NCBI RefSeq assembly: GCF_019737615.1
Contig: NZ_JAHKKS010000003.1
Location: forward strand, 224,001-288,000
Length of the DNA: 64,000 nt
DNA from: Sphingobium xanthum
Lineage (GTDB): Bacteria > Pseudomonadota > Alphaproteobacteria > Sphingomonadales > Sphingomonadaceae
Direction: 5' to 3'
In this document: positions 1 through 64,000 of the stretch, piece by piece
Layout: the number at the start of each line of letters is the position of its first letter
How positions within the stretch are numbered: position 1 is the stretch's first letter
Position numbers and translations under genes: made by a program
The notes under the pieces: generated by a model
Databases searched by the model: none
The model's input: the letters and a program-made list of their open reading frames with translations, nothing else
Told to the model about the DNA's origin: nothing

Positions 1-570
1 GGCGTGCTGAAGACCGATGGTCTCGACGTCATGCTCAACTACAAGCGTGACATCGGCTTCGCTACGCTCGGCTTCAGCGTTGTGGGTAACTACACCTTCA
101 GCTCGAAGTTCAAGTCGAACGCTGCCGATCCTGCCGGTCTCGACCGTGATTGCGTTGGTTACTACTCGATCAACTGCAATCCGCAGCCGAAGTTCCAGTG
201 GACGCAGCGCACGACGCTCGGCTTCAAGATGTTCGATCTGTCGCTCCAGTGGCGCCACATCGACAAGATGCAGCAGGAGCCCGACGATATCGCCAACGGC
301 AACGGCCCCGGCTTCATCGGTACGCTGCCGGACGGTTCGTTCATGGATGCGCAGCACATCAAGGCTTACGACTATTTCGATCTCGCGGCCCGTTTCGACG
401 TGACCCGCAACTTCGAGTTCGTCGTGACCGTGAACAACCTGTTCGACCGCAAGCCGCCGATCGTCGGTTCGACCATCGGTACGACGACCTACAACAGCGG
501 CAACACCTATCCGTCGACCTACGACGCGCTGGGCCGTGCCTTCGCTGTGAGCGCCAAGGTCAAGTTCTGA
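1..570 (+). CDS. TonB-dependent outer-membrane receptor, C-terminal part
   Basis: Only the last 189 or so codons are present; the frame is open at the window edge, so the plug and most of the barrel lie upstream. The visible part has alternating beta-strand texture (YTFSSKF, DYFDLAARFDV), the motif VTVNNLFDRKPP typical of the final strands of TonB-dependent receptors, and a C-terminal aromatic residue (AKVKF) as recognised by the BAM machinery. It would import a ligand across the outer membrane with TonB energy; the substrate cannot be told from this part. A strong terminator follows 24 bases after the stop. Neighbours are a TPR/beta-hydroxylase-like gene and sulfotransferases. Confidence 0.9.
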   Translation, partial: GVLKTDGLDVMLNYKRDIGFATLGFSVVGNYTFSSKFKSNAADPAGLDRDCVGYYSINCNPQPKFQWTQRTTLGFKMFDLSLQWRHIDKMQQEPDDIANGNGPGFIGTLPDGSFMDAQHIKAYDYFDLAARFDVTRNFEFVVTVNNLFDRKPPIVGSTIGTTTYNSGNTYPSTYDALGRAFAVSAKVKF

Positions 571-593
571 TCCTCGGCATCGGAAAATGGAGA

Positions 594-621
594 AAGGCGG
601 GCTTCGGCCCGCCTTTTTTTT
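594..621 (+). terminator. Rho-independent terminator after the TonB-dependent receptor
   Basis: A perfect 9-bp stem (594-602 with 607-615) is closed by a TTCG tetraloop and followed by a run of T. It ends the receptor transcript, so the next gene at 648 probably has its own promoter or depends on read-through. Confidence 0.9.
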
Positions 622-647
622 GGCTTCCCGCCATGGCATAGAGCGGC

Positions 648-1844
648 ATGCAACCGAACGAAGCCGGCGATCCCATCGCGCTCAACAGCCACGGCATGGC
701 AGCCCTCTCCCGGCACGACTTTGCACAGGCCGCTCGCTTCTTCGAGCAGGCAGCCGGGCTCGACCCAACCGCCAAAGTCCTGTGGATCAACCTCGCGACC
801 GCGCAGCGTCAGCTCGGCGCGGAGGCCGCCGAGCGCGCCGCGCTCGATCAGGTGCTGGCGCTCGATCAGACTGACTTCATGGCGAACCTGCGCCTCGCGC
901 AATGGCATGAGCGCCGCGGCGAAAGCGCCGACGCGGCCGCACGGTGGCGCGGGGTCATCGCCCTTGCCCCGGCCGTCGAGCAACGCAGCCCGGAATTGCA
1001 GGCATTGCTCGATCATGCACAGACCTACATCGCGCAGGAACATAGCGCGCTCGCAGCGGTGCTGGACAGTCAGATGAAGGAGGCGATCGACGGGGCAGCG
1101 CCATCGGCGCGCCGCCGCTTCGGTGCGGCGATGGACTTCGCGCTCGGGCGTCGCAGCATCTACGCCAACGAGTGCAGCGGCCTCTACTACCCGTTCCTGC
1201 CGGCGGATGAATATTTCGACCGGGAGCTGTTCCCGTGGTTCGAGGCGCTTGAGGGTCAGACAGAGGCGATCACCGAGGAATTCCTCGCCATCTATCGCCG
1301 GCCGGATGCCGGCTTCGCGCCCTATGTCAAACAACCGGCGGGAACGCCCCAGAACCGCTGGACGCAGCTCGACGGCTCGACCGACTGGAGTTCGCTCTAT
1401 CTCTGGAAATATGGCGTGCCGAACCAGCCGGTGTGCGATGCCTGCCCCGCGACGGCCGCCGCGATCGCCGCCGTGCCGAGCGCGGCACTGCCGGGCCGGG
1501 CGCCGACTGCCTTCTTCTCGGTACTCGCGCCGCACAGCCATATCCCGCCGCACACGGGCGTCACCAATACCCGCACGATCGTCCATCTGCCGCTGATCGT
1601 CCCGCCGGACTGCGCGTTCCGCGTCGGTGGCGAGCGCCGGGAATGGGTCGTCGGCGAGGCCTTCGCGTTCGACGACACGATCGAGCATGAAGCCTGGAAC
1701 GGCAGCGACGAACTGCGTGCGGTGCTGATTCTCGACGTCTGGAACCCACATCTGAGCCAGGAAGAGCGCGACCTGATCGCCCGGTTCTACGAGGTCGCCG
1801 ACGCCAGCGGTCACCGGCCGCAAATGCTTGACGTTTCGAGCTAA
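648..1844 (+). CDS. TPR protein with aspartyl/asparaginyl beta-hydroxylase-like domain
   Basis: 398 aa. The first ~130 residues are TPR-like helical repeats (LNSHGMAALSRHDFAQAARFFEQA and a second unit). The C-terminal ~120 residues match the aspartyl/asparaginyl beta-hydroxylase family of 2-oxoglutarate/Fe(II) oxygenases. The segment PPHTGVTNTR (His near residue 302), HLPL, and FDDTIEHEAWN (His near residue 347) carry the two iron-binding histidines, and Arg residues lie between them for 2-oxoglutarate. There is no signal peptide, so it is probably cytoplasmic. Substrate unknown. Similar TPR/hydroxylase genes are often near TonB-dependent receptors and TPR-sulfotransferases in sphingomonads, as here; the latter point is from general knowledge. 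Confidence 0.8.
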   Translation: MQPNEAGDPIALNSHGMAALSRHDFAQAARFFEQAAGLDPTAKVLWINLATAQRQLGAEAAERAALDQVLALDQTDFMANLRLAQWHERRGESADAAARWRGVIALAPAVEQRSPELQALLDHAQTYIAQEHSALAAVLDSQMKEAIDGAAPSARRRFGAAMDFALGRRSIYANECSGLYYPFLPADEYFDRELFPWFEALEGQTEAITEEFLAIYRRPDAGFAPYVKQPAGTPQNRWTQLDGSTDWSSLYLWKYGVPNQPVCDACPATAAAIAAVPSAALPGRAPTAFFSVLAPHSHIPPHTGVTNTRTIVHLPLIVPPDCAFRVGGERREWVVGEAFAFDDTIEHEAWNGSDELRAVLILDVWNPHLSQEERDLIARFYEVADASGHRPQMLDVSS

Positions 1845-1891
1845 ACTGGAAAATATGGTTGCATTGTTAAACGCAGAGTGGGTGTGCGTTC

Positions 1892-2155
1892 ATGTCGACT
1901 ATTCTCTTGTCCCTCCTGCTCGCTTCGGCCGGGACCGAAGCAGCGGCGCCGAAGGAACCGGTGGACGTTCTGGATGTCCTGAAATGCATTCGGGAAGACG
2001 TCATCGGATCCCTGGCTCGTAAACGGAAGGTCTGCCATACGCTGCGCGAGTGGGAAGCCATCCGGCGCAATGCACAGGACGAATCGCGCCGCATCACACA
2101 GCCCGGCTGGCAGCCGCAGGATGAGGAGCGGGAAAAGGCCCTCTCCGGGGTCTGA
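1892..2155 (+). CDS. Small secreted two-cysteine protein, paralog 1
   Basis: 87 aa with a short hydrophobic N-terminus (STILLSLLLASAGTEA) that looks like a signal peptide. The core KCIREDVIGSLARKRKVC then HTLREWEAIRRNA has two cysteines 17 residues apart, which would form one disulfide if exported. The same core recurs in the gene at 2282, so the two are tandem duplicates. This small Cys-x16-Cys family is familiar in sphingomonads as uncharacterised proteins. No clear ribosome-binding site is seen. It has no tyrosine, which makes it an unlikely tyrosine-sulfation substrate for the nearby sulfotransferases. Function unknown. Confidence 0.75.
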   Translation: MSTILLSLLLASAGTEAAAPKEPVDVLDVLKCIREDVIGSLARKRKVCHTLREWEAIRRNAQDESRRITQPGWQPQDEEREKALSGV

Positions 2156-2281
2156 TTTTCGCGTACGCCATCATCGCCACAGGCCCGTATTGGTACGGCC
2201 CAAGATGTTGACCGTGTTGCGAAATTGGACCAATCTGCCTCCCATATTTGGAGAGGTCATCAAGCTTTTCGGAGTTTTCTC

Positions 2282-2521
2282 ATGTCCGTTCTTCTGTTCC
2301 CCCTTCTTCTCGCCGCCGCGGCCACCGATGCCGGCGAAGCCAAGCCCCCGCAGGTCGATCCGCGCGATACCGTCAAGTGCGTGCGCGAGGACGTGATCGG
2401 ATCGATCGCCCGCAAGCAGAAAGTCTGCCACACGCTGCGCGAGTGGGAAGCCATCCGCCGCAACGCCGAGACCGAGTCGCGCCGTATCATCCAGCCGGGC
2501 GCGGCGACCCAAAGCAACTGA
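2282..2521 (+). CDS. Small secreted two-cysteine protein, paralog 2
   Basis: 79 aa when started at the ATG at 2282, chosen because it directly precedes the hydrophobic signal segment SVLLFPLLLAAAATDAGEA; an in-frame ATG at 2225 would add 19 non-hydrophobic residues. The core KCVREDVIGSIARKQKVC followed by HTLREWEAIRRNA is nearly identical to that of the protein at 1892, including both cysteines. The signal peptides and C-termini have diverged, so the constraint lies on the Cys core. Function unknown; a periplasmic location is inferred. Confidence 0.8.
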   Translation: MSVLLFPLLLAAAATDAGEAKPPQVDPRDTVKCVREDVIGSIARKQKVCHTLREWEAIRRNAETESRRIIQPGAATQSN

Positions 2522-2530
2522 TCGGGATTT

Positions 2531-2558
2531 CCGAGGCCTGCCGGTGCGCGGGCCTCGG
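2531..2558 (+). terminator. GC-rich hairpin downstream of the two-Cys gene pair
   Basis: An 8-bp perfect stem (2531-2538 with 2551-2558) lies between the plus-strand small gene and the minus-strand sulfotransferase-like gene. There is no T tract, so terminator function is only suggested by its convergent position. Confidence 0.45.
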
Positions 2559-2605
2559 ATGCCGATTGCATTGACTTCGACGGGCAGCCCGGTCCCGCGA
2601 GCGTT

Positions 2606-3631
2606 CTAACAGAGGGCGTTCGGCAGCTTCATCGGAACACCTGCATTCCCCGCGACTGCCTCGGCCCAGATCGCGACCTTGTCGATTTCCTCGGCATGAG
2701 TAGCCGCGGCTTCTGCCTGTTCGAGATCGCGCTCCTTCGCGGAAAAGGCCTCGCCGGATTTCGAATGGCTTGAAAAGGCCGGCCCGCTTGCAATGGCCGC
2801 GATCGTCCGCGCATCCATCGGGATGGCGTAGAGCGATGCAAGCGCGGCAATCGCCGCCTCGGGATGGGCCAGCAGGGTCTCACTGTCGAGCGTCGCGACG
2901 CGCGCGCCAAAGCGCTGGCTCAGCTTGTTGAACATGGCGTGCTGCGCCAGCCAGCCGACTGCGGCAATCTGCAGATCGGTCAGCTTGATATAGTCGGCCG
3001 GCGCGAAGCCGAGATCCACGATGCCGTCGGCCAGCTGTCCCGCGAAAAGCTCCCGTACCCAGAGGCGGCCCCACATGCCTTTCTTCGCGATCGATCGCAG
3101 GAACGAGGTCAGCGGCGCATAGAGCATCAGCGCACTCGCGGTGGGACGGAGCCCCAGCGTCGCCGCCGCGAAGCCATTGAAGACATTGGACGGCTTGACG
3201 ATGACGCTCTCGCCCGGCCCGAACGGCCGCGCGAGCAGAGTGAGCGCCGAATCCAGCACGCCAGCGACCCGGTCCGGCTGGCCGCCGCGACGACGCCAGC
3301 CAACGATGTCGTTGAGGATCACAGGCTCCTTGAGACCCATCGCCATACCTGCCGCATCGAAGGCGCGGGCCACGAGTGTTGAGCAGCAATAGGCCGAGTG
3401 GAACACGAACTGAACGGGCGCGGGTCCCGGCCCCGCCGCGAGCGCCTCCAGACAATCCTGCCGGCGCAGCACGACGGTCTGCGCATCCTTGGGGAGATAT
3501 TCTTCTGTGATGAACGTAGCCCTGGCATGGACGTCGCGCGGCACATGGCGAAAGTGGATCGTGTCGCCGGTCGGATCATAGCGATGCGCCAGCCATTCGG
3601 CGCTGCCGATGATGGTCGTGATGTCGCTCAT
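2606..3631 (-). CDS. Sulfotransferase-like protein
   Basis: 341 aa. Near residues 76-90 the segment FVFHSAYCCSTLVARAF has the form of the 5-prime phosphosulfate-binding loop of PAPS-dependent sulfotransferases (normally PxSGTT-like); here the loop is Ser-Ala-Tyr-Cys-Cys-Ser-Thr, as in a divergent bacterial subgroup. No signal peptide or membrane segment. It begins 22 bases after the end of the upstream TPR-sulfotransferase gene, so the two are probably co-transcribed. Substrate unknown. Kinase-like P-loop proteins are the alternative, but the C-C-S-T loop plus the adjacent sulfotransferase favours this call. Confidence 0.7.
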   Translation of the reverse strand: MSDITTIIGSAEWLAHRYDPTGDTIHFRHVPRDVHARATFITEEYLPKDAQTVVLRRQDCLEALAAGPGPAPVQFVFHSAYCCSTLVARAFDAAGMAMGLKEPVILNDIVGWRRRGGQPDRVAGVLDSALTLLARPFGPGESVIVKPSNVFNGFAAATLGLRPTASALMLYAPLTSFLRSIAKKGMWGRLWVRELFAGQLADGIVDLGFAPADYIKLTDLQIAAVGWLAQHAMFNKLSQRFGARVATLDSETLLAHPEAAIAALASLYAIPMDARTIAAIASGPAFSSHSKSGEAFSAKERDLEQAEAAATHAEEIDKVAIWAEAVAGNAGVPMKLPNALC

Positions 3632-3652
3632 GCCGCCCTCATCTCCTGCGCC

Positions 3653-5152
3653 TCACGCATAGCCGAACCGCTCGATCCAGGGTGCGAGGATCGGCATGAC
3701 CGGCTCGAGATATCTGGCATAGGGTTCCCATTGCCGGCGCCCGTCATAAAGGCCCTGGCGCACCTGCGTCGCGCTCGCCGTGGCCACCCCGCGGCGCTGG
3801 GCCGTGCGGTCGAAGCGCTTGAGATCGGCGGTCCAGTCCATTCCGAGGAACCCGCACAGCGCCTGCGTCGCACGATCGAAGTCCGTGACAAGCGACTCAT
3901 AGCGCACCACATGCGTGTTGAGCGGTAGCCGCTCGACGCACTGCTCGGTTAGCCGCATCAGCGCATCATAGTGCCGCGCCGTGCTGGTGAGGTCGGAATA
4001 GTCGTAGGTCGCGGCGGTCATCGCGAAATTGGTATGATAGCAGCTCCAGACGATCTCGCGCGGGTCACGCCGCATCAGTAGCACGCGCGCCTCGGGGAAC
4101 AGCCGTGCGATGATCGGCAGGCGCATGCCCTTGAGCGGGTCCATGTCGACGAACATGCTTCCGCCCGGTGCGGACACGCTCTGCATGACCATCGACCAAT
4201 AGGCATCGCGATAAGGGCGGGCACCGGACTGATCGAGCGCACGCAGCACTGCTAGGCCGTCCTCGGGCAGCAGGAAGCGCTCGTCCGCATGCATGAGCGT
4301 CGGACGCTCCTCCAACGCCACGATGCCGTCCGCGCTGGCGAGGATATTCTCGACGAGCGTGGTGCCCGAGCGCGGATAGCCAGTGAGGAAGACATGGCGA
4401 TCGAAGGATGGTTGCGCATCGGCCGGGAGCGCCCAGTCCGTCACGTCCTCATCGCGCAGGCTTCGGTCGATCTGCTCGATCAGCGCGATCTGCGCCGGCG
4501 TCTTGTCGCGGAAGCGCCGCTCGAACAGCGTCCGGAACAGCCGCTTGGAGGCGCTATAGGCCGCGAAGGCACCGTCGTAATCGCCAAGCTGCTCCAGCAT
4601 GTCGCCGAGCACGCTCAGCGCCGTCACACGCGGCGGCCCTTCCTCGCGATTGCCGGCCAGTGCGCGCTCCAGCCGGGCGCGCGCATGCTCGGCCTGCCTT
4701 TGCTCGACGGCCGATTGCCCGATCGCGGCGGCGGCGACCAGATTGCCCGGATCGAGCGCGAGCGCCCGCTCGGCCTGCGCCCGTCCCTCCTCATGCTCGC
4801 CGCGCACGACCGTGATCGCGCTCAGCCCGGCCCAGGCCTCGGCCTGCCGGGGATCGAGCTCCGCCGCGCGCGCATAGCAGGTCCGCGCATTGTCGAAGGA
4901 CGCACCGGCCGAAAGCGTGAACGCCTTCTGCAGCCAGGCATCGGCATGGTTCGGATAGGCCTCGATCACCGCATCGCAAGCGAGCACAGCATCGCGCAGC
5001 CGCCCGGCCTCGCGATAAAGGGTCGCCAGCACGAGTCGCGCCTCGACGTCACCCGGCGTCTGGCGCAGGAGCTGCTCCAGGAGCGCGGTCGCTCCCGGAA
5101 CATCCTGTGCCGCCAGCGCATCGGCGATCGCATTGTCGAGGGATGACTGCAT
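3653..5152 (-). CDS. TPR-containing sulfotransferase
   Basis: 499 aa from the ATG at 5152, which has AAGGAG six bases upstream; an upstream in-frame ATG at 5188 lacks such a site. Residues 1-~210 are tetratricopeptide repeats. The C-terminal half is a PAPS-dependent sulfotransferase: FLTGYPRSGTTLVENILAS (residues ~255-273) is the phosphosulfate loop and LLMRRDPREIVWSCY the 3-prime-phosphate site. It would transfer sulfate from PAPS to a hydroxyl of an unknown acceptor, perhaps a protein held by the TPRs. It lies 32 bases downstream of clpB with no terminator between, and upstream of a second sulfotransferase-like gene. Confidence 0.88.
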   Translation of the reverse strand: MQSSLDNAIADALAAQDVPGATALLEQLLRQTPGDVEARLVLATLYREAGRLRDAVLACDAVIEAYPNHADAWLQKAFTLSAGASFDNARTCYARAAELDPRQAEAWAGLSAITVVRGEHEEGRAQAERALALDPGNLVAAAAIGQSAVEQRQAEHARARLERALAGNREEGPPRVTALSVLGDMLEQLGDYDGAFAAYSASKRLFRTLFERRFRDKTPAQIALIEQIDRSLRDEDVTDWALPADAQPSFDRHVFLTGYPRSGTTLVENILASADGIVALEERPTLMHADERFLLPEDGLAVLRALDQSGARPYRDAYWSMVMQSVSAPGGSMFVDMDPLKGMRLPIIARLFPEARVLLMRRDPREIVWSCYHTNFAMTAATYDYSDLTSTARHYDALMRLTEQCVERLPLNTHVVRYESLVTDFDRATQALCGFLGMDWTADLKRFDRTAQRRGVATASATQVRQGLYDGRRQWEPYARYLEPVMPILAPWIERFGYA

Positions 5153-5184
5153 CGCTCCTTCCCTCAACGGCACGCAAAGCAGCG

Positions 5185-7761
5185 TCAAGCGGAGATTTTG
5201 AGGCCTCCGTCGCCCTCGTCGATATGCACGACCGTCCCGTCCGGTACCTCGCCGCGCAGGATGAGATCGGCCAGCGGATCCTGCAGATAGCGCTGCACCG
5301 CCCGCTTGAGTGGCCGCGCCCCATAGACCGGATCATAGCCGACCCGGCCCAGCCAGGCGCGCGCGGCATCGGTCAGGTCCAGCGTCACCTTGCGGTCCTT
5401 GAGCAGCTTGCTCACCCGCCCGACCTGAATGTCCACGATCGGCGCCATATGCGCGGCGCCCAGCCGATGGAACAGGATCACCTCGTCGAGACGATTGAGG
5501 AACTCCGGCCGGAAATGCGCCCGGACCAGCTCCATCACCTGATCCTCGACCTTCTCGACCGGCTCGTCATCGGCCAGCCCCGTCAGGAACTGGCTGCCGA
5601 TGTTCGAGGTCAGCACGATGATCGTGTTGGTGAAGTCGACCGTGCGGCCCTGCCCGTCGGTTAGGCGCCCGTCGTCGAGTACCTGGAGCAGGATGTTGAA
5701 CACATCGCCATGTGCCTTCTCCACCTCGTCGAACAGCACGACCTGATAGGGCCGCCGCCGCACTGCCTCGGTCAGCACGCCGCCTTCCTCATAGCCGACA
5801 TAGCCCGGAGGCGCGCCGATCAGCCGCGCGACCGAGTGCTTCTCCATGAATTCGCTCATGTCGATGCGCACCATCGCGTTGTCGTCGTCGAACAGGAAGC
5901 CGGCGAGCGCCTTGGTCAGCTCGGTCTTGCCGACGCCCGTGGGGCCTAGGAACAGGAACGAGCCGAGCGGCCGGTTCGGGTCCTGCAGGCCCGCACGCGA
6001 GCGGCGCACGGCGGTCGAGACGGCCTTAACCGCATCGGCCTGCCCGATGACGCGCTTGCCCAGCATCTCTTCCATGGCAAGCAGCTTCTCGCGCTCGCCT
6101 TCCATCATCTTATCGACCGGAATGCCGGTCCAGCGCGACACGACCGAGGCAATGTCCTCGCTGGTCACTTCCTCGCGCAGCATCGCGCCCTCGGCCGCAG
6201 TCGCGGCTTCGGCCAGCTGCTTTTCCAGCTGCGGGATCGTGCCATATTGCAGCTCGCCCGCTTTCGCGAGATCGCCGGTGCGCTGCGCCTGATCCAGCGC
6301 CACGCGCGCGGCGTCCAACTGCTCCTTGAGCCGGCTCTCGCCCGCGATCTTGTCCTTCTCCGCCTGCCAGCGCGTGGTCAGCTCGGCCGATTGCTGCTCC
6401 AGATTGGCGAGGTCCGCTTCCAGTGCGTGGAGACGGTCCTTACTCGCCTGATCGCTCTCCTTCTTCAGCGCCTCCCGCTCGATCTTGAGCTGGATGATGC
6501 GCCGATCGAGATTTTCGATCTCCTCGGGCTTGGACTCGACTTCCATGCGCAGGCGCGAGGCGGCCTCGTCCATGAGGTCGATCGCCTTGTCCGGCAGGAA
6601 ACGGTCGGTGATGTAGCGATTGGAAAGCGTCGCGGCCGAGACCAAGGCGCCGTCCGTGATCCGCACGCCGTGGTGCAGCTCATATTTCTCCTTGAGCCCG
6701 CGCAGGATCGAGATCGTGTCCTCCACCGTCGGCTCACCCACGAACACCGGCTGGAAGCGCCGCTGGAGCGCGGGGTCCTTCTCGACATGCTTGCGATATT
6801 CATCGAGCGTGGTCGCGCCGATGCAGTGCAACTCGCCGCGCGCAAGGGCAGGCTTGAGCAGGTTGGAGGCGTCCATCGCGCCTTCGCTCTTCCCCGCGCC
6901 GATCAGCGTGTGCATCTCGTCGATGAAGAGCACGATCTGGCCTTCGCCGGCCTTCACCTCGTCAAGCACGCCTTTGAGGCGCTCCTCGAACTCGCCGCGA
7001 TATTTGGCGCCCGCGATCAGGCTGCCCATGTCGAGCGCCATCAGGGTGCGGTCCTTCAGCGTATCCGGCACGTCGCCATTGGTGATGCGCAGCGCGAGAC
7101 CCTCGGCGATCGCGGTCTTGCCGACACCGGGTTCACCGATCAGCACCGGATTGTTCTTGGTGCGCCGGGCGAGGATCTGGATGGTGCGGCGAATTTCCTC
7201 GTCGCGGCCGATCACCGGATCGAGCTTGCCGTCGCGCGCCGCCTCGGTGAGGTCGCGCGCGAACTTCTTGAGCGCATCATAGCGATCCTCGGCCGACGCC
7301 GTGTCGGCGGTCTTGCCCTTGCGCAGCTCGTTGATCGCGGCGTTCAGCGCCTCGGGCTTGAGGCCCGCCGCCGCCAGCGCCTTGCCGGCCGCCGTCGTCG
7401 AGGAGAGCGCCAGCGCCAGCAACAGGCGCTCGACGGTCACGTAAGAGTCGCCCGCCTTCTGCGCGACCTGCTCGGCCTGATCCAGCACGCGCACCGCATC
7501 ATTGTCGAGGCCCGGCGTCTGCTGCGCGCCGCTGCCCGAGACGGAGGGCACCTTGGCCAGTGCCGCATCGGTTTCGCGCAGCGCGGTCGCCGCGTGGCCG
7601 CCAGCCGCCTTGATGAGGCCGCTCGCCATGCCCTGCTCATCCTCGAGCAAGGCCTTCAGCAGATGTTCCGGCGCGATCCGCTGGTGATTCATCCGGATCG
7701 CCACGGTCTGGGCGCTCTGGAGGAAACCCTTGGCGCGGTCGGTGAATTTTTCGAGGTTCAT
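5185..7761 (-). CDS. clpB: ATP-dependent disaggregase ClpB
   Basis: 858 aa from the ATG at 7761, preceded by GGGGAGA; this start gives the usual [19 protein letters not shown]-terminus. Order: N-domain (1-~145), AAA1 with [13 protein letters not shown], coiled-coil middle domain ([30 protein letters not shown] region), AAA2 with [15 protein letters not shown], and the C-terminal ClpB region. Cytoplasmic hexamer that pulls apart aggregated proteins with DnaK. A heat-shock-type promoter sits immediately upstream. Length and all motifs are normal. Confidence 0.98.
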
Positions 7762-7782
7762 AGGCTCTCCCCTTCGGAGCCT

Positions 7783-7813
7783 CCCAGATAATGTTGCCGA
7801 AATGCCACACAAG
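7783..7813 (-). promoter_or_regulatory. RpoH (sigma-32) type promoter of clpB
   Basis: Read on the minus strand: CTTG (7813-7810), a 17-base spacer, then ATTATCTGGG (7792-7783). The alphaproteobacterial RpoH consensus is CTTG-N17/18-CYTATNTNNG, so all but one defined base match. The -10 element ends 21 bases before the clpB ATG, giving a short leader. The family consensus is from general knowledge; the match was read by eye. Confidence 0.75.
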
Positions 7814-7840
7814 AGCGGGGGCGAATTTTTCTGGCACTAA

Positions 7841-7985
7841 ATCACCCCTCCCTTTCAAGGGAGGGGTCGAACAGAGGCACGTGACTCTGTTCGAGGGTGG
7901 GTGTCGCGCAGCGATTTGTAACATCGCGCCGATGCCCGGCGTCGCAAGGCACCACCCCAACCCCTCCTCTGAAGAGGAGGGGCTA
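7841..7985. repeat. Intergenic palindromic element (multiple inverted repeats)
   Basis: Between the b561-chemoreceptor gene and clpB there are three stem-loops: 7845-7854 with 7857-7866 (CCCCTCCCTT / AAGGGAGGGG), 7867-7876 with 7885-7894 (TCGAACAGAG / CTCTGTTCGA), and 7961-7970 with 7973-7982 (CCCCTCCTCT / AGAGGAGGGG). The outer two are near-copies flanking the element like terminal repeats, with GGGTGGGTG and CACCACCCC just inside. It looks like a dispersed non-coding repeat of the kind frequent in sphingomonad genomes and may also act as terminator for the chemoreceptor operon. Confidence 0.6.
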
Positions 7986-7992
7986 ATCTTGG

Positions 7993-10161
7993 CTACCCCC
8001 GCACCCGGAAGTGACCGACAAGGGAATCCAGCTTGCTGCTGTTGGTGCAGATCATGCTCGCCGCGGCCGTGGCTTCTTCCGCCATCGCGGCATTCTGCTG
8101 CACGGCGTTGTCCATGTCGTGGATGACGCCGTTGATCTGGCCGATCTCGTCGGCTTGCTTGCTGATCGTGCCGGCGATCGTGTGGACCACGCCGTCGATC
8201 TTTCCGACATCCTCGATGATCTGCTGGAGCGCCGTGCTGGTCTTGCGGACGAGATCGACGCTGGTGGTGATCTGACCGGTGGACTCGGTGACGAGCGTGC
8301 GCACCGAATCGGATGCTTCCCCGGCACGCTTGGCCAGCGCACGGACTTCCTGCGCGACGATGGCGAAGCCGGCACCGGCCTGACCGGCGCGTGCCGCCTC
8401 GACACCGGCATTGAGCGCCAGCATGTTGGTCTGGAAGGCGATCGCATCGATCGCCACTACGATGTTCATGATCTCTCGCGCCGAATTTTCAAGCTGCGAC
8501 ATGGCGGCGATCGTGTCGGCCATGATCACGCGCGATCCGTCCGCGACGGCGCGCGCCGAGCGCACACTGTTGGCGGCGAGGCCAGTCCCGTCGGAGGATT
8601 GCTGGATCTCGCTGGTCAGCCGCTCGATCGCACCGGCCGTGAGGTTGAGGCTGTTGGCCTGACGCTCCGTGCGCTCGGCCAGGCTCTCGGCGGCCGAAAC
8701 GACCGACATCGAGCCCGAATTGATCGTACCGGACGAATTGACGATCGTCCCGATCAGCCCTTCGAGCGACTCCATCGCCTCGTTGAAATGCACGCGGATC
8801 TGGTCGCTCGCTCCATCGAAGGGCGTGTCGATCCGGAAGGTCAGATTGCCGGTGGAGAGCGCGGCCATGCCGGCACCCATCTGCTCGACGACAAGCGCCT
8901 GCTGCTCGGCATGCTCGCGCGCGAGCTCGGCTTCCTGCTCGTGCCGGTCGCGCTCGCGCATCTGCACCTGATGGCGCATGTCGATGATCTCGCGCACCAG
9001 CTGCGCGAAGGCACCCGCGCCGCGCACGACGATATCGTCTTCCTGCGCCGATGCGCCGACCGCGCGCACCATGCGGCGGGCCTGCCCCAGTTTCTGGAGG
9101 ATGGAGCGCGACAGGAGGAAGCCGATGAGCGCGCTGATGAAGACTGTCGGCGCCAGGGTCAGCACGATGAGGTCATGACCTTGCGAAGCGATCTCGGTGA
9201 GGTCGAGCTTGCGCTGGAAAACCACCATCGCCATGCCGTCCGTCGCGCTGTCCAGCGAGGTCGTGGCGCCGGCAAGATCGCCCGCGGCGAAACCCTGCGC
9301 AGCCTTCTCTGCGTCCCCGCGTACGGTCGCGTCGGTGAGGCGGGGCAGGAGGGTGTCGAGACTGCCGGACACGCCGGTGATGGCCTCCGGGGTCGGCGTT
9401 GCGCCGAGCGAATGGGCGGCGAGCTGCGCGGCGCGAAGCTCCTCCAGCATCGCGGCCTCGCCCTGATCGAATGCGGACTGGAGCTCGTTGAACTCCGCAT
9501 ATTTATGGGCACTGTAGACGCCCGCCGCGAGCGTGAGTGACAGGATCGCCATGCAGCAGAAGCCGAGCTGCGCCTGAAGCGGAACCCGGTTCGTCATTTG
9601 GTCCGCACGCGGCGCGGCCAGCATGCGCTCGACGATCGGCACGCGGCGGAAGACATGATTGAACACGACGGCGCCGATATGGACGGCGAGCAATGCGATC
9701 ATCGCATAGGCCAGCCACTTGTGCCATTCGCCGATGACGACGCCCTGCTCGTTCGTCAGCACCAGCAGCTTGGGGAGCGTCACGGCGTGGAACAAGGTGA
9801 CGTCGTCACCGCGCGACCAGGCGACGATCATGCCGATGATCGGCTGCGCGGCGAGCGTGCCCATCAGCAGGAGATGCACGAGCACCGCTGATGCTTTTTG
9901 CCAGAACGGCATGCCCTCCTCGCTCTTTGGCGCGCGCTTCACCGCGAACAGGCCGAAACGGGCGAGGATGAGCAGCAGCACCAATGTCCCGCACTGGCGA
10001 TGCAGGTCGAGAACGATCTTGCCGAACTCAAGCGACTTGAGACTGTGCAGGACGAGGATCAGGCCGAACTGGCCCAGCACCAGCAGCGCGAAGCTCCAGT
10101 GGATGAAGCGCAGCACGCGCGGATAGCGCGCAACCTCGTGCGATGGGCTGGTCCTGCTCAT
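7993..10161 (-). CDS. Cytochrome b561-methyl-accepting chemotaxis protein fusion
   Basis: 722 aa. Residues 1-~175 are a bacterial cytochrome b561: four membrane helices with the conserved histidines in FIHW (H21), LHRQ (H54) and GEWHKWLAYAMIALLAVHI (H147, H161), expected to hold two b hemes. A fifth helix (~195-217), a periplasmic helical region (~218-330) and a sixth helix (~331-352) follow, then a linker and an MCP signalling domain with hairpin tip IAFQTNMLALNAGVEAARAG. The C-terminus (HFRVRG) lacks a CheR-docking pentapeptide. Four bases downstream of a cupredoxin gene and in one operon with a di-heme peroxidase, it is probably a redox/energy-taxis receptor; the signal sensed is inference. 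Confidence 0.88.
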   Translation of the reverse strand: MSRTSPSHEVARYPRVLRFIHWSFALLVLGQFGLILVLHSLKSLEFGKIVLDLHRQCGTLVLLLILARFGLFAVKRAPKSEEGMPFWQKASAVLVHLLLMGTLAAQPIIGMIVAWSRGDDVTLFHAVTLPKLLVLTNEQGVVIGEWHKWLAYAMIALLAVHIGAVVFNHVFRRVPIVERMLAAPRADQMTNRVPLQAQLGFCCMAILSLTLAAGVYSAHKYAEFNELQSAFDQGEAAMLEELRAAQLAAHSLGATPTPEAITGVSGSLDTLLPRLTDATVRGDAEKAAQGFAAGDLAGATTSLDSATDGMAMVVFQRKLDLTEIASQGHDLIVLTLAPTVFISALIGFLLSRSILQKLGQARRMVRAVGASAQEDDIVVRGAGAFAQLVREIIDMRHQVQMRERDRHEQEAELAREHAEQQALVVEQMGAGMAALSTGNLTFRIDTPFDGASDQIRVHFNEAMESLEGLIGTIVNSSGTINSGSMSVVSAAESLAERTERQANSLNLTAGAIERLTSEIQQSSDGTGLAANSVRSARAVADGSRVIMADTIAAMSQLENSAREIMNIVVAIDAIAFQTNMLALNAGVEAARAGQAGAGFAIVAQEVRALAKRAGEASDSVRTLVTESTGQITTSVDLVRKTSTALQQIIEDVGKIDGVVHTIAGTISKQADEIGQINGVIHDMDNAVQQNAAMAEEATAAASMICTNSSKLDSLVGHFRVRG

Positions 10162-10165
10162 GGGA

Positions 10166-10486
10166 TCACTTGACCGTCACGGTCATCTTCATCTTGGGAT
10201 GAATGCCGCACATGACGCCATAGACGCCGGGTTTCAGGAACGGCGCCTTGAAGGCGACGCCCGGGGCCTGCAGGCCGCTGTTCAGGTTGACGCCATTGCC
10301 GGTCACCAGAATGTTGTGGGACGTCGTGTCGCTGTTGTTGAAGCTGACGACGGTGCCCTTGTCGATGGACAGGGCGCCCGTGTTGAACGCCATGCCCTTC
10401 TGATCGACGGCGACGATGCCGGCGGCCCAGGCAGCGCTCGCGGAGAGCGTGACGACGGCAGCGGTGGCGATGAGTGTCTTGCGCAT
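10166..10486 (-). CDS. Periplasmic cupredoxin (type I copper protein)
   Basis: 106 aa with a clear signal peptide (MRKTLIATAAVVTLSASAAWA). The mature part is a small plastocyanin/amicyanin-like beta-barrel with copper ligands His57 (SHNIL), Cys93, His96 and Met99 in the motif CGIHPKM. It would carry single electrons in the periplasm. The gene begins 20 bases after the di-heme peroxidase gene and ends 4 bases before the b561-chemoreceptor gene, so the three are almost certainly one transcript. An electron shuttle to the peroxidase or the b561 domain is the natural inference. Confidence 0.9.
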   Translation of the reverse strand: MRKTLIATAAVVTLSASAAWAAGIVAVDQKGMAFNTGALSIDKGTVVSFNNSDTTSHNILVTGNGVNLNSGLQAPGVAFKAPFLKPGVYGVMCGIHPKMKMTVTVK

Positions 10487-10506
10487 GTTGACTTGAACCT
10501 TCTGCT

Positions 10507-11601
10507 TCAGCGGGGGAGGATCGGCATGTCGACCGGAGCATCGTCGCTGCTCAGGGTCTTCATGAAGGCGACGATGTCGGCCTTTTCCTGATCGGTGAGT
10601 TTGAGCGATTTCATTTCCGCGTCCAGCGAGGGACGGCGCACGAAGCTCTCATCATAATGATCCACGACGCCTTCGAGCGTCGCGATCGAGCCGTCGTGCA
10701 TGTAAGGGCCACGCTCGGCGATGTTGCGTAAGGTCGGCGTCTTGAATGCGCGCTCGAGCTGCACGATGCCGGGCAGGACGGCAGCGCGGCCCATATCGTT
10801 GCCGGGCAGGCCGATGTCGTGGAAGCCGTCGTCGGCGAAGCGCCAGCCGGCATGGCAGACGGCGCAATTCCCTTTGGTATTGAACAGCACGAAGCCGCGC
10901 TTGGCGGAGTCGGAGATGGCGGCGTCATTGCCCTTGATCCAGCGATCGAACGGCGCTTCGCCCGAGACGACCGTGCGTTCATATGCGGCGATCGCCTTGG
11001 CCGCGGTCTCCAGCGAGAGCGGCTCGTGCGGGAAGACGCGGGCCATTTCCTCGCGATAGAACTGCACGTTGTTGAGCGTCTCCAGCACCTTCTTGGGCGA
11101 ACCGGCCATTTCGGCCTGCGCCATGATCGGGCCGAGCGCCTGCTCTTCGAGCGTGTTGGCGCGGCCGTCCCAGAACAGAGGTTCCATCCATGCGGCGTTG
11201 AGGATCGTCGGCGTGTGACGGCCGAGAATACCGCCCTTGTCGCCCACCGCGGTCGGCAGGCCATCCTGCCAGCCGAGCGACGGATTGTGGCAGGTCGCGC
11301 AGGAAATCGCGCCCGAGCCGGACAGGCGCGGGTCGAAGAACAGCATCTTGCCGAGCTTCACCTTGTCCGCCGTCGTGGGGTTGTGCTCCGGCGAGGGGAT
11401 GTCGCTCGGGCGCGCATAGCCCGCCATCATCGTCTTGAGCGCGGTCGGATCGACGCCCAGGATGCCGGCGATCGAGACCGGCGCGGTCTGCGCGACGGCG
11501 CCCGCCGTTGCCGCGAACAGAGCACCGGCGAGCGCGATCGATTGCACCAAGCCGAGTCCGGCGCCGGACGTGCGCCGCGTCTTCGATGTTGCGTCAGTCA
11601 T
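10507..11601 (-). CDS. Di-heme cytochrome c peroxidase family protein
   Basis: 364 aa with an N-terminal hydrophobic export signal (IALAGALFAATAGAVAQ) after a 20-residue polar lead. Two c-heme sites are present, CATCH (residues 101-105) and CAVCH (246-250), and the distal Met of YMHDGS (301), as in bacterial cytochrome c peroxidases and related MauG-type enzymes. It would reduce hydrogen peroxide in the periplasm using electrons from a small carrier, plausibly the cupredoxin encoded next. First gene of a tight operon that ends in a b561-chemoreceptor. MauG-like oxidation of a protein is the alternative activity. Confidence 0.9.
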   Translation of the reverse strand: MTDATSKTRRTSGAGLGLVQSIALAGALFAATAGAVAQTAPVSIAGILGVDPTALKTMMAGYARPSDIPSPEHNPTTADKVKLGKMLFFDPRLSGSGAISCATCHNPSLGWQDGLPTAVGDKGGILGRHTPTILNAAWMEPLFWDGRANTLEEQALGPIMAQAEMAGSPKKVLETLNNVQFYREEMARVFPHEPLSLETAAKAIAAYERTVVSGEAPFDRWIKGNDAAISDSAKRGFVLFNTKGNCAVCHAGWRFADDGFHDIGLPGNDMGRAAVLPGIVQLERAFKTPTLRNIAERGPYMHDGSIATLEGVVDHYDESFVRRPSLDAEMKSLKLTDQEKADIVAFMKTLSSDDAPVDMPILPR

Positions 11602-11807
11602 CCCGTGCTTCCCGTTGAATGGATGTATCCGCTCAGTGATACCGGTTCGGCACTAAGATTGAGTAAACCACGATCGGCGCGGGATCGGGCGGGCGCCGGA
11701 TCGACTCTTCACAAAATAAATGTTTGCTTTTCAGCGCGCTTACCATTCGTAAAATCTTCGGCGTTATTGAAGCCCCCCAACGGAAGGTCCGAATGAGGGG
11801 GAAACCC
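11602..11807. promoter_or_regulatory. Divergent intergenic region, redox operon and chemoreceptor gene
   Basis: About 200 bases separate the divergent starts at 11601 (minus) and 11808 (plus). The centre (11700-11775) is AT-richer than its surroundings and must hold both promoters. I found no FNR/Anr box, CtrA box or clear -35/-10 pair here. Confidence 0.4.
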
Positions 11808-13667
11808 ATGAAGAAACGTGTTGGTATAGCGGGCAAGATGCTGTTCGCGCTTGCGATCCTCTTGTCGACGATCGCGGTGACCGGCGGCATCGGCGTGCTC
11901 AAGCTCGGCGAGGTCAACCAGCTGTCGCTGGAGATGCGCACGCGCTGGCTCCCCGCCACGCAGCTGCTCGGCGACATCCACGCCTATACGTCGCAATATC
12001 GCATCGCGCAGAGCACGCTCGTGACCGCGCCCGGCGAAGGCCAGAAGCGCAAGGCGCAGATCCAGCTCAAGAATCAGCAGCAGGCGATCTCGAGCGCGCT
12101 CGACGACTATAGCCCCCTCATCCAGAATCAGGAGCAGCGCGCGCTGTTCGATCAGCTCCGCAAGGACTGGACGCACTATACCGGCCTGACCAATCGCCTC
12201 GCCGACCTGGTCGCCGCGGGCGATCCGGCCGCGGCCGAGCTGTTCGACGGCGAATCGCTCGACATGTTCTACACGATCGAGGACGCGATCCTTCAGCTGA
12301 TCGACCTCAACGTGAAGGGCGGCGAGGCCAATGCTTCCACGTCGACCCAGATCTACGCCAAGAGCCGCACGCTGATGATCGGTGCGGTCAGTGTCGGCAT
12401 CCTGTTCAGCGTCCTGCTCTCGGTCCTGATGATGCGCGGCATTGCCCGTCCGATCGCCCGCATGAGCGACAATGTGAAGCGGCTCGTCGCCGGCGATCTC
12501 GACGTCGAGATCCCGGGCCTCAAGCGCAACGACGAACTGGGTAGCCTGGCGCGTGCCATGGACAGCTTCAAGGAGCTGTTCGCCGCCGACCAGCAGCGCG
12601 CTCATGAGGAAGCCCGTCGCGCCGCCGAGACGAAGGCGACGATCGAAGCCATTGGCGAGGGCCTCGCGGCAATGGCCGGCGGTCGCCTCACGCACAATGT
12701 GAGCGAGGATATCGATGGCCCGCTCGCCCAGCTGCACACGGACTATAACGCCGCCGTCGACAAGCTGCGCCAGACCCTGCGCCAGATCGTCGAGGGCACG
12801 GACGTGATCTGCAACGGCACGGCGGAAATCGCTCAGGCCTCGTCGGATCTCTCGCTGCGCACCGAGAAGCAGGCGGACACGCTGGCGCACGTCTCGCGCA
12901 CGCTCGGCGAGTTCAACGAATCGGTTAAGGTCGCGGCCGACAATGCCCGTCAGACGAGCGAGAAGCTGGTCGGAACGCGCCGTTCGGCCGAGCAGTGTGA
13001 TGCCACCGCGAAGCAGACGGTCGAGGCCATGCGCAACATCGGCGCTTCCTCACGCGAGATGAACGAGATCATCTCGACGATCGACGGCCTCGCTTTCCAG
13101 ACCAACCTGCTGGCGCTGAACGCCGGCGTCGAGGCGGCGCGTGCCGGTTCGGCGGGCGCGGGCTTCGCGGTCGTCGCGACCGAAGTGCGTCTTCTGGCGC
13201 AGCGCTCGTCCGATGCCGCGAGCCGCATTCGCGATCTGGTCGTCAAGTCGACCGCGCAGATCAGCGAAGGCGTGATCCTCGTCGAGCATTCGGGTGAGGA
13301 ACTGCGGCACATCGTGGAAGAAGTGATCGAAGTGGCCGCTCTGGCCGACGAGATCGCCAATGCCTCCGCGATCCAGGCCGCCGGCCTGCAGGAGATCACC
13401 GAAATGGTCTCCGACATGGATCTCGTGACGCAGCAGAACGCCGCGATGGTCGAGGAAAGCACGGCAAGCTCGCGCAACCTCTCCAACGAGACCGAGCGCC
13501 TCGTCGATCAGGTCAAGTTCTTCGATCTTGGCCGTCGCCCCAAGTCGGGTGGTCACTCGGCGCCCGCTTATGTGCCGGCCGGCCGGCCTGCCGCCCCCGC
13601 TTCCCTGCCGGCCTTTTCGGGCAACCTCGCCCTCGCGGCCGAGCAGGAAGACTGGAAAGAATTCTGA
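11808..13667 (+). CDS. Methyl-accepting chemotaxis protein with periplasmic four-helix sensor
   Basis: 619 aa from the ATG at 11808, which follows GAGGGGG and directly starts the membrane anchor (MKKRVGIAGKMLFALAILLSTIAV); an earlier ATG at 11793 is possible. TM1 ~8-31, periplasmic four-helix-bundle-like sensor ~32-185, TM2 ~186-208, HAMP, then a long cytoplasmic coiled coil with tip IDGLAFQTNLLALNAGVEAARAG. It ends in DWKEF, matching the xWxxF pentapeptide that tethers CheR/CheB. The ligand is unknown. Divergent to the redox operon and upstream of the che operon. Confidence 0.93.
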   Translation: MKKRVGIAGKMLFALAILLSTIAVTGGIGVLKLGEVNQLSLEMRTRWLPATQLLGDIHAYTSQYRIAQSTLVTAPGEGQKRKAQIQLKNQQQAISSALDDYSPLIQNQEQRALFDQLRKDWTHYTGLTNRLADLVAAGDPAAAELFDGESLDMFYTIEDAILQLIDLNVKGGEANASTSTQIYAKSRTLMIGAVSVGILFSVLLSVLMMRGIARPIARMSDNVKRLVAGDLDVEIPGLKRNDELGSLARAMDSFKELFAADQQRAHEEARRAAETKATIEAIGEGLAAMAGGRLTHNVSEDIDGPLAQLHTDYNAAVDKLRQTLRQIVEGTDVICNGTAEIAQASSDLSLRTEKQADTLAHVSRTLGEFNESVKVAADNARQTSEKLVGTRRSAEQCDATAKQTVEAMRNIGASSREMNEIISTIDGLAFQTNLLALNAGVEAARAGSAGAGFAVVATEVRLLAQRSSDAASRIRDLVVKSTAQISEGVILVEHSGEELRHIVEEVIEVAALADEIANASAIQAAGLQEITEMVSDMDLVTQQNAAMVEESTASSRNLSNETERLVDQVKFFDLGRRPKSGGHSAPAYVPAGRPAAPASLPAFSGNLALAAEQEDWKEF

Positions 13668-13671
13668 CGAA

Positions 13672-13717
13672 ATTACCGTTGGTTAGCATGTGATTCACCA
13701 CAGCGATCAACGGTAAA
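13672..13717. repeat. Inverted repeat upstream of the TonB-like gene
   Basis: TTACCGTTG (13673-13681) and CAACGGTAA (13708-13716) form a perfect 9-bp inverted repeat around a 26-base loop, just after the chemoreceptor stop. No T tract follows, so a protein-binding or processing site is as likely as a terminator. Confidence 0.4.
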
Positions 13718-13792
13718 TTCGCCGACTTTCCCTTACAGCGCCCCTGTTCACTTCAGCCTCTCTCGGCAACAACTAAGGAAGGACTAGTTACT

Positions 13793-14134
13793 ATGAAGGG
13801 TCTCCTGAAGCTCGCTATGGTTTCGACCATCGCCCTCGCCGCCACCCCGGCATTTTCCCAGTCCGCGGACTGGACCAAGAAGGTTTTCGGCATCGTCGCC
13901 TCGAAGCAGACCTATCCGCGCGTCGCCCAGATGCGCGGTGACGAAGGCACCGCCAAGGTCCGCGTCTCGGTCGATGCAGCCGGCGCCGTCAAGAACGTCG
14001 AGATGGTGGCCCCCTCGGGCTCCTCGGTGCTCGACAAGGAAGCGCTCGAGCTGCCGCGTCGCATTGCCACGCTGCCGCCGCCGCCCGGAGGCGCGACGAC
14101 CGTCGTCCTGCCGCTGACCTGGAAACTGATGTAA
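13793..14134 (+). CDS. Secreted TonB C-terminal-domain-like protein
   Basis: 113 aa with a signal peptide (MKGLLKLAMVSTIALAATPAFS) and a small domain resembling the TonB C-terminal fold: PRVAQMRGDEGTAKVRVSVDAAGAVKNVEMVAPSGSSVLDKEAL, the usual YP-x-G-x-V-x-V-x-D-G-x-V pattern. There is no membrane anchor or proline-rich linker, so it is not a classical energy transducer; it may be a free periplasmic member of the family. AGGAAGGA precedes the ATG, and a strong terminator follows, so it is its own transcription unit between chemoreceptor genes. Confidence 0.8.
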   Translation: MKGLLKLAMVSTIALAATPAFSQSADWTKKVFGIVASKQTYPRVAQMRGDEGTAKVRVSVDAAGAVKNVEMVAPSGSSVLDKEALELPRRIATLPPPPGGATTVVLPLTWKLM

Positions 14135-14162
14135 TCAGGCAGTCGCCGATCGGAGAGGTTCC

Positions 14163-14199
14163 GGCCGCTCGAAGCAACGCTTCGGGCGGCCTTTTTTTT
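14163..14199 (+). terminator. Rho-independent terminator
   Basis: A 13-bp stem with one G-T wobble (14163-14175 with 14179-14191) and a 3-base loop is followed by eight T. It ends the TonB-like gene and separates it from the che operon. Confidence 0.92.
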
Positions 14200-14257
14200 A
14201 GCCCGGAACGCCGTCGTCGCCGAACGGAAAGCCCCGGAATACCGGGGCTAGACACCG

Positions 14258-14272
14258 TTAACCGTCCTTTAG
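14258..14272 (+). promoter_or_regulatory. CtrA-like box upstream of the che operon
   Basis: TTAA-CCGTCCT-TTAG is a 7-of-8 match to the CtrA consensus TTAA-N7-TTAA. It lies 56 bases before the ATG of the chemoreceptor that heads the cheA operon, where CtrA often controls motility genes in alphaproteobacteria. Read by eye; binding is inference. Confidence 0.45.
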
Positions 14273-14327
14273 CGGTATCGCGCTATGCCGGTCTGACCGG
14301 AATTCAAAAAGCGCACGGCGCGTCCCG

Positions 14328-15776
14328 ATGGACCCGTTCGCAAAGTCTGAAGAGGAAGACGATCTCATGCTGGAATGGTTCGAGAAAAAGGCGCCGATCC
14401 GTAGCAAGTTCGACGCCTTGCTGATCGCGCATCTCGTGATTGCGGGCGTGGTCGGCGGATCGATCATTGCCGCTTCGATAATGGGTTATGGCGCCGCCGT
14501 CCTCGGCGGGATCGTCGCGACCGGCGCGGTGCTGACCTTGATCGTCATGACCTCCGCCAAGCGCATGATCTGCGACCCCTATGTGGAGACCGTCCTGCGC
14601 ATGGAGGCCCTCGCCGCAGGCAATCTCGCCGAGCGCTTCGACTTCAGCGATCACGAGGATTGCGTCGGCCGAATGATCAAGGCGATGGAAGTGTTTCGCG
14701 CGAATGGCGGTACGCTGCGTCAGTCGGGCCACGATCTGGAAGCCGTGATCGGCCATCTGCAACAGGGCCTGGGCAAGCTTGCCGAGGGCGATCTGACCTA
14801 CCGCCTGAAGGCCGATTTCCCGGCGGAATATTCTCAGCTCAAGACCAGCTTCAATACCGCGGTGCAGGAACTTGGCGACGTGATCTCCAGCCTCACCGAC
14901 GTGGCATCGACCGTCCAGTCGGGATCTTCGGAGATTCGCGACGCCTCGAACGATCTTGCGCGCCGCTCCGAGGAACAGGCCTCCGCTCTGCAGCAGGCGG
15001 CCGGCGCCATGAAGGACGTGACGGCGGTCGTGCAGGAAACGGCCTCGAACGCCGCCAATGTGCGCGCAACGATCGCGGAGACCCAGGGCGAAGCCGATGA
15101 AGGCGGTCAGGTCGTCCAGCGTGCCGTGACGGCGATGGGTGCGATCGAGAAGTCGTCGGAGCAGATCGGCCAGATCATCAACGTGATCGACGGCATTGCC
15201 TTCCAGACCAACCTGCTGGCGCTCAATGCCGGCGTGGAAGCCGCGCGCGCCGGCGATGCCGGCAAGGGCTTCGCGGTCGTCGCCAACGAAGTGCGCGCCC
15301 TGGCGCAGCGCTCCGCCGATGCCGCCAAGGACATCAAGGAACTGATCACGGCCAGCACGCAGCAGGTCAGCGGCGGCGTTGCGCTCGTCGCCGAGACCGG
15401 CACCTGCCTTGCCAAGATCGTTCAGCGCATCGCCAATATCGGTGAGCGCATGAGCTCGATCAACGACTCGTCGCTCTCGCAGGCCAGCAGCCTGCACCAG
15501 ATCAACGCGGCGGTTTCCGAGATGGATCGCATGACGCAGCAGAACGCCGCGATGGTCGAACAATGCACAGCCGCGGCGCACAGCCTCGCCGGCAATGCCA
15601 CGGACCTCACGAAGATCGTCGCGCGGTTCAAGGCCAGCGGCAGCAGTGGCGGGTTCGCCGCGCCGCGGTCCGCACCGCCCGCGCCGCGCCGCGCGGCCGT
15701 GTCCGCCCCGGTGGTCCGCGGCAATCTCGCCGTGAAGGCCGAGGTGCGGGACGAAGAGGACTGGGCGGAATTCTGA
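14328..15776 (+). CDS. Methyl-accepting chemotaxis protein with no periplasmic domain
   Basis: 482 aa. Two adjacent membrane helices (~30-52 and ~54-75) leave almost no periplasmic loop, so any signal must come from the membrane or cytoplasm. HAMP-like segments follow (PYVETVLRMEALAAGNLAERF and a second near residue 150), then the signalling tip IDGIAFQTNLLALNAGVEAARAG. The C-terminus DEEDWAEF ends in a CheR-docking xWxxF motif. It is the first gene of the operon continuing with the STAS protein and cheA; energy or internal sensing is plausible. Confidence 0.92.
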   Translation: MDPFAKSEEEDDLMLEWFEKKAPIRSKFDALLIAHLVIAGVVGGSIIAASIMGYGAAVLGGIVATGAVLTLIVMTSAKRMICDPYVETVLRMEALAAGNLAERFDFSDHEDCVGRMIKAMEVFRANGGTLRQSGHDLEAVIGHLQQGLGKLAEGDLTYRLKADFPAEYSQLKTSFNTAVQELGDVISSLTDVASTVQSGSSEIRDASNDLARRSEEQASALQQAAGAMKDVTAVVQETASNAANVRATIAETQGEADEGGQVVQRAVTAMGAIEKSSEQIGQIINVIDGIAFQTNLLALNAGVEAARAGDAGKGFAVVANEVRALAQRSADAAKDIKELITASTQQVSGGVALVAETGTCLAKIVQRIANIGERMSSINDSSLSQASSLHQINAAVSEMDRMTQQNAAMVEQCTAAAHSLAGNATDLTKIVARFKASGSSGGFAAPRSAPPAPRRAAVSAPVVRGNLAVKAEVRDEEDWAEF

Positions 15777-15803
15777 TCGCTCTGAACGGAAGGTATAATC
15801 GCG

Positions 15804-16061
15804 ATGCACGTCGTTTCGCTTCCCGAGAAATGCGACAGAGTGGCAGCCCATGACCTCGCACAGCAGCTTCGGCCGCTGATCGGCCAGGGTGATATCACCA
15901 TCGACGGCACGGCCGTGCGTCAGGTCGGTCAGGCAATGCTGCAGACCCTGGTCAGCGCACGCCTGTCCGCCGGCCACGCCGAGCAAAAGCTGAGCATCAC
16001 GGCTTCGGATCAGATGCGCCGCATCTGCCGCATGACCGCGCTCGAACAGCACATTCTTTAA
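15804..16061 (+). CDS. STAS-domain protein of the chemotaxis operon
   Basis: 85 aa. The pattern LAQQLRPLIGQGDITIDGTAVRQVGQAMLQTLVSARLSA is that of a small single STAS domain (anti-sigma-antagonist fold), with a short strand DITIDG and helix following. It lies between a chemoreceptor gene and cheA, 20 bases before the cheA start. The usual phosphorylatable Ser after the strand is not obvious (Val-Gly-Gln instead). STAS proteins are often found at the start of alphaproteobacterial che operons; its partner is unknown. Confidence 0.8.
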   Translation: MHVVSLPEKCDRVAAHDLAQQLRPLIGQGDITIDGTAVRQVGQAMLQTLVSARLSAGHAEQKLSITASDQMRRICRMTALEQHIL

Positions 16062-16081
16062 GAGTTGAGGAGGCCGCTTCG

Positions 16082-18397
16082 GTGACCAACGAAGAAATTC
16101 AGGGGATTTTCTTTCTCGAGTGCGAGGAAGCCCTGACCGCCGCAGAGGCGGGCCTCGCTGCATGCCGCGAAGGCCGGCATGACGACGACACCGTCAACGG
16201 CGTCTTCCGCGCGGTCCACTCCATCAAGGGTGGCGCGGGCGCCTTCTGCTTCACTGCCTTGCAGGCATTCACGCACGGCTTCGAGACGACCTTGTCGGAC
16301 GTCCGCGACGGCATCCTGCCGATCGAGGACAGCCTCGTCGATCTGCTGCTGCGTGCGCTCGATATGCTGAACGACCATTTCCTGGCCGTGCGCGACGGCG
16401 CGCCGCTTCCGGACGACGCCGCGCTGCTCGCCGAGCTGGCAGCGGTTCTTGTCCAGGCTCCGGACGTTGCCGAGGAAACGCCGGCGGCTCCCGCCGCCGA
16501 GCCGGTCGTGGCTGAGCCCGTCGTGGCCGAGACCCCGGCCGCCGGGGACGACCTGGATTTCGACCTGGACAGCATGCTGGCGGGCATGGCCCTCGACGAT
16601 GTCGATCTTGAGGCGGCCGCTGCCGCGCCGGAAGCGGCGCAGGAGACGGTCCCGGGCTGGACATTGCTCATTCGTCCGCTGGACGCGGCCATGGCCAATG
16701 GCGGCGAACCCATATTGCTTCTGCGCGAGCTTGAGCGTCTGGGCGGCCAGTGCATCCACTGCGATGTGCAGGCGGTGCCGCATGTCGATGAGATCGACAC
16801 CACCGAGTCCAGCCTTGCCTGGACTTTCCTGTTCCCCGAAGCGCTCGATCGCAAGAAGGTCGAGGAAGTGTTCGACTTCGTGGGCGACGACTTCCAGCTG
16901 AGCTGGGACGTGCCGGTGCCCGCCGGCTTCTCGGCCGAAGCGGCATCGACGATCGATGTCGCCGAGACGATCGAAACGCCAGCGCCCGCGCCGGTCGCGG
17001 AGGCAGCACCGGTCGTCGCCATTGCGCCGGTGGCTGAACCGGTTGCTGAGGTCAAGCCGACAGCGGCGGCGCCTGCGCCTGCGCCTGCCCCCGAACCGGT
17101 CGTGACGCCCGTGCCCGCCGCCCAGGCAGAGCCCGTCGCGGCGCAACCCGCGCCCGCGCCTGCCGCGGCCGCCGAAGCTGCCACCGGCGACAAGGGCGCG
17201 GCTCCTGCGGCGGCAACGGGTGCGTCTCAGTCGATCCGCATCGATCTGTTCAAGCTCGACCGCCTCATCGATACCGTCGGCGAGCTGGTGATCGCGCAGG
17301 CAATGATGGCCCAGCGCCTCGCCTGGGCCGGCACGGCCGCAGTGGAAGAACTGGCGACGCTCGAAAGCCTGACGCGCGACATTCAGGAAAGCGCCATGGC
17401 GATCCGCGCGCAGCCGATCGGCTCGGTGTTCAGCCGCGTGCCGAGGATGCTGCGCGAACTGCAGACCTCCACCGGCAAGCGCGTGCGGCTCGAAATGCAG
17501 GGCGAAGCCACCGAACTCGACAAGACGGTGATCGAGCGGCTCGGCGAGCCCCTGACACACCTCATCCGCAACGCCGTCGATCACGGCCTCGAGACGCCCG
17601 AGGAGCGCATTGCCGCCGGCAAGCCCGGCGAGGGCGTCCTCACGCTCTCCGCCGAACAGCGCAGCGGCCGGATCCTCATCAAGGTGAGCGACGACGGCAA
17701 GGGCATCGATCGCAAGCGCGTGCTGGCCAAGGCGGTCGAGCGCGGGCTGGTCTCGCCCGAGGCGCAGATGAGCGACGAGGATATCGACAATCTGATCTTC
17801 GCGCCCGGCTTCTCGACGGCGGCGACCATTTCCAACATTTCCGGCCGCGGCGTCGGCATGGATGTGGTCCGCCAGAATGTGAAGGATCTGGGCGGCCGCA
17901 TCAGCATTGAATCGCATCCCGGCAAGGGCAGCTGCTTCACGCTCGCGCTGCCGCTGACATTGGCGATCTCGGATGGCATGATCGTGTCGGTCGGCGACCA
18001 GACGCTGGTCGTGCCGCTGGCCCATGTGGTCGAGAGCTTGCGTCCGCGCCCTGAGGAAGTGGCCAGCATGGGCGCCTCGCGTCAGATGCTGAACGTGCGC
18101 GGCAAGTTCATTCCGATCCTGCCACTCCTGGAAAATGTCGGCGCGATCGGCGCGCAGACCGATCCGACGGAGGCGGTGCTCGTCATCGTCGATACCGAAT
18201 CCGCCGGCCAGGCCGCCTTGCTGGTCGACAATATCCGCGATCAGCGCCAGTTCGTGATCAAGAGCCTGGATACGCATTATCGCCCGGTCAACGGCGTTGC
18301 CGGCGCCACGATCCTCGGTGACGGGCGCGTCGCGCTCATCCTCGATGTCGACTCGCTGGTGGCTGATGCCGTCGCGACCCGGCGTCTTGCCGCATGA
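16082..18397 (+). CDS. cheA: Chemotaxis histidine kinase CheA
   Basis: 771 aa from a GTG start at 16082, preceded by GAGG. HPt domain with phospho-accepting His46 in FRAVHSIKGGAGAF; a P2-like CheY/CheB-binding region at ~200-285; a ~120-residue Ala/Pro-rich linker; P3 dimerisation helices from ~380; P4 kinase with N box NAVDHGLE (~497), G1 DDGKGID and G2 GRGVGMDVV; and a CheW-like P5 at the C-terminus. Autophosphorylates in complex with chemoreceptors and CheW, passing phosphate to CheY and CheB. cheR overlaps its stop by 4 bases. Confidence 0.97.
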   Translation: MTNEEIQGIFFLECEEALTAAEAGLAACREGRHDDDTVNGVFRAVHSIKGGAGAFCFTALQAFTHGFETTLSDVRDGILPIEDSLVDLLLRALDMLNDHFLAVRDGAPLPDDAALLAELAAVLVQAPDVAEETPAAPAAEPVVAEPVVAETPAAGDDLDFDLDSMLAGMALDDVDLEAAAAAPEAAQETVPGWTLLIRPLDAAMANGGEPILLLRELERLGGQCIHCDVQAVPHVDEIDTTESSLAWTFLFPEALDRKKVEEVFDFVGDDFQLSWDVPVPAGFSAEAASTIDVAETIETPAPAPVAEAAPVVAIAPVAEPVAEVKPTAAAPAPAPAPEPVVTPVPAAQAEPVAAQPAPAPAAAAEAATGDKGAAPAAATGASQSIRIDLFKLDRLIDTVGELVIAQAMMAQRLAWAGTAAVEELATLESLTRDIQESAMAIRAQPIGSVFSRVPRMLRELQTSTGKRVRLEMQGEATELDKTVIERLGEPLTHLIRNAVDHGLETPEERIAAGKPGEGVLTLSAEQRSGRILIKVSDDGKGIDRKRVLAKAVERGLVSPEAQMSDEDIDNLIFAPGFSTAATISNISGRGVGMDVVRQNVKDLGGRISIESHPGKGSCFTLALPLTLAISDGMIVSVGDQTLVVPLAHVVESLRPRPEEVASMGASRQMLNVRGKFIPILPLLENVGAIGAQTDPTEAVLVIVDTESAGQAALLVDNIRDQRQFVIKSLDTHYRPVNGVAGATILGDGRVALILDVDSLVADAVATRRLAA

Positions 18398-19257
18398 ACG
18401 CGCCCGCATTCCAGAGTCCGCCCGGCGTCAGTTCGCAAATCTACGGCGAAGCTGATTTCGAGGCGATCCGCGCGATCATCCACCGCGAGGCGGGCATCGC
18501 GCTCGAGCGCAGCAAGGCCATGCTGGTCTATTCCCGGCTGGCCCCGCTGGTGCGCTCATCCAACAGCGCGACCTTTGCGAACTATATCAAGCTGATCGAG
18601 TCCGATGCGACGGAGCGGCACCAGACCGTCTGCGCACTCACGACCAACCACACCTTCTTCTATCGCGAAGCGCATCATTTCGATCATCTCCGCGATGTTT
18701 CGCGGCCGATGCTGATGTCGCAGATCGCCCATGGCGATCCGGTGCGCATCTGGTCGGCCGGCAGCTCCAGCGGCGAGGAAGGCTATTCGATCCTGATGAC
18801 CTTGCTCGGCCCGGACAAGGCCGATGCGCGGCGGATCTTCAACAGCGATTTCCTGATGCTCGGCACCGATCTGGCCGATCATGCCGTCGCAGGCGCGCGC
18901 GCCGCGCGCTATGCGGCCAATGCGGTCGATCCGGTGCCCGAGGCGCTGCGCAACTTGTGGACCGAGCGCGACGGCAATGCCGTCCAGATCAAGCAGGAAG
19001 TGCGCGATCTTGCAAAATTCCTGCCGCTGAACCTGCTCGGACCGTGGCCGATGAAGCGGCAGTTCGACATCATCTTCTGCCGCAATGTGATGATCTATTT
19101 CGATCAGCCGACCAAGGAGCGCCTCGTGGCGCGCTTCGCCGAGGCCCTGCGGCCCGGCGGTTTTCTCTACATCGGCCATAGCGAGCGCGTGACCGGACAA
19201 GCGAGCGCGATGCTCGAGCCGGCCGGCAACACGATTTACGTCAGGGGGACCAAATGA
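18394..19257 (+). CDS. cheR: Chemoreceptor methyltransferase CheR
   Basis: 287 aa, starting at an ATGA overlap with cheA and ending in an ATGA overlap with cheB, so translation is coupled. N-terminal helical domain, then the SAM-binding fold with RIWSAGSSSGEEGYSI and FDIIFCRNVMIYFD, both diagnostic of CheR. Uses S-adenosylmethionine to methylate glutamates on chemoreceptors in adaptation. Two chemoreceptors here end in xWxxF motifs that could dock it. Confidence 0.97.
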   Translation: MNAPAFQSPPGVSSQIYGEADFEAIRAIIHREAGIALERSKAMLVYSRLAPLVRSSNSATFANYIKLIESDATERHQTVCALTTNHTFFYREAHHFDHLRDVSRPMLMSQIAHGDPVRIWSAGSSSGEEGYSILMTLLGPDKADARRIFNSDFLMLGTDLADHAVAGARAARYAANAVDPVPEALRNLWTERDGNAVQIKQEVRDLAKFLPLNLLGPWPMKRQFDIIFCRNVMIYFDQPTKERLVARFAEALRPGGFLYIGHSERVTGQASAMLEPAGNTIYVRGTK

Positions 19258-20309
19258 GCATTCGCGTCCTGATCGTCGATGATTCAGCGACGATGCGCGC
19301 CGTCCTCACGCAATTGCTGGGGGGAGAGCGAGACATCGAGGTGGTTGGGACCGCCGCGGATGCCATGGAAGCTCGCGTCAAGATCAAGGAACTCGATCCG
19401 GACGTCGTGACCCTGGACATCGAGATGCCCGGCATGAGCGGCCTCGAGTTCCTCGAGAAGCTGATGCGCCTGCGCCCGACGCCGGTGGTGATCGTTTCGG
19501 GCCTGACGCAGAAGGGCGCCGACGCCACCGCGCAGGCGCTCGCGATCGGTGCCATAGACTGCTACGCAAAGCCTGACGGCAGCGCGGGCGCCTTGCTGAA
19601 GGGTGACAATGGCGAGCTCGCCAGCCGGATCCGGGTCGCGGCTTCCAGCCGCCGTCGCACCCCGACCGCGCCGCTCTCTGCCGCGCCGAGCGTTGCCGCG
19701 CTGAGCGTTGCCGCACCGAGCGCGGTTCGCCACGGCAAGACGGACCTCATCGCCATCGGTTCCTCCACCGGCGGCGTGGAAGCGTTGCAAACGCTGCTGA
19801 CCGAATTCCCGGAAGATTGCCCGCCGACGGTGATCGTCCAGCACATCAACGCCAATTTCGCCGGCGCCGTCGCACGCCGCCTGGATGGCCTCTGCCGTCC
19901 GCGCGTCCAGCTTGCCGACGCGGACCTGCCGCTGCGGCAGGGCCATATCTATTTCGCGCCGACCAATGAACTGCATTTCCGCGTCACGGGCGGCAATCCC
20001 GGCTTCGTCGCCAAATTGCGCCAGGGCGATCCGATTTCCGGTCATCGGCCGAGCGTCGATGCCCTGTTCCAATCCGTTGCAGACGTGGCGGGCGCTCGCG
20101 CCGTCGGCATCCTGCTGACCGGCATGGGCAGCGATGGCGCGAACGGCCTGCTCGCCATGCATCGCGCCGGCGCCTTCACGATCGCGCAAGACCAGGCGAG
20201 TTGCACGGTGTTCGGCATGCCGCGCGCGGCGATCGCGCTCGGCGCGGCTTCGCAAGTGCTGCCGCTCACGCAGATCGCCTCGCGCGTGCTGTCCATGGTG
20301 ACCGCATGA
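19254..20309 (+). CDS. cheB: Chemotaxis response regulator methylesterase CheB
   Basis: 351 aa. Receiver domain with phospho-acceptor Asp55 (LDIEMPGMSG), a short linker of Ala/Pro/Ser, and a complete C-terminal esterase: IGSSTGGVEA (catalytic Ser171), VQHINANF (His197) and GMGSDG (Asp294). Removes methyl groups from, and deamidates, chemoreceptors when phosphorylated by CheA. Overlaps cheR and cheD by 4 bases each. It is the catalytically intact partner of the degenerate CheB-like protein at 21740. Confidence 0.97.
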   Translation: MSIRVLIVDDSATMRAVLTQLLGGERDIEVVGTAADAMEARVKIKELDPDVVTLDIEMPGMSGLEFLEKLMRLRPTPVVIVSGLTQKGADATAQALAIGAIDCYAKPDGSAGALLKGDNGELASRIRVAASSRRRTPTAPLSAAPSVAALSVAAPSAVRHGKTDLIAIGSSTGGVEALQTLLTEFPEDCPPTVIVQHINANFAGAVARRLDGLCRPRVQLADADLPLRQGHIYFAPTNELHFRVTGGNPGFVAKLRQGDPISGHRPSVDALFQSVADVAGARAVGILLTGMGSDGANGLLAMHRAGAFTIAQDQASCTVFGMPRAAIALGAASQVLPLTQIASRVLSMVTA

Positions 20310-20857
20310 CCATTCAGCGCCCCGTCAGCGACGGCCTGAAGCGGCTCAGCGTCATGCAGGGCAATGTCGAGATCAGCCGCGCCACAGACGTCATGATGAC
20401 GACGGTGCTCGGCAGCTGCGTGGCATGCTGCATGTTCGACCCGGTCATGCGCGTCGGCGGCATGAACCACTTCCTGCTTTCCGAGCCGGGACCGGCCGAA
20501 GGCTCGGTCAAGGTCGACGAGCATTATGGCGTGTATCTGATGGAAGTGCTGATCAACGGCATGTTGAGCCAGGGCGTACGCAAGCAGAGCATCAAGGCGC
20601 ACCTCTATGGCGGCGCCAATCTGCACGCGAACATGCAGAAGATCGGCTCGGCCAATGCGCAGTTCGCCCAGGACTTCCTCGCGCGGGAAAATATTCAGCT
20701 ATTTCATATGGATCTTGGCGGCACGACGGCGCGGCGCGTGGACTTCATTCCCGCGCAAGGCCGGGTCCGTTGCCGGGTTCTCAAGGAACAGGTCGAAGTC
20801 GCGCGTCCGGTGCTCCAGCGGCCTGCGACTGATCGTGGCGATGTTGAACTTTTTTAA
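20306..20857 (+). CDS. cheD: Chemoreceptor glutamine deamidase CheD
   Basis: 183 aa from the ATG at 20306 within the ATGA overlap with cheB. The active-site motif VLGSCVACCMFDP (Cys38), GGMNH (His55) and Thr near residue 32 give the Thr-Cys-His triad of CheD. It converts specific glutamines of chemoreceptors to glutamate so that CheR can methylate them. Followed 23 bases later by cheY; TTAACCAT near its stop resembles a CtrA half-site. Confidence 0.95.
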   Translation: MTIQRPVSDGLKRLSVMQGNVEISRATDVMMTTVLGSCVACCMFDPVMRVGGMNHFLLSEPGPAEGSVKVDEHYGVYLMEVLINGMLSQGVRKQSIKAHLYGGANLHANMQKIGSANAQFAQDFLARENIQLFHMDLGGTTARRVDFIPAQGRVRCRVLKEQVEVARPVLQRPATDRGDVELF

Positions 20858-20880
20858 CCATTTCCGGGTAGGGGTTAGGC

Positions 20881-21243
20881 ATGATCAAAGTTTTCACAGT
20901 CGATGACAGCGCCAGCATGCGTGCGCTTCTGCTTCACGCGCTTACGGGGCACGGGTTCGCGGTCGATCAGGCCGAGCACGGGCTGGCCGCGCTCGAGTGG
21001 CTGAAGGACAATGAGCCCGATGTCATCATCACCGACATCAACATGCCGAAGCTGGACGGCTTCGGCCTGATCGAGAAACTTCGGGCCGACGAGCGCCATC
21101 GCGACCGTCCGATCCTCGTGCTCACAACCGAGAGTTCCGACGAGAAAAAGGCGCGTGCGCGCGCTGCCGGGGCGACGGGCTGGATCGTGAAGCCCTTTGA
21201 CGCGGAAAAGCTGGCGAGCGCCGTGCGGCGCGTCTCCCATTGA
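20881..21243 (+). CDS. cheY: Chemotaxis response regulator CheY
   Basis: 120 aa, a single receiver domain: acidic pocket DD at 8-9, phospho-acceptor Asp52 (ITDINMPKLDGF), switch Thr in VLTTES, and Lys in VKPFD. No output domain, so it is the diffusible messenger that would bind the flagellar motor. Only one CheY is seen and no CheZ. GGTAGGGG precedes the ATG loosely. Confidence 0.95.
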   Translation: MIKVFTVDDSASMRALLLHALTGHGFAVDQAEHGLAALEWLKDNEPDVIITDINMPKLDGFGLIEKLRADERHRDRPILVLTTESSDEKKARARAAGATGWIVKPFDAEKLASAVRRVSH

Positions 21244-21274
21244 ACATCATCACCCCATTGGCCGGAGCAAAGAG

Positions 21275-21715
21275 ATGAACAGGCAATTGATCACGTTCGA
21301 GGTCGAAAACCAGATCTTCGGCATCGACATCATGGCGATCCGCGAAATTCGCGCATGGACGCCCACGACGCGCTTGCCGCATGTACCGCACTATATTGCC
21401 GGTGTGGTCAATCTGCGCGGCACGGTGCTGCCGGTGTTCGACCTCGCCGCCCGGCTGGGCTGGCGCACGACCGAACCCACGGCGCGGCATGTCATCATCG
21501 TCACGCAGGTGAACGAGCAATTCCGCGGGCTGACCGTCGATGCCGTCAGCGACATCGCCACCATCGACAGCGAATCGCTGCAGCCGCCGCCGGCCACGAG
21601 CCAGGACTCGGTCGTGCCGTTCCTGGAAGGCCTGGTCGCCATCGATGAGCGCATGGTCATGGTCCTGAACCTGCCGTCGCTGACGACAGATTTCGATCTG
21701 CGCGAGGCAGCCTAA
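21275..21715 (+). CDS. cheW: Chemotaxis coupling protein CheW
   Basis: 146 aa from the ATG at 21275, with GGAG 11 bases upstream. The sequence QLITFEVENQIFGIDIMAIREIRAW and VVNLRGTVLPVFDLAARLG is the standard CheW beta-barrel. It links chemoreceptor tips to the P5 domain of CheA. A longer open frame from 21197 overlaps cheY and is not used here. Confidence 0.96.
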   Translation: MNRQLITFEVENQIFGIDIMAIREIRAWTPTTRLPHVPHYIAGVVNLRGTVLPVFDLAARLGWRTTEPTARHVIIVTQVNEQFRGLTVDAVSDIATIDSESLQPPPATSQDSVVPFLEGLVAIDERMVMVLNLPSLTTDFDLREAA

Positions 21716-21739
21716 ACCTAGAACGGGGACGCAAAAACA

Positions 21740-22789
21740 ATGGTTACCAAGGTACTCGTGGTCGACGATTCGATCACAATGCGGGCACTCTTCACGAACG
21801 CGCTCGAAAACGGCAAGGATCTCGTGGTCGTCGGCGCTGCCAATGGCGCGGACGAAGCGCGCGACATGATCAAGGAATACAAGCCCGACGTCATCACCCT
21901 GGACATTGAAATGCCGGGCATGAACGGGATCGAGTTTCTGAAGGAAATCATGTCGACCGACCCACTGCCGGTCGTGATGCTCTCCACGCTGACCCAGAAA
22001 GGCGCCGAAGTTTCGTTGATGGCGCTGGAAATGGGCGCGGTCGATTGTTTCCCCAAACCGACCAAGACCTCGATGGAGGAATTTGAGGCGATCTCGGGCA
22101 AGCTGCGCAAGGTCGTGCTGACCGCCGCCAAGTCGAACCTCGAAGCGCGGCTCAAGCCGACCGCGAAGGCGGCCATCAACTCCGGCGAACCCCAGCCCTA
22201 TCGCTGGGACGGTTCGCTGGTGACGATCGTCGGCGGGATGGGCGCCATCGAGGCGGCTTCGGAGATGCTGACGGCGTTCCCCGCCAATTGCCCGCCGACC
22301 ATCCTCATGCTCGAGGTGGACGAAGGCCTCGGCGTGCCGTTCGCAGCGCGTCTCGCCAAGCAGATCGCACCGGAAGTCAAGGTCGCCACCGATGGCATCG
22401 AGTTGCAGCCGGGCACCGTCTATGTCGCGGCCGATCCGACCAAGCACATCGTCGTGGACCGCTGGCCGAACGGAGCGATCCGCTTCGTCGATCGCGATCC
22501 GGTCAATGGCCACCGGCCGTCGGGCGACCTGCTGTTCGCCTCCGTCGCGAAAACCGCCGGCGCGAAGGCTACGGCCGTCATGCTCTCGGGCGGCGGTCAG
22601 GACGGCGCGGCCGGCCTCGGCGCGATCAACGCCATCAAGGGCCGTGCGCTTGCGCAGGATCCCAAAACCGCGCTGGTGAGCGAACGGATCGATGCCGCCC
22701 GGATAAAGTGCCCCGCGACCAGGACGCTCCCCGCGGAAACGCTCGGTCGCTACATCATTCGGGGCGACGATGAAGCCGTCGCCGCCTGA
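21740..22789 (+). CDS. CheB-like response regulator with degenerate methylesterase domain
   Basis: 349 aa. The receiver is intact (DD at 9-10, Asp55 in LDIEMPGMNG, Lys in PKP). The C-terminal half aligns throughout with the esterase of the CheB at 19254, but the catalytic Ser is Gly166 (IVGGMGAIEA for IGSSTGGVEA) and the catalytic His is Glu192 (LEVDEG for QHINANF); only the Asp of GGGQDG (288) remains. It cannot use the CheB mechanism, so it is probably a phosphate sink or a receptor-binding decoy/regulator. Last but one gene of the che operon, 24 bases after cheW. The frame is intact with no sign of decay, arguing for function. Confidence 0.9.
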   Translation: MVTKVLVVDDSITMRALFTNALENGKDLVVVGAANGADEARDMIKEYKPDVITLDIEMPGMNGIEFLKEIMSTDPLPVVMLSTLTQKGAEVSLMALEMGAVDCFPKPTKTSMEEFEAISGKLRKVVLTAAKSNLEARLKPTAKAAINSGEPQPYRWDGSLVTIVGGMGAIEAASEMLTAFPANCPPTILMLEVDEGLGVPFAARLAKQIAPEVKVATDGIELQPGTVYVAADPTKHIVVDRWPNGAIRFVDRDPVNGHRPSGDLLFASVAKTAGAKATAVMLSGGGQDGAAGLGAINAIKGRALAQDPKTALVSERIDAARIKCPATRTLPAETLGRYIIRGDDEAVAA

Positions 22790-22811
22790 GATTTTCGTCG
22801 GCACTCCAGTG

Positions 22812-23078
22812 ATGTGTATGGATATGCGGGATCGGCTTGCCGCCGAACTCGATCGCATGTGCCACGATGTCGAGCGGATGGGCGCACTGCTGTGCGGAGA
22901 TCCGGCAGTCGCATCGCGACATATGGACACGCTGCAGGAACTCGACCTGCTCATGCAGCGCCAGCAGGGCATTGCCGCCGTGCTGCGAGCGACGGACTTC
23001 TGGGATGCCGCTGCCAATAGTCCGCTTGGCGATCTCGCCCTGCGTCTGGCCGAGCCCGGTCAGTCGCAGAACATGTGA
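22812..23078 (+). CDS. Uncharacterised small helical protein at the end of the che operon
   Basis: 88 aa from ATG 22812; an ATG at 22770 inside the preceding gene would add 14 residues. The sequence is rich in Leu, Arg, Asp and Met (MRDRLAAELDRMCHDVERMGALL) and looks all-helical, without export signal or known motif. It follows the CheB-like gene closely and is succeeded by a terminator-like hairpin, so it belongs to the operon. It might be an accessory chemotaxis factor; that rests on position alone. Confidence 0.6.
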   Translation: MCMDMRDRLAAELDRMCHDVERMGALLCGDPAVASRHMDTLQELDLLMQRQQGIAAVLRATDFWDAAANSPLGDLALRLAEPGQSQNM

Positions 23079-23116
23079 TCCGAGACACAGCGTCTCGCAC
23101 GCCTGATATTCGAAGC

Positions 23117-23144
23117 GCGCCGCCCGACGCCAGCCGGGCGGCGC
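23117..23144 (+). terminator. Hairpin ending the che operon
   Basis: A perfect 10-bp GC stem (23117-23126 with 23135-23144) and an 8-base loop are followed by TCTCTCGTTT, a weak T-rich tail. Confidence 0.65.
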
Positions 23145-23216
23145 TCTCTCGTTTCATGCGCTGCACTTGCACGCAGCCCTTTGTCGGGACGCCTGTCGCT
23201 TGATAAACAGGCGCGC

Positions 23217-23642
23217 ATGGGGCGAACGACGATCTGGCGGATGGCGGGCTATGGAGCGTTGCTCGCCGCCGGCACCCTCGTCCTGCAAGGGCTCGACTAT
23301 CTCTGGCTCGCCCGCACGCAGAGCCTCGCCATCTACATCTTCCTGATCGCCGCCCTGTTCCTCGGCATCGGCGTCGCGGTCGGCGCGAGCGCGCTGCGCC
23401 GGCCGGCGCCGCTTCCTTTCGACGGTAATCCGCAGGCACTCGCCAGTCTCGGCATCAGCCCGCGCGAGCTTGCCGTTCTCAAGGAGCTGGCGGCCGGGCA
23501 CAGCAACAAGGAAATTGCCGACCGGCTGCATGTCTCGCCGCACACGGTAAAGAGTCATGTCGGTCGCCTCTTCGAGAAGCTGGCCGCCAGGCGCCGCACG
23601 GACGCAATCCAGCGGGCGCGCGAGCTCGGCATCATTCCCTGA
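23217..23642 (+). CDS. Membrane-tethered LuxR-type regulator
   Basis: 141 aa from the ATG at 23217; a TTG at 23181 would add 12 residues. Two membrane helices (~10-29 and ~36-56) come first, then a LuxR/GerE helix-turn-helix: LTPREL-like ISPRELAVLKELAAGHSNKEIADRL and VSPHTVKSHVGRLFEKL. There is no receiver domain, so any signal must come through the membrane segment. It is followed by a DUF4199 membrane protein gene; this pair recurs in sphingomonads and is likely functional. Confidence 0.88.
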   Translation: MGRTTIWRMAGYGALLAAGTLVLQGLDYLWLARTQSLAIYIFLIAALFLGIGVAVGASALRRPAPLPFDGNPQALASLGISPRELAVLKELAAGHSNKEIADRLHVSPHTVKSHVGRLFEKLAARRRTDAIQRARELGIIP

Positions 23643-23754
23643 AAATCGCGTCCGCCATATGGGCTAGCGCTGCAGAATCACCCTTTCGGGCGATTGATTT
23701 CGCAAGGCTTCATGCGCCTCTTCGCGCCATCAGCAGAGGACAGGAGACAGGAAC

Positions 23755-24291
23755 ATGCTGCGCGACATACTAAAATACGGAATCATCGGGGGCGTCATCG
23801 TCGGCGTGCTGATGGCCATGACCATTCCCTTCGCCAAGGACCTCAGTGGCGCCTGGGGCATGGCGATCGGCTATTCGACGATGCTGATCGCGCTGAGCAC
23901 GGTGTTCGTCGCGATCAAGCGTCGGCGGGACGAGCAGGGCGGCGTCATCGGCTTCTGGGCAGGCTTCGGTCTGGGTCTCGGCATCAGCATCGTTGCCGGC
24001 ATCCTCTATGTGCTGTCCTGGGAAGTGCTCCGGCCGCTGCTGCCGGGCGACTTCATCGGCGACTATGTGAACGGTGCCATTGCCGCCGAGAAGGCGAAGG
24101 GCGTGAGCGCCGAGGCGCTTGCGACATTCACGGCGGAGATGCGGAAACTCCAGAGCGACTATGCCAATCCGCTGTTTCGCCTGCCGATCACCTTCACCGA
24201 GATTTTTCCGGTCGGCGTGCTCGTCTCGCTGATCAGCGCCGCGCTGCTGCACAATCCCCGCTTCTTGCCGGGACGCAAGCCGGCATCCTAA
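23755..24291 (+). CDS. DUF4199 membrane protein
   Basis: 178 aa with four hydrophobic helices (~8-26, ~35-53, ~65-88, ~150-170) and a soluble loop between the third and fourth (GDFIGDYVNGAIAAEKAKGVSAEALA...). AGGAGACAGG lies 8 bases before the ATG. The pattern fits the DUF4199 family of inner-membrane proteins of unknown role. It follows the membrane-tethered LuxR regulator by 112 bases and could be its target or sensor partner. Confidence 0.8.
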   Translation: MLRDILKYGIIGGVIVGVLMAMTIPFAKDLSGAWGMAIGYSTMLIALSTVFVAIKRRRDEQGGVIGFWAGFGLGLGISIVAGILYVLSWEVLRPLLPGDFIGDYVNGAIAAEKAKGVSAEALATFTAEMRKLQSDYANPLFRLPITFTEIFPVGVLVSLISAALLHNPRFLPGRKPAS

Positions 24292-24318
24292 GCGACCGCA
24301 TTCCGGGCTGAGCCGGAC

Positions 24319-26031
24319 TTACTTGCCCGGCTCGGCCTTCTTCGCCTTGGGTGCGAAGAGATCGCCGAAGAAATCGCCCTTGAGCCAGAGCGGCGGCGTG
24401 TCGCCATCGGCCATGGCGCGCGTGATCCGATAATTGGCTTCGGCGAACCGCGCGCCGGCCCGCCAGTCGATCGGCTGGTTCATGTCGTCGCCGACCTGAT
24501 GATAATTGTCGCCGTCATACCGGCGATAGGCGGCCTCGCCGCCATTGCCGAAACCGGTCGCGAGAAACACGGCAGGGACCCCCTGCTGCACGAACATATA
24601 ATGGTCCGACCGCACGAACACCGTCTCTTCCGGGATCGGATCGGGCGCGACCGTCACCTTCATCGGCGCCACGGCCTGCGCCGTCAGCGCCCCCAGCGTC
24701 GAATGATCGGCGCCATAAGCGGTGACATCGACGAAGCTGTAGGTCAGCACCGGCATGTCGAGATCGACATTACCGACGATCTTCTCGATCGGCACGGTCG
24801 GATGCCGCGCATAATAGTCGGCGCCGAGCAGGCCCTTCTCCTCGGCGGTTGAGGCGAGGAAAATGACCGAACGGCGCGGCTTGTTCTGCTCGTTCGCCAT
24901 CACATGGGCGACTTCCATCAAGGTCGCGACGCCGGCGGCATTGTCGAGCGCGCCATTGTTGATCCGGTCCTTGCCGGGCGCATCATCGGGTTTGGCCGGG
25001 CTGACGCCGATATGATCGAGATGACCCGAGAGGATCACGTATTCGCCGGCAAGCGCGGGATCGCTGCCGGGGATCATCGCCACGACATTGGGGCTGGTAA
25101 CGCGGCTGCTCTTGCTCTCGCCGAAGATCCGCGCGCTGGTCTTGAGCGCGAAACCCGTGGGCCGCGCCCCCTTGCGGCCGGCTTCCTTGCGGACCTGCGC
25201 CAGCGATCGGGCCGCGCCGGCGAACATGGCCTGCGCGGCCTTGTCACTGACGCTCGCACCGACGCGAATGTTCGGCGTCTCGTCGAACGCCCTGCCGTCC
25301 GGCCCGACCCAGGAGAAACTCGGCTGGAAGGCCGAGCTGATCCGCCGCTCCCAGGGCCGCATCTTCGCCGACTGGTCGGTGTCGATCTGGATCACGCCGA
25401 TCGCGCCATGCGCCTGCGCGAACTTGTACTTGCTGTTCACCAGATAGGCGGCCGGCTCGCTCGGCAGACCCTCCGGGAAGCCGCGCAGCATCACGACGAT
25501 CTTCCCCTTGACGTCAAGGCCCTTGTAATCGTCGATGCCGAGGCGGTCGTTCTTGAAACCGTAGCCGACGAACACCAGCGGCGCGGAGACGTCCAGCCTG
25601 GGCTCATTGGCGCTGACGCCGACGAAGCTGTCGACCGCATGGGCGAAGCTAGCGCTGCCCGCCGGGCCGGTGACGGCGATGCCCGACGGCACGTCGAGCC
25701 GCTCGGTCTTCTGGAACGTGACGCGCTGTAGCCAGTCGGACTTGCCGTCCTTGCGATCCCCGAGCGGCGTCAGCCCGAGCGAGGCGAAGCGCTGCGCCAC
25801 ATAGCGCGCGGCGATCTCGTAGCCGATGCTGCCGGTATCGCGCCCTTCGAGCAGATCATCGGCAAGAAACGCGACATCTGCCTTCACGCGATCAGCGGAG
25901 AAGCGCGGATCGGCCGGCATGTCCTTCTCGGCGACGAGCGCCGGTGGGGCGGGCGCGGTCTGAGCCGACGCGGCGATCGGAAAAGTGGAAAGGCAAGCGA
26001 GCAACAGAAGCGGAAAACGGCGCCAGATCAT
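24319..26031 (-). CDS. M28-family zinc metallopeptidase
   Basis: 570 aa from the ATG at 26031, which directly begins the signal peptide (MIWRRFPLLLLACLSTFPIAASAQ); an in-frame ATG at 26061 adds 10 residues. A protease-associated-type insert spans the first half. Zinc ligands of the M28 fold are seen: SGHLDHIG, NGALDNAAGV, STAEEKGLLG, VDLDMP and RSDHYMF. Probably a periplasmic aminopeptidase. It may follow the PEP-CTERM gene in one transcript, 131 bases apart. Confidence 0.9.
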   Translation of the reverse strand: MIWRRFPLLLLACLSTFPIAASAQTAPAPPALVAEKDMPADPRFSADRVKADVAFLADDLLEGRDTGSIGYEIAARYVAQRFASLGLTPLGDRKDGKSDWLQRVTFQKTERLDVPSGIAVTGPAGSASFAHAVDSFVGVSANEPRLDVSAPLVFVGYGFKNDRLGIDDYKGLDVKGKIVVMLRGFPEGLPSEPAAYLVNSKYKFAQAHGAIGVIQIDTDQSAKMRPWERRISSAFQPSFSWVGPDGRAFDETPNIRVGASVSDKAAQAMFAGAARSLAQVRKEAGRKGARPTGFALKTSARIFGESKSSRVTSPNVVAMIPGSDPALAGEYVILSGHLDHIGVSPAKPDDAPGKDRINNGALDNAAGVATLMEVAHVMANEQNKPRRSVIFLASTAEEKGLLGADYYARHPTVPIEKIVGNVDLDMPVLTYSFVDVTAYGADHSTLGALTAQAVAPMKVTVAPDPIPEETVFVRSDHYMFVQQGVPAVFLATGFGNGGEAAYRRYDGDNYHQVGDDMNQPIDWRAGARFAEANYRITRAMADGDTPPLWLKGDFFGDLFAPKAKKAEPGK

Positions 26032-26162
26032 AAGCGAAAGTGTCCGAAAGGGAGGCTGCATGCGACATTAGCCGCCCTCTCTCGGCTGTCCACCCCATGA
26101 CAGACGAAGTGGCGCCGGGGCACAGCGGCACCCGACGCCCAGTCCCAGCTCATTCGGCAATT

Positions 26163-27308
26163 CTAGGAGAACGAAAGCCCTTGCCGTCCGCGCGAGACGC
26201 GCAACCGCGACCCGAGCAAGCCGAAGCCTGTCACCAGCATGAGCCAGGTCGCCGGTTCCGGTATCGGAGCCTCCACGACGAAATTGGTCAGCGTCTGTCC
26301 GTCCATCCAGGTGATGCCGTTGATCTTGCCGGTCTTGGGGTCAAAGATGCCTTTCTCGATGACCGTGCCGCCCGCGCCGGACTGGCCGGCGCCTGAAGGC
26401 CCTTGCTTGGTGTCATGGGCAACGGCGATCTCGTAGCGGCCGTCATCGAGTTTCTTGATGTCGACCACCGCGGCGGCATGCGGCTGGGTATTGAGCTCCA
26501 GATCCTTGCCGGCCTTGATCGCCTTCAACGCTTCCTCGATCGAGGTCGTCACCACCTGATAAACGGGCAGCTTCTCGTCCTTCAGATATTTCTCCTTCTT
26601 GTCCCACCAGGGCAGCGGCGTGCCGTTCTTGGTAGTGCCGAACACCTTGGCCAGCGCATCGATGGTGATCTTGTCGGCCGGCATCTTCAGGCCATATTTG
26701 CTGTTCAGCCATTGCAGGCTGTTCGACACAGACGCCGGCGAGCAATGCATGGTGTCGCAGTCCTGATTGGGAAAGCGCTGGTGCAGCCCGCCGTCCATAA
26801 GCGGCCCGCCGATCAGAAGCCCCGGCGCGATGCCAAGAAGCCATGCGACACCGCCCTGATTCTGGCTGCCGATCATGTCGCGCGGCTGCAGGATCGCATC
26901 GAAAGCATCGACCGGGGCGCCCATCGGCGTGTCGGTAATCGAAAAGCCATAGTCGATCGAGGTGCCGACCGGTCCGTCGATTCCGAAATTGAATGTGACG
27001 GAAGTCTCGCTGCCGATACCCTGATAGGCACCCAGCGACATATTGGCGATCTTCCAGGAGCCGTTGATCGACAGGTTCAGATATTGCGGCAGCGACGTCC
27101 CTTCATAGGTCACCGTCACCGAACCCCAATCAGATGACACCGAACTCCAGAGAAGAACATCTCCCGGTCCATAATATTCATAACTATTCTTGAAGAAATT
27201 GAAGGAAGGATCAGCGTATCCTGGCCCGGAAAATAGCCCAGCCAGAGCAAACGCAATTAGTTTCTTCCTGAAAATTGTGCGATTTATATCGGAAAGCTTC
27301 CAGACCAT
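26163..27308 (-). CDS. PEP-CTERM protein with papain/C39-like cysteine protease core
   Basis: 381 aa from the ATG at 27308, which has GGAGG 8 bases upstream and starts a signal peptide (RKKLIAFALAGLFSGPGYA). A beta-rich region (~35-130) precedes DCDTMHCSPASVSNSLQWL (Cys189) and HAAAVVDIKKLDDGRYEIAVAHD (His277, Asp299), which has the Cys-helix, His-strand and Asp spacing of C39/papain-fold peptidases. The C-terminus is a PEP-CTERM signal: PEPATW, a hydrophobic helix and SRLRVSRGR. Exported, then sorted by an exosortase not seen here. Peptidase activity is inference; it could be an inactive relative. Confidence 0.75.
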   Translation of the reverse strand: MVWKLSDINRTIFRKKLIAFALAGLFSGPGYADPSFNFFKNSYEYYGPGDVLLWSSVSSDWGSVTVTYEGTSLPQYLNLSINGSWKIANMSLGAYQGIGSETSVTFNFGIDGPVGTSIDYGFSITDTPMGAPVDAFDAILQPRDMIGSQNQGGVAWLLGIAPGLLIGGPLMDGGLHQRFPNQDCDTMHCSPASVSNSLQWLNSKYGLKMPADKITIDALAKVFGTTKNGTPLPWWDKKEKYLKDEKLPVYQVVTTSIEEALKAIKAGKDLELNTQPHAAAVVDIKKLDDGRYEIAVAHDTKQGPSGAGQSGAGGTVIEKGIFDPKTGKINGITWMDGQTLTNFVVEAPIPEPATWLMLVTGFGLLGSRLRVSRGRQGLSFS

Positions 27309-27619
27309 AGCAACCTCCATTCCCGAGTGGAGAGAGACAGATCTAACGCTGCCCAATAATATCATGTTTCATACTGGGACAAAAGCGTTCAAATATAGAT
27401 CGGAGCCATTCTAAGCTGTTGGGATTAGACCTTTTTGCTGCACACCTACGCCCTGGGTCGGCGACGCGGGTCCAACATGCGCGCCGGAGCACTCCCGAGT
27501 CCCGTCTCCATAAAGATGCATCGGTGCCGCATTGCGCGCGGGCGCAAGGCGGCTATGTTCGGCGGATATTCATGGATGCGCCGCTAGCGGCCTGTCGGAC
27601 TATGTTCTTGGAGATTTGC
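27309..27619. other. Gene-free divergent interval
   Basis: About 310 bases between divergent starts. The left part (27309-27420) is markedly AT-richer than the window. On the minus strand TTGAAC (27392-27387), 17 bases, and AAACAT (27369-27364) is a weak promoter candidate for the PEP-CTERM gene. I see no gene in the rest; the open frame extending upstream of 27620 is unlikely to be translated. Confidence 0.4.
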
Positions 27620-30475
27620 ATGCTTTCCTTCGCCCGGACGCGCACCTTCCTCATTCTCGCCGGCACATGCAGCCTCGCATTCGCGACCGCCATACCGGCC
27701 ACGGCGCAGTCCGGCGCCCAGTCGGCGAGCGTCGTCAAGCCCGCCCCCCTGTCCGAGCTCGTTAAGCGCGTCGATATTCCCTATGAGATGTTCACGCTGT
27801 CGAACGGCCTGCGCGTCATCGTTCATACCGATCGCAAGGCCCCGGTCGTGGGCGTCACCGTCTATTATCGCGTCGGCTCCAAGAACGAGCCCAAGGGCAA
27901 GACGGGCTTCGCGCATCTCTTCGAGCATCTGATGTTCGGCGGATCGGAGAATGTGCCGGAATTCCAGCAGCCGCTCAGCGAAGCGGGCGCCAGCGGCACC
28001 AATGGCTCGACCTGGTTCGATCGCACCAATTATGTCGAGACGGTCCCGGTCGGCGCGCTCGACATGACCTTGTTCATCGAGGCGGACCGCATGGGCCATT
28101 TGCTCGGCGCGGTCACGCAGACCAAGCTCGATGCGCAGCGCGCCGTCGTCCAGAACGAGAAGCGCCAGGGCGACAACCAGCCTTATGGCCTCGTCGAATA
28201 TGCCCAGCTCGCCGCGCTCTTCCCGCCCGAGCATCCCTATGCGCACAGCACGATCGGATCGATGGCCGATCTCGACAAGGCCAGCCTCGACGACGTGAAG
28301 ACTTGGTTCCGCGACAATTATGGTCCCAACAACGCCATTCTCGTCCTCGCCGGCGACATCGACGTGCCGACCGCCAAGGCGAAGGTGGAGAAATATTTCG
28401 GCGCGATCCCCGCCGGGCCGGTGGTGAAGCCGGTGGTCTCGCCGGTGCCGACGCTGCCCAAGCGGATCGATCAGGTGATGAAGGACCGCGTCGCTACCAC
28501 GCGCATCTTCCGCATGTGGGTGACGCCCGGCCGCAACGACAAGGATTCGACCTTGCTCGCGGTCGGCGCCTCCGTCTTCGGCGGCCTCGCCAGCTCGCGG
28601 CTCGACAATGAGCTGGTGCGCAAGGAGCAGATCGCCGTGCAGGTGACGGCCGGTCTCCAGCAGTTCGAGCAGATCGGCTTTGTCGAAGTTACCGCCGACG
28701 TGAAGCCGGGCGTCGATCCCGCGCTCGTTGAGAAGCGCCTTGACGAGATGATGGCCGATTTCATCAAGACCGGCCCGACTGCCGACGAAGTGACCCGCGT
28801 CGCCACGCGGCAGGTCTCGGGCGAACTCGCCGGGCTTGAAGTCGTCGGTGGCTTCAGCGGCAAGGCGGTGACGCTCGCCGAGGGCCTGCTCTATTCGGGC
28901 GATCCGGCGCAGTACAAGAAGGACCTTGCCGCCATCGCATCGGCGACGCCCGCCGCCGTGACCGACGCCATGAAGCGCTGGCTGACCCGCCCGGTCTATG
29001 CGCTGAAGGTCGAGCCGGGCGAGCGCGAGGCCTATGAGGATGCTGCCGTCAGCGCTCCCGGAAGCCAGGACAGCGCGAAGGCCGAGACGCCGCCCACGCC
29101 GACCCTGAAGCTCCCCGGTGTCACGGCCAATCCCGCGCTCGATTTCCCGACCGTCGAGACGACGACGCTCTCCAACGGCGTGAAGCTGCATCTCGCGCGC
29201 CGCACGACCGTGCCGACGGTGCAGATCGCGGTGAGCTTCGATGCCGGCATCGCCAGCGACCGCAAGGACCGCCCCGGCACCGGATCGCTCATGCTGAGCC
29301 TGCTCGATGAAGGCACGACGACGCGCTCGACCATCCAGATCGCCGAGGAGCAGGAGCGGCTCGGCGCCAATATCTCCACCGGCCAGAGCATGGACCGCAC
29401 CTCGGTCTCGCTGTTCGCGCTCAAGGCCAACCTGCAGCCCTCGCTCGACCTGCTGCAGGACGTGATCCGCAACCCGGCCTTCGCGCCCGGCGAGATCGAA
29501 CGCCTGCGCGCGGCGCAGCTCACCGCCATCGCATCGGAAAAGACGCAGCCCTCGGGCCTCGCCAATCGCGCCATCTATCCTTTGCTCTACGGCCCGGCGC
29601 ATCCTTACGGGAACCCGGGCAGCGGTCGGGGCGACGAGACCTCGGTCAAGGCGATCACGCGCGAGGACCTCGTCGGTTATCATGGCGACTGGCTGGTCCC
29701 CAGCAAGGCCGAGATCTTCGTCGCGGGTGACGTCACCATGGACGAGATCAAGCCGCTGCTCGATGCGCGCTTCGGCGCCTGGGCGGAAAATCGCCGCATG
29801 AAACCGCGCAAGGACTTCTCGGTGGCGATCCCGCCCGCAAAGCCCGGCATCTATCTGATCGACCGCCCGCAATCGCCGCAATCGATGATCGTCGGCGGCT
29901 TCGTCACCACGGCCAAAGGCGGCGACGACCTCATCGCCTTCAACGCCGCGAACACCGTGCTCGGCGACGATTTCCTCTCGCGCCTCAACACCGACATTCG
30001 CGAGACCAAGGGCTGGTCCTATGGCGTGCGCTCCTATCTGATCAGCCGCGCCGAGCGCAGCCCCTATGTGGTGACGGCACCGGTGCAGGCCGACCAGACC
30101 GGCCCCGCGATCGCCGCGATGCGCGACGACATAGTCCAGTTCCTCGGCGCCAAGGGCGTCACGCCCGCGGAGTTTTCCCGCGTCGTGAAGGGCGAGATCG
30201 CGCAGCTTCCCGCTCTGTTCGAGACGACCGGATCGGTGCTGGGCCAGATGCAGTCGGACGCGCTTTATGGCCGCCCGTTCACCTATGTCGAGACGCTCGG
30301 CCCGCGCTTCAGCACGCTGACGCCCGCCCAGATGGACAAGGCGGCGCGCGCGCTCATCGATCCCGCCAAGCTCAGCTGGATCGTCGTCGGCGACAAGGCG
30401 CAGATCAAGGGACAGCTCGACAAGCTGGGCATGCCGGTGACGGAGATTGACTCGACGGGCGCACCCGCGAAATAG
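27620..30475 (+). CDS. M16-family zinc peptidase (two-unit, pitrilysin-like)
   Basis: 951 aa from the ATG at 27620, which follows TTGGAGAT and begins a signal peptide (MLSFARTRTFLILAGTCSLAFATAIPATAQ). The N-terminal M16 unit has the inverted zinc motif HLFEH (His99, Glu102, His103) and downstream Glu in VQNEKRQG. The second unit (from ~500, TLSNGVKLHLARRTTVPTVQI) lacks HxxEH, as usual for the non-catalytic half. A periplasmic peptidase or processing enzyme. Normal length for the family. Substrate unknown. Confidence 0.95.
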   Translation: MLSFARTRTFLILAGTCSLAFATAIPATAQSGAQSASVVKPAPLSELVKRVDIPYEMFTLSNGLRVIVHTDRKAPVVGVTVYYRVGSKNEPKGKTGFAHLFEHLMFGGSENVPEFQQPLSEAGASGTNGSTWFDRTNYVETVPVGALDMTLFIEADRMGHLLGAVTQTKLDAQRAVVQNEKRQGDNQPYGLVEYAQLAALFPPEHPYAHSTIGSMADLDKASLDDVKTWFRDNYGPNNAILVLAGDIDVPTAKAKVEKYFGAIPAGPVVKPVVSPVPTLPKRIDQVMKDRVATTRIFRMWVTPGRNDKDSTLLAVGASVFGGLASSRLDNELVRKEQIAVQVTAGLQQFEQIGFVEVTADVKPGVDPALVEKRLDEMMADFIKTGPTADEVTRVATRQVSGELAGLEVVGGFSGKAVTLAEGLLYSGDPAQYKKDLAAIASATPAAVTDAMKRWLTRPVYALKVEPGEREAYEDAAVSAPGSQDSAKAETPPTPTLKLPGVTANPALDFPTVETTTLSNGVKLHLARRTTVPTVQIAVSFDAGIASDRKDRPGTGSLMLSLLDEGTTTRSTIQIAEEQERLGANISTGQSMDRTSVSLFALKANLQPSLDLLQDVIRNPAFAPGEIERLRAAQLTAIASEKTQPSGLANRAIYPLLYGPAHPYGNPGSGRGDETSVKAITREDLVGYHGDWLVPSKAEIFVAGDVTMDEIKPLLDARFGAWAENRRMKPRKDFSVAIPPAKPGIYLIDRPQSPQSMIVGGFVTTAKGGDDLIAFNAANTVLGDDFLSRLNTDIRETKGWSYGVRSYLISRAERSPYVVTAPVQADQTGPAIAAMRDDIVQFLGAKGVTPAEFSRVVKGEIAQLPALFETTGSVLGQMQSDALYGRPFTYVETLGPRFSTLTPAQMDKAARALIDPAKLSWIVVGDKAQIKGQLDKLGMPVTEIDSTGAPAK

Positions 30476-30503
30476 GACGGATCAACGCACAACGGAGAGA
30501 GCC

Positions 30504-30806
30504 ATGTCCAAAGTCGACGGCGCTTATGACATCATCACCAAGACGCCGATGGGCGATCAGCCCAGCGTCTTCACCGTCATCAGCGATGGCGATCGGTTCA
30601 ACGGCACCAATGCCGGCCCGCTCGGCTCGCTGGACGTCAAAGAAGGCAAGGTCGACGGCAACCGCCTGACCTGGGTGATGGAAATGACCATGCCGATGCC
30701 GATGACGCTGACGGCCGAAGCCGTCGTCACGGACGGCGCCATCACCGGCACGATCGATGCCGGTGCGTTCGGTCAGCTTACCATGTCGGGAACGCGGCGG
30801 GGCTGA
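30504..30806 (+). CDS. Small beta-rich protein of unknown function
   Basis: 100 aa from the ATG at 30504 with GGAGAGAG upstream. No signal peptide or cysteines; repeated strands with a glycine/aspartate texture (FTVISDGDRFNGTNAGPLGSLDVKEGKVDGNRLTW, GTIDAGAFGQLTMSGTR). This looks like a small lipocalin- or avidin-like barrel seen in uncharacterised sphingomonad proteins. It lies 28 bases after the M16 peptidase gene and before a bidirectional terminator, so the two are probably co-transcribed. Confidence 0.75.
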   Translation: MSKVDGAYDIITKTPMGDQPSVFTVISDGDRFNGTNAGPLGSLDVKEGKVDGNRLTWVMEMTMPMPMTLTAEAVVTDGAITGTIDAGAFGQLTMSGTRRG

Positions 30807-30831
30807 ACCGCCGAAAAAGCCGGAACGAAAA

Positions 30832-30855
30832 AGGGGCGGCCCTGGCCGCCCCTTC
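30832..30855. terminator. Bidirectional terminator between the small protein gene and pal
   Basis: A perfect 11-bp stem (30832-30842 with 30845-30855) flanked by AAAAA on the left and TTCTC on the right lies between convergent genes. From the minus strand the A run reads as a T tract, so it best terminates pal. Confidence 0.85.
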
Positions 30856-30860
30856 TCATA

Positions 30861-31376
30861 TCACTCGACCGTGACGGTCACGGCGCGGCGGTTCTGCGCC
30901 CAGCTCGCCTCGTCCGATCCGAGCGCCGCCGGGCGCTCCTTGCCGTAGCTGATCGTCGAGATGCGGGCCGGATCGATGCCGAGCGCGGCGAGATAGTTCT
31001 TCGCGGAGTTGGCGCGGCGCTCGCCGAGCGCGATGTTGTATTCGCGCGTGCCGCGTTCGTCGGCATGGCCTTCGACGGTGATACGCTTCTGCGGATAGCG
31101 CAGCAACCATTCGGCCTGGCTGCGCAGCGTGGCGCGATCTTCATCGTCGATATCGCTCTTGTCGGTATCGAAGAAGATGCGGTCGGCCGAGACGCTGGCA
31201 AGGAAGTCGGCTTGGCTGCCCGCTGCCGGGCCGGTCGGCGTCGGGGTTGTTGGCGTGGTCGGCGGCGGAGCCGTATCGGCCGGCGGCGGGGGAATATCCT
31301 CGGGCGCCTTCTTGGAACAGGCGGACAGGGCGAGGGCGGCGCTGGAAATGAGCAATATCGCGGATATCTTGCGCAT
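30861..31376 (-). CDS. pal: Peptidoglycan-associated lipoprotein Pal
   Basis: 171 aa from the ATG at 31376, which has AAGGAG 6 bases upstream. Lipoprotein signal with lipobox LSAC (SAALALSACSKK), a Pro/Thr-rich linker, and a C-terminal OmpA-like peptidoglycan-binding domain (FFDTDKSDIDDEDRATLRSQAEWL, VEGHADERGTREYNIALGERRA). Anchored in the outer membrane, it binds the cell wall and TolB. Last gene of the tol-pal cluster; a 123-base gap from tolB could hold an extra promoter. Confidence 0.96.
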   Translation of the reverse strand: MRKISAILLISSAALALSACSKKAPEDIPPPPADTAPPPTTPTTPTPTGPAAGSQADFLASVSADRIFFDTDKSDIDDEDRATLRSQAEWLLRYPQKRITVEGHADERGTREYNIALGERRANSAKNYLAALGIDPARISTISYGKERPAALGSDEASWAQNRRAVTVTVE

Positions 31377-31440
31377 GGGGGCTTCTCCTTGTTTCTGGCT
31401 CATTCTTCTGAGTGAAATTCTGCGACGAACGGTTCATCTC

Positions 31441-31469
31441 ATGCTTGGGGCATCTTACCGTCTAGTCAA
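31441..31469 (-). promoter_or_regulatory. Possible promoter of pal
   Basis: On the minus strand TTGACT (31469-31464), a 17-base spacer and AAGCAT (31446-31441) lie 65 bases before the pal ATG. The -35 is good and the -10 poor; the 123-base tolB-pal gap makes a separate promoter plausible. Confidence 0.35.
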
Positions 31470-31499
31470 CACCCAAGATTAACGTCCGTTCCCAAATGA

Positions 31500-32843
31500 T
31501 CATTGTAGGAGCGGTCCCCAGCTGGGATCCGAGCCGTCGACGGGCGTGCCGATGCGCCGTTCGTTGACGCCGGTCAGGTCCACCTGCCAGACGGACGAGC
31601 GCCCTCCGCGCCCCTCGCTGGTGCGAAAGAACTGCAGCACGCGGCCATTGGGCGACCATGTCGGCGCCTCATCCTGCCAGCCATTGGTCAGCAGCCGTTC
31701 GCCCCCGCCGCCGGTGTTCATCACGCCGATGCGGAAATTGCCGGCAATCTTGGTGAAAGCGATGAGGTCGCCGCGCGGGCTCCACTCCGGCGTCGCATAG
31801 CGTCCGCCGCCGAAGCTGATGCGGCGCTGATCCGACCCATCGGCATTCATCGTGTAGATCTGCTGCCCGCCCGAGCGATCGCTCTCGAACACGATCTTGG
31901 TGCCGTCCGGCGAGAAGGAGCCGCCGACATTGATGCCCGGCGTGTTGGTGAGGCGCACCGGGGTGCCACCCGTCGAGGGTATCTTGTAGATGTCGGTATT
32001 GCCGCCGCTCGCCATAGAGAACAGCAAGGTCCGCCCGTCCGGCGACCAGCGCGGCGCGAAGGTGGCGTTGGTGGATTCGTAGATTGCGCGCTGGCGGCCC
32101 TGATCGACATCATAGGTATAGATGCGCACCGAGCGGCCGACATAGCTCACATAGGCGATCTGCTTGTAGTCGGGCGACCAGCGCGGCGTCAGCGCGATCG
32201 ACTGGCCATTGGTGATGAAGCGGTGATTGGCGCCGTCCGAATCCATGATCGCCAGACGCTTGACGCGCGCATCCTTGGGGCCCGTCTCGGCGATATAGGC
32301 GATGCGGCTGTCGAAGAACGGGCTCTCGCCGGTCAGGCGCGAATAGACGAGGTCGGCGCAGCGGTGCGCGGCCCGGCGCCAGTCGCGCGGCGCCACGACA
32401 TAGCCTTGCCGGGTCAGTTCGGTGCCGAGCGCGACATCGTAGAGATAGCAGCCGACCGTGATCTGCGCATCGCCGCCCGAGGAGCGCACGAAGCCCTGCA
32501 CCAGCGCCTCGACATTGCGCCCGCGCCATGTGCCGAAGGCCGGCGCGGTCACTTCCGCCATGGTGGGGCGTTGCAATCCGTCCGGGCCGACCGGCGCGAA
32601 CAGGCCGCTGCCGCGCAGATCGTTGGCGATCACTTCGGCGATCTTCTGGCCAAGCAGGTCGGTCGATCCGGCAGGCGTCTCGACATTCTGCTGCGTGGGC
32701 ATGGCTGGAATCGCGATGCGGGTTTCGTTTTCGATCTGGCCCGTGACGTCAACGCTGAGCTGCGCAGCGGCGGGAGCGGAGAACCACACCGCGACTGCTG
32801 GCACAGCGGAGAGGAACAAGCGGCGGATCGCTGAATTGGTCAT
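31500..32843 (-). CDS. tolB: Tol-Pal system protein TolB
   Basis: 447 aa from the ATG at 32843, inside a 4-base ATGA overlap with the tolA stop, so translation is coupled. Signal peptide (MTNSAIRRLFLSAVPAVAVWFSAPAAA), N-terminal TolB domain, then a beta-propeller with repeated WSPDG/FSPDG motifs (TPRWSPDYKQIAY, APRWSPDGRTLLF, GGSFSPDGTKIVF, TPEWSPRGDLIAF, APTWSPNGRVLQF). Periplasmic partner of Pal and TolA. Confidence 0.97.
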   Translation of the reverse strand: MTNSAIRRLFLSAVPAVAVWFSAPAAAQLSVDVTGQIENETRIAIPAMPTQQNVETPAGSTDLLGQKIAEVIANDLRGSGLFAPVGPDGLQRPTMAEVTAPAFGTWRGRNVEALVQGFVRSSGGDAQITVGCYLYDVALGTELTRQGYVVAPRDWRRAAHRCADLVYSRLTGESPFFDSRIAYIAETGPKDARVKRLAIMDSDGANHRFITNGQSIALTPRWSPDYKQIAYVSYVGRSVRIYTYDVDQGRQRAIYESTNATFAPRWSPDGRTLLFSMASGGNTDIYKIPSTGGTPVRLTNTPGINVGGSFSPDGTKIVFESDRSGGQQIYTMNADGSDQRRISFGGGRYATPEWSPRGDLIAFTKIAGNFRIGVMNTGGGGERLLTNGWQDEAPTWSPNGRVLQFFRTSEGRGGRSSVWQVDLTGVNERRIGTPVDGSDPSWGPLLQ

Positions 32844-33646
32844 TGGGCAAGTCTCGCGTCGAATCTGAGGGGCTGAAGCCACTTCCACTCGTCATAATAT
32901 TCGGGTGGCAGGTTCCTGAACGGGGAAGCGCGCATCACAGCCTGAACAGCGCGCTCGGCATGGAGATCGGCCTGGGCGCGGTTGCTCGCGGTAAGACCCT
33001 GTTGCCCGACGACCTCGATCTGCCCCACGACACCGCCGTTGCGATCGAGATGCACGCTGAGCAGCGTGACGAGCCGATCGGCGTCCGCGCCGGAAGGCGG
33101 GCGCCAGAACGGTCTGATCTGCCGGTTTATCTCGGCATTGAGGGCGCGGACGGCCGCCTGACCCATCGGTGCATTGGCCCCCGCCGCAGGCGCGGGATTG
33201 CGCGCAGGCGGCGCATCGTCGAGGCCCTTCAGGAAGTCATTACCGAGGCGCGAGGCCCGCTGCGGCTTGGGCGCAGGCTTGGGCGGCTGCGTGACCTTGG
33301 CGGGCGTGGGCTTGGCCTGCTGGCGCGGCTGCGGCTTTGGTTTCGGCTCGATCGCGCGGGGCGCCGGCTCGGGCTCGACGACGCGCGCAGCCTCGACCGG
33401 CTCGGACGGCGCGGCATCGGGCTCATAGGCGCCGATTTCCGGTGCCTGAGCCGCTTCCGGCTCGGCGGTCGAGGGATTGGGCGTCATGCTGGTGAGCGCG
33501 ACATCGTCGGCGATTGAGACGTCGATCGTCTGCTGCGGCGGCGGCAACGTGACGCTCGTCTGCAGCAGGCCGAGCGACAGCGCTCCGAACAGCAGGACAT
33601 GCCCTGCTGTCGAGACACCGAGGCCGAGGCGTTCGCTGCGGTCCAT
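32840..33646 (-). CDS. tolA: Tol-Pal system protein TolA
   Basis: 268 aa. One membrane anchor near residues 12-30 (AGHVLLFGALSLGLLQTSVTL), a long Pro/Ala/Lys/Glu-rich linker (PEPAPRAIEPKPKPQPRQQAKPTP...), and a C-terminal TonB/TolA-like domain (IRPFWRPPSGADADRLVTLLSVHLDRNG). Spans the periplasm from the TolQR motor to TolB/Pal. 9 bases after tolR and overlapping tolB. Confidence 0.93.
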   Translation of the reverse strand: MDRSERLGLGVSTAGHVLLFGALSLGLLQTSVTLPPPQQTIDVSIADDVALTSMTPNPSTAEPEAAQAPEIGAYEPDAAPSEPVEAARVVEPEPAPRAIEPKPKPQPRQQAKPTPAKVTQPPKPAPKPQRASRLGNDFLKGLDDAPPARNPAPAAGANAPMGQAAVRALNAEINRQIRPFWRPPSGADADRLVTLLSVHLDRNGGVVGQIEVVGQQGLTASNRAQADLHAERAVQAVMRASPFRNLPPEYYDEWKWLQPLRFDARLAQ

Positions 33647-33655
33647 GGAACCCGC

Positions 33656-34116
33656 CTATTCTTCGCCAGATGAACGCGCGGTGGACGAGCCGGTGCCACC
33701 CATGCCCGTCGTCACCAGCGCGACCCGATCGAGCCCGGCGCGATTGAGTTCGCCCATGACCTGCATGACCGAGCCGTAGTCGAGCGAGGCATCGGCGCGC
33801 AGGAACAGCTGCTCGGAAGGATCGAGCCGGTTGCGCAGATCGACGAGGCGCTCGGGCAGCTGGTCCATCGGCACCGGCTCGTCATTGACGAACAGCGCGC
33901 CCTCGCCGTCGATCGAGAGGATCGTCGGCTTCTGGTCCTGATCGAGCGCCTTGGCCCGCGATTCCGGCAACTTGATCGGCACGCCGGTCACCAGAAGCGG
34001 CGCCGTCACCATGAAGATGATGAGCAGCACCAACATGACATCGACCAGCGGCGTCACGTTGATCTCCGCCATCGGCGCGCGACGTCCGCCCCGACGACTG
34101 GAAGGCAGGCCCATGC

Positions 34117-34120
<4 letters not shown>
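33656..34120 (-). CDS. tolR: Tol-Pal system protein TolR (ExbD family)
   Basis: 154 aa. N-terminal MAEINVTPLVDVMLVLLIIFMVTAP, the conserved ExbD/TolR helix with the proton-path Asp, then a periplasmic domain ending in a Gly/Ser tail. Works with TolQ as the proton-driven stator. Overlaps the tolQ stop by 4 bases. Confidence 0.96.
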
Positions 34121-34839
<719 letters not shown>

Positions 34840-34861
34840 GAGTGCGACTGGTCTCCGAAAG

Positions 34862-35320
34862 TCAGGCGATGCCGGGCGCGAGCGAGCGGAACCTCTCCAC
34901 CCATTGCGCCGGCTGCCGGCGCGGACGGCCGGCGGGATCCACGAATGCAACGGTCACGCTGCCCTGTGTGAGAAGGGTTTCCCCGCGCTGCACGGACTGT
35001 GCAATGACGCAGCGCGCCGGGCTCACCGCCGTCACATGGCTGCGCACGGTGAGCGCATCATCGAGGCGGGCCGGCGCGCGATAGCGGATATCGACCTCGA
35101 CCACGGCATAATTGCCGAGCCCTTCCTCCAGCGCCGCGCGCTGATCGATGCCCGCCACGCGCAGCATGTCGGAGCGGGCGCGCTCCATATAGCGCAGGAA
35201 ATTGGCATGATAGACGACGCCGGACAGGTCGGTATCCTCATAATAGACGCGCACAGGAAACAGGTGCTCCCCGCTCTCGAAAAAACCCGAGGCGGGTAGA
35301 AGTTCCGTTGGCGCCGCCAT
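34862..35320 (-). CDS. ybgC: Tol-Pal-associated acyl-CoA thioesterase YbgC
   Basis: 152 aa from the ATG at 35320. Hotdog-fold thioesterase with the family motif YYEDTDLSGVVYHANFLRYMERARS, whose Asp is catalytic. Cytoplasmic. First gene of the ybgC-tolQRAB-pal cluster, 22 bases before tolQ. The open frame extends to 35527 but those extra codons overlap the ruvB end and show no homology. Confidence 0.95.
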   Translation of the reverse strand: MAAPTELLPASGFFESGEHLFPVRVYYEDTDLSGVVYHANFLRYMERARSDMLRVAGIDQRAALEEGLGNYAVVEVDIRYRAPARLDDALTVRSHVTAVSPARCVIAQSVQRGETLLTQGSVTVAFVDPAGRPRRQPAQWVERFRSLAPGIA

Positions 35321-35501
35321 GGCGGGAACCCTAAACGAGCCGAGTCGCGGAGGAAACCCCTGTTCTCGTTTCGTCGAAAAGATGCAGTAATTTAGGGACT
35401 TATACCGCCCCTCGACCGACGATCGCCGACGAGCCGACCCTTTCGGAGGACGGGACGATCCGTATCTTTTCACACCGAAACACCAAATCCGCGACGCAAC
35501 G

Positions 35502-36521
35502 TCAGTCGAACAGACCGTCCTGGCCACCCTCGGGCGGATTGAGGCCGAGATGCTTCCAGCCCGGGCCGTTCAGCACTCGCCCCCGCGCCGTACGCGCGAT
35601 GAGGCCGAGCTGGAGGAGGAACGGCTCGATCACGTCCTCGATCGTGTCGCGCGGCTCGGAAAGCCCTGCCGCCAATGTCTCCACGCCGACCGGCCCGCCT
35701 TTGTAGATATCGGCGATCATGCGCAGATAGCGCCGGTCCATCGTGTCGAGGCCGAGATGATCGACGTCGAGCCGCGAAAGCGCATGGTCGGCTGCGGCCG
35801 CATCGACAATGTCGTGCCCGGCGGCATGGGCGAAATCCCGTACCCGGCGCAGCAGCCGCCCGGCGATGCGCGGCGTACCCCGCGCCCGCCGCGCGATCTC
35901 CGAGCAGCCATCGGGCGCGATCGGCAGCGCCAGCAGCCGCGCGGCGCGCGCGATCACCTGTTCCAGCTCGTCCACCGCATAGAAATTCAGCCGCACCGGA
36001 ATGCCGAACCGGTCGCGCAGCGGCGTCGTCAGCAGGCCCTGCCGCGTCGTCGCGCCGACCAGCGTGAAGTGCGGCAGGTCGATCCGCACCGATCGGGCGG
36101 AGGGGCCTTCGCCGATCATGATATCGAGCGCGCGATCTTCCATCGCCGGATAGAGGATTTCTTCGACCGCCGGATTGAGCCGGTGAATCTCGTCGACGAA
36201 GAGCACGTCGCCCTCGTCCAGATTGGTGAGCAGCGCCGCCAGATCACCCGCCTTGGCGATCACCGGGCCGGAGGTGGAGCGGAAGCCGACGCCCATTTCG
36301 CGCGCGACGATCTGCGCCAGCGTCGTCTTGCCGAGACCCGGCGGGCCGAAGAACAGCACATGATCGAGCGCCTCGCCCCGCGCCTTGGCCGCGGCAATGA
36401 ACACGCGCAGATTTTCGCGCGCCACTTTCTGCCCGACGAATTCATCGAGCGTCTTGGGGCGCAGCGCGGCATCGGCATCGTCGGCCGCGCGATTGGGCGA
36501 GAGGAGCGGCGAGGAGCTCAT
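35502..36521 (-). CDS. ruvB: Holliday junction branch-migration helicase RuvB
   Basis: 339 aa. AAA+ ATPase with Walker [10 protein letters not shown] (residues 59-67), Walker [12 protein letters not shown], sensor [18 protein letters not shown] and the C-terminal winged helix ([14 protein letters not shown]). Hexameric motor that pumps DNA through RuvA-held junctions. Unusually it is not directly downstream of ruvA: a gene on the other strand lies between them. Confidence 0.98.
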
Positions 36522-36649
36522 GCCCGTCTCATATCCGCATGCGGGCGCTTTTCCATCCGTCTCGTGATTGCGCAGGGCGAGGCGGCTTGATACGCCCTCG
36601 CATCGAGAGCCCTGCGAGACGCAGCGTCAACGGGAAGAGGAGCCGGACC

Positions 36650-37156
36650 ATGCAGTTTTCGACGATCGCCAAGACCCTGCTGCTGAGCGCCATCGCCGCG
36701 CCCGTGCTCGCCCAGCCCGCGCCGCCTCCGCCCCGCGCCAAGGGTCCGGCGCTGGAGTTTGCCGTCGAGGCCGCGCAGATCGCGATCAAGACTTGCCTCG
36801 CCAATGGCTACAAAACGACCGTGCAGGTGAGCGACAGCGAGGGCATTCCTGTCGCCCTGCTCTCGGCCGACGGCGTCGGCGCGCGCACGCAGGCGATCGT
36901 CGCCAGCAAGACCGCGATGGTGATCAAATACAAGGTCTCCAGCGGCACGATCGCCGACCGGATGAAGACCGACGCCAAGCTCGATGCCGAAGTGAAGGCA
37001 GATCCGAAAATGCCGTTCCCGTGGCGCGGCGCATTGCCGCTTATGGCCGGCAGCGAGCAGATCGGCGCCATCGCCGTCTCCGGCGCGCCGGGCGGCGAGA
37101 AGGACGAGGCCTGCGCCGAGCCGGCGATCAAGGCGATTGCCGGGCGTCTGAAATAA
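36650..37156 (+). CDS. Secreted HbpS/GlcG-family heme-binding-like protein
   Basis: 168 aa from the ATG at 36650, preceded by GAAGAGGAG and starting a signal peptide (MQFSTIAKTLLLSAIAAPVLAQP). The body (LEFAVEAAQIAIKTCLANGYKTTVQVSDSEGIPVALLSADGVGARTQAIVASKTAMV, GALPLMAGSEQIGAIAVSGAPGGEKDEACAE) matches the HbpS/GlcG (DUF336) fold. Members bind heme or are small redox/corrinoid-related proteins; the role here is unknown. It sits on the plus strand between ruvB and ruvA, both on the minus strand. Confidence 0.88.
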   Translation: MQFSTIAKTLLLSAIAAPVLAQPAPPPPRAKGPALEFAVEAAQIAIKTCLANGYKTTVQVSDSEGIPVALLSADGVGARTQAIVASKTAMVIKYKVSSGTIADRMKTDAKLDAEVKADPKMPFPWRGALPLMAGSEQIGAIAVSGAPGGEKDEACAEPAIKAIAGRLK

Positions 37157-37167
37157 GGCGCGCGGCG

Positions 37168-37776
37168 TCACTTCGCCGCTTTCCGCAGGGCCATCCGCAC
37201 CAGCGCGTCGAGGCTCGCGCCATCGCCGAGTTCGTCCAGCGCGGCGCTGACGGCCGCCGAGGCTTCGCCAGGCTTGAACCCCAGAGAGGCCAGCGCCGCC
37301 AGCGCATCGACCTGCGCCCCGCTCGCGGCCGGCGCGCCGACGCCCCCGCCGATCGCCAGCGGCGATGTCGCGATCAGGCCGACCTTGTCCTTGAGCTCGC
37401 GCACGATGCGCTCGGCAAGCTTGGGGCCGACGCCATTGGCGCGCGCGACCATCGCCTTGTCCTGCGCCGCGATCGCGCGTTGAAGGTCGGTCGGATCGAG
37501 CGCGGAGAGGATCGCCAGCGCGACACGGGCGCCCACACCCTGGACCCCGGTCAGCAGGCGGAACCAGTCCCGCTCCGTCTCGCTTGCAAAGCCGACCAGC
37601 CGGAGGAAATCTTCGCCCACCAGCATCTCGGTATGGACGGTGACGGCTTCGCCGATGCCGCTGAGCGCCGTGAGACTGCGGCTGGACATGCCAACAAGAT
37701 AGCCGACGCCGCCAACGTCGATGACCGCGCTATCCAGTCCGGTAGAAACGAGCAGGCCCTTCAAATGCGCGATCAT
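37168..37776 (-). CDS. ruvA: Holliday junction DNA-binding protein RuvA
   Basis: 202 aa with the normal three-domain layout: OB-fold N-terminus ([28 protein letters not shown]), helix-hairpin-helix region ([38 protein letters not shown]) and the flexible C-terminal domain that binds RuvB. Tetramer that recognises four-way junctions. ruvC is not in the adjacent sequence. A LexA-like box lies just upstream. Confidence 0.97.
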
Positions 37777-37793
37777 GCAGTGGGTCTAGCGAT

Positions 37794-37808
37794 GTTCCCG
37801 CTTCGTTT
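37794..37808 (-). promoter_or_regulatory. LexA-like box upstream of ruvA
   Basis: GTTC-CCGCTTC-GTTT (plus strand) is a 7-of-8 match to the alphaproteobacterial LexA operator GTTC-N7-GTTC. It lies 17-32 bases before the ruvA ATG, where SOS control would be expected. Confidence 0.4.
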
Positions 37809-37907
37809 CCACTGTTTCCATCTGGAAAGGAGAAAGCAGCGGCAAATGAGCCTTTTGCCGTCATGGCCTACTACTCCCCCCGCAAGATGACGGGGAGAAA
37901 CATCTCC

Positions 37908-38372
37908 CTATCGCAACCGCCGCGTCGGATAAGGCGTCCCATCCTTGTGCTTATAGCCCTCCGTCGTGAAGATCATGTCGATGTCGGAATAAGCCCCGCC
38001 CGCCTCACGGTCCCCCGCGCTGAAGCAGAGAAACGCACAATCCTCCTCGCTGCGGTTGACCAGATGATGCCCGTTACGCAGCCCCATCGGCCATGCCGCG
38101 CAATCCCCCGCGCGTAGAAGCGTTTCGCCCGCATTCTCGACCAGCACCGCCTCGCCCGAGAGCATCACGAGAAACTCATCCTCACCCGCATGCCAGTGGC
38201 GTTGCGAGGACCATGCCCCGGACTTGAGCACCACATGGCTGGCGCCGAGCGCCGTGAGGCCGAGCCGCGCGCCGACGCGCCGCTGCCAGCGCCCCGCCAC
38301 CGGCTCGTCGAACGGCGGCGGATAGCCGGTGGAATTGAGCTGTGCGAACGCATCGAGATCGATCTTGGGCAT
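37908..38372 (-). CDS. Cupin-domain protein
   Basis: 154 aa from the ATG at 38372. The core (QRHWHAGEDEFLVMLSGEAVLVENAGETLLRAGDCAAWP) is a single cupin barrel with the metal-binding His/His/Glu set HWHAGEDE and a later His in GHHLVN. Cytoplasmic; no catalytic assignment. Divergent to dapE, with a 138-base gap. Confidence 0.88.
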   Translation of the reverse strand: MPKIDLDAFAQLNSTGYPPPFDEPVAGRWQRRVGARLGLTALGASHVVLKSGAWSSQRHWHAGEDEFLVMLSGEAVLVENAGETLLRAGDCAAWPMGLRNGHHLVNRSEEDCAFLCFSAGDREAGGAYSDIDMIFTTEGYKHKDGTPYPTRRLR

Positions 38373-38510
38373 ATATGGAGCCTTCGCGAGGGGACGGCGG
38401 CACGGCCACGCCTCTCTGTAGCGGATGCCGGCGATCAAAGGGAGAGCCGGCGACCGGTAACGAACGATGACGCTGGATCAGAAGGGCGCAAATGCTCTAA
38501 CGCGGCGGCA

Positions 38511-39665
38511 ATGACCGTGCAGCCTGCTCCCGTCCTCACCCTGACCGATCCTGCCGCGCTGGCGAGCGCCCTGATCGCTTGCCCGTCCATCACGCCAGCG
38601 ACCGGTGCCGTGTTCGATTGCCTCGCAGCGATGCTGGCGCCGCTCGGCTTCTCGGTCGAGCGTTTCCTGGATGGCGAGGCGCCGGAAGGGCCGGTCGAGA
38701 ACCTGCTCGCCGTTCGCCGTGCCGGTGACGGTCCCCATTTCGCCTTTGCCGGCCATCTCGATGTCGTGCCGCCCGGCGACGGCTGGACGAGCGACGCCTT
38801 CGCGCCGCAGACACGCGGCGAACTGCTCTACGGCCGCGGCGCCGTCGACATGAAGGGATCGATCGCGGCCTTCGTCGCGGCCGTCGCGCGCGCCGAGGCG
38901 CAGCCGGGTACGATCAGCCTGCTCATCACTGGTGACGAGGAAGGCGACGCCATCCACGGCACCCGAGCGCTGATGGCGCATATGGCCGAGCGCGGCGTCA
39001 AGCCGGACCTCTGCCTTGTGGGCGAGCCGACTTCGGTCAACCGCCTCGGCGACACGATCAAGATCGGCCGGCGCGGCTCGGTCAACATGTGGATCACCGT
39101 GCCGGGCGTGCAGGGCCATGTCGCCTATCCGCACCTCGCCCATAACCCGATCTCGCCGCTGCTGCACATCCTGAGCGCGATCGAGGCGATCGAGCTGGAC
39201 ACCGGCACCGACTGGTTCCAGCCGAGCAATATCGAGATCACCGATCTGCATGTCGGCAATCCGGCGACCAATGTGATCCCCGGCAAGGCGAGCGCGCGGC
39301 TCTCGATCCGCTTCAATGATCTGCACAGCGGCGAGGCGCTGGTCGAGCGCATCCGCGCGATCGTCGAGCCGGAAGGCGGCGTGCTGGAAGCGAAGATCAG
39401 CGGCGAGGCGTTCCTGACTCCCCCGGGCGCCTTCTCCTCGCTCATCAGCGAGGCGATCGAAGCGGAAACCGGTATCGCGACCGAGTTGTCGACCAGCGGC
39501 GGCACGTCCGATGCTCGCTTCCTCAGCCGCCTGTGCCCCGTGGTCGAGTTTGGCCTGGTCAACGCGACGATGCACAAGCTGGACGAGGCGGTCGCCCTGC
39601 CCGATCTGGAGCAGCTCACGCGAATCTATGGCCGCATCATCGCAGCCATTCCAACGCGATCTTAA
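38511..39665 (+). CDS. dapE: Succinyl-diaminopimelate desuccinylase DapE
   Basis: 384 aa from the ATG at 38511; a long upstream open frame is antisense to the cupin gene and not used. M20 di-zinc peptidase: GHLDVVPPGD (His82), GRGAVDMKG (Asp113), TGDEEGD (Glu143, Glu144), VGEPTS and a C-terminal GGTSDARF. Hydrolyses N-succinyl-LL-2,6-diaminopimelate in the lysine and peptidoglycan precursor pathway. Full length for DapE. Confidence 0.96.
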   Translation: MTVQPAPVLTLTDPAALASALIACPSITPATGAVFDCLAAMLAPLGFSVERFLDGEAPEGPVENLLAVRRAGDGPHFAFAGHLDVVPPGDGWTSDAFAPQTRGELLYGRGAVDMKGSIAAFVAAVARAEAQPGTISLLITGDEEGDAIHGTRALMAHMAERGVKPDLCLVGEPTSVNRLGDTIKIGRRGSVNMWITVPGVQGHVAYPHLAHNPISPLLHILSAIEAIELDTGTDWFQPSNIEITDLHVGNPATNVIPGKASARLSIRFNDLHSGEALVERIRAIVEPEGGVLEAKISGEAFLTPPGAFSSLISEAIEAETGIATELSTSGGTSDARFLSRLCPVVEFGLVNATMHKLDEAVALPDLEQLTRIYGRIIAAIPTRS

Positions 39666-39726
39666 CCAACGCCTGTTAAAGCGGCGCGCAATTCCAGAAA
39701 CTTGTACGAGGGGAGTTGCTGCCGCC

Positions 39727-40116
39727 ATGGCTGCCTATTCCATTCAGACAGATGCCGGCCACCGATCCTTGCACATTGTGATGCGCGGCTATTGGGACCA
39801 GCCGACGTTCGACGTGTTCGCGCGCGAGTATGAGCAGGCCGTCCGCAGCATGCATGCTGCCGGCGGCCTTGCAAAAGCGCTGGTCGATGGACGCGAATTC
39901 GCCGTGCAAGCCAAGGAGATTTCCGAGCAATTCCGGGCGCTCATTGCTCGCAACCTGCCTTATCTCACCAAGCACACCGCCACCGTCGTTCCCGCGCATC
40001 TCAACAAGCTGCAGGCCGAGCGCGCGGGCGGCGAGCTGACCGCGCAGTATTTCACGGATATCGACGAGGCGTGTGCCTGGCTCGATTGGCCGGGTGGAGC
40101 GCAAACGCCAGGTTAA
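39727..40116 (+). CDS. STAS/SpoIIAA-like protein, tandem paralog 1
   Basis: 129 aa from the ATG at 39727. A short alpha/beta protein: HIVMRGYWDQPTFDVFAREYEQAV, ALVDGREFAVQAKEISEQF, TATVVPAHLNKLQAER, AQYFTDIDEACAWLDW. The order of strands and helices resembles SpoIIAA-like/STAS folds. The gene at 40172 shares GYWD-x-xTFD-x-F, EFAVQ-x-x-EI, NKLQ-x-x-RA and YFTD-x-x-x-A-x-AWL. No signal peptide. Function unknown. Confidence 0.75.
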   Translation: MAAYSIQTDAGHRSLHIVMRGYWDQPTFDVFAREYEQAVRSMHAAGGLAKALVDGREFAVQAKEISEQFRALIARNLPYLTKHTATVVPAHLNKLQAERAGGELTAQYFTDIDEACAWLDWPGGAQTPG

Positions 40117-40171
40117 CTGGCACGTGCTATAAATGGATACAACCAAAGGAAAATCAGCGGGTTGCATCCAG

Positions 40172-40543
40172 ATGAACGCTTACGACATTTCGATCGAGCT
40201 GGATCGACGCCTGCTGCGCATGACCATGTGCGGCTATTGGGACACGGCCACTTTCGATCTCTTTGCCCACGATTTCCGCAGGGCGCTCGGCCAGCTCGCC
40301 TTACATGGCGGCGCGCGCCTCGCCTTCGTCGACGCACACGAATTCGCCGTACAATCCGTCGAAATCACCGATAAATTCGGCGCGCTGATCGCCGCGTCCT
40401 ATGGCACGATGGCGCCACGCACCGCGACCCTTGTCGCAGGCACGCTCAACAAGCTCCAGTCGGATCGCGCGGGTATGCAGGGCAGCGCCCGCTACTTCAC
40501 AGATGCAGCCGCCGCCGAGGCCTGGTTGTTCGACGAAGCATGA
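40172..40543 (+). CDS. STAS/SpoIIAA-like protein, tandem paralog 2
   Basis: 123 aa from the ATG at 40172, chosen because it aligns with the first residues of the neighbouring paralog; an ATG at 40133 would add 13 residues. Same motifs as the gene at 39727 (GYWDTATFDLF, EFAVQSVEI, NKLQSDRAG, RYFTDAAAAEAWL), spaced 55 bases from it. Divergence elsewhere indicates an old duplication. Function unknown. Confidence 0.75.
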   Translation: MNAYDISIELDRRLLRMTMCGYWDTATFDLFAHDFRRALGQLALHGGARLAFVDAHEFAVQSVEITDKFGALIAASYGTMAPRTATLVAGTLNKLQSDRAGMQGSARYFTDAAAAEAWLFDEA

Positions 40544-40549
40544 TCCCGC

Positions 40550-41104
40550 TCAGCGTCGCAGGATGATATAAAGCGCGCCGTCTCCACCATGCCGGGGATG
40601 CGCCTGGCGGACGCTGGCAATGCGATGCGCATGCGCGCTGCGTACCAGCCAGTCGCCGATCTCCGCCCGGATCGCGCCCCGCTTGCGCGCTTCGCCTGGC
40701 AAGGGCGCCGGGCGCGGCTTGCCCGTAACGACGAGCAGCACGCGCCAGCCCTGCACCGCGGCATCGCCGAGCAGCCGCTCCAGCCGCATCTGCGCCGCCG
40801 CCAGATTGAGGCCGTGCAGGTCGATGCTGATGTCCGGGGCGAGCTGACCGGAGCGGATCTTCTTCTCCCAGCTTCCATCCAGCACCGGGACCGGCGCCGG
40901 ACGGGCCGGGGCGATGGGTGCGGGCGTGCGCTCGGGTGGCACGCGGCCTTTGACCTTCAGCGCCTTGGCGAATGATTCGGGAGAGGGTGCTCCCTCCGCC
41001 TCCGCGATCACCGCCTTAGGACGGGTCCGGCGCAGCGGCGTCACCGTGCGCGCCAGCTTCTGCCAGAGATCGCGCTCCTCAGGGGAGAGGAGGCGGGACG
41101 GCAT
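40550..41104 (-). CDS. Smr-domain protein
   Basis: 184 aa. C-terminal Smr domain: ISIDLHGLNLAAAQMRLERLLGDAAVQGWRVLLVVTGK, then HGGDGALYIILRR. Smr domains are nucleases or nicking enzymes on RNA/DNA. The N-terminal ~85 residues are charged and probably disordered. It starts 25 bases inside the end of mltA, so the two are translationally coupled. Confidence 0.93.
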   Translation of the reverse strand: MPSRLLSPEERDLWQKLARTVTPLRRTRPKAVIAEAEGAPSPESFAKALKVKGRVPPERTPAPIAPARPAPVPVLDGSWEKKIRSGQLAPDISIDLHGLNLAAAQMRLERLLGDAAVQGWRVLLVVTGKPRPAPLPGEARKRGAIRAEIGDWLVRSAHAHRIASVRQAHPRHGGDGALYIILRR

Positions 41105-42419
41105 TTTGCTGGGCTGTCAGGCGGGCGTAAGTGCCGATCGGCAGCAGGAGGAGCGCACTGCCGCGCGCGGACATGCCGCCCGCCAGCGGTCGCGCCCGCT
41201 CGCCGGCGCCCCAGAAGGTATCGAAGCGGTTGGAGCCCTTGATCGCGCCGCCGGTATCCTGCGCGACCCACACGCCGTTCGGCTCAGCCCGGTCTAGCGA
41301 AAGCAGCACCGGCGCGCCGAGCGGCACGAAGGTCGGGTCCGCCGCAACAGTCGCTTCTTCCGTCACCGCGAGCCCCATGGCGCCGATCGGCCCGGCGCCG
41401 GTCAGCTCGCGAAAGAACACGTAGCTCTTGTTCTCGTTCATGATCGCCACGCCCTCGGCCGCGTGTGTGCGCAGATAGCTCATGATGTCCTGCATCGAGC
41501 CGATCTGGATCAGGCCGCGATCGCGCATCACGCGGCCGATGCCGGTATAGTCGCGCCCGTTCTGCCCGTCATAGCCGACGCGCATGACGCCGCCGTCCGG
41601 CAGGCGCAGCCGCCCGCTGCCCTGCACTTCCAGGAAGAAGAGCTCGACCGGATCATTGGCATAGGCCAGCTCCAGCCCCTTGCCGTCGAGCGACCCGGCC
41701 GTGATCGCCGCGCGATCGTCATACTGGACGAGATTGCTGCCCTGCACCTTGCCGCGAATGCGCCGGCCCTTGAGCGACTCGCTGAACAGGCCGAGATCGA
41801 CCTCGATCAGATCGGCCGGTCGCTTGTAGAGCGGTGTCTCGCAGCCGGGGGCCTTCGCCCGGCAGCCGGCGATCTCGGGTTCATAATAGCCGGTCGCGAA
41901 AGCCTTGCCGTCGCCGACCTGCACCGCCTCGAAATTGCGGCGGAAGAATTCGCGCGCATTGGCCTCGCTCCAGCTCGCTGCCGCCGCGCAGGCGGCCTGC
42001 CAGTCCGACCCGCTGGTGAGGCCGCTCTGGTCGCGCCGCCGCACGAGCGACGGGCAGGAGAGACGGAATGCCCGCAGTGCCCGCGCGGTGCGCTCGTCGC
42101 CGTTCGGCAGTAGTGTATCGAGATCGGGTCCGAGCGTCAGGCCGGCAGCTACGGCGGGGCCGGGGCCGGTGGGCGTCGGCGTCGCGCCGGACGTGGGGGA
42201 TGGAAGGGGCGCCGGGGAGGAACTCGGCGCGGGCAACGGCGGGCGCGGCGTTGCCGGCTGGGGCCTGACCGCCGATTCGCGGGGCGGCTGTGTCGGCCTT
42301 TTAGACGGAGCGGGCGCGCCTGCGGAATTAGGCGGGATGACCCGGCCGCAACCCGCCAGCGCAAGCACGCCGATAGCGGTCAGCAACCAGGGCGCGAGGG
42401 ATTGACGAAAATTTTGCAC
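41079..42419 (-). CDS. mltA: Membrane-bound lytic murein transglycosylase A
   Basis: 446 aa from a GTG at 42419, 20 bases after the tim44-like stop; this puts the lipobox LALAGC early (APWLLTAIGVLALAGCG), as expected of the outer-membrane lipoprotein. An upstream ATG at 42509 would overlap the preceding gene. A Pro/Ala-rich linker precedes the MltA domain (FATGYYEPEIAG, GRDYTGIGRVMRDRGLIQIGSMQDI) and the 3D domain (AQDTGGAIKGSNRFDTFWGAG) with the catalytic Asp. Cleaves peptidoglycan glycan strands. Confidence 0.93.
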   Translation of the reverse strand: MQNFRQSLAPWLLTAIGVLALAGCGRVIPPNSAGAPAPSKRPTQPPRESAVRPQPATPRPPLPAPSSSPAPLPSPTSGATPTPTGPGPAVAAGLTLGPDLDTLLPNGDERTARALRAFRLSCPSLVRRRDQSGLTSGSDWQAACAAAASWSEANAREFFRRNFEAVQVGDGKAFATGYYEPEIAGCRAKAPGCETPLYKRPADLIEVDLGLFSESLKGRRIRGKVQGSNLVQYDDRAAITAGSLDGKGLELAYANDPVELFFLEVQGSGRLRLPDGGVMRVGYDGQNGRDYTGIGRVMRDRGLIQIGSMQDIMSYLRTHAAEGVAIMNENKSYVFFRELTGAGPIGAMGLAVTEEATVAADPTFVPLGAPVLLSLDRAEPNGVWVAQDTGGAIKGSNRFDTFWGAGERARPLAGGMSARGSALLLLPIGTYARLTAQQNAVPPPLP

Positions 42420-42439
42420 GGCGCGGCGACCTTGTCCGG

Positions 42440-43111
42440 TCAGCCCTCGTCCGTCTCCGCGAGCTGCCAGTTGGGATCGCGACTGCGCAGATCCCGGCTG
42501 AACGTCCATGTCTCGACCGTTGTGATGGCATCGTCCAGCGACCCGGCGACGACCTGCCCGTCCTTGTCGCGCGTCACGGCGGACAGGTCCGCCTCGAACG
42601 TCACCGCGACATGGGCCACGCCGTTATCGACACGGGCATCGACGATATTGGCATTGTCGATGCGCACGAGCTTGTTGTCGAGGACCAGCCCATCGGCCTC
42701 GCGCTGCGTGATCGCTGCCTCGAAGGCATCATAGACGTCCTGCTCGCAGAAGGTCTTCAGCGTCTCGCGGTCGCCCTTCCAGAAGGCTTCGAGAATGAGG
42801 CCATAGGCAGAGCGGGCACCGCCGAGAAACTGGCCGACGTCGAATGTGCGATCCGCCGCGATCAGCGCGCGCAGTCCAGCCTGGGCAGGAACGCTGACGG
42901 CACTCTCCGCCGCACGCTGGCCAGCGGCGCGGCCATCATTGGGAACGCCCGCAGGCGCGCGGTTTGCGACCGGGCCATCGACGGGTGTCGGCAGTTGCCG
43001 CTGCTGCTCATGCCCCGTCCGGCGCCCCAGAACGGCGAAGAGCCGCAGCGCCAGCAAAGCAAAGATCATGGCCAGGACGACGATGACGGTCACGAGTTCA
43101 GCATCCTTCAA
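42440..43111 (-). CDS. Tim44-like domain protein
   Basis: 223 aa. One N-terminal membrane helix (~7-26, VTVIVVLAMIFALLALRLFAVL), a basic linker, then the Tim44-like fold (FDVGQFLGGARSAYGLILEAFWKGDRETLKTFCEQDVYDAFEAAI). In alphaproteobacteria such proteins sit at the inner membrane and are linked to protein translocation or cell-wall proteins. Upstream of mltA and smr, and divergent to secB. Confidence 0.92.
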   Translation of the reverse strand: MKDAELVTVIVVLAMIFALLALRLFAVLGRRTGHEQQRQLPTPVDGPVANRAPAGVPNDGRAAGQRAAESAVSVPAQAGLRALIAADRTFDVGQFLGGARSAYGLILEAFWKGDRETLKTFCEQDVYDAFEAAITQREADGLVLDNKLVRIDNANIVDARVDNGVAHVAVTFEADLSAVTRDKDGQVVAGSLDDAITTVETWTFSRDLRSRDPNWQLAETDEG

Positions 43112-43442
43112 ACAAGCCGGAACCCGCTAGACATAAGCGCGTTCGGCGGAACATTCAAACCCGCAACGCTTAAACTCGCGTCAACGCTGCGCAAAAGAGC
43201 GAAAAAAAGCACTTCTCGTCGCCCGGGAACCGCTTTTCGAGGGTACCAGCACGGGACGCGCGGCCTGTCGCGGGAGCTGGTCCTAATGATTGCCCTGCCC
43301 CGGCCCGCCTGCTAAGCGCCCCGCCCAAGGACGTGGAGCGGGCAGTCGCGCCCGGACATGCCGCCGTCCAGAGACATTCTGCCCCGCGCCCCGGCCCGAT
43401 GCCGGCGGCATGGCGGCCATAGCCCTGAAGGACCCGAACGAC
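43112..43442. other. Gene-free divergent interval
   Basis: About 330 bases between the tim44-like gene and secB. The left third is AT-richer (43160-43215) and should hold both promoters. I see no convincing short gene or hairpin; in-frame codons upstream of secB (ATG 43410) could give an 11-residue longer secB. Confidence 0.5.
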
Positions 43443-43925
43443 ATGACCGACACGACTGCAAATGGCGCCGACAACCTGCCGCAGATCGGCCTCATCGCGC
43501 AATATGTGAAGGACCTCTCCTTTGAGAATCCGAACAGCCCGGCCGTCTATCAGTGGCAGGAGCAGCCGCAGATCGACATCAATTTCAACATCAGCAACAA
43601 CCAGATCGCTGAGGACGTGTTCGAGATCGCGCTCAAGGTGTCGGCTTCCGCCGCCAGCGATCAGGGCACGGCCTTCGCGGTCGAGCTGGTCTTCGCCGGC
43701 CTGTTCGGCATCCGCAACGTGCCCGAGGATCAGATGCGCCCGTTCCTCTATGCCGAGGCGCCGCGCCTGCTCTTCCCGTTCGCCCGCCGTATCCTGGCCG
43801 ATGCCGTACAGGACGGCGGCTTCCAGCCGCTGCTGCTCGATCCGATCGATTTCGGCGCGCTCTACATGCAGCAGCAGGGCCAGATGGATGCTGCGGCGGC
43901 GGGCACCCCGATCGGCAACGCCTGA
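43443..43925 (+). CDS. secB: Protein-export chaperone SecB
   Basis: 160 aa from the ATG at 43443 (GAAGGA 11 bases upstream). The sequence QIGLIAQYVKDLSFENPNSPAVYQWQEQPQIDINFNI and PLLLDPIDFGALYMQQ is typical of SecB. Homotetramer that holds preproteins unfolded and delivers them to SecA. Normal length. Followed 30 bases later by murJ. Confidence 0.97.
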   Translation: MTDTTANGADNLPQIGLIAQYVKDLSFENPNSPAVYQWQEQPQIDINFNISNNQIAEDVFEIALKVSASAASDQGTAFAVELVFAGLFGIRNVPEDQMRPFLYAEAPRLLFPFARRILADAVQDGGFQPLLLDPIDFGALYMQQQGQMDAAAAGTPIGNA

Positions 43926-43955
43926 TTCGCACAACCCCATCGGCATAGCGACGCG

Positions 43956-45533
43956 ATGAGCCTGCTCCGCTCGACCGGGACGATCGGAGCGCTCACGCTG
44001 GTCAGCCGCGTGCTCGGCATGGTGCGCGACATGCTGATGGCGCGCTTCGTGGGCGCGGGCTTCGCGTCCGACGCCTTCCTGATCGCCTGGCGGCTGCCCA
44101 ACCTGTTCCGCGCCCTCTTTGCCGAGGGCGCCTTTTCCGCCGCTTTCGTGCCGATGTTCAATCGCATCATGGCGCGCGAAGGCCAGGACGATGCCGAGGC
44201 CGGGCGCCGCGCCGCGATTGCCTTTGCCGGGCAAGTGCTGTCCGTGCTCTTCCCGATCCTGGTCATTCTCACCATCCTGATGATGCTGGCCGCCGGCCCG
44301 GTCGTCTGGGCGATGACCGGCGGTTTCCCCGATGGCGGCCCGGACAAATTCGCACTCGCCCGCCACCTCACGATCATCACCTTCCCCTATCTGGCGCTGG
44401 TCTCGCTCACATCGTTGCTCGGCGGCATCCTCAACAGCTTCAACCGCTTCTGGGTGAATGCCGCCGCGCCGACCTTGCTCAACATCTGCATGATCGTGGC
44501 GATCCTGTTCTTCCGCGGCGACAGCCCGATCGAGACCGCCGAAACGCAGGCGATCGCCGTCACCGTCTCCGGCATGATGCAGCTGCTCTGGCTCATCTGG
44601 TCGTGCCGGCGCATCGGCGTCGTGCTGCGCATCGGCCTGCCGCGCCTCTCGCCGCAAGTGAAGGCCATGCTCGCCGTCATCGGCCCGGCCGCCATCGGCC
44701 AAGGCGCGATCCAGATCAATCTGCTGATCTCCACCTCGCTCGCCGCGCGCTTCCTGCCGCAAGGCTCGGTGAGTTGGATCTATTATGCCGACCGGCTGAA
44801 CCAGCTCCCGCTCGGCCTCATCGGCATCGGCGTCGGCACGGCGATCCTGCCCCTGCTTTCGCGCCAGATCGGCTCGGGCGACGCAAAAGCAGCGAACGAC
44901 ACGCAGAATCGCGCACTGGAGCTGGCGCTGTTCCTGGCCCTGCCCGCCGCCATCGCGCTGTTCGTCTCAGCGACGCCGCTCATCCGCGGCGTCTTCCAGC
45001 ATGGTGCCTTCACCGCGGTCGACACCTTCGGCTGCGCCGCCACGCTTGCCGCCTTCGCGCCCGGCGTCCCTGCCTATGTGCTCGTCAAGGTGCTGACGCC
45101 GGGCTTCTATGCCCGCTCGGACACGCGCACGCCGGTGCGCATCGCCTTCATAGCTATGCTGGTCAATCTGGTCGGCAATCTGACGCTCATCTGGTCGCTC
45201 GGTCCCGTCGGCATCGCGCTTTCCACCGCCATATCGGCCTGGGTGAATGTCATCCTGCTCTACATCGCACTGAAGCGCGCCGATCATCTGACGCTGGACG
45301 CCCGCTTCCGCGGCAAGGTGCTACGCATCGTCGCGGCCGGCGTCCTGATGGGCGTTGCGCTCTACATCGGCAATGACCTGCTCGACGCGCATATGAGCGG
45401 GCATTTCTGGCAGCGCATCGCCGCCCTCGCCCTGCTCTGCGGCGGCGGCGCGACGGTCTATGGCATCGCAACGATCGGCCTCGGCGCCTATCGCCTCTCC
45501 GAGCTCAAGGGCCAGCTTCGCCGGCGGCGCTGA
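43956..45533 (+). CDS. murJ: Lipid II flippase MurJ
   Basis: 525 aa, polytopic with about 14 membrane helices. Starts STGTIGALTLVSRVLGMVRDMLMARFVGAGFASDAFLIAWRLPNLFRALFAEGAFSAAFVPMF, characteristic of the MATE-like MurJ/MviN family. Flips lipid II across the inner membrane for cell-wall synthesis. Same strand as secB, with a 30-base gap. Confidence 0.97.
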   Translation: MSLLRSTGTIGALTLVSRVLGMVRDMLMARFVGAGFASDAFLIAWRLPNLFRALFAEGAFSAAFVPMFNRIMAREGQDDAEAGRRAAIAFAGQVLSVLFPILVILTILMMLAAGPVVWAMTGGFPDGGPDKFALARHLTIITFPYLALVSLTSLLGGILNSFNRFWVNAAAPTLLNICMIVAILFFRGDSPIETAETQAIAVTVSGMMQLLWLIWSCRRIGVVLRIGLPRLSPQVKAMLAVIGPAAIGQGAIQINLLISTSLAARFLPQGSVSWIYYADRLNQLPLGLIGIGVGTAILPLLSRQIGSGDAKAANDTQNRALELALFLALPAAIALFVSATPLIRGVFQHGAFTAVDTFGCAATLAAFAPGVPAYVLVKVLTPGFYARSDTRTPVRIAFIAMLVNLVGNLTLIWSLGPVGIALSTAISAWVNVILLYIALKRADHLTLDARFRGKVLRIVAAGVLMGVALYIGNDLLDAHMSGHFWQRIAALALLCGGGATVYGIATIGLGAYRLSELKGQLRRRR

Positions 45534-45627
45534 TCAACCCGCTTGCCGACTGCCGAACCCTCGGTCTAAGTTGACAATGACCATCGAGATACTCCCGCAG
45601 CGAGCATCCAGTGGGGAGAGGATACCG

Positions 45628-46041
45628 ATGAAAATCCTGCACGGGATAAGTCTTGCCGCCTTGCCGACGGCGATTGCCTTGCTGGCCGTATCGGCCGGCG
45701 CGCATCACAGCTTCGCCATGTTCGACAATAGCCGATCGATCACGATCCAGGGCAAGGTCACGGTCTATCAGTGGACCAATCCGCATGCCTTTCTGGAAAT
45801 CGATGCGGACACCGGCGGGGGCAACATCAAGCATTACGCGCTGGAGATGACGAGCCCGAACATGTTGAGTCGCGGCGGCTGGTCCTCACGCACGGTGAAG
45901 CCGGGCGACATGGTCCGGGCCGTGGTCTCCCCGCTCAAGGATGGGCAGGCGGGCGGTCTGTTGCTGGAGCTTACCTTGCCCAACGGCAGGAAGATGCTCC
46001 CCGGCGTGCCCAATGCGCATCGCTACAAGATCACCTCGTAA
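45628..46041 (+). CDS. DUF6152-type secreted protein
   Basis: 137 aa from the ATG at 45628, which has GGGGAGAGG upstream. Signal peptide ending near AGA, then HHSFAMFDNSRSITIQGKVTVYQWTNPHAFLEI, the HHSF...F-D...G-x-V-x-x-x-x-W-x-N-P-H signature of DUF6152. Function unknown. The next gene starts 10 bases after its stop, so the two form a unit. Confidence 0.85.
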   Translation: MKILHGISLAALPTAIALLAVSAGAHHSFAMFDNSRSITIQGKVTVYQWTNPHAFLEIDADTGGGNIKHYALEMTSPNMLSRGGWSSRTVKPGDMVRAVVSPLKDGQAGGLLLELTLPNGRKMLPGVPNAHRYKITS

Positions 46042-46051
46042 GGGGACGGCC

Positions 46052-46792
46052 GTGGAACTCGGGATGAGGATGACGACAAGAGCCTTGCTCATGGGCACCT
46101 GCCTCGCCGGATCGGCGATGGCGGCGATCGCCCAGCCCAATTTCAGCGGCACATGGGAGCGCTATCCCCCGCCGGGCGAGACGGCCGACCCGCGCTATGC
46201 GCCCTCTGTCATCCCCGACCCCCAACTCAAACCGCAATATCGCGCCGAGTGGGAACGCGGGCAGAAGATCCTCAAGGAACGCCTCGAAGAAGGTCAGCCA
46301 GCGGGCGACAACTACATCCACTGTATCCCGGATGGCATGCCCTCGATGATGATGGGCATGTTCCCGATGGAGATCTTCCAGCGCCCCGAGCAGATCAACA
46401 TCACGCAGGAAGCCTTCAGCCAGACCCGCCGCATCTACATGAACGAGCCCCTGCCAAAATGGGACGAGGTCGATCCCAGCTTCTACGGCAAGGCGGTCGG
46501 CCGCTGGGAAGGCGATACGCTGGTGATAGAGACGACCGGCATCAAGCAGAATGTGACCTTCCGCTGGACCCCGCATTCGGAAGACATGAAGATCACCGAG
46601 CGCATCCGCCTGCTCTCGCCGGACATCCTGCAGGACGAGATCACGATCGAGGACAGCTATCTCGAAAAGCCGTGGACCTACACTTACTCGTTCCGGCGCA
46701 TGAAGGGCTACAAGCTGCAGGAATATGTCTGCGAGGACAATCGCGACTATATCGACCAGGACGGTAATGTCCGGCACAAGATCAAGCCGTAG
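46052..46792 (+). CDS. Secreted protein of unknown function, partner of DUF6152
   Basis: 246 aa from a GTG at 46052, chosen because AGGGGA lies 5 bases upstream; an ATG at 46064 is possible but has no such site. Signal peptide (MTTRALLMGTCLAGSAMAAIAQ). The body has NFSGTWERYPP, CIPDGMPSMMMGMFPMEIFQ, GKAVGRWEGDTLVIETTGI and a C-terminal ITIEDSYLEKPWTYTYSFRR. This GTW/GRWEGDTLV pattern recurs in proteins paired with DUF6152 in sphingomonads. Role unknown; beta-rich and periplasmic. Confidence 0.8.
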   Translation: MELGMRMTTRALLMGTCLAGSAMAAIAQPNFSGTWERYPPPGETADPRYAPSVIPDPQLKPQYRAEWERGQKILKERLEEGQPAGDNYIHCIPDGMPSMMMGMFPMEIFQRPEQINITQEAFSQTRRIYMNEPLPKWDEVDPSFYGKAVGRWEGDTLVIETTGIKQNVTFRWTPHSEDMKITERIRLLSPDILQDEITIEDSYLEKPWTYTYSFRRMKGYKLQEYVCEDNRDYIDQDGNVRHKIKP

Positions 46793-46814
46793 CAGGCGCG
46801 ACCACGCCATTCTG

Positions 46815-46860
46815 ACGTCAAAATCCAGGTCGCCCCGTACTTGATCGGGATGACGGCGGT
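46815..46860. repeat. REP-like intergenic sequence
   Basis: TCGCCCCGTACTTGATCGGG followed by ATGACGGCGG forms an imperfect hairpin and has the TTGATC...GGATGACG look of repetitive intergenic sequences common in sphingomonads. Similar GGGAATGACG tails occur near 51930 and 54330. Confidence 0.45.
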
Positions 46861-46920
46861 TGTTTTTGCAAGGCTTGATCGTCGATCCACGAACCGGGCA
46901 GTTGCGCCACCTAGATACAC

Positions 46921-46965
46921 AACATGTTAAATGTTATCGAACGACTCGTCACACAGAATGACGAG
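46921..46965 (+). promoter_or_regulatory. Two inverted repeats upstream of the SnoaL-like gene
   Basis: AACAT-N5-ATGTT (46921-46935) and CTCGTCA-N7-TGACGAG (46945-46965) lie side by side within 61 bases of the ATG at 46982. The first is in an AT-rich patch. They could be repressor operators or, for the second, a leader hairpin. Confidence 0.45.
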
Positions 46966-46981
46966 CGACGGAGTGGATGAC

Positions 46982-47464
46982 ATGACGAGCGGAACAGGGT
47001 CGATCGAGGCGCGGCTACAGCGGGTGGAAGACGAGCTCGCGATCCGGCGGATCATCGAGGATTATGCCGCCTTTCTCGATGGCCGCGACTTCAAGGGTTA
47101 TGTCAGCCTGTTCGCGCCGGACGGCAACTGGACCAATGCGGTGGGCAGCTACACGGGGCAGGATGCGATCTACCAGATGCTGCTCGATGATGTGGGCGTG
47201 GACGGCGCGCCCAATCGCAACAATTTCCACATCATCACCAACGAGCGGATCGACATCGACGGCGACACGGCGAAATCGACCTGCCGCTATCTCTTCATCT
47301 TCCCGAGCAAGACACGCCAACCGGTGACAGCACTGGCCGGGCTCTATCAGGACGAATTCGTGCGTCTGGAGAATGGCTGGAAGATCAAGCGACGCGAGGC
47401 CATCGAAGTCCTCCCGACGCATGACGAGTGGGAGAAGCTGTTCTCGCTCAAGACCGACTCCTGA
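46982..47464 (+). CDS. SnoaL-like (NTF2-fold) protein
   Basis: 160 aa from the ATG at 46982 (GGAG upstream). LAIRRIIEDYAAFLDGRDFKGYVSLFAPDGNWTNAVGSYTGQDAIYQML is the usual start of SnoaL_4-type polyketide-cyclase/ketosteroid-isomerase-like proteins, ending FVRLENGWKIKRREAIEV. Enzymatic role unknown. Its upstream region carries two inverted repeats; the next gene is an acyl-CoA synthetase-like enzyme 150 bases on. Confidence 0.88.
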   Translation: MTSGTGSIEARLQRVEDELAIRRIIEDYAAFLDGRDFKGYVSLFAPDGNWTNAVGSYTGQDAIYQMLLDDVGVDGAPNRNNFHIITNERIDIDGDTAKSTCRYLFIFPSKTRQPVTALAGLYQDEFVRLENGWKIKRREAIEVLPTHDEWEKLFSLKTDS

Positions 47465-47614
47465 CGCGCCAGAATTTCCAGAGCCTGTTTGATCGAATTC
47501 AAGCAATGCTTCCGAGAAAGCAGGAGAATAAGATGGTGCAACCAGAGCAGAACGCAGCCTAGCTTGCCGTAAGGTCGCGCGCTATGATCCCTCTATTCGA
47601 GGGAGGGGTGCGAC

Positions 47615-49234
47615 ATGGGCGAGCCTGGTCTCATGCAGAGCTATTATCCCGCGCAAGGCGGGCCGCTGCCACCGCCGGTCACCATCGGCGCGATGCTCCG
47701 CAAGTCTGCCGCACGCTGGCCGCATGTGCCCGCGCTCTGCGAAGTCGATTCCGGGGGGGCTTTCACCCGCAGCTGGACCTATGCGGAGTTGCTGCACGAC
47801 GCCGAGCGGCTCGGGCGAGCGCTCGCCAGCCGTCATGCGCCGGGCGCCCGCATCGCCGTTTATGCCAACAATGCGCCCGAATGGGTGCTGCTGGAAATGG
47901 GCGCGGCGATGGCGGGGCTAGTGCTGGTCACCGTCAATCCCGCCTCGATCGAACGCGAGCTGCGCTATATCGTGGAGCAGTCCGGGGCCGAGGCGATCTA
48001 TTGCGTCGAAAACTTTCGCGGCAATCCGCTGGCGCAGATCGCGCAGGCGGTGAGCGCGGACGTGCCGGCGGTGCGTCACTGCATGCTGTTGAGCGATCAT
48101 GCGTCGCTGTTCGAGGGCGAGGAGACCGGCACTCTGCGCGCTCCCCGGCCCGACGATGCGGCGCAAATCCAGTACACATCCGGCACCACGGGCCAGCCCA
48201 AGGGGGCGCTGCTGCATCATGGCGGGCTGGTGCGCAACGCGGCGGACCTGTTGCAGGACGGCGGGGTCGGCCCGGGCGCCGTCTTCGTGCTGTGTACGCC
48301 GCTCTTTCACACGACGGGCTGCGCGGTGCAGGTGCTGGGCGGCCTCGCCGTCGGCGCGACGATGCTGCTGCCGCCGGCCTTCGATCCGGCGCTGACCGCG
48401 CGGCTGATCGCGCGCGAGAAGCTGAGCTTCGCGCTATTCATCCCGACGATGATGATCGCCGTGATGGAAGCCGCCGCGCGCGATGGCCATGATCTGCGCT
48501 CGATCGAGCATATTCTCGCCGGTGGTGCGATGGTCGCGCCGGAGCTGTGGCGCAAGGCCTGGGACGCCTTCGGCGCGAGGGTTCAGATCGCTTATGGCCA
48601 GACCGAATGCTCGCCGATCATCACGCGCTGCACCGCCGACGACTCGCTGGAGGACATGACGCAGACCGTCGGCCGGGCGGCGCCGCATACCGAAGTCTCG
48701 ATCCGCGACCCCAGGACCAATGACGTCGTGCCTATCGGCGCGCAGGGCGAGATCTGCTGCCGGGGCTATCAGCTCATGCTCGGCTATAACGACAACCGCC
48801 AAGCGACAGCGGCGACGATCGACGCCGAAGGCTGGCTGCACACCGGCGATCTCGGCACGATGGATGCGCGCGGCTATGTCCGCATCACCGGGCGCGTGAA
48901 GGAGATGATCATCCGAGGCGGCGAGAATCTGTTTCCGGTCGAGATCGAGAATGCGATGCTGGAGCATGACGCCATCGCCGAAGTGGCGGTGGTCGGCATT
49001 CCCGATGAGACCTGGGGCGAGACGGTCGCTTGTTTCTTGCGCCCCGCAGGCGCCACGCGGCCGGGCGACGCGGACCTGAAGGCGTTCGTGCGCGAGCGGC
49101 TCTCGCCCCAGAAGACGCCGCAGCACTGGGTGTGGGTCGAGCAATGGCCGATGACGGGATCGGGCAAGATCCAGAAGTTCAGGCTGCGCGAGCAATTCGT
49201 GGCGGGGGAGTTTGCGCTGCAATCGGCAGGATAG
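47615..49234 (+). CDS. AMP-forming acyl-CoA synthetase/ligase
   Basis: 539 aa with GAGGGAGGGG before the ATG. ANL-superfamily motifs: P-loop IQYTSGTTGQPKGALL (residues 185-200), YGQTECSPI, GWLHTGDLG, GRVKEMIIRGGENLFPVEIE and the C-terminal Lys in GSGKIQKF. It would activate a carboxylic acid as adenylate and transfer it to CoA. The acid is unknown; a fatty or aromatic acid is likely. Downstream gene is convergent. Confidence 0.93.
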   Translation: MGEPGLMQSYYPAQGGPLPPPVTIGAMLRKSAARWPHVPALCEVDSGGAFTRSWTYAELLHDAERLGRALASRHAPGARIAVYANNAPEWVLLEMGAAMAGLVLVTVNPASIERELRYIVEQSGAEAIYCVENFRGNPLAQIAQAVSADVPAVRHCMLLSDHASLFEGEETGTLRAPRPDDAAQIQYTSGTTGQPKGALLHHGGLVRNAADLLQDGGVGPGAVFVLCTPLFHTTGCAVQVLGGLAVGATMLLPPAFDPALTARLIAREKLSFALFIPTMMIAVMEAAARDGHDLRSIEHILAGGAMVAPELWRKAWDAFGARVQIAYGQTECSPIITRCTADDSLEDMTQTVGRAAPHTEVSIRDPRTNDVVPIGAQGEICCRGYQLMLGYNDNRQATAATIDAEGWLHTGDLGTMDARGYVRITGRVKEMIIRGGENLFPVEIENAMLEHDAIAEVAVVGIPDETWGETVACFLRPAGATRPGDADLKAFVRERLSPQKTPQHWVWVEQWPMTGSGKIQKFRLREQFVAGEFALQSAG

Positions 49235-49270
49235 ACGAAGTCGCCGTACGATGAATGGGATGTAGGGCGC

Positions 49271-49816
49271 TCAGCTTTCGCCTTTCCCCAGCTTCAGGCC
49301 CTTGAGCGCGGCGAAGGGGCTGGTGTCCTCCTCGCTCAGCACGCCCATCTTGCGCAGGGTCTCGTCGGCGCCGGGGATGCGGGGATAGGGATCGAGATTG
49401 AGCGCGAGCGTCTGGGCGACCGTTTCGCCGAGGTCGATGCGCTCGTCCTCCAGCGGCAGCACGTCGCAATCCTCGTCGCTGAGCTCGATGCCCTCCTCGC
49501 CGCTGTCCTGCTCGTCGTCATCGAGGCCACGCACGAAGCGGACGGCAAATGGCACGTCGATATGCGCGGGCACATCCTCGTCGGTCGCGACACAGGCCTG
49601 GACGAGATCGGCGACGAGCGTGCCACGGACGAGCGCGCCGGCCGCTTCCGGCGTCACGCTGAGCCGCGCCTCCAGCCGATCGAGCGCGCGCAGGCGGAAG
49701 CGGCGGGCCAGCGCGGTGCGCTCGGCCTCGTCCGCCTCGATCTCGCGCTCGCGTCCATCGCCAAACTCGTTGGCGCGCAGCCAGCGGGAAAATTCGCTCG
49801 GTGCCGGTGCGGTCAT
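49271..49816 (-). CDS. YceD/DUF177 family protein
   Basis: 181 aa from the ATG at 49816; the longer frame to 50095 overlaps the upstream gene. RALDRLEARLSVTPEAAGALVRGTLVADLVQACVATDEDVPAHID, the acidic stretch DDDEQDSGEEGIELSDEDCDVLPLEDERIDLGE and the final ETVAQTLALNLDPYPRIPGA fit DUF177. Homologs are linked to 23S rRNA or large-subunit ribosome metabolism and often precede rpmF, which is not found here. Directly follows the CBP3-like gene. Confidence 0.88.
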   Translation of the reverse strand: MTAPAPSEFSRWLRANEFGDGREREIEADEAERTALARRFRLRALDRLEARLSVTPEAAGALVRGTLVADLVQACVATDEDVPAHIDVPFAVRFVRGLDDDEQDSGEEGIELSDEDCDVLPLEDERIDLGETVAQTLALNLDPYPRIPGADETLRKMGVLSEEDTSPFAALKGLKLGKGES

Positions 49817-49823
49817 CGTCGCC

Positions 49824-50339
49824 TCAGCCGCGCAGGCGCCCGGCGAGCAGCGCGTCGAGCGATTGCCCGTCCAGCGCCGTCGCCAGCGCGCGCAGCTGGG
49901 CCTCGGTATAAGCCAGCTCGTCGGCGGCGGGCGCTTCGCCACGGTAAAGATTGCGCACCAGCGCTTCGGCCAGCGACGCCTCGCCGGAGAGGCCCCCGCG
50001 ATAGGCGGCAAGGCGCCCGCCGAGCGCACCGACCATGCGGCCGACCTGCTTGCCGACGACGAGATCGCCGAAGCCGATCTGGCGGATCTGGCCATCCATA
50101 TCGTCGATGAAGATTTCGGTCAGGCGCACGGATTCGGGTTTCGCCTCAAGCGCTTCCAGCCGGAGCAGGACGAGCGAGAGGATCGCCGCGACCATGTCGA
50201 AGCGCCCGTCCAGCGTGTCCGCGACGCCGCCCTCCAGATACCAATGCGGTTCGCGCGCGGTGGCGACGACGGCATCATAGAGCGGGCGCTGCTCGGCGCG
50301 GGCATCCTTGCGGGCGAAGAGGGAGGAGAGAAGAGACAT
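49824..50339 (-). CDS. Ubiquinol-cytochrome c chaperone (CBP3-like)
   Basis: 171 aa from the ATG at 50339, with GGAGGAGAG upstream. LYDAVVATAREPHWYLEGGVADTLDGRFDMVAAILSLVLLRLE and VRLTEIFIDDMDGQIRQIGFGDLVVGKQVGRMVGALGGRLAAYR match the CBP3/UPF0174 ubiquinol-cytochrome c chaperone family, implicated in cytochrome bc1 assembly. Divergent to bamE, 8 bases before the DUF177 gene. Confidence 0.9.
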   Translation of the reverse strand: MSLLSSLFARKDARAEQRPLYDAVVATAREPHWYLEGGVADTLDGRFDMVAAILSLVLLRLEALEAKPESVRLTEIFIDDMDGQIRQIGFGDLVVGKQVGRMVGALGGRLAAYRGGLSGEASLAEALVRNLYRGEAPAADELAYTEAQLRALATALDGQSLDALLAGRLRG

Positions 50340-50500
50340 GCTCGGTTCAGCTTTGTGGCGGCACAGGAGGTTTCGGGCGACGAGCCGGCGCGCTCGGATG
50401 CGGCCATCGGCACTTGCATATTGATTGCGGCGGCTGGCAATGCAATGGGCGTCCACTTGGCGCGAGCGTTTTTGCGAAGGACTATGTGCAGGAGATGAGG

Positions 50501-50998
50501 ATGCAGCGTGGCATTGGGCGGCCGCTTATGGTCGCGGGCGCGGCGGCAGTGCTCCTGCTGGCCGGCGGCTGCAGTCGCATCCGGGCGCATCAGGGTTTCC
50601 TCGTCGACCAGCTCATCGTCGACTCGGTGCTGCCCGGCGTCGACAATCGCGCCTCGGTCGAAGGGGCGCTCGGCCGCCCGACCTTCGTCTCGCAGTTCGG
50701 CCCGGAGCGCTGGTATTATGTGGCACGCGACACCCGCGCGCTCGCCTTCGCCTCGCCTCGGCCGACCGATCAGTTGCTCGTCACCGTGCAGTTCGACGAC
50801 AAGGGCAATGTCGCCAGCATTGATCGCAACAAGACGCTCGACCAGGTCGCGAACATCTCGCCGGTGGGCGACAAGACGCCGACCCTCGGCCGCAAGCGCA
50901 GCCTGCTCGACGAGATTTTCGGCAATATCGGCGCGGTCGGCGCGGGTGGCGTGGGCGGGGGTAGCGGCCCGGCAGGCCCTGGTCCGAACGGCAGCTGA
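50501..50998 (+). CDS. bamE: Outer-membrane assembly lipoprotein BamE
   Basis: 165 aa from the ATG at 50501, with AGGAG 6 bases upstream; an ATG at 50495 is too close to that site. Lipobox LLAGGC (MVAGAAAVLLLAGGCSRI). SmpA/OmlA domain: LPGVDNRASVEGALGRPTFVSQFGPERWYYVARDTR. Part of the BAM machinery that folds outer-membrane proteins. The Gly-rich C-terminus (GAGGVGGGSGPAGPGPNGS) is an extension beyond the domain. Confidence 0.93.
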   Translation: MQRGIGRPLMVAGAAAVLLLAGGCSRIRAHQGFLVDQLIVDSVLPGVDNRASVEGALGRPTFVSQFGPERWYYVARDTRALAFASPRPTDQLLVTVQFDDKGNVASIDRNKTLDQVANISPVGDKTPTLGRKRSLLDEIFGNIGAVGAGGVGGGSGPAGPGPNGS

Positions 50999-51014
50999 AG
51001 CCCGGTCGCTTCGT

Positions 51015-51042
51015 CGCGTCCGCGCGAGTCGGACGCGGTTTT
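51015..51042 (+). terminator. Rho-independent terminator after bamE
   Basis: 8-bp perfect stem (51015-51022 with 51030-51037), 7-base loop, then GTTTT. Confidence 0.75.
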
Positions 51043-51095
51043 CCTTGCAATTTCCCTGACTTTGGATTCAGATTGTCCATCGAGGGAGAGCCGCC

Positions 51096-51878
51096 ATGCA
51101 GCATCTCGGCGATCTGCAGCCGCTGAGGCAGCCAGATTTCCTAGCCGACCATGCCCCACTTGGCCGCTATAGCGCCAAGCGGAGCCGCTGGCGTTTCGCC
51201 GTCGGCTCGCTGGAAGTGGGCTTCGATCGCGCCAGCGAGGCGCTCGAGGCCGAAACATCGCGCCCGGCGCCGGCCGCCGCGCCGCGCAGTGACTTCGGCC
51301 ACCGCCTCCTGATCCTGATGGGCACGGTCACCACCACGCTGCTGGTCGTCGCGCTGGCTGGATGGCTCTGGTCGTCGCGCGGCTCGCTGATCGGCGGGGA
51401 GACGGTCTCGGCCTCGATCATCGACCGCGGCGACGCCATGCCAAGCGCCAGTCTCGCCGTCACCCCGCCGCCGCTGGTGATCCCGACGCCGGGCGTGAAG
51501 CCCGCGCACCTCACCGCAGTGATCGAACAGGGCAAGCCGGCCCCGGCCGTCGCGCCCGCGCCGCGCGCTGCCGTGGCGATTGCCGAGGGTCGCGCCATCG
51601 AACCCAGACCGGCCGCCGACGGCGGCAAGGCGACGCCTGCCCCGGACGAAGCCATCGTCGCGTCCGGCAATTTCCTGCTCATCCCCGGCGTCGCCCGCGC
51701 CGTCTCGCTGGCGATGACCGACGGCGAGGCGCAGAACTGGGCGGCAGGCGGCTATCACGGCATTGTCGTGATGGGCGATGCCGCGCCCAAGGATGGCAAG
51801 ACCTGCCGCCAGGGCACCGTGCTGCTGCGCGACGGGTCGGCACAGGGGCGGACGCAGACGTTCGAGCGCTGTCTTTAG
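51096..51878 (+). CDS. Single-pass membrane protein of unknown function
   Basis: 260 aa with GAGGGAGAG before the ATG. One membrane helix (~69-91, LLILMGTVTTTLLVVALAGWLW) after a ~65-residue cytoplasmic part, a Pro/Ala-rich periplasmic linker, and a C-terminal domain (LIPGVARAVSLAMTDGEAQNWAAGGYHGIVVMGDAAPKDGKTC...ERCL) with two cysteines that could pair. No recognised family. Transcribed alone after the bamE terminator. Confidence 0.75.
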   Translation: MQHLGDLQPLRQPDFLADHAPLGRYSAKRSRWRFAVGSLEVGFDRASEALEAETSRPAPAAAPRSDFGHRLLILMGTVTTTLLVVALAGWLWSSRGSLIGGETVSASIIDRGDAMPSASLAVTPPPLVIPTPGVKPAHLTAVIEQGKPAPAVAPAPRAAVAIAEGRAIEPRPAADGGKATPAPDEAIVASGNFLLIPGVARAVSLAMTDGEAQNWAAGGYHGIVVMGDAAPKDGKTCRQGTVLLRDGSAQGRTQTFERCL

Positions 51879-51910
51879 GCCAGAACCCAACCGCAGTGCT
51901 TTTGCGTCCC

Positions 51911-51937
51911 TGGGTTCCCGCGTTCGCGGGAATGACG
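51911..51937. repeat. REP-like hairpin
   Basis: GGTTCCCGCG-TT-CGCGGGAATGACG has an 8-bp perfect stem (51915-51922 with 51925-51932) and a sequence shared with widespread proteobacterial intergenic repeats. It lies between convergent genes and could also act in termination. Confidence 0.5.
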
Positions 51938-51948
51938 GTGCCTTTGAA

Positions 51949-54222
51949 CTACCGCGCGATACCACCAGCCGCCAACACGGCCAGCGTGACCAGCTCCGAC
52001 GCCGTCGATGCCATGGCGGCGATCTGCACCGGCTTGGACATGCCGAGCAGGATCGGGCCGATCACCGAATCCCCGCCGAGCTCGCGCAGCAGCTTGGCCG
52101 AGAGATTGGCGGACTGGAGGCCGGGCATCACCAGCACATTGGCCGGGCCGGACAGGCGGCAGAACGGATAGTTGCGCATGACGCGGGGATTGAGCGCGAC
52201 GTCCGGGGCCATCTCGCCCTCGAACTCGAAATCAACCCCGCGCTCGTCGAGCAGGTGAACCGCCTCGCGGATGCCCTCCAGCCAGTTGCCGGAGGGATTG
52301 CCGAATGTCGAATAGCTGAGGAACGCAACACGCGGCTCATGGCCCATGCGGCGCGCGACGGCGGCGGTCTCGATCGCGATGTCGGCCAGCTCCGTCGCGC
52401 TCGGGCGTTCATTGACCGTCGTGTCGGCCATGAACACCGTGTGGCTGCGGCCGACCAGGATGTGCATGCCGAAGCAGGTGCGATCCGACGCGGGGTCGAT
52501 GACCCGGCGCAGCTCGCGCATCGACTGGGCATAGGTGCGCGTCACGCCGGTGATCATCGCGTCCGCCTCGCCCATCTTGAGCAGCAGCGCGCCGAACACA
52601 TTGCGGTCGCGATTGACCATGCGCTCGCAGTCACGGCGGAGGTAGCCGCGACGCTGGAGTCGCTCGTAGAGCATATCGACCATCTTCGGCACCAGCGGAT
52701 GATTGACGCTGTTGTAGAGCTCGAAGCTCTCCGGATCGCGCACGCCGAGCGCGCGAAGCTGGTCGTAGACGTCCTGCCGGCCGACCAGCACGGGAATGCC
52801 ATAGCCGCCGTCGCGGAACTGAATGGCGGCGCGCAGGACCACCTCTTCCTCGGCCTCGGCGAACAGCACACGCTTGGGCGCGGCCTTGGCGCCTTCATAA
52901 GCGAGCGTCAGCACCGAAGTGGTCGGATTAAGGCGGCTCTTGAGGCTATGCCGATAGGCCGCCATGTCCTCGATCGGCCGCTGGGCCACGCCGCTGTCCA
53001 TCGCCGCCTGCGCGACGGCGGCCGGCACGACCTCCATCAGGCGCGGATCGAACGGTGCGGGGATGATGTAATCGGCGCCGAAGCTGTGTTTGGTGCCATA
53101 AGCCAGCGCCACTTCCTCGGGCACCTGCTCGCGCGCCAGCTCGGCGATGGCAGTGGCCGCCGCGATCTTCATCGCCTCGTTGATCGCCGTCGCACGCACG
53201 TCGAGCGCGCCGCGGAAGATGAACGGGAAGCCCAGCACATTGTTGACCTGGTTCGGATAGTCCGAACGGCCCGTGGCGATGATCGCATCGGGCCGCGCGG
53301 CCTTGGCGACCGGGGGCAGGATCTCGGGATCGGGATTGGCCATGGCGAAGATGATCGGCGTGCCGTTCATCTCGGTGATCCACTCGGGCTTGAGCGCATC
53401 CTTGGCCGAGAGGCCGAGGAAGATGTCGGCGCCCTTGAGCGCATCGTGCAGCGTGCGCGCCTCGGTCCGCACGGCGTGGGCGGACTTGAACTGGTCCATG
53501 CCATGGGCACGGCCCTGGTAGATGACGCCCTCGCGATCACACATGATGACGCTCTCGTGCGGGACACCCATCGCCTTTATCAGCTCGGTGCAGGCGATGG
53601 CAGCGGCGCCGGCGCCGTTGACCACGATCTTCGCATTGCGAATGTCGCGCCCCGTGAGGAAGCAGGCATTGATGAGCCCCGCCGCGCAGATGATCGCCGT
53701 GCCATGCTGGTCGTCATGCATGACCGGGATGTTCATGCGCTCCTTGAGCGCCGCCTCGATCATGAAGCACTCAGGCGCCTTGATGTCCTCGAGATTGATG
53801 CCGCCGAAACTGGGCTCGAGCAGCGCTACGGCGTCGATGAAGGCCTGCGGGTCTTCCGTGTTCAGCTCCAGATCGATCGAGTCGACATCGGCAAAGCGCT
53901 TGAAGAGGACAGCCTTGCCTTCCATCACCGGCTTCGACGCCAGCGCGCCGAGATTGCCCAAGCCGAGAATCGCCGTGCCGTTGGAGATGACCGCGACCAG
54001 ATTGCCCTTGGCGGTATAGTCATAGGCCCTGGACGGGTCTTCCGCGATGGCGCGCACCGGCACCGCGACACCGGGGGAATAAGCGAGCGCCAGGTCGCGC
54101 TGCGTCGCCATCGGCTTGGACGCGATGATCTCGATCTTGCCCGGCCGGCCGAAGCTATGGAACAGGAGCGCCTCGCGCTCGGAAAATTCAACAGATGCCT
54201 TGTCGGCAGGCTGATCGCTCAT
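51949..54222 (-). CDS. maeB: NADP-dependent malic enzyme (MaeB type)
   Basis: 757 aa from the ATG at 54222, with AGAGGA upstream. N-terminal malic enzyme domain (LALAYSPGVAVPVRAI, AIICAAGLINACFLTGRDIRNAKIVVNGAGAAAIACTELI) and a C-terminal phosphotransacetylase-like domain (KRVLFAEAEEEVVLRAAIQFRDGGYGIPVLVGR). Converts malate to pyruvate and carbon dioxide with NADP; the PTA-like half is usually regulatory. The reading frame stays open antisense through mutS, but that part is not a gene. Confidence 0.96.
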   Translation of the reverse strand: MSDQPADKASVEFSEREALLFHSFGRPGKIEIIASKPMATQRDLALAYSPGVAVPVRAIAEDPSRAYDYTAKGNLVAVISNGTAILGLGNLGALASKPVMEGKAVLFKRFADVDSIDLELNTEDPQAFIDAVALLEPSFGGINLEDIKAPECFMIEAALKERMNIPVMHDDQHGTAIICAAGLINACFLTGRDIRNAKIVVNGAGAAAIACTELIKAMGVPHESVIMCDREGVIYQGRAHGMDQFKSAHAVRTEARTLHDALKGADIFLGLSAKDALKPEWITEMNGTPIIFAMANPDPEILPPVAKAARPDAIIATGRSDYPNQVNNVLGFPFIFRGALDVRATAINEAMKIAAATAIAELAREQVPEEVALAYGTKHSFGADYIIPAPFDPRLMEVVPAAVAQAAMDSGVAQRPIEDMAAYRHSLKSRLNPTTSVLTLAYEGAKAAPKRVLFAEAEEEVVLRAAIQFRDGGYGIPVLVGRQDVYDQLRALGVRDPESFELYNSVNHPLVPKMVDMLYERLQRRGYLRRDCERMVNRDRNVFGALLLKMGEADAMITGVTRTYAQSMRELRRVIDPASDRTCFGMHILVGRSHTVFMADTTVNERPSATELADIAIETAAVARRMGHEPRVAFLSYSTFGNPSGNWLEGIREAVHLLDERGVDFEFEGEMAPDVALNPRVMRNYPFCRLSGPANVLVMPGLQSANLSAKLLRELGGDSVIGPILLGMSKPVQIAAMASTASELVTLAVLAAGGIAR

Positions 54223-54372
54223 TGGGAGTGGTCCTCTCCGATACAGGCGCAGCCCTAACGACATTCCTGTCCCCTTCACAAGGGGGCAGGGCAGCGTTTC
54301 CTTGGATTGCATCATCCGACGGGACGGGAATGACAGTGGAGGTTGGCTTGATGCCCTGCTAACGCTCGGCTC
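54223..54372. promoter_or_regulatory. Divergent maeB/mutS interval
   Basis: 150 bases between divergent starts. GGGACGGGAATGACAGTGG (54321-54339) resembles the tail of the REP-like sequence at 51911. No clear promoter elements were identified. Confidence 0.35.
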
Positions 54373-57012
54373 GTGAACAGCCCACCCGCTCCGATGGCCA
54401 AAGCCGCCAGCGCCCCCACGCCCATGATGGCCCAGTATCTCGGGCTCAAGGCCGAGGCGGGCGGCGATCTGCTGTTCTATCGCATGGGCGACTTCTTCGA
54501 GCTGTTTTTCGACGACGCGAAGATCGCGAGTCAGGTGCTCGACATCGCACTGACCACGCGCGGCGAGCATCAGGGCGAGGCGATCCCGATGTGCGGCGTG
54601 CCCGTTCACAGCGCCGACGGCTATCTTGCGCGGCTCATCCGGGCGGGGCACCGCGTCGCCATTGCCGAGCAGACCGAGACACCGGAGCAGGCGCGCGCGC
54701 GCCTGGGCTCCAAGGCGCTGGTCGGTCGCGCGATCGTGCGCTTCGTGACGGCCGGCACCTTGACCGAGGATGCGCTGCTCGACAGCCGGCGGGCCAATCT
54801 GCTGGCGGCGATCGGCGAGGCAGGCGGGCAGATCGCCATCGCCGCCGCCGATATCTCGACCGGGCGTCTTGAGGTCGTCGCACTCGAAGGCAGCGGCATC
54901 GAGGCGGAGCTGGCGCGGATCGGCGCGAGCGAAGTCATTGCGCGCCCGGGACTCGCCGAGCGGATCGGCACCGCCCATGCCTTCGAGAGCCGCGGTTTCG
55001 ACAGCGGGCGGGCGGAGACCGACATCTGCCGGCATTTCGGCGTCAAGACGCTCGACAGCTTCGGCACCTTCTCGCGCCCGGAGCTTTCGGCGCTGGGCGG
55101 TCTGCTCGCCTATCTGGAGCATGTCGGTCAGGGGCGGATGCCGTTCCTGGCAGCACCGGTGCGCGCCGGGACGAGCGACCATCTCGCCATCGATCCGGCG
55201 ACGCGCGAGAGCCTCGAGATCGTGCAGACGGCAAGCGGCCAGCGCGCCGGGAGCTTGCTCGCGACGGTCGATCGCACCGTAACGGGCGCGGGCGCGCGCG
55301 CGCTGGCCGCCGATCTCTCTGCGCCGCTGATGGACCGGGCAGTGATCGAGGCGCGGTTCGATCTGGTGCAATGGTTCCATGATGACGGGCCGCTGCGCGA
55401 GGATGTCCGTGCGCGCCTGCGGGCCTTGCCGGACGTTGGCCGCGCTCTCGGCCGTGTCGCCATCGGACGAGGCTCGCCACGCGATCTCGGCCAGTTGCGC
55501 GACGGGCTCGATGCCGCGCGCAGCCTGCGCGAGAAGATCGGCCGCCTGTCCGACCGGCCGGCGCTGCTGGATGTGCTGCTGCCTGCGCTCGACGGTCATG
55601 GTGCGCTGGTCGATCTTCTGTTCAACGCGCTCGTTCCCACCCCGCCGACCGAGACGGCCAATGGCGGCTATATCGCTGACGGTTACGATGCCGCGCTCGA
55701 CGAGCTGCGGCGCTTGGCCGGCGATGGCCGCCGCGCCATTGCCGCTCTGGAAGCGCGCTATCGTGACGAGACCGGCATCGCCGCGCTCAAGATCCGTCAC
55801 AATGGCGTGCTCGGCTATCATGTCGAGGTGCCCGCGCGTCATGCCGATGCGCTGATGGCGCAGGACAGCGGCTTTACACATCGCCAGACGCTGGCCGGCG
55901 TGGTGCGGTTCAACTCGATCGATCTGCACGAAGAGGCCGGGCGCGTCTCGCAGGCCGGTGCGCATGCACTGGCGGCCGAAGCGGCGCATTTCGAGGATCT
56001 GGTGGCGCAGGTCATGGACCGACGCGATGCGATCAGCCGCACGGCCGATGCGCTGGCGCGGATCGATGTGAGCGCGGCACTGGCCGATCGGGCCGTCGAA
56101 AGCGGCTGGGCGCGGCCGCGCTTCAGCGAGTCGCCCATGCTGGAGATTGCGGGCGGGCGTCATCCCGTGGTCGAGGCGGCGCTGGGCAAGAGCGGCACGG
56201 CCTTCGTCGCCAATGACTGCGCCCTGTCCGAACGTGACCGGCTCTGGCTGGTGACCGGGCCGAATATGGGCGGCAAGTCGACTTTCCTGCGGCAGAACGC
56301 GCTGATTGTGATCCTCGCGCAGGCGGGCAGCTTCGTCCCCGCGCGCGCCGCGACGCTTGGGTTGGTCGATCGGCTGTTCAGCCGGGTGGGCGCTTCGGAC
56401 AATCTGGCACGCGGGCGCTCTACCTTCATGGTCGAGATGATCGAGACCGCCGCCATCCTCGCGCAGGCGACGGCGCGCAGCTTCGTCATCCTCGATGAGG
56501 TTGGGCGCGGCACATCGACTTATGACGGCCTCGCCATCGCCTGGGCTGTGGTCGAGGCGATCCATGACGTGAATGCCTGTCGCTGCCTGTTCGCCACGCA
56601 TTATCATGAGCTGACACGGCTGGCGGAGCGGCTCGATGCGCTGTCGCTGCATCATGTCCGCGCGCGGGAATGGAATGGCGACCTGGTCCTGCTGCATGAG
56701 CTGGCGAAAGGGCCGGCCGACCGCAGCTACGGTATCGCTGTGGCGCGGCTTGCGGGGCTTTCGCCGGCGGTTCTGGCACGCGCCAAGTCCGTTCTCGCCA
56801 AGCTGGAGGCCGGCAAGGCGCAGACCGGCGGGATCGCGGCGGGCCTCGACGATCTGCCCCTGTTCGCCGCCACGCTGACCGCCGAGCCGGAAAAGGCGGC
56901 TGATCCGCTGAGAGAAAAACTTGCCGCCATCGATGCGGACAGCCTCTCGCCACGCGACGCGCTCGACCTTATCTATGCGCTCAAGCTTTTGTCAGACTCT
57001 GGCCCTATATAG
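54373..57012 (+). CDS. mutS: DNA mismatch repair protein MutS
   Basis: 879 aa from a GTG at 54373; ATGs at 54394 and 54424 are alternatives and none has a clear ribosome-binding site. Mismatch-recognition motif LLFYRMGDFFELFFDDA, connector/core/clamp domains, and the ATPase with Walker A GPNMGGKSTFLRQ (~629), FMVEMIETAAIL, DEVGRGTSTYDG and FATHYHELT. Binds mispaired DNA and recruits MutL. glnD starts 6 bases after the stop, so the genes are co-transcribed. Confidence 0.97.
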   Translation: MNSPPAPMAKAASAPTPMMAQYLGLKAEAGGDLLFYRMGDFFELFFDDAKIASQVLDIALTTRGEHQGEAIPMCGVPVHSADGYLARLIRAGHRVAIAEQTETPEQARARLGSKALVGRAIVRFVTAGTLTEDALLDSRRANLLAAIGEAGGQIAIAAADISTGRLEVVALEGSGIEAELARIGASEVIARPGLAERIGTAHAFESRGFDSGRAETDICRHFGVKTLDSFGTFSRPELSALGGLLAYLEHVGQGRMPFLAAPVRAGTSDHLAIDPATRESLEIVQTASGQRAGSLLATVDRTVTGAGARALAADLSAPLMDRAVIEARFDLVQWFHDDGPLREDVRARLRALPDVGRALGRVAIGRGSPRDLGQLRDGLDAARSLREKIGRLSDRPALLDVLLPALDGHGALVDLLFNALVPTPPTETANGGYIADGYDAALDELRRLAGDGRRAIAALEARYRDETGIAALKIRHNGVLGYHVEVPARHADALMAQDSGFTHRQTLAGVVRFNSIDLHEEAGRVSQAGAHALAAEAAHFEDLVAQVMDRRDAISRTADALARIDVSAALADRAVESGWARPRFSESPMLEIAGGRHPVVEAALGKSGTAFVANDCALSERDRLWLVTGPNMGGKSTFLRQNALIVILAQAGSFVPARAATLGLVDRLFSRVGASDNLARGRSTFMVEMIETAAILAQATARSFVILDEVGRGTSTYDGLAIAWAVVEAIHDVNACRCLFATHYHELTRLAERLDALSLHHVRAREWNGDLVLLHELAKGPADRSYGIAVARLAGLSPAVLARAKSVLAKLEAGKAQTGGIAAGLDDLPLFAATLTAEPEKAADPLREKLAAIDADSLSPRDALDLIYALKLLSDSGPI

Positions 57013-57018
57013 ACGCCG

Positions 57019-59796
57019 ATGAACAAGGTTCCCGATATCCTCCCCGGCCGGCGTGCGATCATCGATCGCCGCGCCCTTGCGGACGCGCTCAACGCGGAGC
57101 TGGCCGCGCTGACCGATGTCGCGGCGCGGCGCCAGACGATCGTCGCGGCACTGCGGACGGCCCTCTCGGAGGGACGCGAGGAAGTCTCGCGGCGGCTCGC
57201 GGCTAATCCGACACGCGGGCGCGATGCGGTGACGGCGCAGGCCTTCCTGATGGACCAGATCATCCGTCTGCTGTTCGACGCGACGATCACGCACCTCTAT
57301 CCGATCAGCAACCCGACCGCTTCAGAACGCCTGACCCTGATTGCCGTAGGTGGTTACGGGCGTGGCGAAATGGCGCCCTATAGCGACGTCGATATCGGGT
57401 TCATCACCCCCTACAAGCCGACCGAGTGGACCGAGCAGGTCATCGAATCCATGCTCTATGCGCTGTGGGATCTCGGACTCAAGATCGGCCATTCGAGCCG
57501 ATCGATCGACGAGACCATGCGCATGGCCAAAGCGGATCTCACCATCCGTACCGCGCTGCTCGAGGCCCGCTTCATCTGGGGCGATCGGGGCGTCTATGAA
57601 GAGTGCGTCGCCCGCTTCGACAAGGACATCATGCAGGGCACGGCCCGCACCTTCGTTGCCGAGAAGCTGGCCGAGCGCGACGCCCGGCACAAGCAGATGG
57701 GCGACAGCCGCTATGTCGTCGAGCCCAATGTGAAGGAAGGCAAGGGCGGCCTGCGCGACCTGCACACGCTGTTCTGGATCGGCAAATATGTCCACCGCGT
57801 GCGCTCGGTGTCCGAACTGGTCGGCGTCGGCCTGCTGACGCGCGCGGAACTGTCGCAGTTCCAGCGCGCCGAGAACTTCCTATGGGCCGTGCGCTGCCAC
57901 ATGCACGAGGTCTCGCGCCGCGCCGAGGACCGGCTGACATTCGACCTGCAGATCGAGGTCGCCCGGCGCATGGGCTTTACCGAGAAGCGCGGCCGCTCCT
58001 CGGTCGAGCGTTTCATGCATCTCTATTTCCTGATGGCGAAGACCGTCGGCGACCTGACCGGCGTCTTCCTCGCCCATCTGGACGATGCCATGGCCAGCAA
58101 GGGCCGGCGCTACATTGCCTCGATTTTCTCGCGGCCCAAGAAGCTCGACGGCTTCGTGCTCGATCGCGGGCGGATCACCATTCCGGGAGACGACTTCTTC
58201 CGCGAGAAGCCGGTGCGGATGATCGAGATCTTCGCGCTGGCGGACAAGCACGATCTCCAGATCCACCCCAATGCCATGCGCGCGCTCAATCGCGATGCGG
58301 TGCTGATCGACCGGCGCGTGCGCGACGATCCGGAAGCCAATGCGCTGTTCATGAGCGTGCTGACCTCGCCGCGCGATCCGGAAAAGGTGCTGCGCTGGAT
58401 GAACGAGGCGGGCACGTTCGGCCGCTTCGTGCCGGACTTCGGCCGTGTCGTCGCGCAGATGCAGTTCGACATGTATCACCACTACACGGTCGATGAGCAT
58501 ACGATCCGTGCGATCGGCCTGCTCGCGAAGATCGAGAAGGGCGAATTCAAGGCGGACCATCCGCTAGGCAGCGCGATCATCGGAAAGATCGTCTCGCGAC
58601 GGGTTCTCTACGTCTCCGTGCTGCTGCACGACATCGCCAAGGGGCGCGGTGGGGATCATTCGATCCTGGGCGCCGAGATCGCCGAAACGCTCTGCCCGCG
58701 CCTCGGCATGAGCGCGGCCGAGACCGAAACCGTCGCCTGGCTGGTGCGCTATCATCTGCTGATGTCGGCGACCGCCTTCAAGCGCGATCTGTCCGACTAC
58801 AAGACGATCCTGGACTTCGCCGAAGTTGTGCAGAGTCCCGAGCGGTTGCGGCTGCTGCTGCTGCTGACCGTGGTCGATATCCGCGCGGTCGGCCCAGGCG
58901 TCTGGAACAGCTGGAAGCGCCAGCTCCTGACCGAATTGTACGACTCGGCCGAGGAGGTCGTCCGTCCCGGCCATAAGCAGCGCGGGCGACAGGAGCGGAT
59001 CGAGGCCAAGCGCGTGGTGCTGAACGAACGGCTGGGCATCGATGCCAAGGCGTTCGCCAAGCTGGTGAAGCGCTTCCCGGACTCATACTGGATCGCCGAG
59101 CCTGATCATATTCTGGAGCGCAATGCCCATCACCTGCTGGCGGCGGGCAGCTCCGATCTCTCGATCGATGCGCAGCCCTATCCCGAGCGCGGCGCCACTT
59201 TGGTCACCGTCTATGCGGCGGACCATCCCGGCCTGTTCTACCGGATCGCCGGCGCCATTCATCTGGCCGGCGGCAACATCATCGACGCGCGCATCCACAC
59301 GCTCAAGGACGGGAGCGCCCTCGACAATTTCCTGGTGCAGGATCCGCTCGGCGGTCGCTTCGACGCGCCCGAGCAGTTGCAGCGCATCAAAACCTATATC
59401 GAGGATGCGCTCACCAACCGGCAGAAGCTGATGACCAAGCTCGACCAGCGCCCGCTCTCGCGCACGCGGGCCGAGGCGTTCGAGGTCGTGCCGCAAGTGC
59501 TGATCGACAACAAGGCATCGAACCGCTTCACCGTCATCGAAGTGGCGGCGCGCGACCGTCCCGCGTTGCTGCTCAGCCTCGCCTTCGCCCTGTTCCAGTC
59601 CAAGACCATGGTCCACAGCGCCCATGTCGCCACTTATGGCGAGCGGGCCGTCGACACTTTCTACGTGACCGACCTGCTTGGCGGGAAACTGGAGAGCAAG
59701 GCGCGTCTGGCAACGCTGGAGCGACGTTTGGTGGAGGCGGCGACCAACACGGCGGGCGAACTGCTCGACGCGCGCACCTTCGCCATATCGAGCTGA
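57019..59796 (+). CDS. glnD: PII uridylyltransferase/uridylyl-removing enzyme GlnD
   Basis: 925 aa. Nucleotidyltransferase motif GGYGRGEMAPYSDVDIGF with Asp123 and Asp125, the GlnD linker region (EPNVKEGKGGLRDLHTLFWI), HD hydrolase motif LLHDIAKGRGGDHS, then two ACT domains near the C-terminus (ERGATLVTVYAADHPGLFYRIAGAIHLAGG; FTVIEVAARDRPALLLSLAFALF). Senses glutamine and controls PII modification in nitrogen regulation. Full length. Confidence 0.97.
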   Translation: MNKVPDILPGRRAIIDRRALADALNAELAALTDVAARRQTIVAALRTALSEGREEVSRRLAANPTRGRDAVTAQAFLMDQIIRLLFDATITHLYPISNPTASERLTLIAVGGYGRGEMAPYSDVDIGFITPYKPTEWTEQVIESMLYALWDLGLKIGHSSRSIDETMRMAKADLTIRTALLEARFIWGDRGVYEECVARFDKDIMQGTARTFVAEKLAERDARHKQMGDSRYVVEPNVKEGKGGLRDLHTLFWIGKYVHRVRSVSELVGVGLLTRAELSQFQRAENFLWAVRCHMHEVSRRAEDRLTFDLQIEVARRMGFTEKRGRSSVERFMHLYFLMAKTVGDLTGVFLAHLDDAMASKGRRYIASIFSRPKKLDGFVLDRGRITIPGDDFFREKPVRMIEIFALADKHDLQIHPNAMRALNRDAVLIDRRVRDDPEANALFMSVLTSPRDPEKVLRWMNEAGTFGRFVPDFGRVVAQMQFDMYHHYTVDEHTIRAIGLLAKIEKGEFKADHPLGSAIIGKIVSRRVLYVSVLLHDIAKGRGGDHSILGAEIAETLCPRLGMSAAETETVAWLVRYHLLMSATAFKRDLSDYKTILDFAEVVQSPERLRLLLLLTVVDIRAVGPGVWNSWKRQLLTELYDSAEEVVRPGHKQRGRQERIEAKRVVLNERLGIDAKAFAKLVKRFPDSYWIAEPDHILERNAHHLLAAGSSDLSIDAQPYPERGATLVTVYAADHPGLFYRIAGAIHLAGGNIIDARIHTLKDGSALDNFLVQDPLGGRFDAPEQLQRIKTYIEDALTNRQKLMTKLDQRPLSRTRAEAFEVVPQVLIDNKASNRFTVIEVAARDRPALLLSLAFALFQSKTMVHSAHVATYGERAVDTFYVTDLLGGKLESKARLATLERRLVEAATNTAGELLDARTFAISS

Positions 59797-59985
59797 ATTC
59801 GGGCAGAGCCGTGAAGGAAGCGCCGTCCTACGACCCGGCTTCACGGCACCCGGACCGGGTTCCTTCTCGCGTCCGGAAATCCCTCCCGGCCCCCCGGTGC
59901 CGAAGCGGAAAACCATGCGCGATAGTGTGACCTCAGTGTGACCTTTCGCCACCGGGATCGCAGGCGACCGCAGGGCGGTCTTGGC

Positions 59986-60555
59986 TCAGCTCCGGAAATT
60001 GCCCGGATAAGCGACGTCCTCGCGCGGCTTGCGGCCGCTCACGATCTCGCGGGCGCGCAGCGCCTCGGACAGGTTCGCGGGGTCGCCCATGCGACCGATC
60101 GCAATCGCGGCCTCCAGCTTGAAGCTGTCCGGCACGCCCAAGCTCTCGGCCGCCGCCTGGAAGTCCACACCGGCCATGCCGTGCGTGTGATAGCCGAGCA
60201 TCAGGGCCTGCATCGCCAGCATGCCCCAGGCCGCACCGGCATCGAAGCTGTGCGTGCCGCTTGGTCCGCGTTCGCCCATGAAGCGGTCGGAGGCGATGTA
60301 GATGAGTACTGACGCATGCTCCGCCCAGATCCGGTTACCCGGCACGAGGAAGGAGAGGAAACGCTCCCAGTTCTCGTCGCCGCGCCGGGCATAGAGCAGC
60401 CGCCAGGGCTGGTGGTTCATCGCCGAGGGCGCGAAACGCGCGGCGTCGAGGATCGTCTGAAGATCGTCCTCCGGCAGGTCCGACGCATCGAACGCGCGGG
60501 GCGACCAGCGATCGAGGAACAGGGGATCGAGCTTGGTGTCGGTCGTGCGCGTCAT
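59986..60555 (-). CDS. Nitroreductase family protein
   Basis: 189 aa. FMN-binding nitroreductase fold: RWSPRAFDASDLPEDDLQTILDAARFAPSAMNHQPWRLLYA, GAAWGMLAMQALMLGYHTHGMAGVD and a C-terminal AIGRMGDP. Would reduce nitro compounds or quinones with NAD(P)H; the true substrate is unknown. A malonic-semialdehyde or enoate reductase-like role is possible. Same strand as the Usp gene upstream, 111 bases apart, so possibly part of the same FNR-controlled transcript. Confidence 0.9.
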   Translation of the reverse strand: MTRTTDTKLDPLFLDRWSPRAFDASDLPEDDLQTILDAARFAPSAMNHQPWRLLYARRGDENWERFLSFLVPGNRIWAEHASVLIYIASDRFMGERGPSGTHSFDAGAAWGMLAMQALMLGYHTHGMAGVDFQAAAESLGVPDSFKLEAAIAIGRMGDPANLSEALRAREIVSGRKPREDVAYPGNFRS

Positions 60556-60666
60556 GGGCGGCTCCAGGAAAGGGGTCCGCCATGCATAGACAAGCCCCGC
60601 TCCGATGCCAGCCCCGACCGGAAGCTTGCCTTGCCTCGCTTATGCTCGACGCGACCGCCGAGTCCC

Positions 60667-61464
60667 TCAGTGCGAAAGCAACAGCGGGATCGGCGACTTG
60701 GCGAGCAGGGTCTTGCTCGCCCCGCCGAACAGCTGCTCGCGCAGCCGGCTGTGACCATAACTCCCCATGGCGCACCAGGCCGCGCCGGAGTTGTGCAGCG
60801 CATCGAGCAACTGAGCGCTCACATCGCCGGTCTTGGGCAGCGTGCGCGCGGTGGCCCTGCAGCCATGGCGGGCGAGATAGGCGGCGACCTCATTGGGATT
60901 GCCATCGCCGTCTTCCTGACCGATCGTCAGGACCTCGACCTCGCTGGCACGTTTGAGCAGCGGCACGGCTGCGCGGACGGCTGCGTCGGCGGCAGCGCCG
61001 CCATTCCAGATGACCAGAGCCTTGCCGAAGAGGTCGATGCGCCGCTGATCGGTGGGCACCAGCAGGACCGGCGCGGAGGTGAGCTCGGCGAGGCGCGCGG
61101 CGGTGTCGCCCGATTCGCTCATGTCGCCCACGCCCTGCTTGCCGACGACGATAAGATCGACGAGGCGGGCATTGTCGGTGATCGCCACGTCCGAGTGACT
61201 GAGGACGCGCGCCCATTCATAGCTCACGTCTTCCTGAGAGAGGCGCTGCTCGAGACGGGTGACGTTGTTGTCCTCGCGCTCGCGCTCGTCGATCAGCAGC
61301 ACGCCGACTCCGCCGCCGACGCCGAATCCATCGGCCATCACAGGCATCGGCACAACATCGAGGCACACCAGATGCCCCTCGACCGCCCGGACGATATCGA
61401 GCGCGCACTGGAGCCGCGCCTCCTGGCAAACGTCGTCGTGGATCAGGACCATGATCGTCTTCAT
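60667..61464 (-). CDS. Tandem universal stress protein
   Basis: 265 aa from the ATG at 61464, with AGAGGAAA 6 bases upstream. Two Usp domains: the first starts [23 protein letters not shown], the second ends [32 protein letters not shown], which keeps the ATP-binding G-x2-G-x9-G-(S/T) motif. Tandem Usp proteins often accompany low-oxygen or stress responses. A perfect FNR/Anr box lies upstream, which supports oxygen control here. Confidence 0.93.
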
Positions 61465-61511
61465 TGCCGTTTCCTCTCTTGCGTCGCTGGCGGGCACGGC
61501 CCGCGCTTTCC

Positions 61512-61560
61512 TCATCGCATATTGTCGCCAGGCCAGCGAGTTTTCCTTGATGCGGATCAA
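61512..61560 (-). promoter_or_regulatory. FNR/Anr/FixK-type box and promoter upstream of the Usp gene
   Basis: TTGAT-GCGG-ATCAA (61547-61560) is a perfect match to the FNR/Anr consensus TTGAT-N4-ATCAA. On the minus strand a CAATAT -10 candidate (61524-61519) would start transcription near 61512, placing the box centre at about -41.5, the class II activator position. The -10 assignment is by eye. Confidence 0.7.
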
Positions 61561-61600
61561 GAAGCAGCGGGCATTTTCCCTTGCTTTGCGCAGCCTGTCT

Positions 61601-61606
61601 TACTAT
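61601..61606 (+). promoter_or_regulatory. Possible -10 element of the rpmI-rplT leader
   Basis: TACTAT followed by AGG lies 127 bases before rpmI on the plus strand. No well-spaced -35 hexamer is visible, so this is only a candidate. The remaining ~120 bases form the rpmI leader; I see no clear attenuator or pseudoknot by eye. Confidence 0.3.
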
Positions 61607-61732
61607 AGGCGCGCGCTTCCATGCACCCATGGAGCAATCAGGGACGGGCCGGCCAGTAGGGCTGCCGTGTTCGTCCGCAAACGTCTGCGGGCCGTTTTCG
61701 AGCGGTTTCGCGCCAAAGACAAGGAGACGAAA

Positions 61733-61936
61733 ATGCCCAAGCTCAAGACCAAGAGCGGTGTGAAGAAGCGCTTTAAGTTCACCGCTACCGGCAAGGTCAA
61801 GCATGGTGTGGCCGGCAAGCGCCACCGCCTGATCTCGCACAACGCGAAATATATCCGCCAGAACCGCGGCACCGAAGTGCTGTCGGATGCTGATGTCGCC
61901 CATGTGCGCCTCTGGGCGCCCTACGGCCTGAAGTAA
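61733..61936 (+). CDS. rpmI: Ribosomal protein bL35
   Basis: 67 aa: [20 protein letters not shown]..., the standard basic L35 sequence, ending [15 protein letters not shown] lies 7 bases before the ATG. Component of the 50S subunit. rplT follows 13 bases on. infC is not adjacent, as is usual in alphaproteobacteria. Confidence 0.98.
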
Positions 61937-61949
61937 GGAGTAGAGCGAC

Positions 61950-62312
61950 ATGGCACGTGTGAAACGTGGTACGACCACGAAGGCGAAGCATAAGCGGATT
62001 CTGGAACAGGCGAAGGGCTATTATGGCCGTCGCAAGAACACCATCCGCATCGCGCGTCAGGCCGTCGAGAAGGCCGGCCAGTACGCCTATCGCGACCGCA
62101 AGGTCAAGAAGCGCAGCTTCCGCGCGCTCTGGATCCAGCGCATCAACGCTGCGGTCCGCATGGAAGGCCTCACCTATGGCCAGTTCATGCATGGCCTGAA
62201 GCTTGCCGGCGTCGAGCTGGACCGCAAGGTCCTCGCCGACATCGCGATGCACGAAGGCGACGTTTTCAAGGGCATCATCGCTCAGGCTCGGGCTGCGCTG
62301 CCCGCCGCCTGA
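61950..62312 (+). CDS. rplT: Ribosomal protein bL20
   Basis: 120 aa: [20 protein letters not shown]..., then a C-terminal globular domain ending ARAALPAA. Binds 23S rRNA in early 50S assembly. A strong terminator follows, so pheS further downstream is not strictly co-transcribed. Confidence 0.98.
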
Positions 62313-62335
62313 TCGAACGCGATCCAAGATTTTAC

Positions 62336-62371
62336 AAAAGGGCGCTGGGCATTGTTCCGGCGCCCTTTTTT
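62336..62371 (+). terminator. Rho-independent terminator of rpmI-rplT
   Basis: A 13-bp stem with one wobble (62336-62348 with 62357-62369), 8-base loop and six or more T. Confidence 0.9.
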
Positions 62372-62501
62372 GTACCGTTGCGGGACACACGGGCCGGAAC
62401 TCGGGCGAAAGGCGTCGTAAACGGTTTTGCAAGCTTTTCGCGACTGCGGCATATGCTCTTCCCGTGGGAGATGCAGTTTCCTGAGTGGGAAGGAATTACG
62501 C

Positions 62502-63131
62502 ATGAAGAAGTGTGTTCTGGCTCTTGCCGCGCTCGCGGCCCTGCCGACCGCCGCGAATGCGACGGCTTTCACCAATGGCGGCTTTGAGATCGGTCCCAAT
62601 CCCGGCGGCTTCACAACGTTGAGCGCTCCCTCGGCAGCGATCACCGGCTGGACCGTTACCGGCGGCAGCATCGACTATATCGGCAGCCACTGGCAGCCGG
62701 GCGAAGGGTCGCGCAGCATCGATCTGAACGGCAACTCGATCGGCACGATCGCCCAGACGTTCGATACCGTCATCGGCATGACCTATACCGTGAAGTTCCT
62801 GCTCTCGGGCAATCCGGACGGCGCGCCGACGCTCAAGACGCTCGACGTCTCGGCGACCGGCGGCAGCACGGTCGGCTACAGCTTCTCGACGGCCGGCATT
62901 TCGCGTGCCGCGATGGGCTGGGAAAGCAAGACCTATCTCTTCACGGCGACCGGCCTGTCCACGACGCTCACCTTCGCCTCGACGACTCCGGGCGCCTTCT
63001 ATGGCCCGGCGCTGGATGGCGTGTCGGTCACGGCCGTTCCCGAGCCGGCGACCTGGGCGATGATGATCGGTGGCCTCGGCCTCGTCGGCGCCTCGATGCG
63101 CCGCCGCAAGACGGCGGTCAGCTTCGCCTGA
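62502..63131 (+). CDS. PEPxxWA-CTERM sorted protein, choice-of-anchor C/DUF642-like
   Basis: 209 aa from the ATG at 62502, with GAAGGAA upstream. Signal peptide (MKKCVLALAALAALPTAANA); mature part FTNGGFEIG..., GGSIDYIGSHWQPGEGSRSIDLNGNSIGTIAQTFDTVIGMTYTVKFLLSGNP is the choice-of-anchor C/DUF642 beta-sandwich. The C-terminus VPEPATWAMMIGGLGLVG plus SMRRRK is an exosortase-type PEPxxWA-CTERM signal. Likely a surface or matrix protein; the exosortase is not in the window. It lies between rplT and pheS, each bounded by terminators. Confidence 0.92.
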   Translation: MKKCVLALAALAALPTAANATAFTNGGFEIGPNPGGFTTLSAPSAAITGWTVTGGSIDYIGSHWQPGEGSRSIDLNGNSIGTIAQTFDTVIGMTYTVKFLLSGNPDGAPTLKTLDVSATGGSTVGYSFSTAGISRAAMGWESKTYLFTATGLSTTLTFASTTPGAFYGPALDGVSVTAVPEPATWAMMIGGLGLVGASMRRRKTAVSFA

Positions 63132-63152
63132 TCCAACAGCCCAAGAATAGAT

Positions 63153-63184
63153 AGGGCGCCGGAGACATCCTCCGGCGCCCTTTT
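63153..63184 (+). terminator. Rho-independent terminator of the PEPxxWA-CTERM gene
   Basis: A perfect 12-bp stem (63153-63164 with 63170-63181), 5-base loop, then TTTT. It isolates the sorted-protein gene from pheS. Confidence 0.88.
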
Positions 63185-63217
63185 CGTTTGTCCCGAATTA
63201 GGCTAGCGGACCGCCCC

Positions 63218-64000
63218 ATGAGCGAGATCACATCCCTGAAGGACGGCCTGCTGGCCGATATCGCGGCGGCGGACACTCTGGACGCCGTCGAGGCGCTGCG
63301 CGTCGGCGCGCTCGGCAAGAGCGGGGTCGTGACCGGCCTGCTCAAAACGCTGGGCGCGATGAGCCCGGAAGAGCGCCAGAGCAAGGGTCCCGCGATCCAC
63401 GATCTGCGCGAAACCGTGACCGGCGCGATCGCTGCGCGCAAGGCTGCGCTGGAGACGGCGGCGCTGGATGCGCGCCTGTCCGCCGAGCGGATCGACATGA
63501 CCTTGCCGGCCGAGGCGCCGCTGCAGGGCAGCGTGCATCCGGTCAGCCAGGTGATGGACGAGCTGGCGGAAATTTTTGCCGATCTCGGCTTCTCGGTCGC
63601 GACCGGCCCGGAGATCGAGGACGACTGGCGCAACTTCACCGCGCTCAACATTCCCGAGACGCATCCAGCGCGCGCGATGCACGACACTTTCTATTTCGGC
63701 GACAATTACAAGGCGGCCGGCGGCAATGGCGAGACCGGCGCGATGCTGCTGCGCACCCACACTTCGCCCGTGCAGATCCGCACCATGATGAGCGAGCAGC
63801 CGCCGATCCGCATCATCGCGCCGGGCCGCGTCTATCGATCGGACTCGGACGCGACGCACACGCCGATGTTCCACCAGATCGAAGGCCTGGTCATCGACAA
63901 GGGCATCCATCTCGGCCACCTCAAATGGACGCTGGAGACCTTCCTCAAGGCGTTCTTCGAGCGCGAGGACATCGTCCTGCGCCTGCGCCCCAGCTATTTC
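63218..64000 (+). CDS. pheS: Phenylalanyl-tRNA synthetase alpha subunit, N-terminal part
   Basis: The first 261 codons are present; the gene runs off the window. N-terminal coiled-coil, then the class II core: [87 protein letters not shown] (motif 2). Charges tRNA-Phe in an alpha2-beta2 complex with PheT, expected downstream. Confidence 0.97.

Follow-up and report, generated by a model that had tools for sequence, protein, structure and literature searches.

What would a chemotaxis receptor do with a membrane cytochrome as its front half? The question is raised by a gene in the window, i.e., the whole stretch of Sphingobium xanthum DNA that was analysed (64,000 nucleotides). On the minus strand, window positions 7993-10161 carry a single frame that begins with ATG and runs for 722 codons (722 aa) without an internal stop. 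A sequence-only reading had described this frame as a cytochrome b561 with four heme-ligand histidines, followed by two more membrane helices and an MCP tip, and the layout is borne out by Pfam searches, an alignment with structure 5oc0 and hydropathy. The strand, the operon partners and the link between enzyme and receptor were absent from that reading. The parts of the gene are the following.

7993..10161, minus strand: b561-MCP receptor gene, 722 aa (open frame and Pfam)
9619..10128, minus strand: cytochrome b561 domain, residues 12-181, with aligned heme-ligand histidines 21, 54, 147 and 161 (Pfam PF01292; 5oc0 alignment)
9103..9579, minus strand: TM5, periplasmic helical region and TM6, residues about 195-353 (hydropathy; no Pfam family)
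8752..9105, minus strand: HAMP-like linker region, residues about 353-470 (by eye only, below Pfam detection)
8107..8568, minus strand: MCP signalling domain match including the hairpin tip, residues 532-685 (Pfam PF00015)

Two families exceed their Pfam cut-offs in the receptor protein: Ni_hydr_CYTB (PF01292) at residues 12-181, with 82.4 bits against a cut-off of 30.1 (E 4.4e-23), and MCPsignal (PF00015) at residues 532-685, with 125.2 bits against 34.6 (E 3.1e-36). No third family does so. Up to E 0.1, Pfam lists no HAMP, PAS or globin domain; the HAMP-like stretches were seen by eye only, and the middle of the receptor (window positions 8890-9600) has no Pfam match. Hydropathy displays the four b561 helices and then two more, with peaks near residues 202-206 and 340-349, and the approximately 113 aa between TM5 and TM6 are taken as periplasmic. 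From this topology we infer that b561 was added ahead of an ordinary two-helix receptor, such that the cytoplasmic end of helix 4 leads into TM5. The GC3 of the gene stays at 0.83-0.89 across seven successive 100-codon blocks; thus there is no compositional seam. Codons 180, 189 and 204 are ATG, with no obvious ribosome-binding site at any of them by eye. A single-sequence structure prediction of the receptor has a mean pLDDT of 46.9, too poor to support anything.

The one meaningful PDB relative of receptor residues 1-423 is E. coli CybB (5oc0, E 5.8e-8), the 11 others listed having E values of 0.5 or more. In the alignment, receptor H21, H54, H147 and H161 pair with CybB H13, H45, H137 and H151, and H96 is at the position of CybB H87. 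We take CybB H13, H45 and H137 to be heme ligands. CybB H151 is reported as a ligand of heme 1 (PMC11869295). All 39 other b561 sequences in the comparison have histidine at each of these five columns; the alignment has 40 rows, of which one (L039) is a copy of the window gene. The quinone-site residues H158 and D164 of CybB are replaced by N168 and V174 in the receptor, and they are kept in 39/39 and 35/39, respectively, of the other b561 sequences. Mutagenesis is reported to show a role of H158 and D164 in quinone binding, with the mutants retaining part of the activity (PMC11869295). The superoxide site of CybB is reported to consist of R30, R35, R38, R108 and K134 (PMC11869295); in one pairwise alignment, gapped close by, four of these (R30, R35, R38 and K134) become H39, L44, G47 and G144, and R108 is kept as R117. 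Because H158 and D164 are lost together with four of the five superoxide-site Arg/Lys residues, the receptor b561 is probably not a superoxide oxidase. The candidate of a simple superoxide oxidase was rejected on the site residues, one of five being kept as Arg/Lys and one more being His. Kept heme ligands with replaced catalytic sites would fit a domain that has been freed from quinone catalysis or superoxide capture and may still hold and exchange electrons.

The receptor gene lies beside genes for two periplasmic-type redox proteins and near chemotaxis genes, as listed here.

10166..10486, minus strand: type-1 cupredoxin, 106 aa, plastocyanin/amicyanin-like (Pfam Copper-bind, 39.0 bits, cut-off 21.2)
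10507..11601, minus strand: di-heme CCP/MauG-type enzyme, 364 aa, two CXXCH motifs (Pfam CCP_MauG, 194.6 bits, cut-off 25.6)
11724..13667, plus strand: second chemoreceptor, 4HB_MCP_1, HAMP and MCPsignal, divergent from the di-heme enzyme gene (Pfam)
14328..15776, plus strand: third chemoreceptor, HAMP and MCPsignal (Pfam)
16082..18397, plus strand: CheA with Hpt, dimerisation, HATPase and CheW domains (Pfam)
18394..19257, plus strand: CheR (Pfam)
19254..20309, plus strand: CheB (Pfam)
20881..21243, plus strand: CheY-like single receiver (Pfam)
21197..21715, plus strand: CheW (Pfam)
21740..22789, plus strand: second CheB-like protein (Pfam)

On the minus strand the order is di-heme enzyme, a 20 bp gap, cupredoxin, a 4 bp gap, and the b561-MCP receptor. 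The three genes form an apparent operon and would presumably be co-transcribed. The cupredoxin has a signal-peptide-like start (by eye) and a CGIHPKM copper-ligand loop. Tyr316 of the di-heme enzyme aligns with a Met of the bacterial cytochrome c peroxidase 2c1u and, in alignment with the annotated MauG L079, occupies the MauG axial-ligand position; an axial Tyr is reported to be conserved in MauGs, with Met or His instead in CCPs (PMC7567364). The enzyme scores 347 bits against the NCBIfam MauG model TIGR03791, under its cut-off of 443.85, and no methylamine dehydrogenase genes are found beside it among the neighbours scanned between 3.6 and 26 kb. By its sequence it is classed as MauG-like, not MauG. 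The neighbours in that interval encode a sulfotransferase, ClpB, the cupredoxin, three MCPs, a TonB-like protein, che gene products, a LuxR-type regulator, a DUF4199 protein and a peptidase M28; the ClpB gene is downstream of the receptor, and its best plasmid match, at 81.5%, is to Sphingomonas parapaucimobilis, so that a sphingomonad host is the most likely one. The cheA-cheR-cheB-cheY-cheW-cheB cluster (16082-22789) is about 6-12 kb from the receptor, thus CheA and CheW are present in the genome.

Genes for related di-heme enzymes are recurrently found next to receptor genes in other genomes. One genome per species was surveyed with an alignment of four enzymes as the query, and the best 80 of 499 relatives were kept with their flanks. 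It should be noted that the four query enzymes, the window's and three others, were all already known beside signalling genes, so the pairing count is biased. A same-strand adjacent MCP gene is present in 52 of these best 80 loci: in 48 it lies downstream of the enzyme or cupredoxin gene at a distance of no more than 300 bp, and in four only upstream, within 400 bp. A cupredoxin gene accompanies 13 of the 52. Five further loci have an MCP gene within 1.5 kb downstream, and with L118, an MCP by Pfam, there are six more. Beyond the 52 and the five there are one locus with a histidine kinase, six loci cut by contig ends and 16 classed as having none, L118 among them. Among these 16, five (L126, L135, L137, L151 and L153) are in the methylamine MauG clade, L095 has a histidine kinase further down, and L118 is the locus missed by tblastn and found by Pfam, the tblastn count of MCPs being a lower bound. 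Other MCP frames in the same loci number 6 in 947,528 bases. In the verrucomicrobial loci L112 and L130 a cupredoxin is present and no receptor was found.

In a tree of 85 enzymes, the window enzyme groups with eight cupredoxin-bearing loci (support 93/92, not a starred branch). Seven of the eight have an adjacent MCP, and the other, L099, which is cut by a contig end, begins a 4HB-like sensor. Two of the seven MCPs (L094 and L097) are Cache-type and upstream of the enzyme. Methylamine MauGs fall inside the larger clade of the window enzyme, which has 40 rows and cupredoxin in 28 of them. When 24 proteins at the partner position were searched with Pfam, b561 was found in none; 22 are receptors or receptor fragments truncated at contig ends, and the remaining two are an exchanger and a cupredoxin. 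The 22 are 4HB-like, often under the Pfam cut-off, or Cache (L094, L097), with HAMP, MCP and, in five, PilZ. The receptor slot is also filled by other outputs, namely a histidine kinase at L158 and GGDEF-EAL at L085 and L088; on plasmids of Ruegeria TM1040 and Tritonibacter mobilis the GGDEF-EAL protein in the slot also has a HAMP domain.

The enzyme-MCP pair is also present in plasmid records of Rhizobium acidisoli and R. ruizarguesonis. Nine plasmid enzyme loci comprise two with an adjacent MCP (L080, L087), two with GGDEF-EAL (L085, L088), two mau clusters (L079, L084), one in which a GGDEF-EAL frame comes after a sensor fragment (L081), one cut by the record start (L082) and one left out (L086). 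Within the order, the enzyme is found at E 1e-80 or better in seven other genomes of 396, with an MCP match beside it in 7/7; the match at L178 spans an interrupted frame, and four of the seven are the same stretches as L094, L097, L104 and L108. Among 94 genomes of the genus, at E 1e-60 or better, the enzyme is in the window genome and, as one more distant form (47%), in one other only. No b561 receptor was detected in the 85 enzyme loci with a b561 profile and six-frame frames. The candidate of b561 as a separate operon gene in relatives was tried on the same loci and rejected, the profile giving only three partial matches at the ends of Pseudovibrio stretches, 5-6 kb from the enzyme. The 40 rows of this profile include L039, the window-gene copy, so its match to the window is not independent.

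The fusion itself was seen in this genome only, in genus, order, class and phylum samples and with peptide patterns. The own genome aside, receptor residues 1-423 have no such relative in 94 genomes of the genus at E 1e-25 or in 396 of the order at E 1e-20. For the class (385 genomes) and the phylum (398 genomes), no match at E 1e-14 or better extends beyond query residue 250; every class and phylum match with an open frame longer than 500 aa was fetched. The taxon samples overlap, and at most four candidates per genome were scored for order, class and phylum. With residues 1-412 as the query, 55 of 60 other relatives have b561 matches only. A search of 84,980 species with peptide patterns, a method that reaches close relatives only, gave 39 stretches and no relative. 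On plasmids 28 records matched, with at most 57% of the query covered among the 20 matches listed. None of 11 b561 loci, chosen mostly for long frames, matched MCP queries, and viral scans for more b561 sequences found none. The premise of the sequence-only reading that b561 proteins stand alone does not hold in general, given the LcoA-BcnA fusions that are reported (PMC9113575) and locus L060 of the genome to which the window belongs, a b561-YceI frame by Pfam.

Comparisons of the other parts of the receptor bear on how such a fusion arose. The middle region, residues 186-440, scores 13.8 bits against the partner-receptor profile of the cupredoxin group (the best of 20 shuffles scores 9.3) and 3.2 bits, within the shuffle range, against a second partner-receptor profile. 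It is not convincingly like the partner receptors of the enzyme loci. The neighbour receptor at 11724 is a better fit than the b561-MCP, with 67.8 and 59.9 bits against the two profiles, and could be the true partner of the di-heme enzyme. The b561-MCP signalling domain matches three MCPs of its own genome with 124-169 bits and rhizobial partner MCPs with 153-158 bits, compared with 42-106 bits for the same-strand MCPs of the cupredoxin group. It is nearer the first two sets, thus the b561-MCP is no plain ortholog of the usual partner. In the simplest history, an enzyme-cupredoxin pair would have entered the lineage and a new chimera would have filled the receptor slot.

A tryptophan column offers a lead on the wider pairing. 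All 85 aligned enzymes have Tyr at the column of the MauG axial ligand, and MauG is reported to make tryptophan tryptophylquinone on methylamine dehydrogenase (PMC7567364). In enzyme-paired receptors without a cupredoxin, one column of the periplasmic bundle is Trp in 41 of 42, the exception (L136) showing its signalling part only; of the 12 with a cupredoxin, 10 have a residue at the column, and in 8 of these it is Trp. Generic 4HB controls (29 matched of 30 fetched) have Trp in 5 and Tyr in 13 of the 24 that have a residue; this control set is small, drawn from one class and includes the window's neighbour receptor (L199), and next to one of its Trp members, L205, there is a cupredoxin match. 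As a marker of receptors paired with the enzyme, Trp is a lead only. The neighbour receptor at 11724 has Tyr at the column and Trp three residues before. The periplasmic part of the b561-MCP has no Trp, thus the lead concerns the wider pairing and not the b561-MCP gene.

The reading that we prefer, and to which we give even chances of being right, is that of a transmembrane redox or oxidant chemoreceptor, in which a di-heme b561 is built onto a two-helix receptor and its b hemes exchange electrons with the MauG-type enzyme and the cupredoxin. A short loop in the cytoplasm would connect the b561 to the receptor, which comprises a periplasmic helical domain, a HAMP-like linker and the MCP hairpin. 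H2O2 or another oxidant would oxidise the periplasmic di-heme enzyme; the cupredoxin would pass electrons to the enzyme and exchange them with the b heme on the periplasmic side, and the two b hemes would take on a redox state set between this oxidant sink and the membrane quinone pool. That state may shift helix packing from b561 helix 4 through TM5 and TM6 to the signalling hairpin, and so the control of CheA. Heme binding, the electron path, the stimulus, the direction and sign of the response, and signalling itself are what we infer here. The genes for the di-heme enzyme and cupredoxin, and the recurrent link of such enzymes with receptors, would lend weight to control of the kinase by heme redox state, and an apparent operon with a heme enzyme of the peroxide-using kind and a copper protein suggests that the cell's swimming may be guided by how oxidised or reduced its envelope is.

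The same parts could be wired differently. The b561 might be an electron supplier, from quinol via b561 and cupredoxin to the di-heme enzyme, fused so as to hold the chain at the receptor array while the receptor senses another ligand in the periplasm. We consider this rather unlikely, although the gene order agrees with it, the cupredoxin fits an electron donor, and LcoA-BcnA reportedly joins b561 to a different protein of oxidant defence (PMC9113575). Two mau clusters have napG and napH, annotated as ferredoxin-type and quinol dehydrogenase subunits, after the MauG-type gene, so these enzymes may indeed have to be supplied with electrons. However the quinone-site positions H158 and D164, so widely kept in other b561 proteins, are replaced here, and related operons without a nearby b561 gene evidently manage otherwise. 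Since CybB mutants at H158 and D164 are reported to be partly active (PMC11869295), quinol oxidation may still be possible. An origin of the oxidant signal in superoxide is most improbable: as in CybB, superoxide would reduce the heme on the periplasmic side, and the receptor would report it, which agrees with the b561 family, with CybB as the sole meaningful solved relative and with an oxidant-handling neighbour gene, but only R108 (R117) is kept of the five site residues.

If the signal is instead covalent, the MauG-type enzyme would oxidise a residue of its partner receptor, the b561 would be incidental, and the receptor at 11724-13667 could be the substrate. The invariant axial-column Tyr of the enzymes and the Trp column of the cupredoxin-free paired receptors agree with such chemistry; the lack of a periplasmic Trp in the b561-MCP and the Tyr of the neighbour receptor do not, and with Tyr in more than half of the controls the column may be merely a structural aromatic. 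This makes it quite unlikely in our view. It is very unlikely that the gene arose by a recent accident of fusion, or by a join in the assembly, and has no selected function. Its occurrence in one genome, and a signalling half closer to the local MCPs than to the usual partners, would be expected of an accident, but the gene is in one contig and one open frame with even GC3 and all four ligands kept, and it occupies the slot where related operons carry a receptor.

Returning to the redox-receptor reading, a broader version may be put forward tentatively, as a possibility that we would not rate as probable. In many proteobacteria and some other phyla, MauG-type enzymes may serve as dedicated periplasmic inputs of chemoreceptors, and of histidine kinases and c-di-GMP enzymes where these fill the slot. 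They would turn H2O2 into an electron-transfer or covalent signal and might contact the receptor at its near-invariant Trp. The receptor of this species would have gained its own di-heme wire, a b561 past quinone catalysis, by which heme redox state would reach the kinase directly. Coupling of redox or energy state to the chemotaxis kinase is known mainly for FAD-PAS, globin and PAS-heme receptors (PMC13401364). A receptor with an apparently intact two-heme membrane wire would permit a direct test of redox-to-kinase coupling. Should the pairing of MauG-type enzyme and receptor be confirmed, a large set of “cytochrome c peroxidases” would acquire a function; the pairing points to movement directed by peroxide.

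Searches of the open full-text literature found no description of a b561-MCP fusion or of the MauG-type enzyme/chemoreceptor pairing. The sequence-only reading that no receptor of this layout had been described stands to that extent, and has to be qualified by a precedent in kind, HtrVIII of Halobacterium salinarum, in which an MCP-like part follows six membrane helices at the N-terminus that have been compared with the heme-binding sites of cytochrome c oxidase (PMC13401364). HtrVIII, which by analogy may be regarded as the nearest such precedent, differs in being archaeal and cytochrome c oxidase-like, and the source, where it describes HtrVIII, mentions no di-heme enzyme or cupredoxin (PMC13401364). 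E. coli CybB (YceJ, 5oc0) shares the b561 fold family, the four heme histidines and H87; however it has no signalling part, and its quinone- and superoxide-site residues differ from those of the receptor. LcoA-BcnA of alphaproteobacteria has an N-terminal b561 module fused to another part and is linked to oxidant defence, but the partner reported there is a lipocalin and not a receptor (PMC9113575). MauG with amicyanin is similar in its di-heme CCP_MauG enzyme with axial Tyr and in the cupredoxin gene of its cluster, whereas the window enzyme is under the TIGR03791 cut-off and has chemoreceptors beside it instead of methylamine dehydrogenase genes. Aer, HemAT, Aer2 and DcrH likewise link a redox or oxygen-binding cofactor to an MCP (PMC13401364), and for DcrA the likeness as a redox/oxygen chemoreceptor comes from a reference title in the same source. 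The cofactors of these five are FAD-PAS, globin, PAS-heme, hemerythrin or c-type heme, and, as far as that source describes them, none is a membrane b-type di-heme (PMC13401364). Thus the b561-MCP joins the heme and redox chemoreceptors as a variant, and the wider enzyme-receptor pairing merits a study of its own.

A chemoreceptor gene lies next to the gene for the MauG-type di-heme enzyme, on the same strand, in 52 of 80 loci, these being the best 80 of 499 relatives found with four query enzymes already beside signalling genes. The pairing is recurrent. In certain other members the gene beside the enzyme has a GGDEF-EAL or histidine-kinase output.

Receptors flank the di-heme enzyme gene on either side in the window (7993-13667). 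The cytochrome b561-chemoreceptor is downstream, and on the other side is a divergent 4HB receptor gene, whose start is 122 bp past the start codon of the enzyme. One further feature of the window is as follows:

3653-5188, TPR repeats, then a sulfotransferase domain; adjoins clpB

A Trp is near-invariant in the periplasmic bundle of the receptors paired with the enzyme, whereas at that place in generic 4HB receptors Trp is rarer and Tyr commoner. One 4HB receptor used as a control, L205, carries the Trp and is adjoined by a cupredoxin match (41%); on these two features it may belong to the same enzyme-receptor pairing. A PilZ domain is present at the end of five partner chemoreceptors of loci with a cupredoxin gene alongside (L090, L091, L093, L096 and L102), which suggests a c-di-GMP input to these five.

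The S. xanthum genome has four b561 places, one of them a b561-YceI fusion outside the window (L060, 2519-3832, a frame of 438 codons). On three Pantoea plasmids (H1-H3) a TetR/AcrR regulator adjoins the b561 gene, and in H3 a catalase-family peroxidase is also beside it.

In the tree of 85 di-heme enzymes, the methylamine MauGs are nested within a cupredoxin-rich clade, hinting, with the root of this sequence tree assumed, that MauG may have descended from enzymes of that clade.
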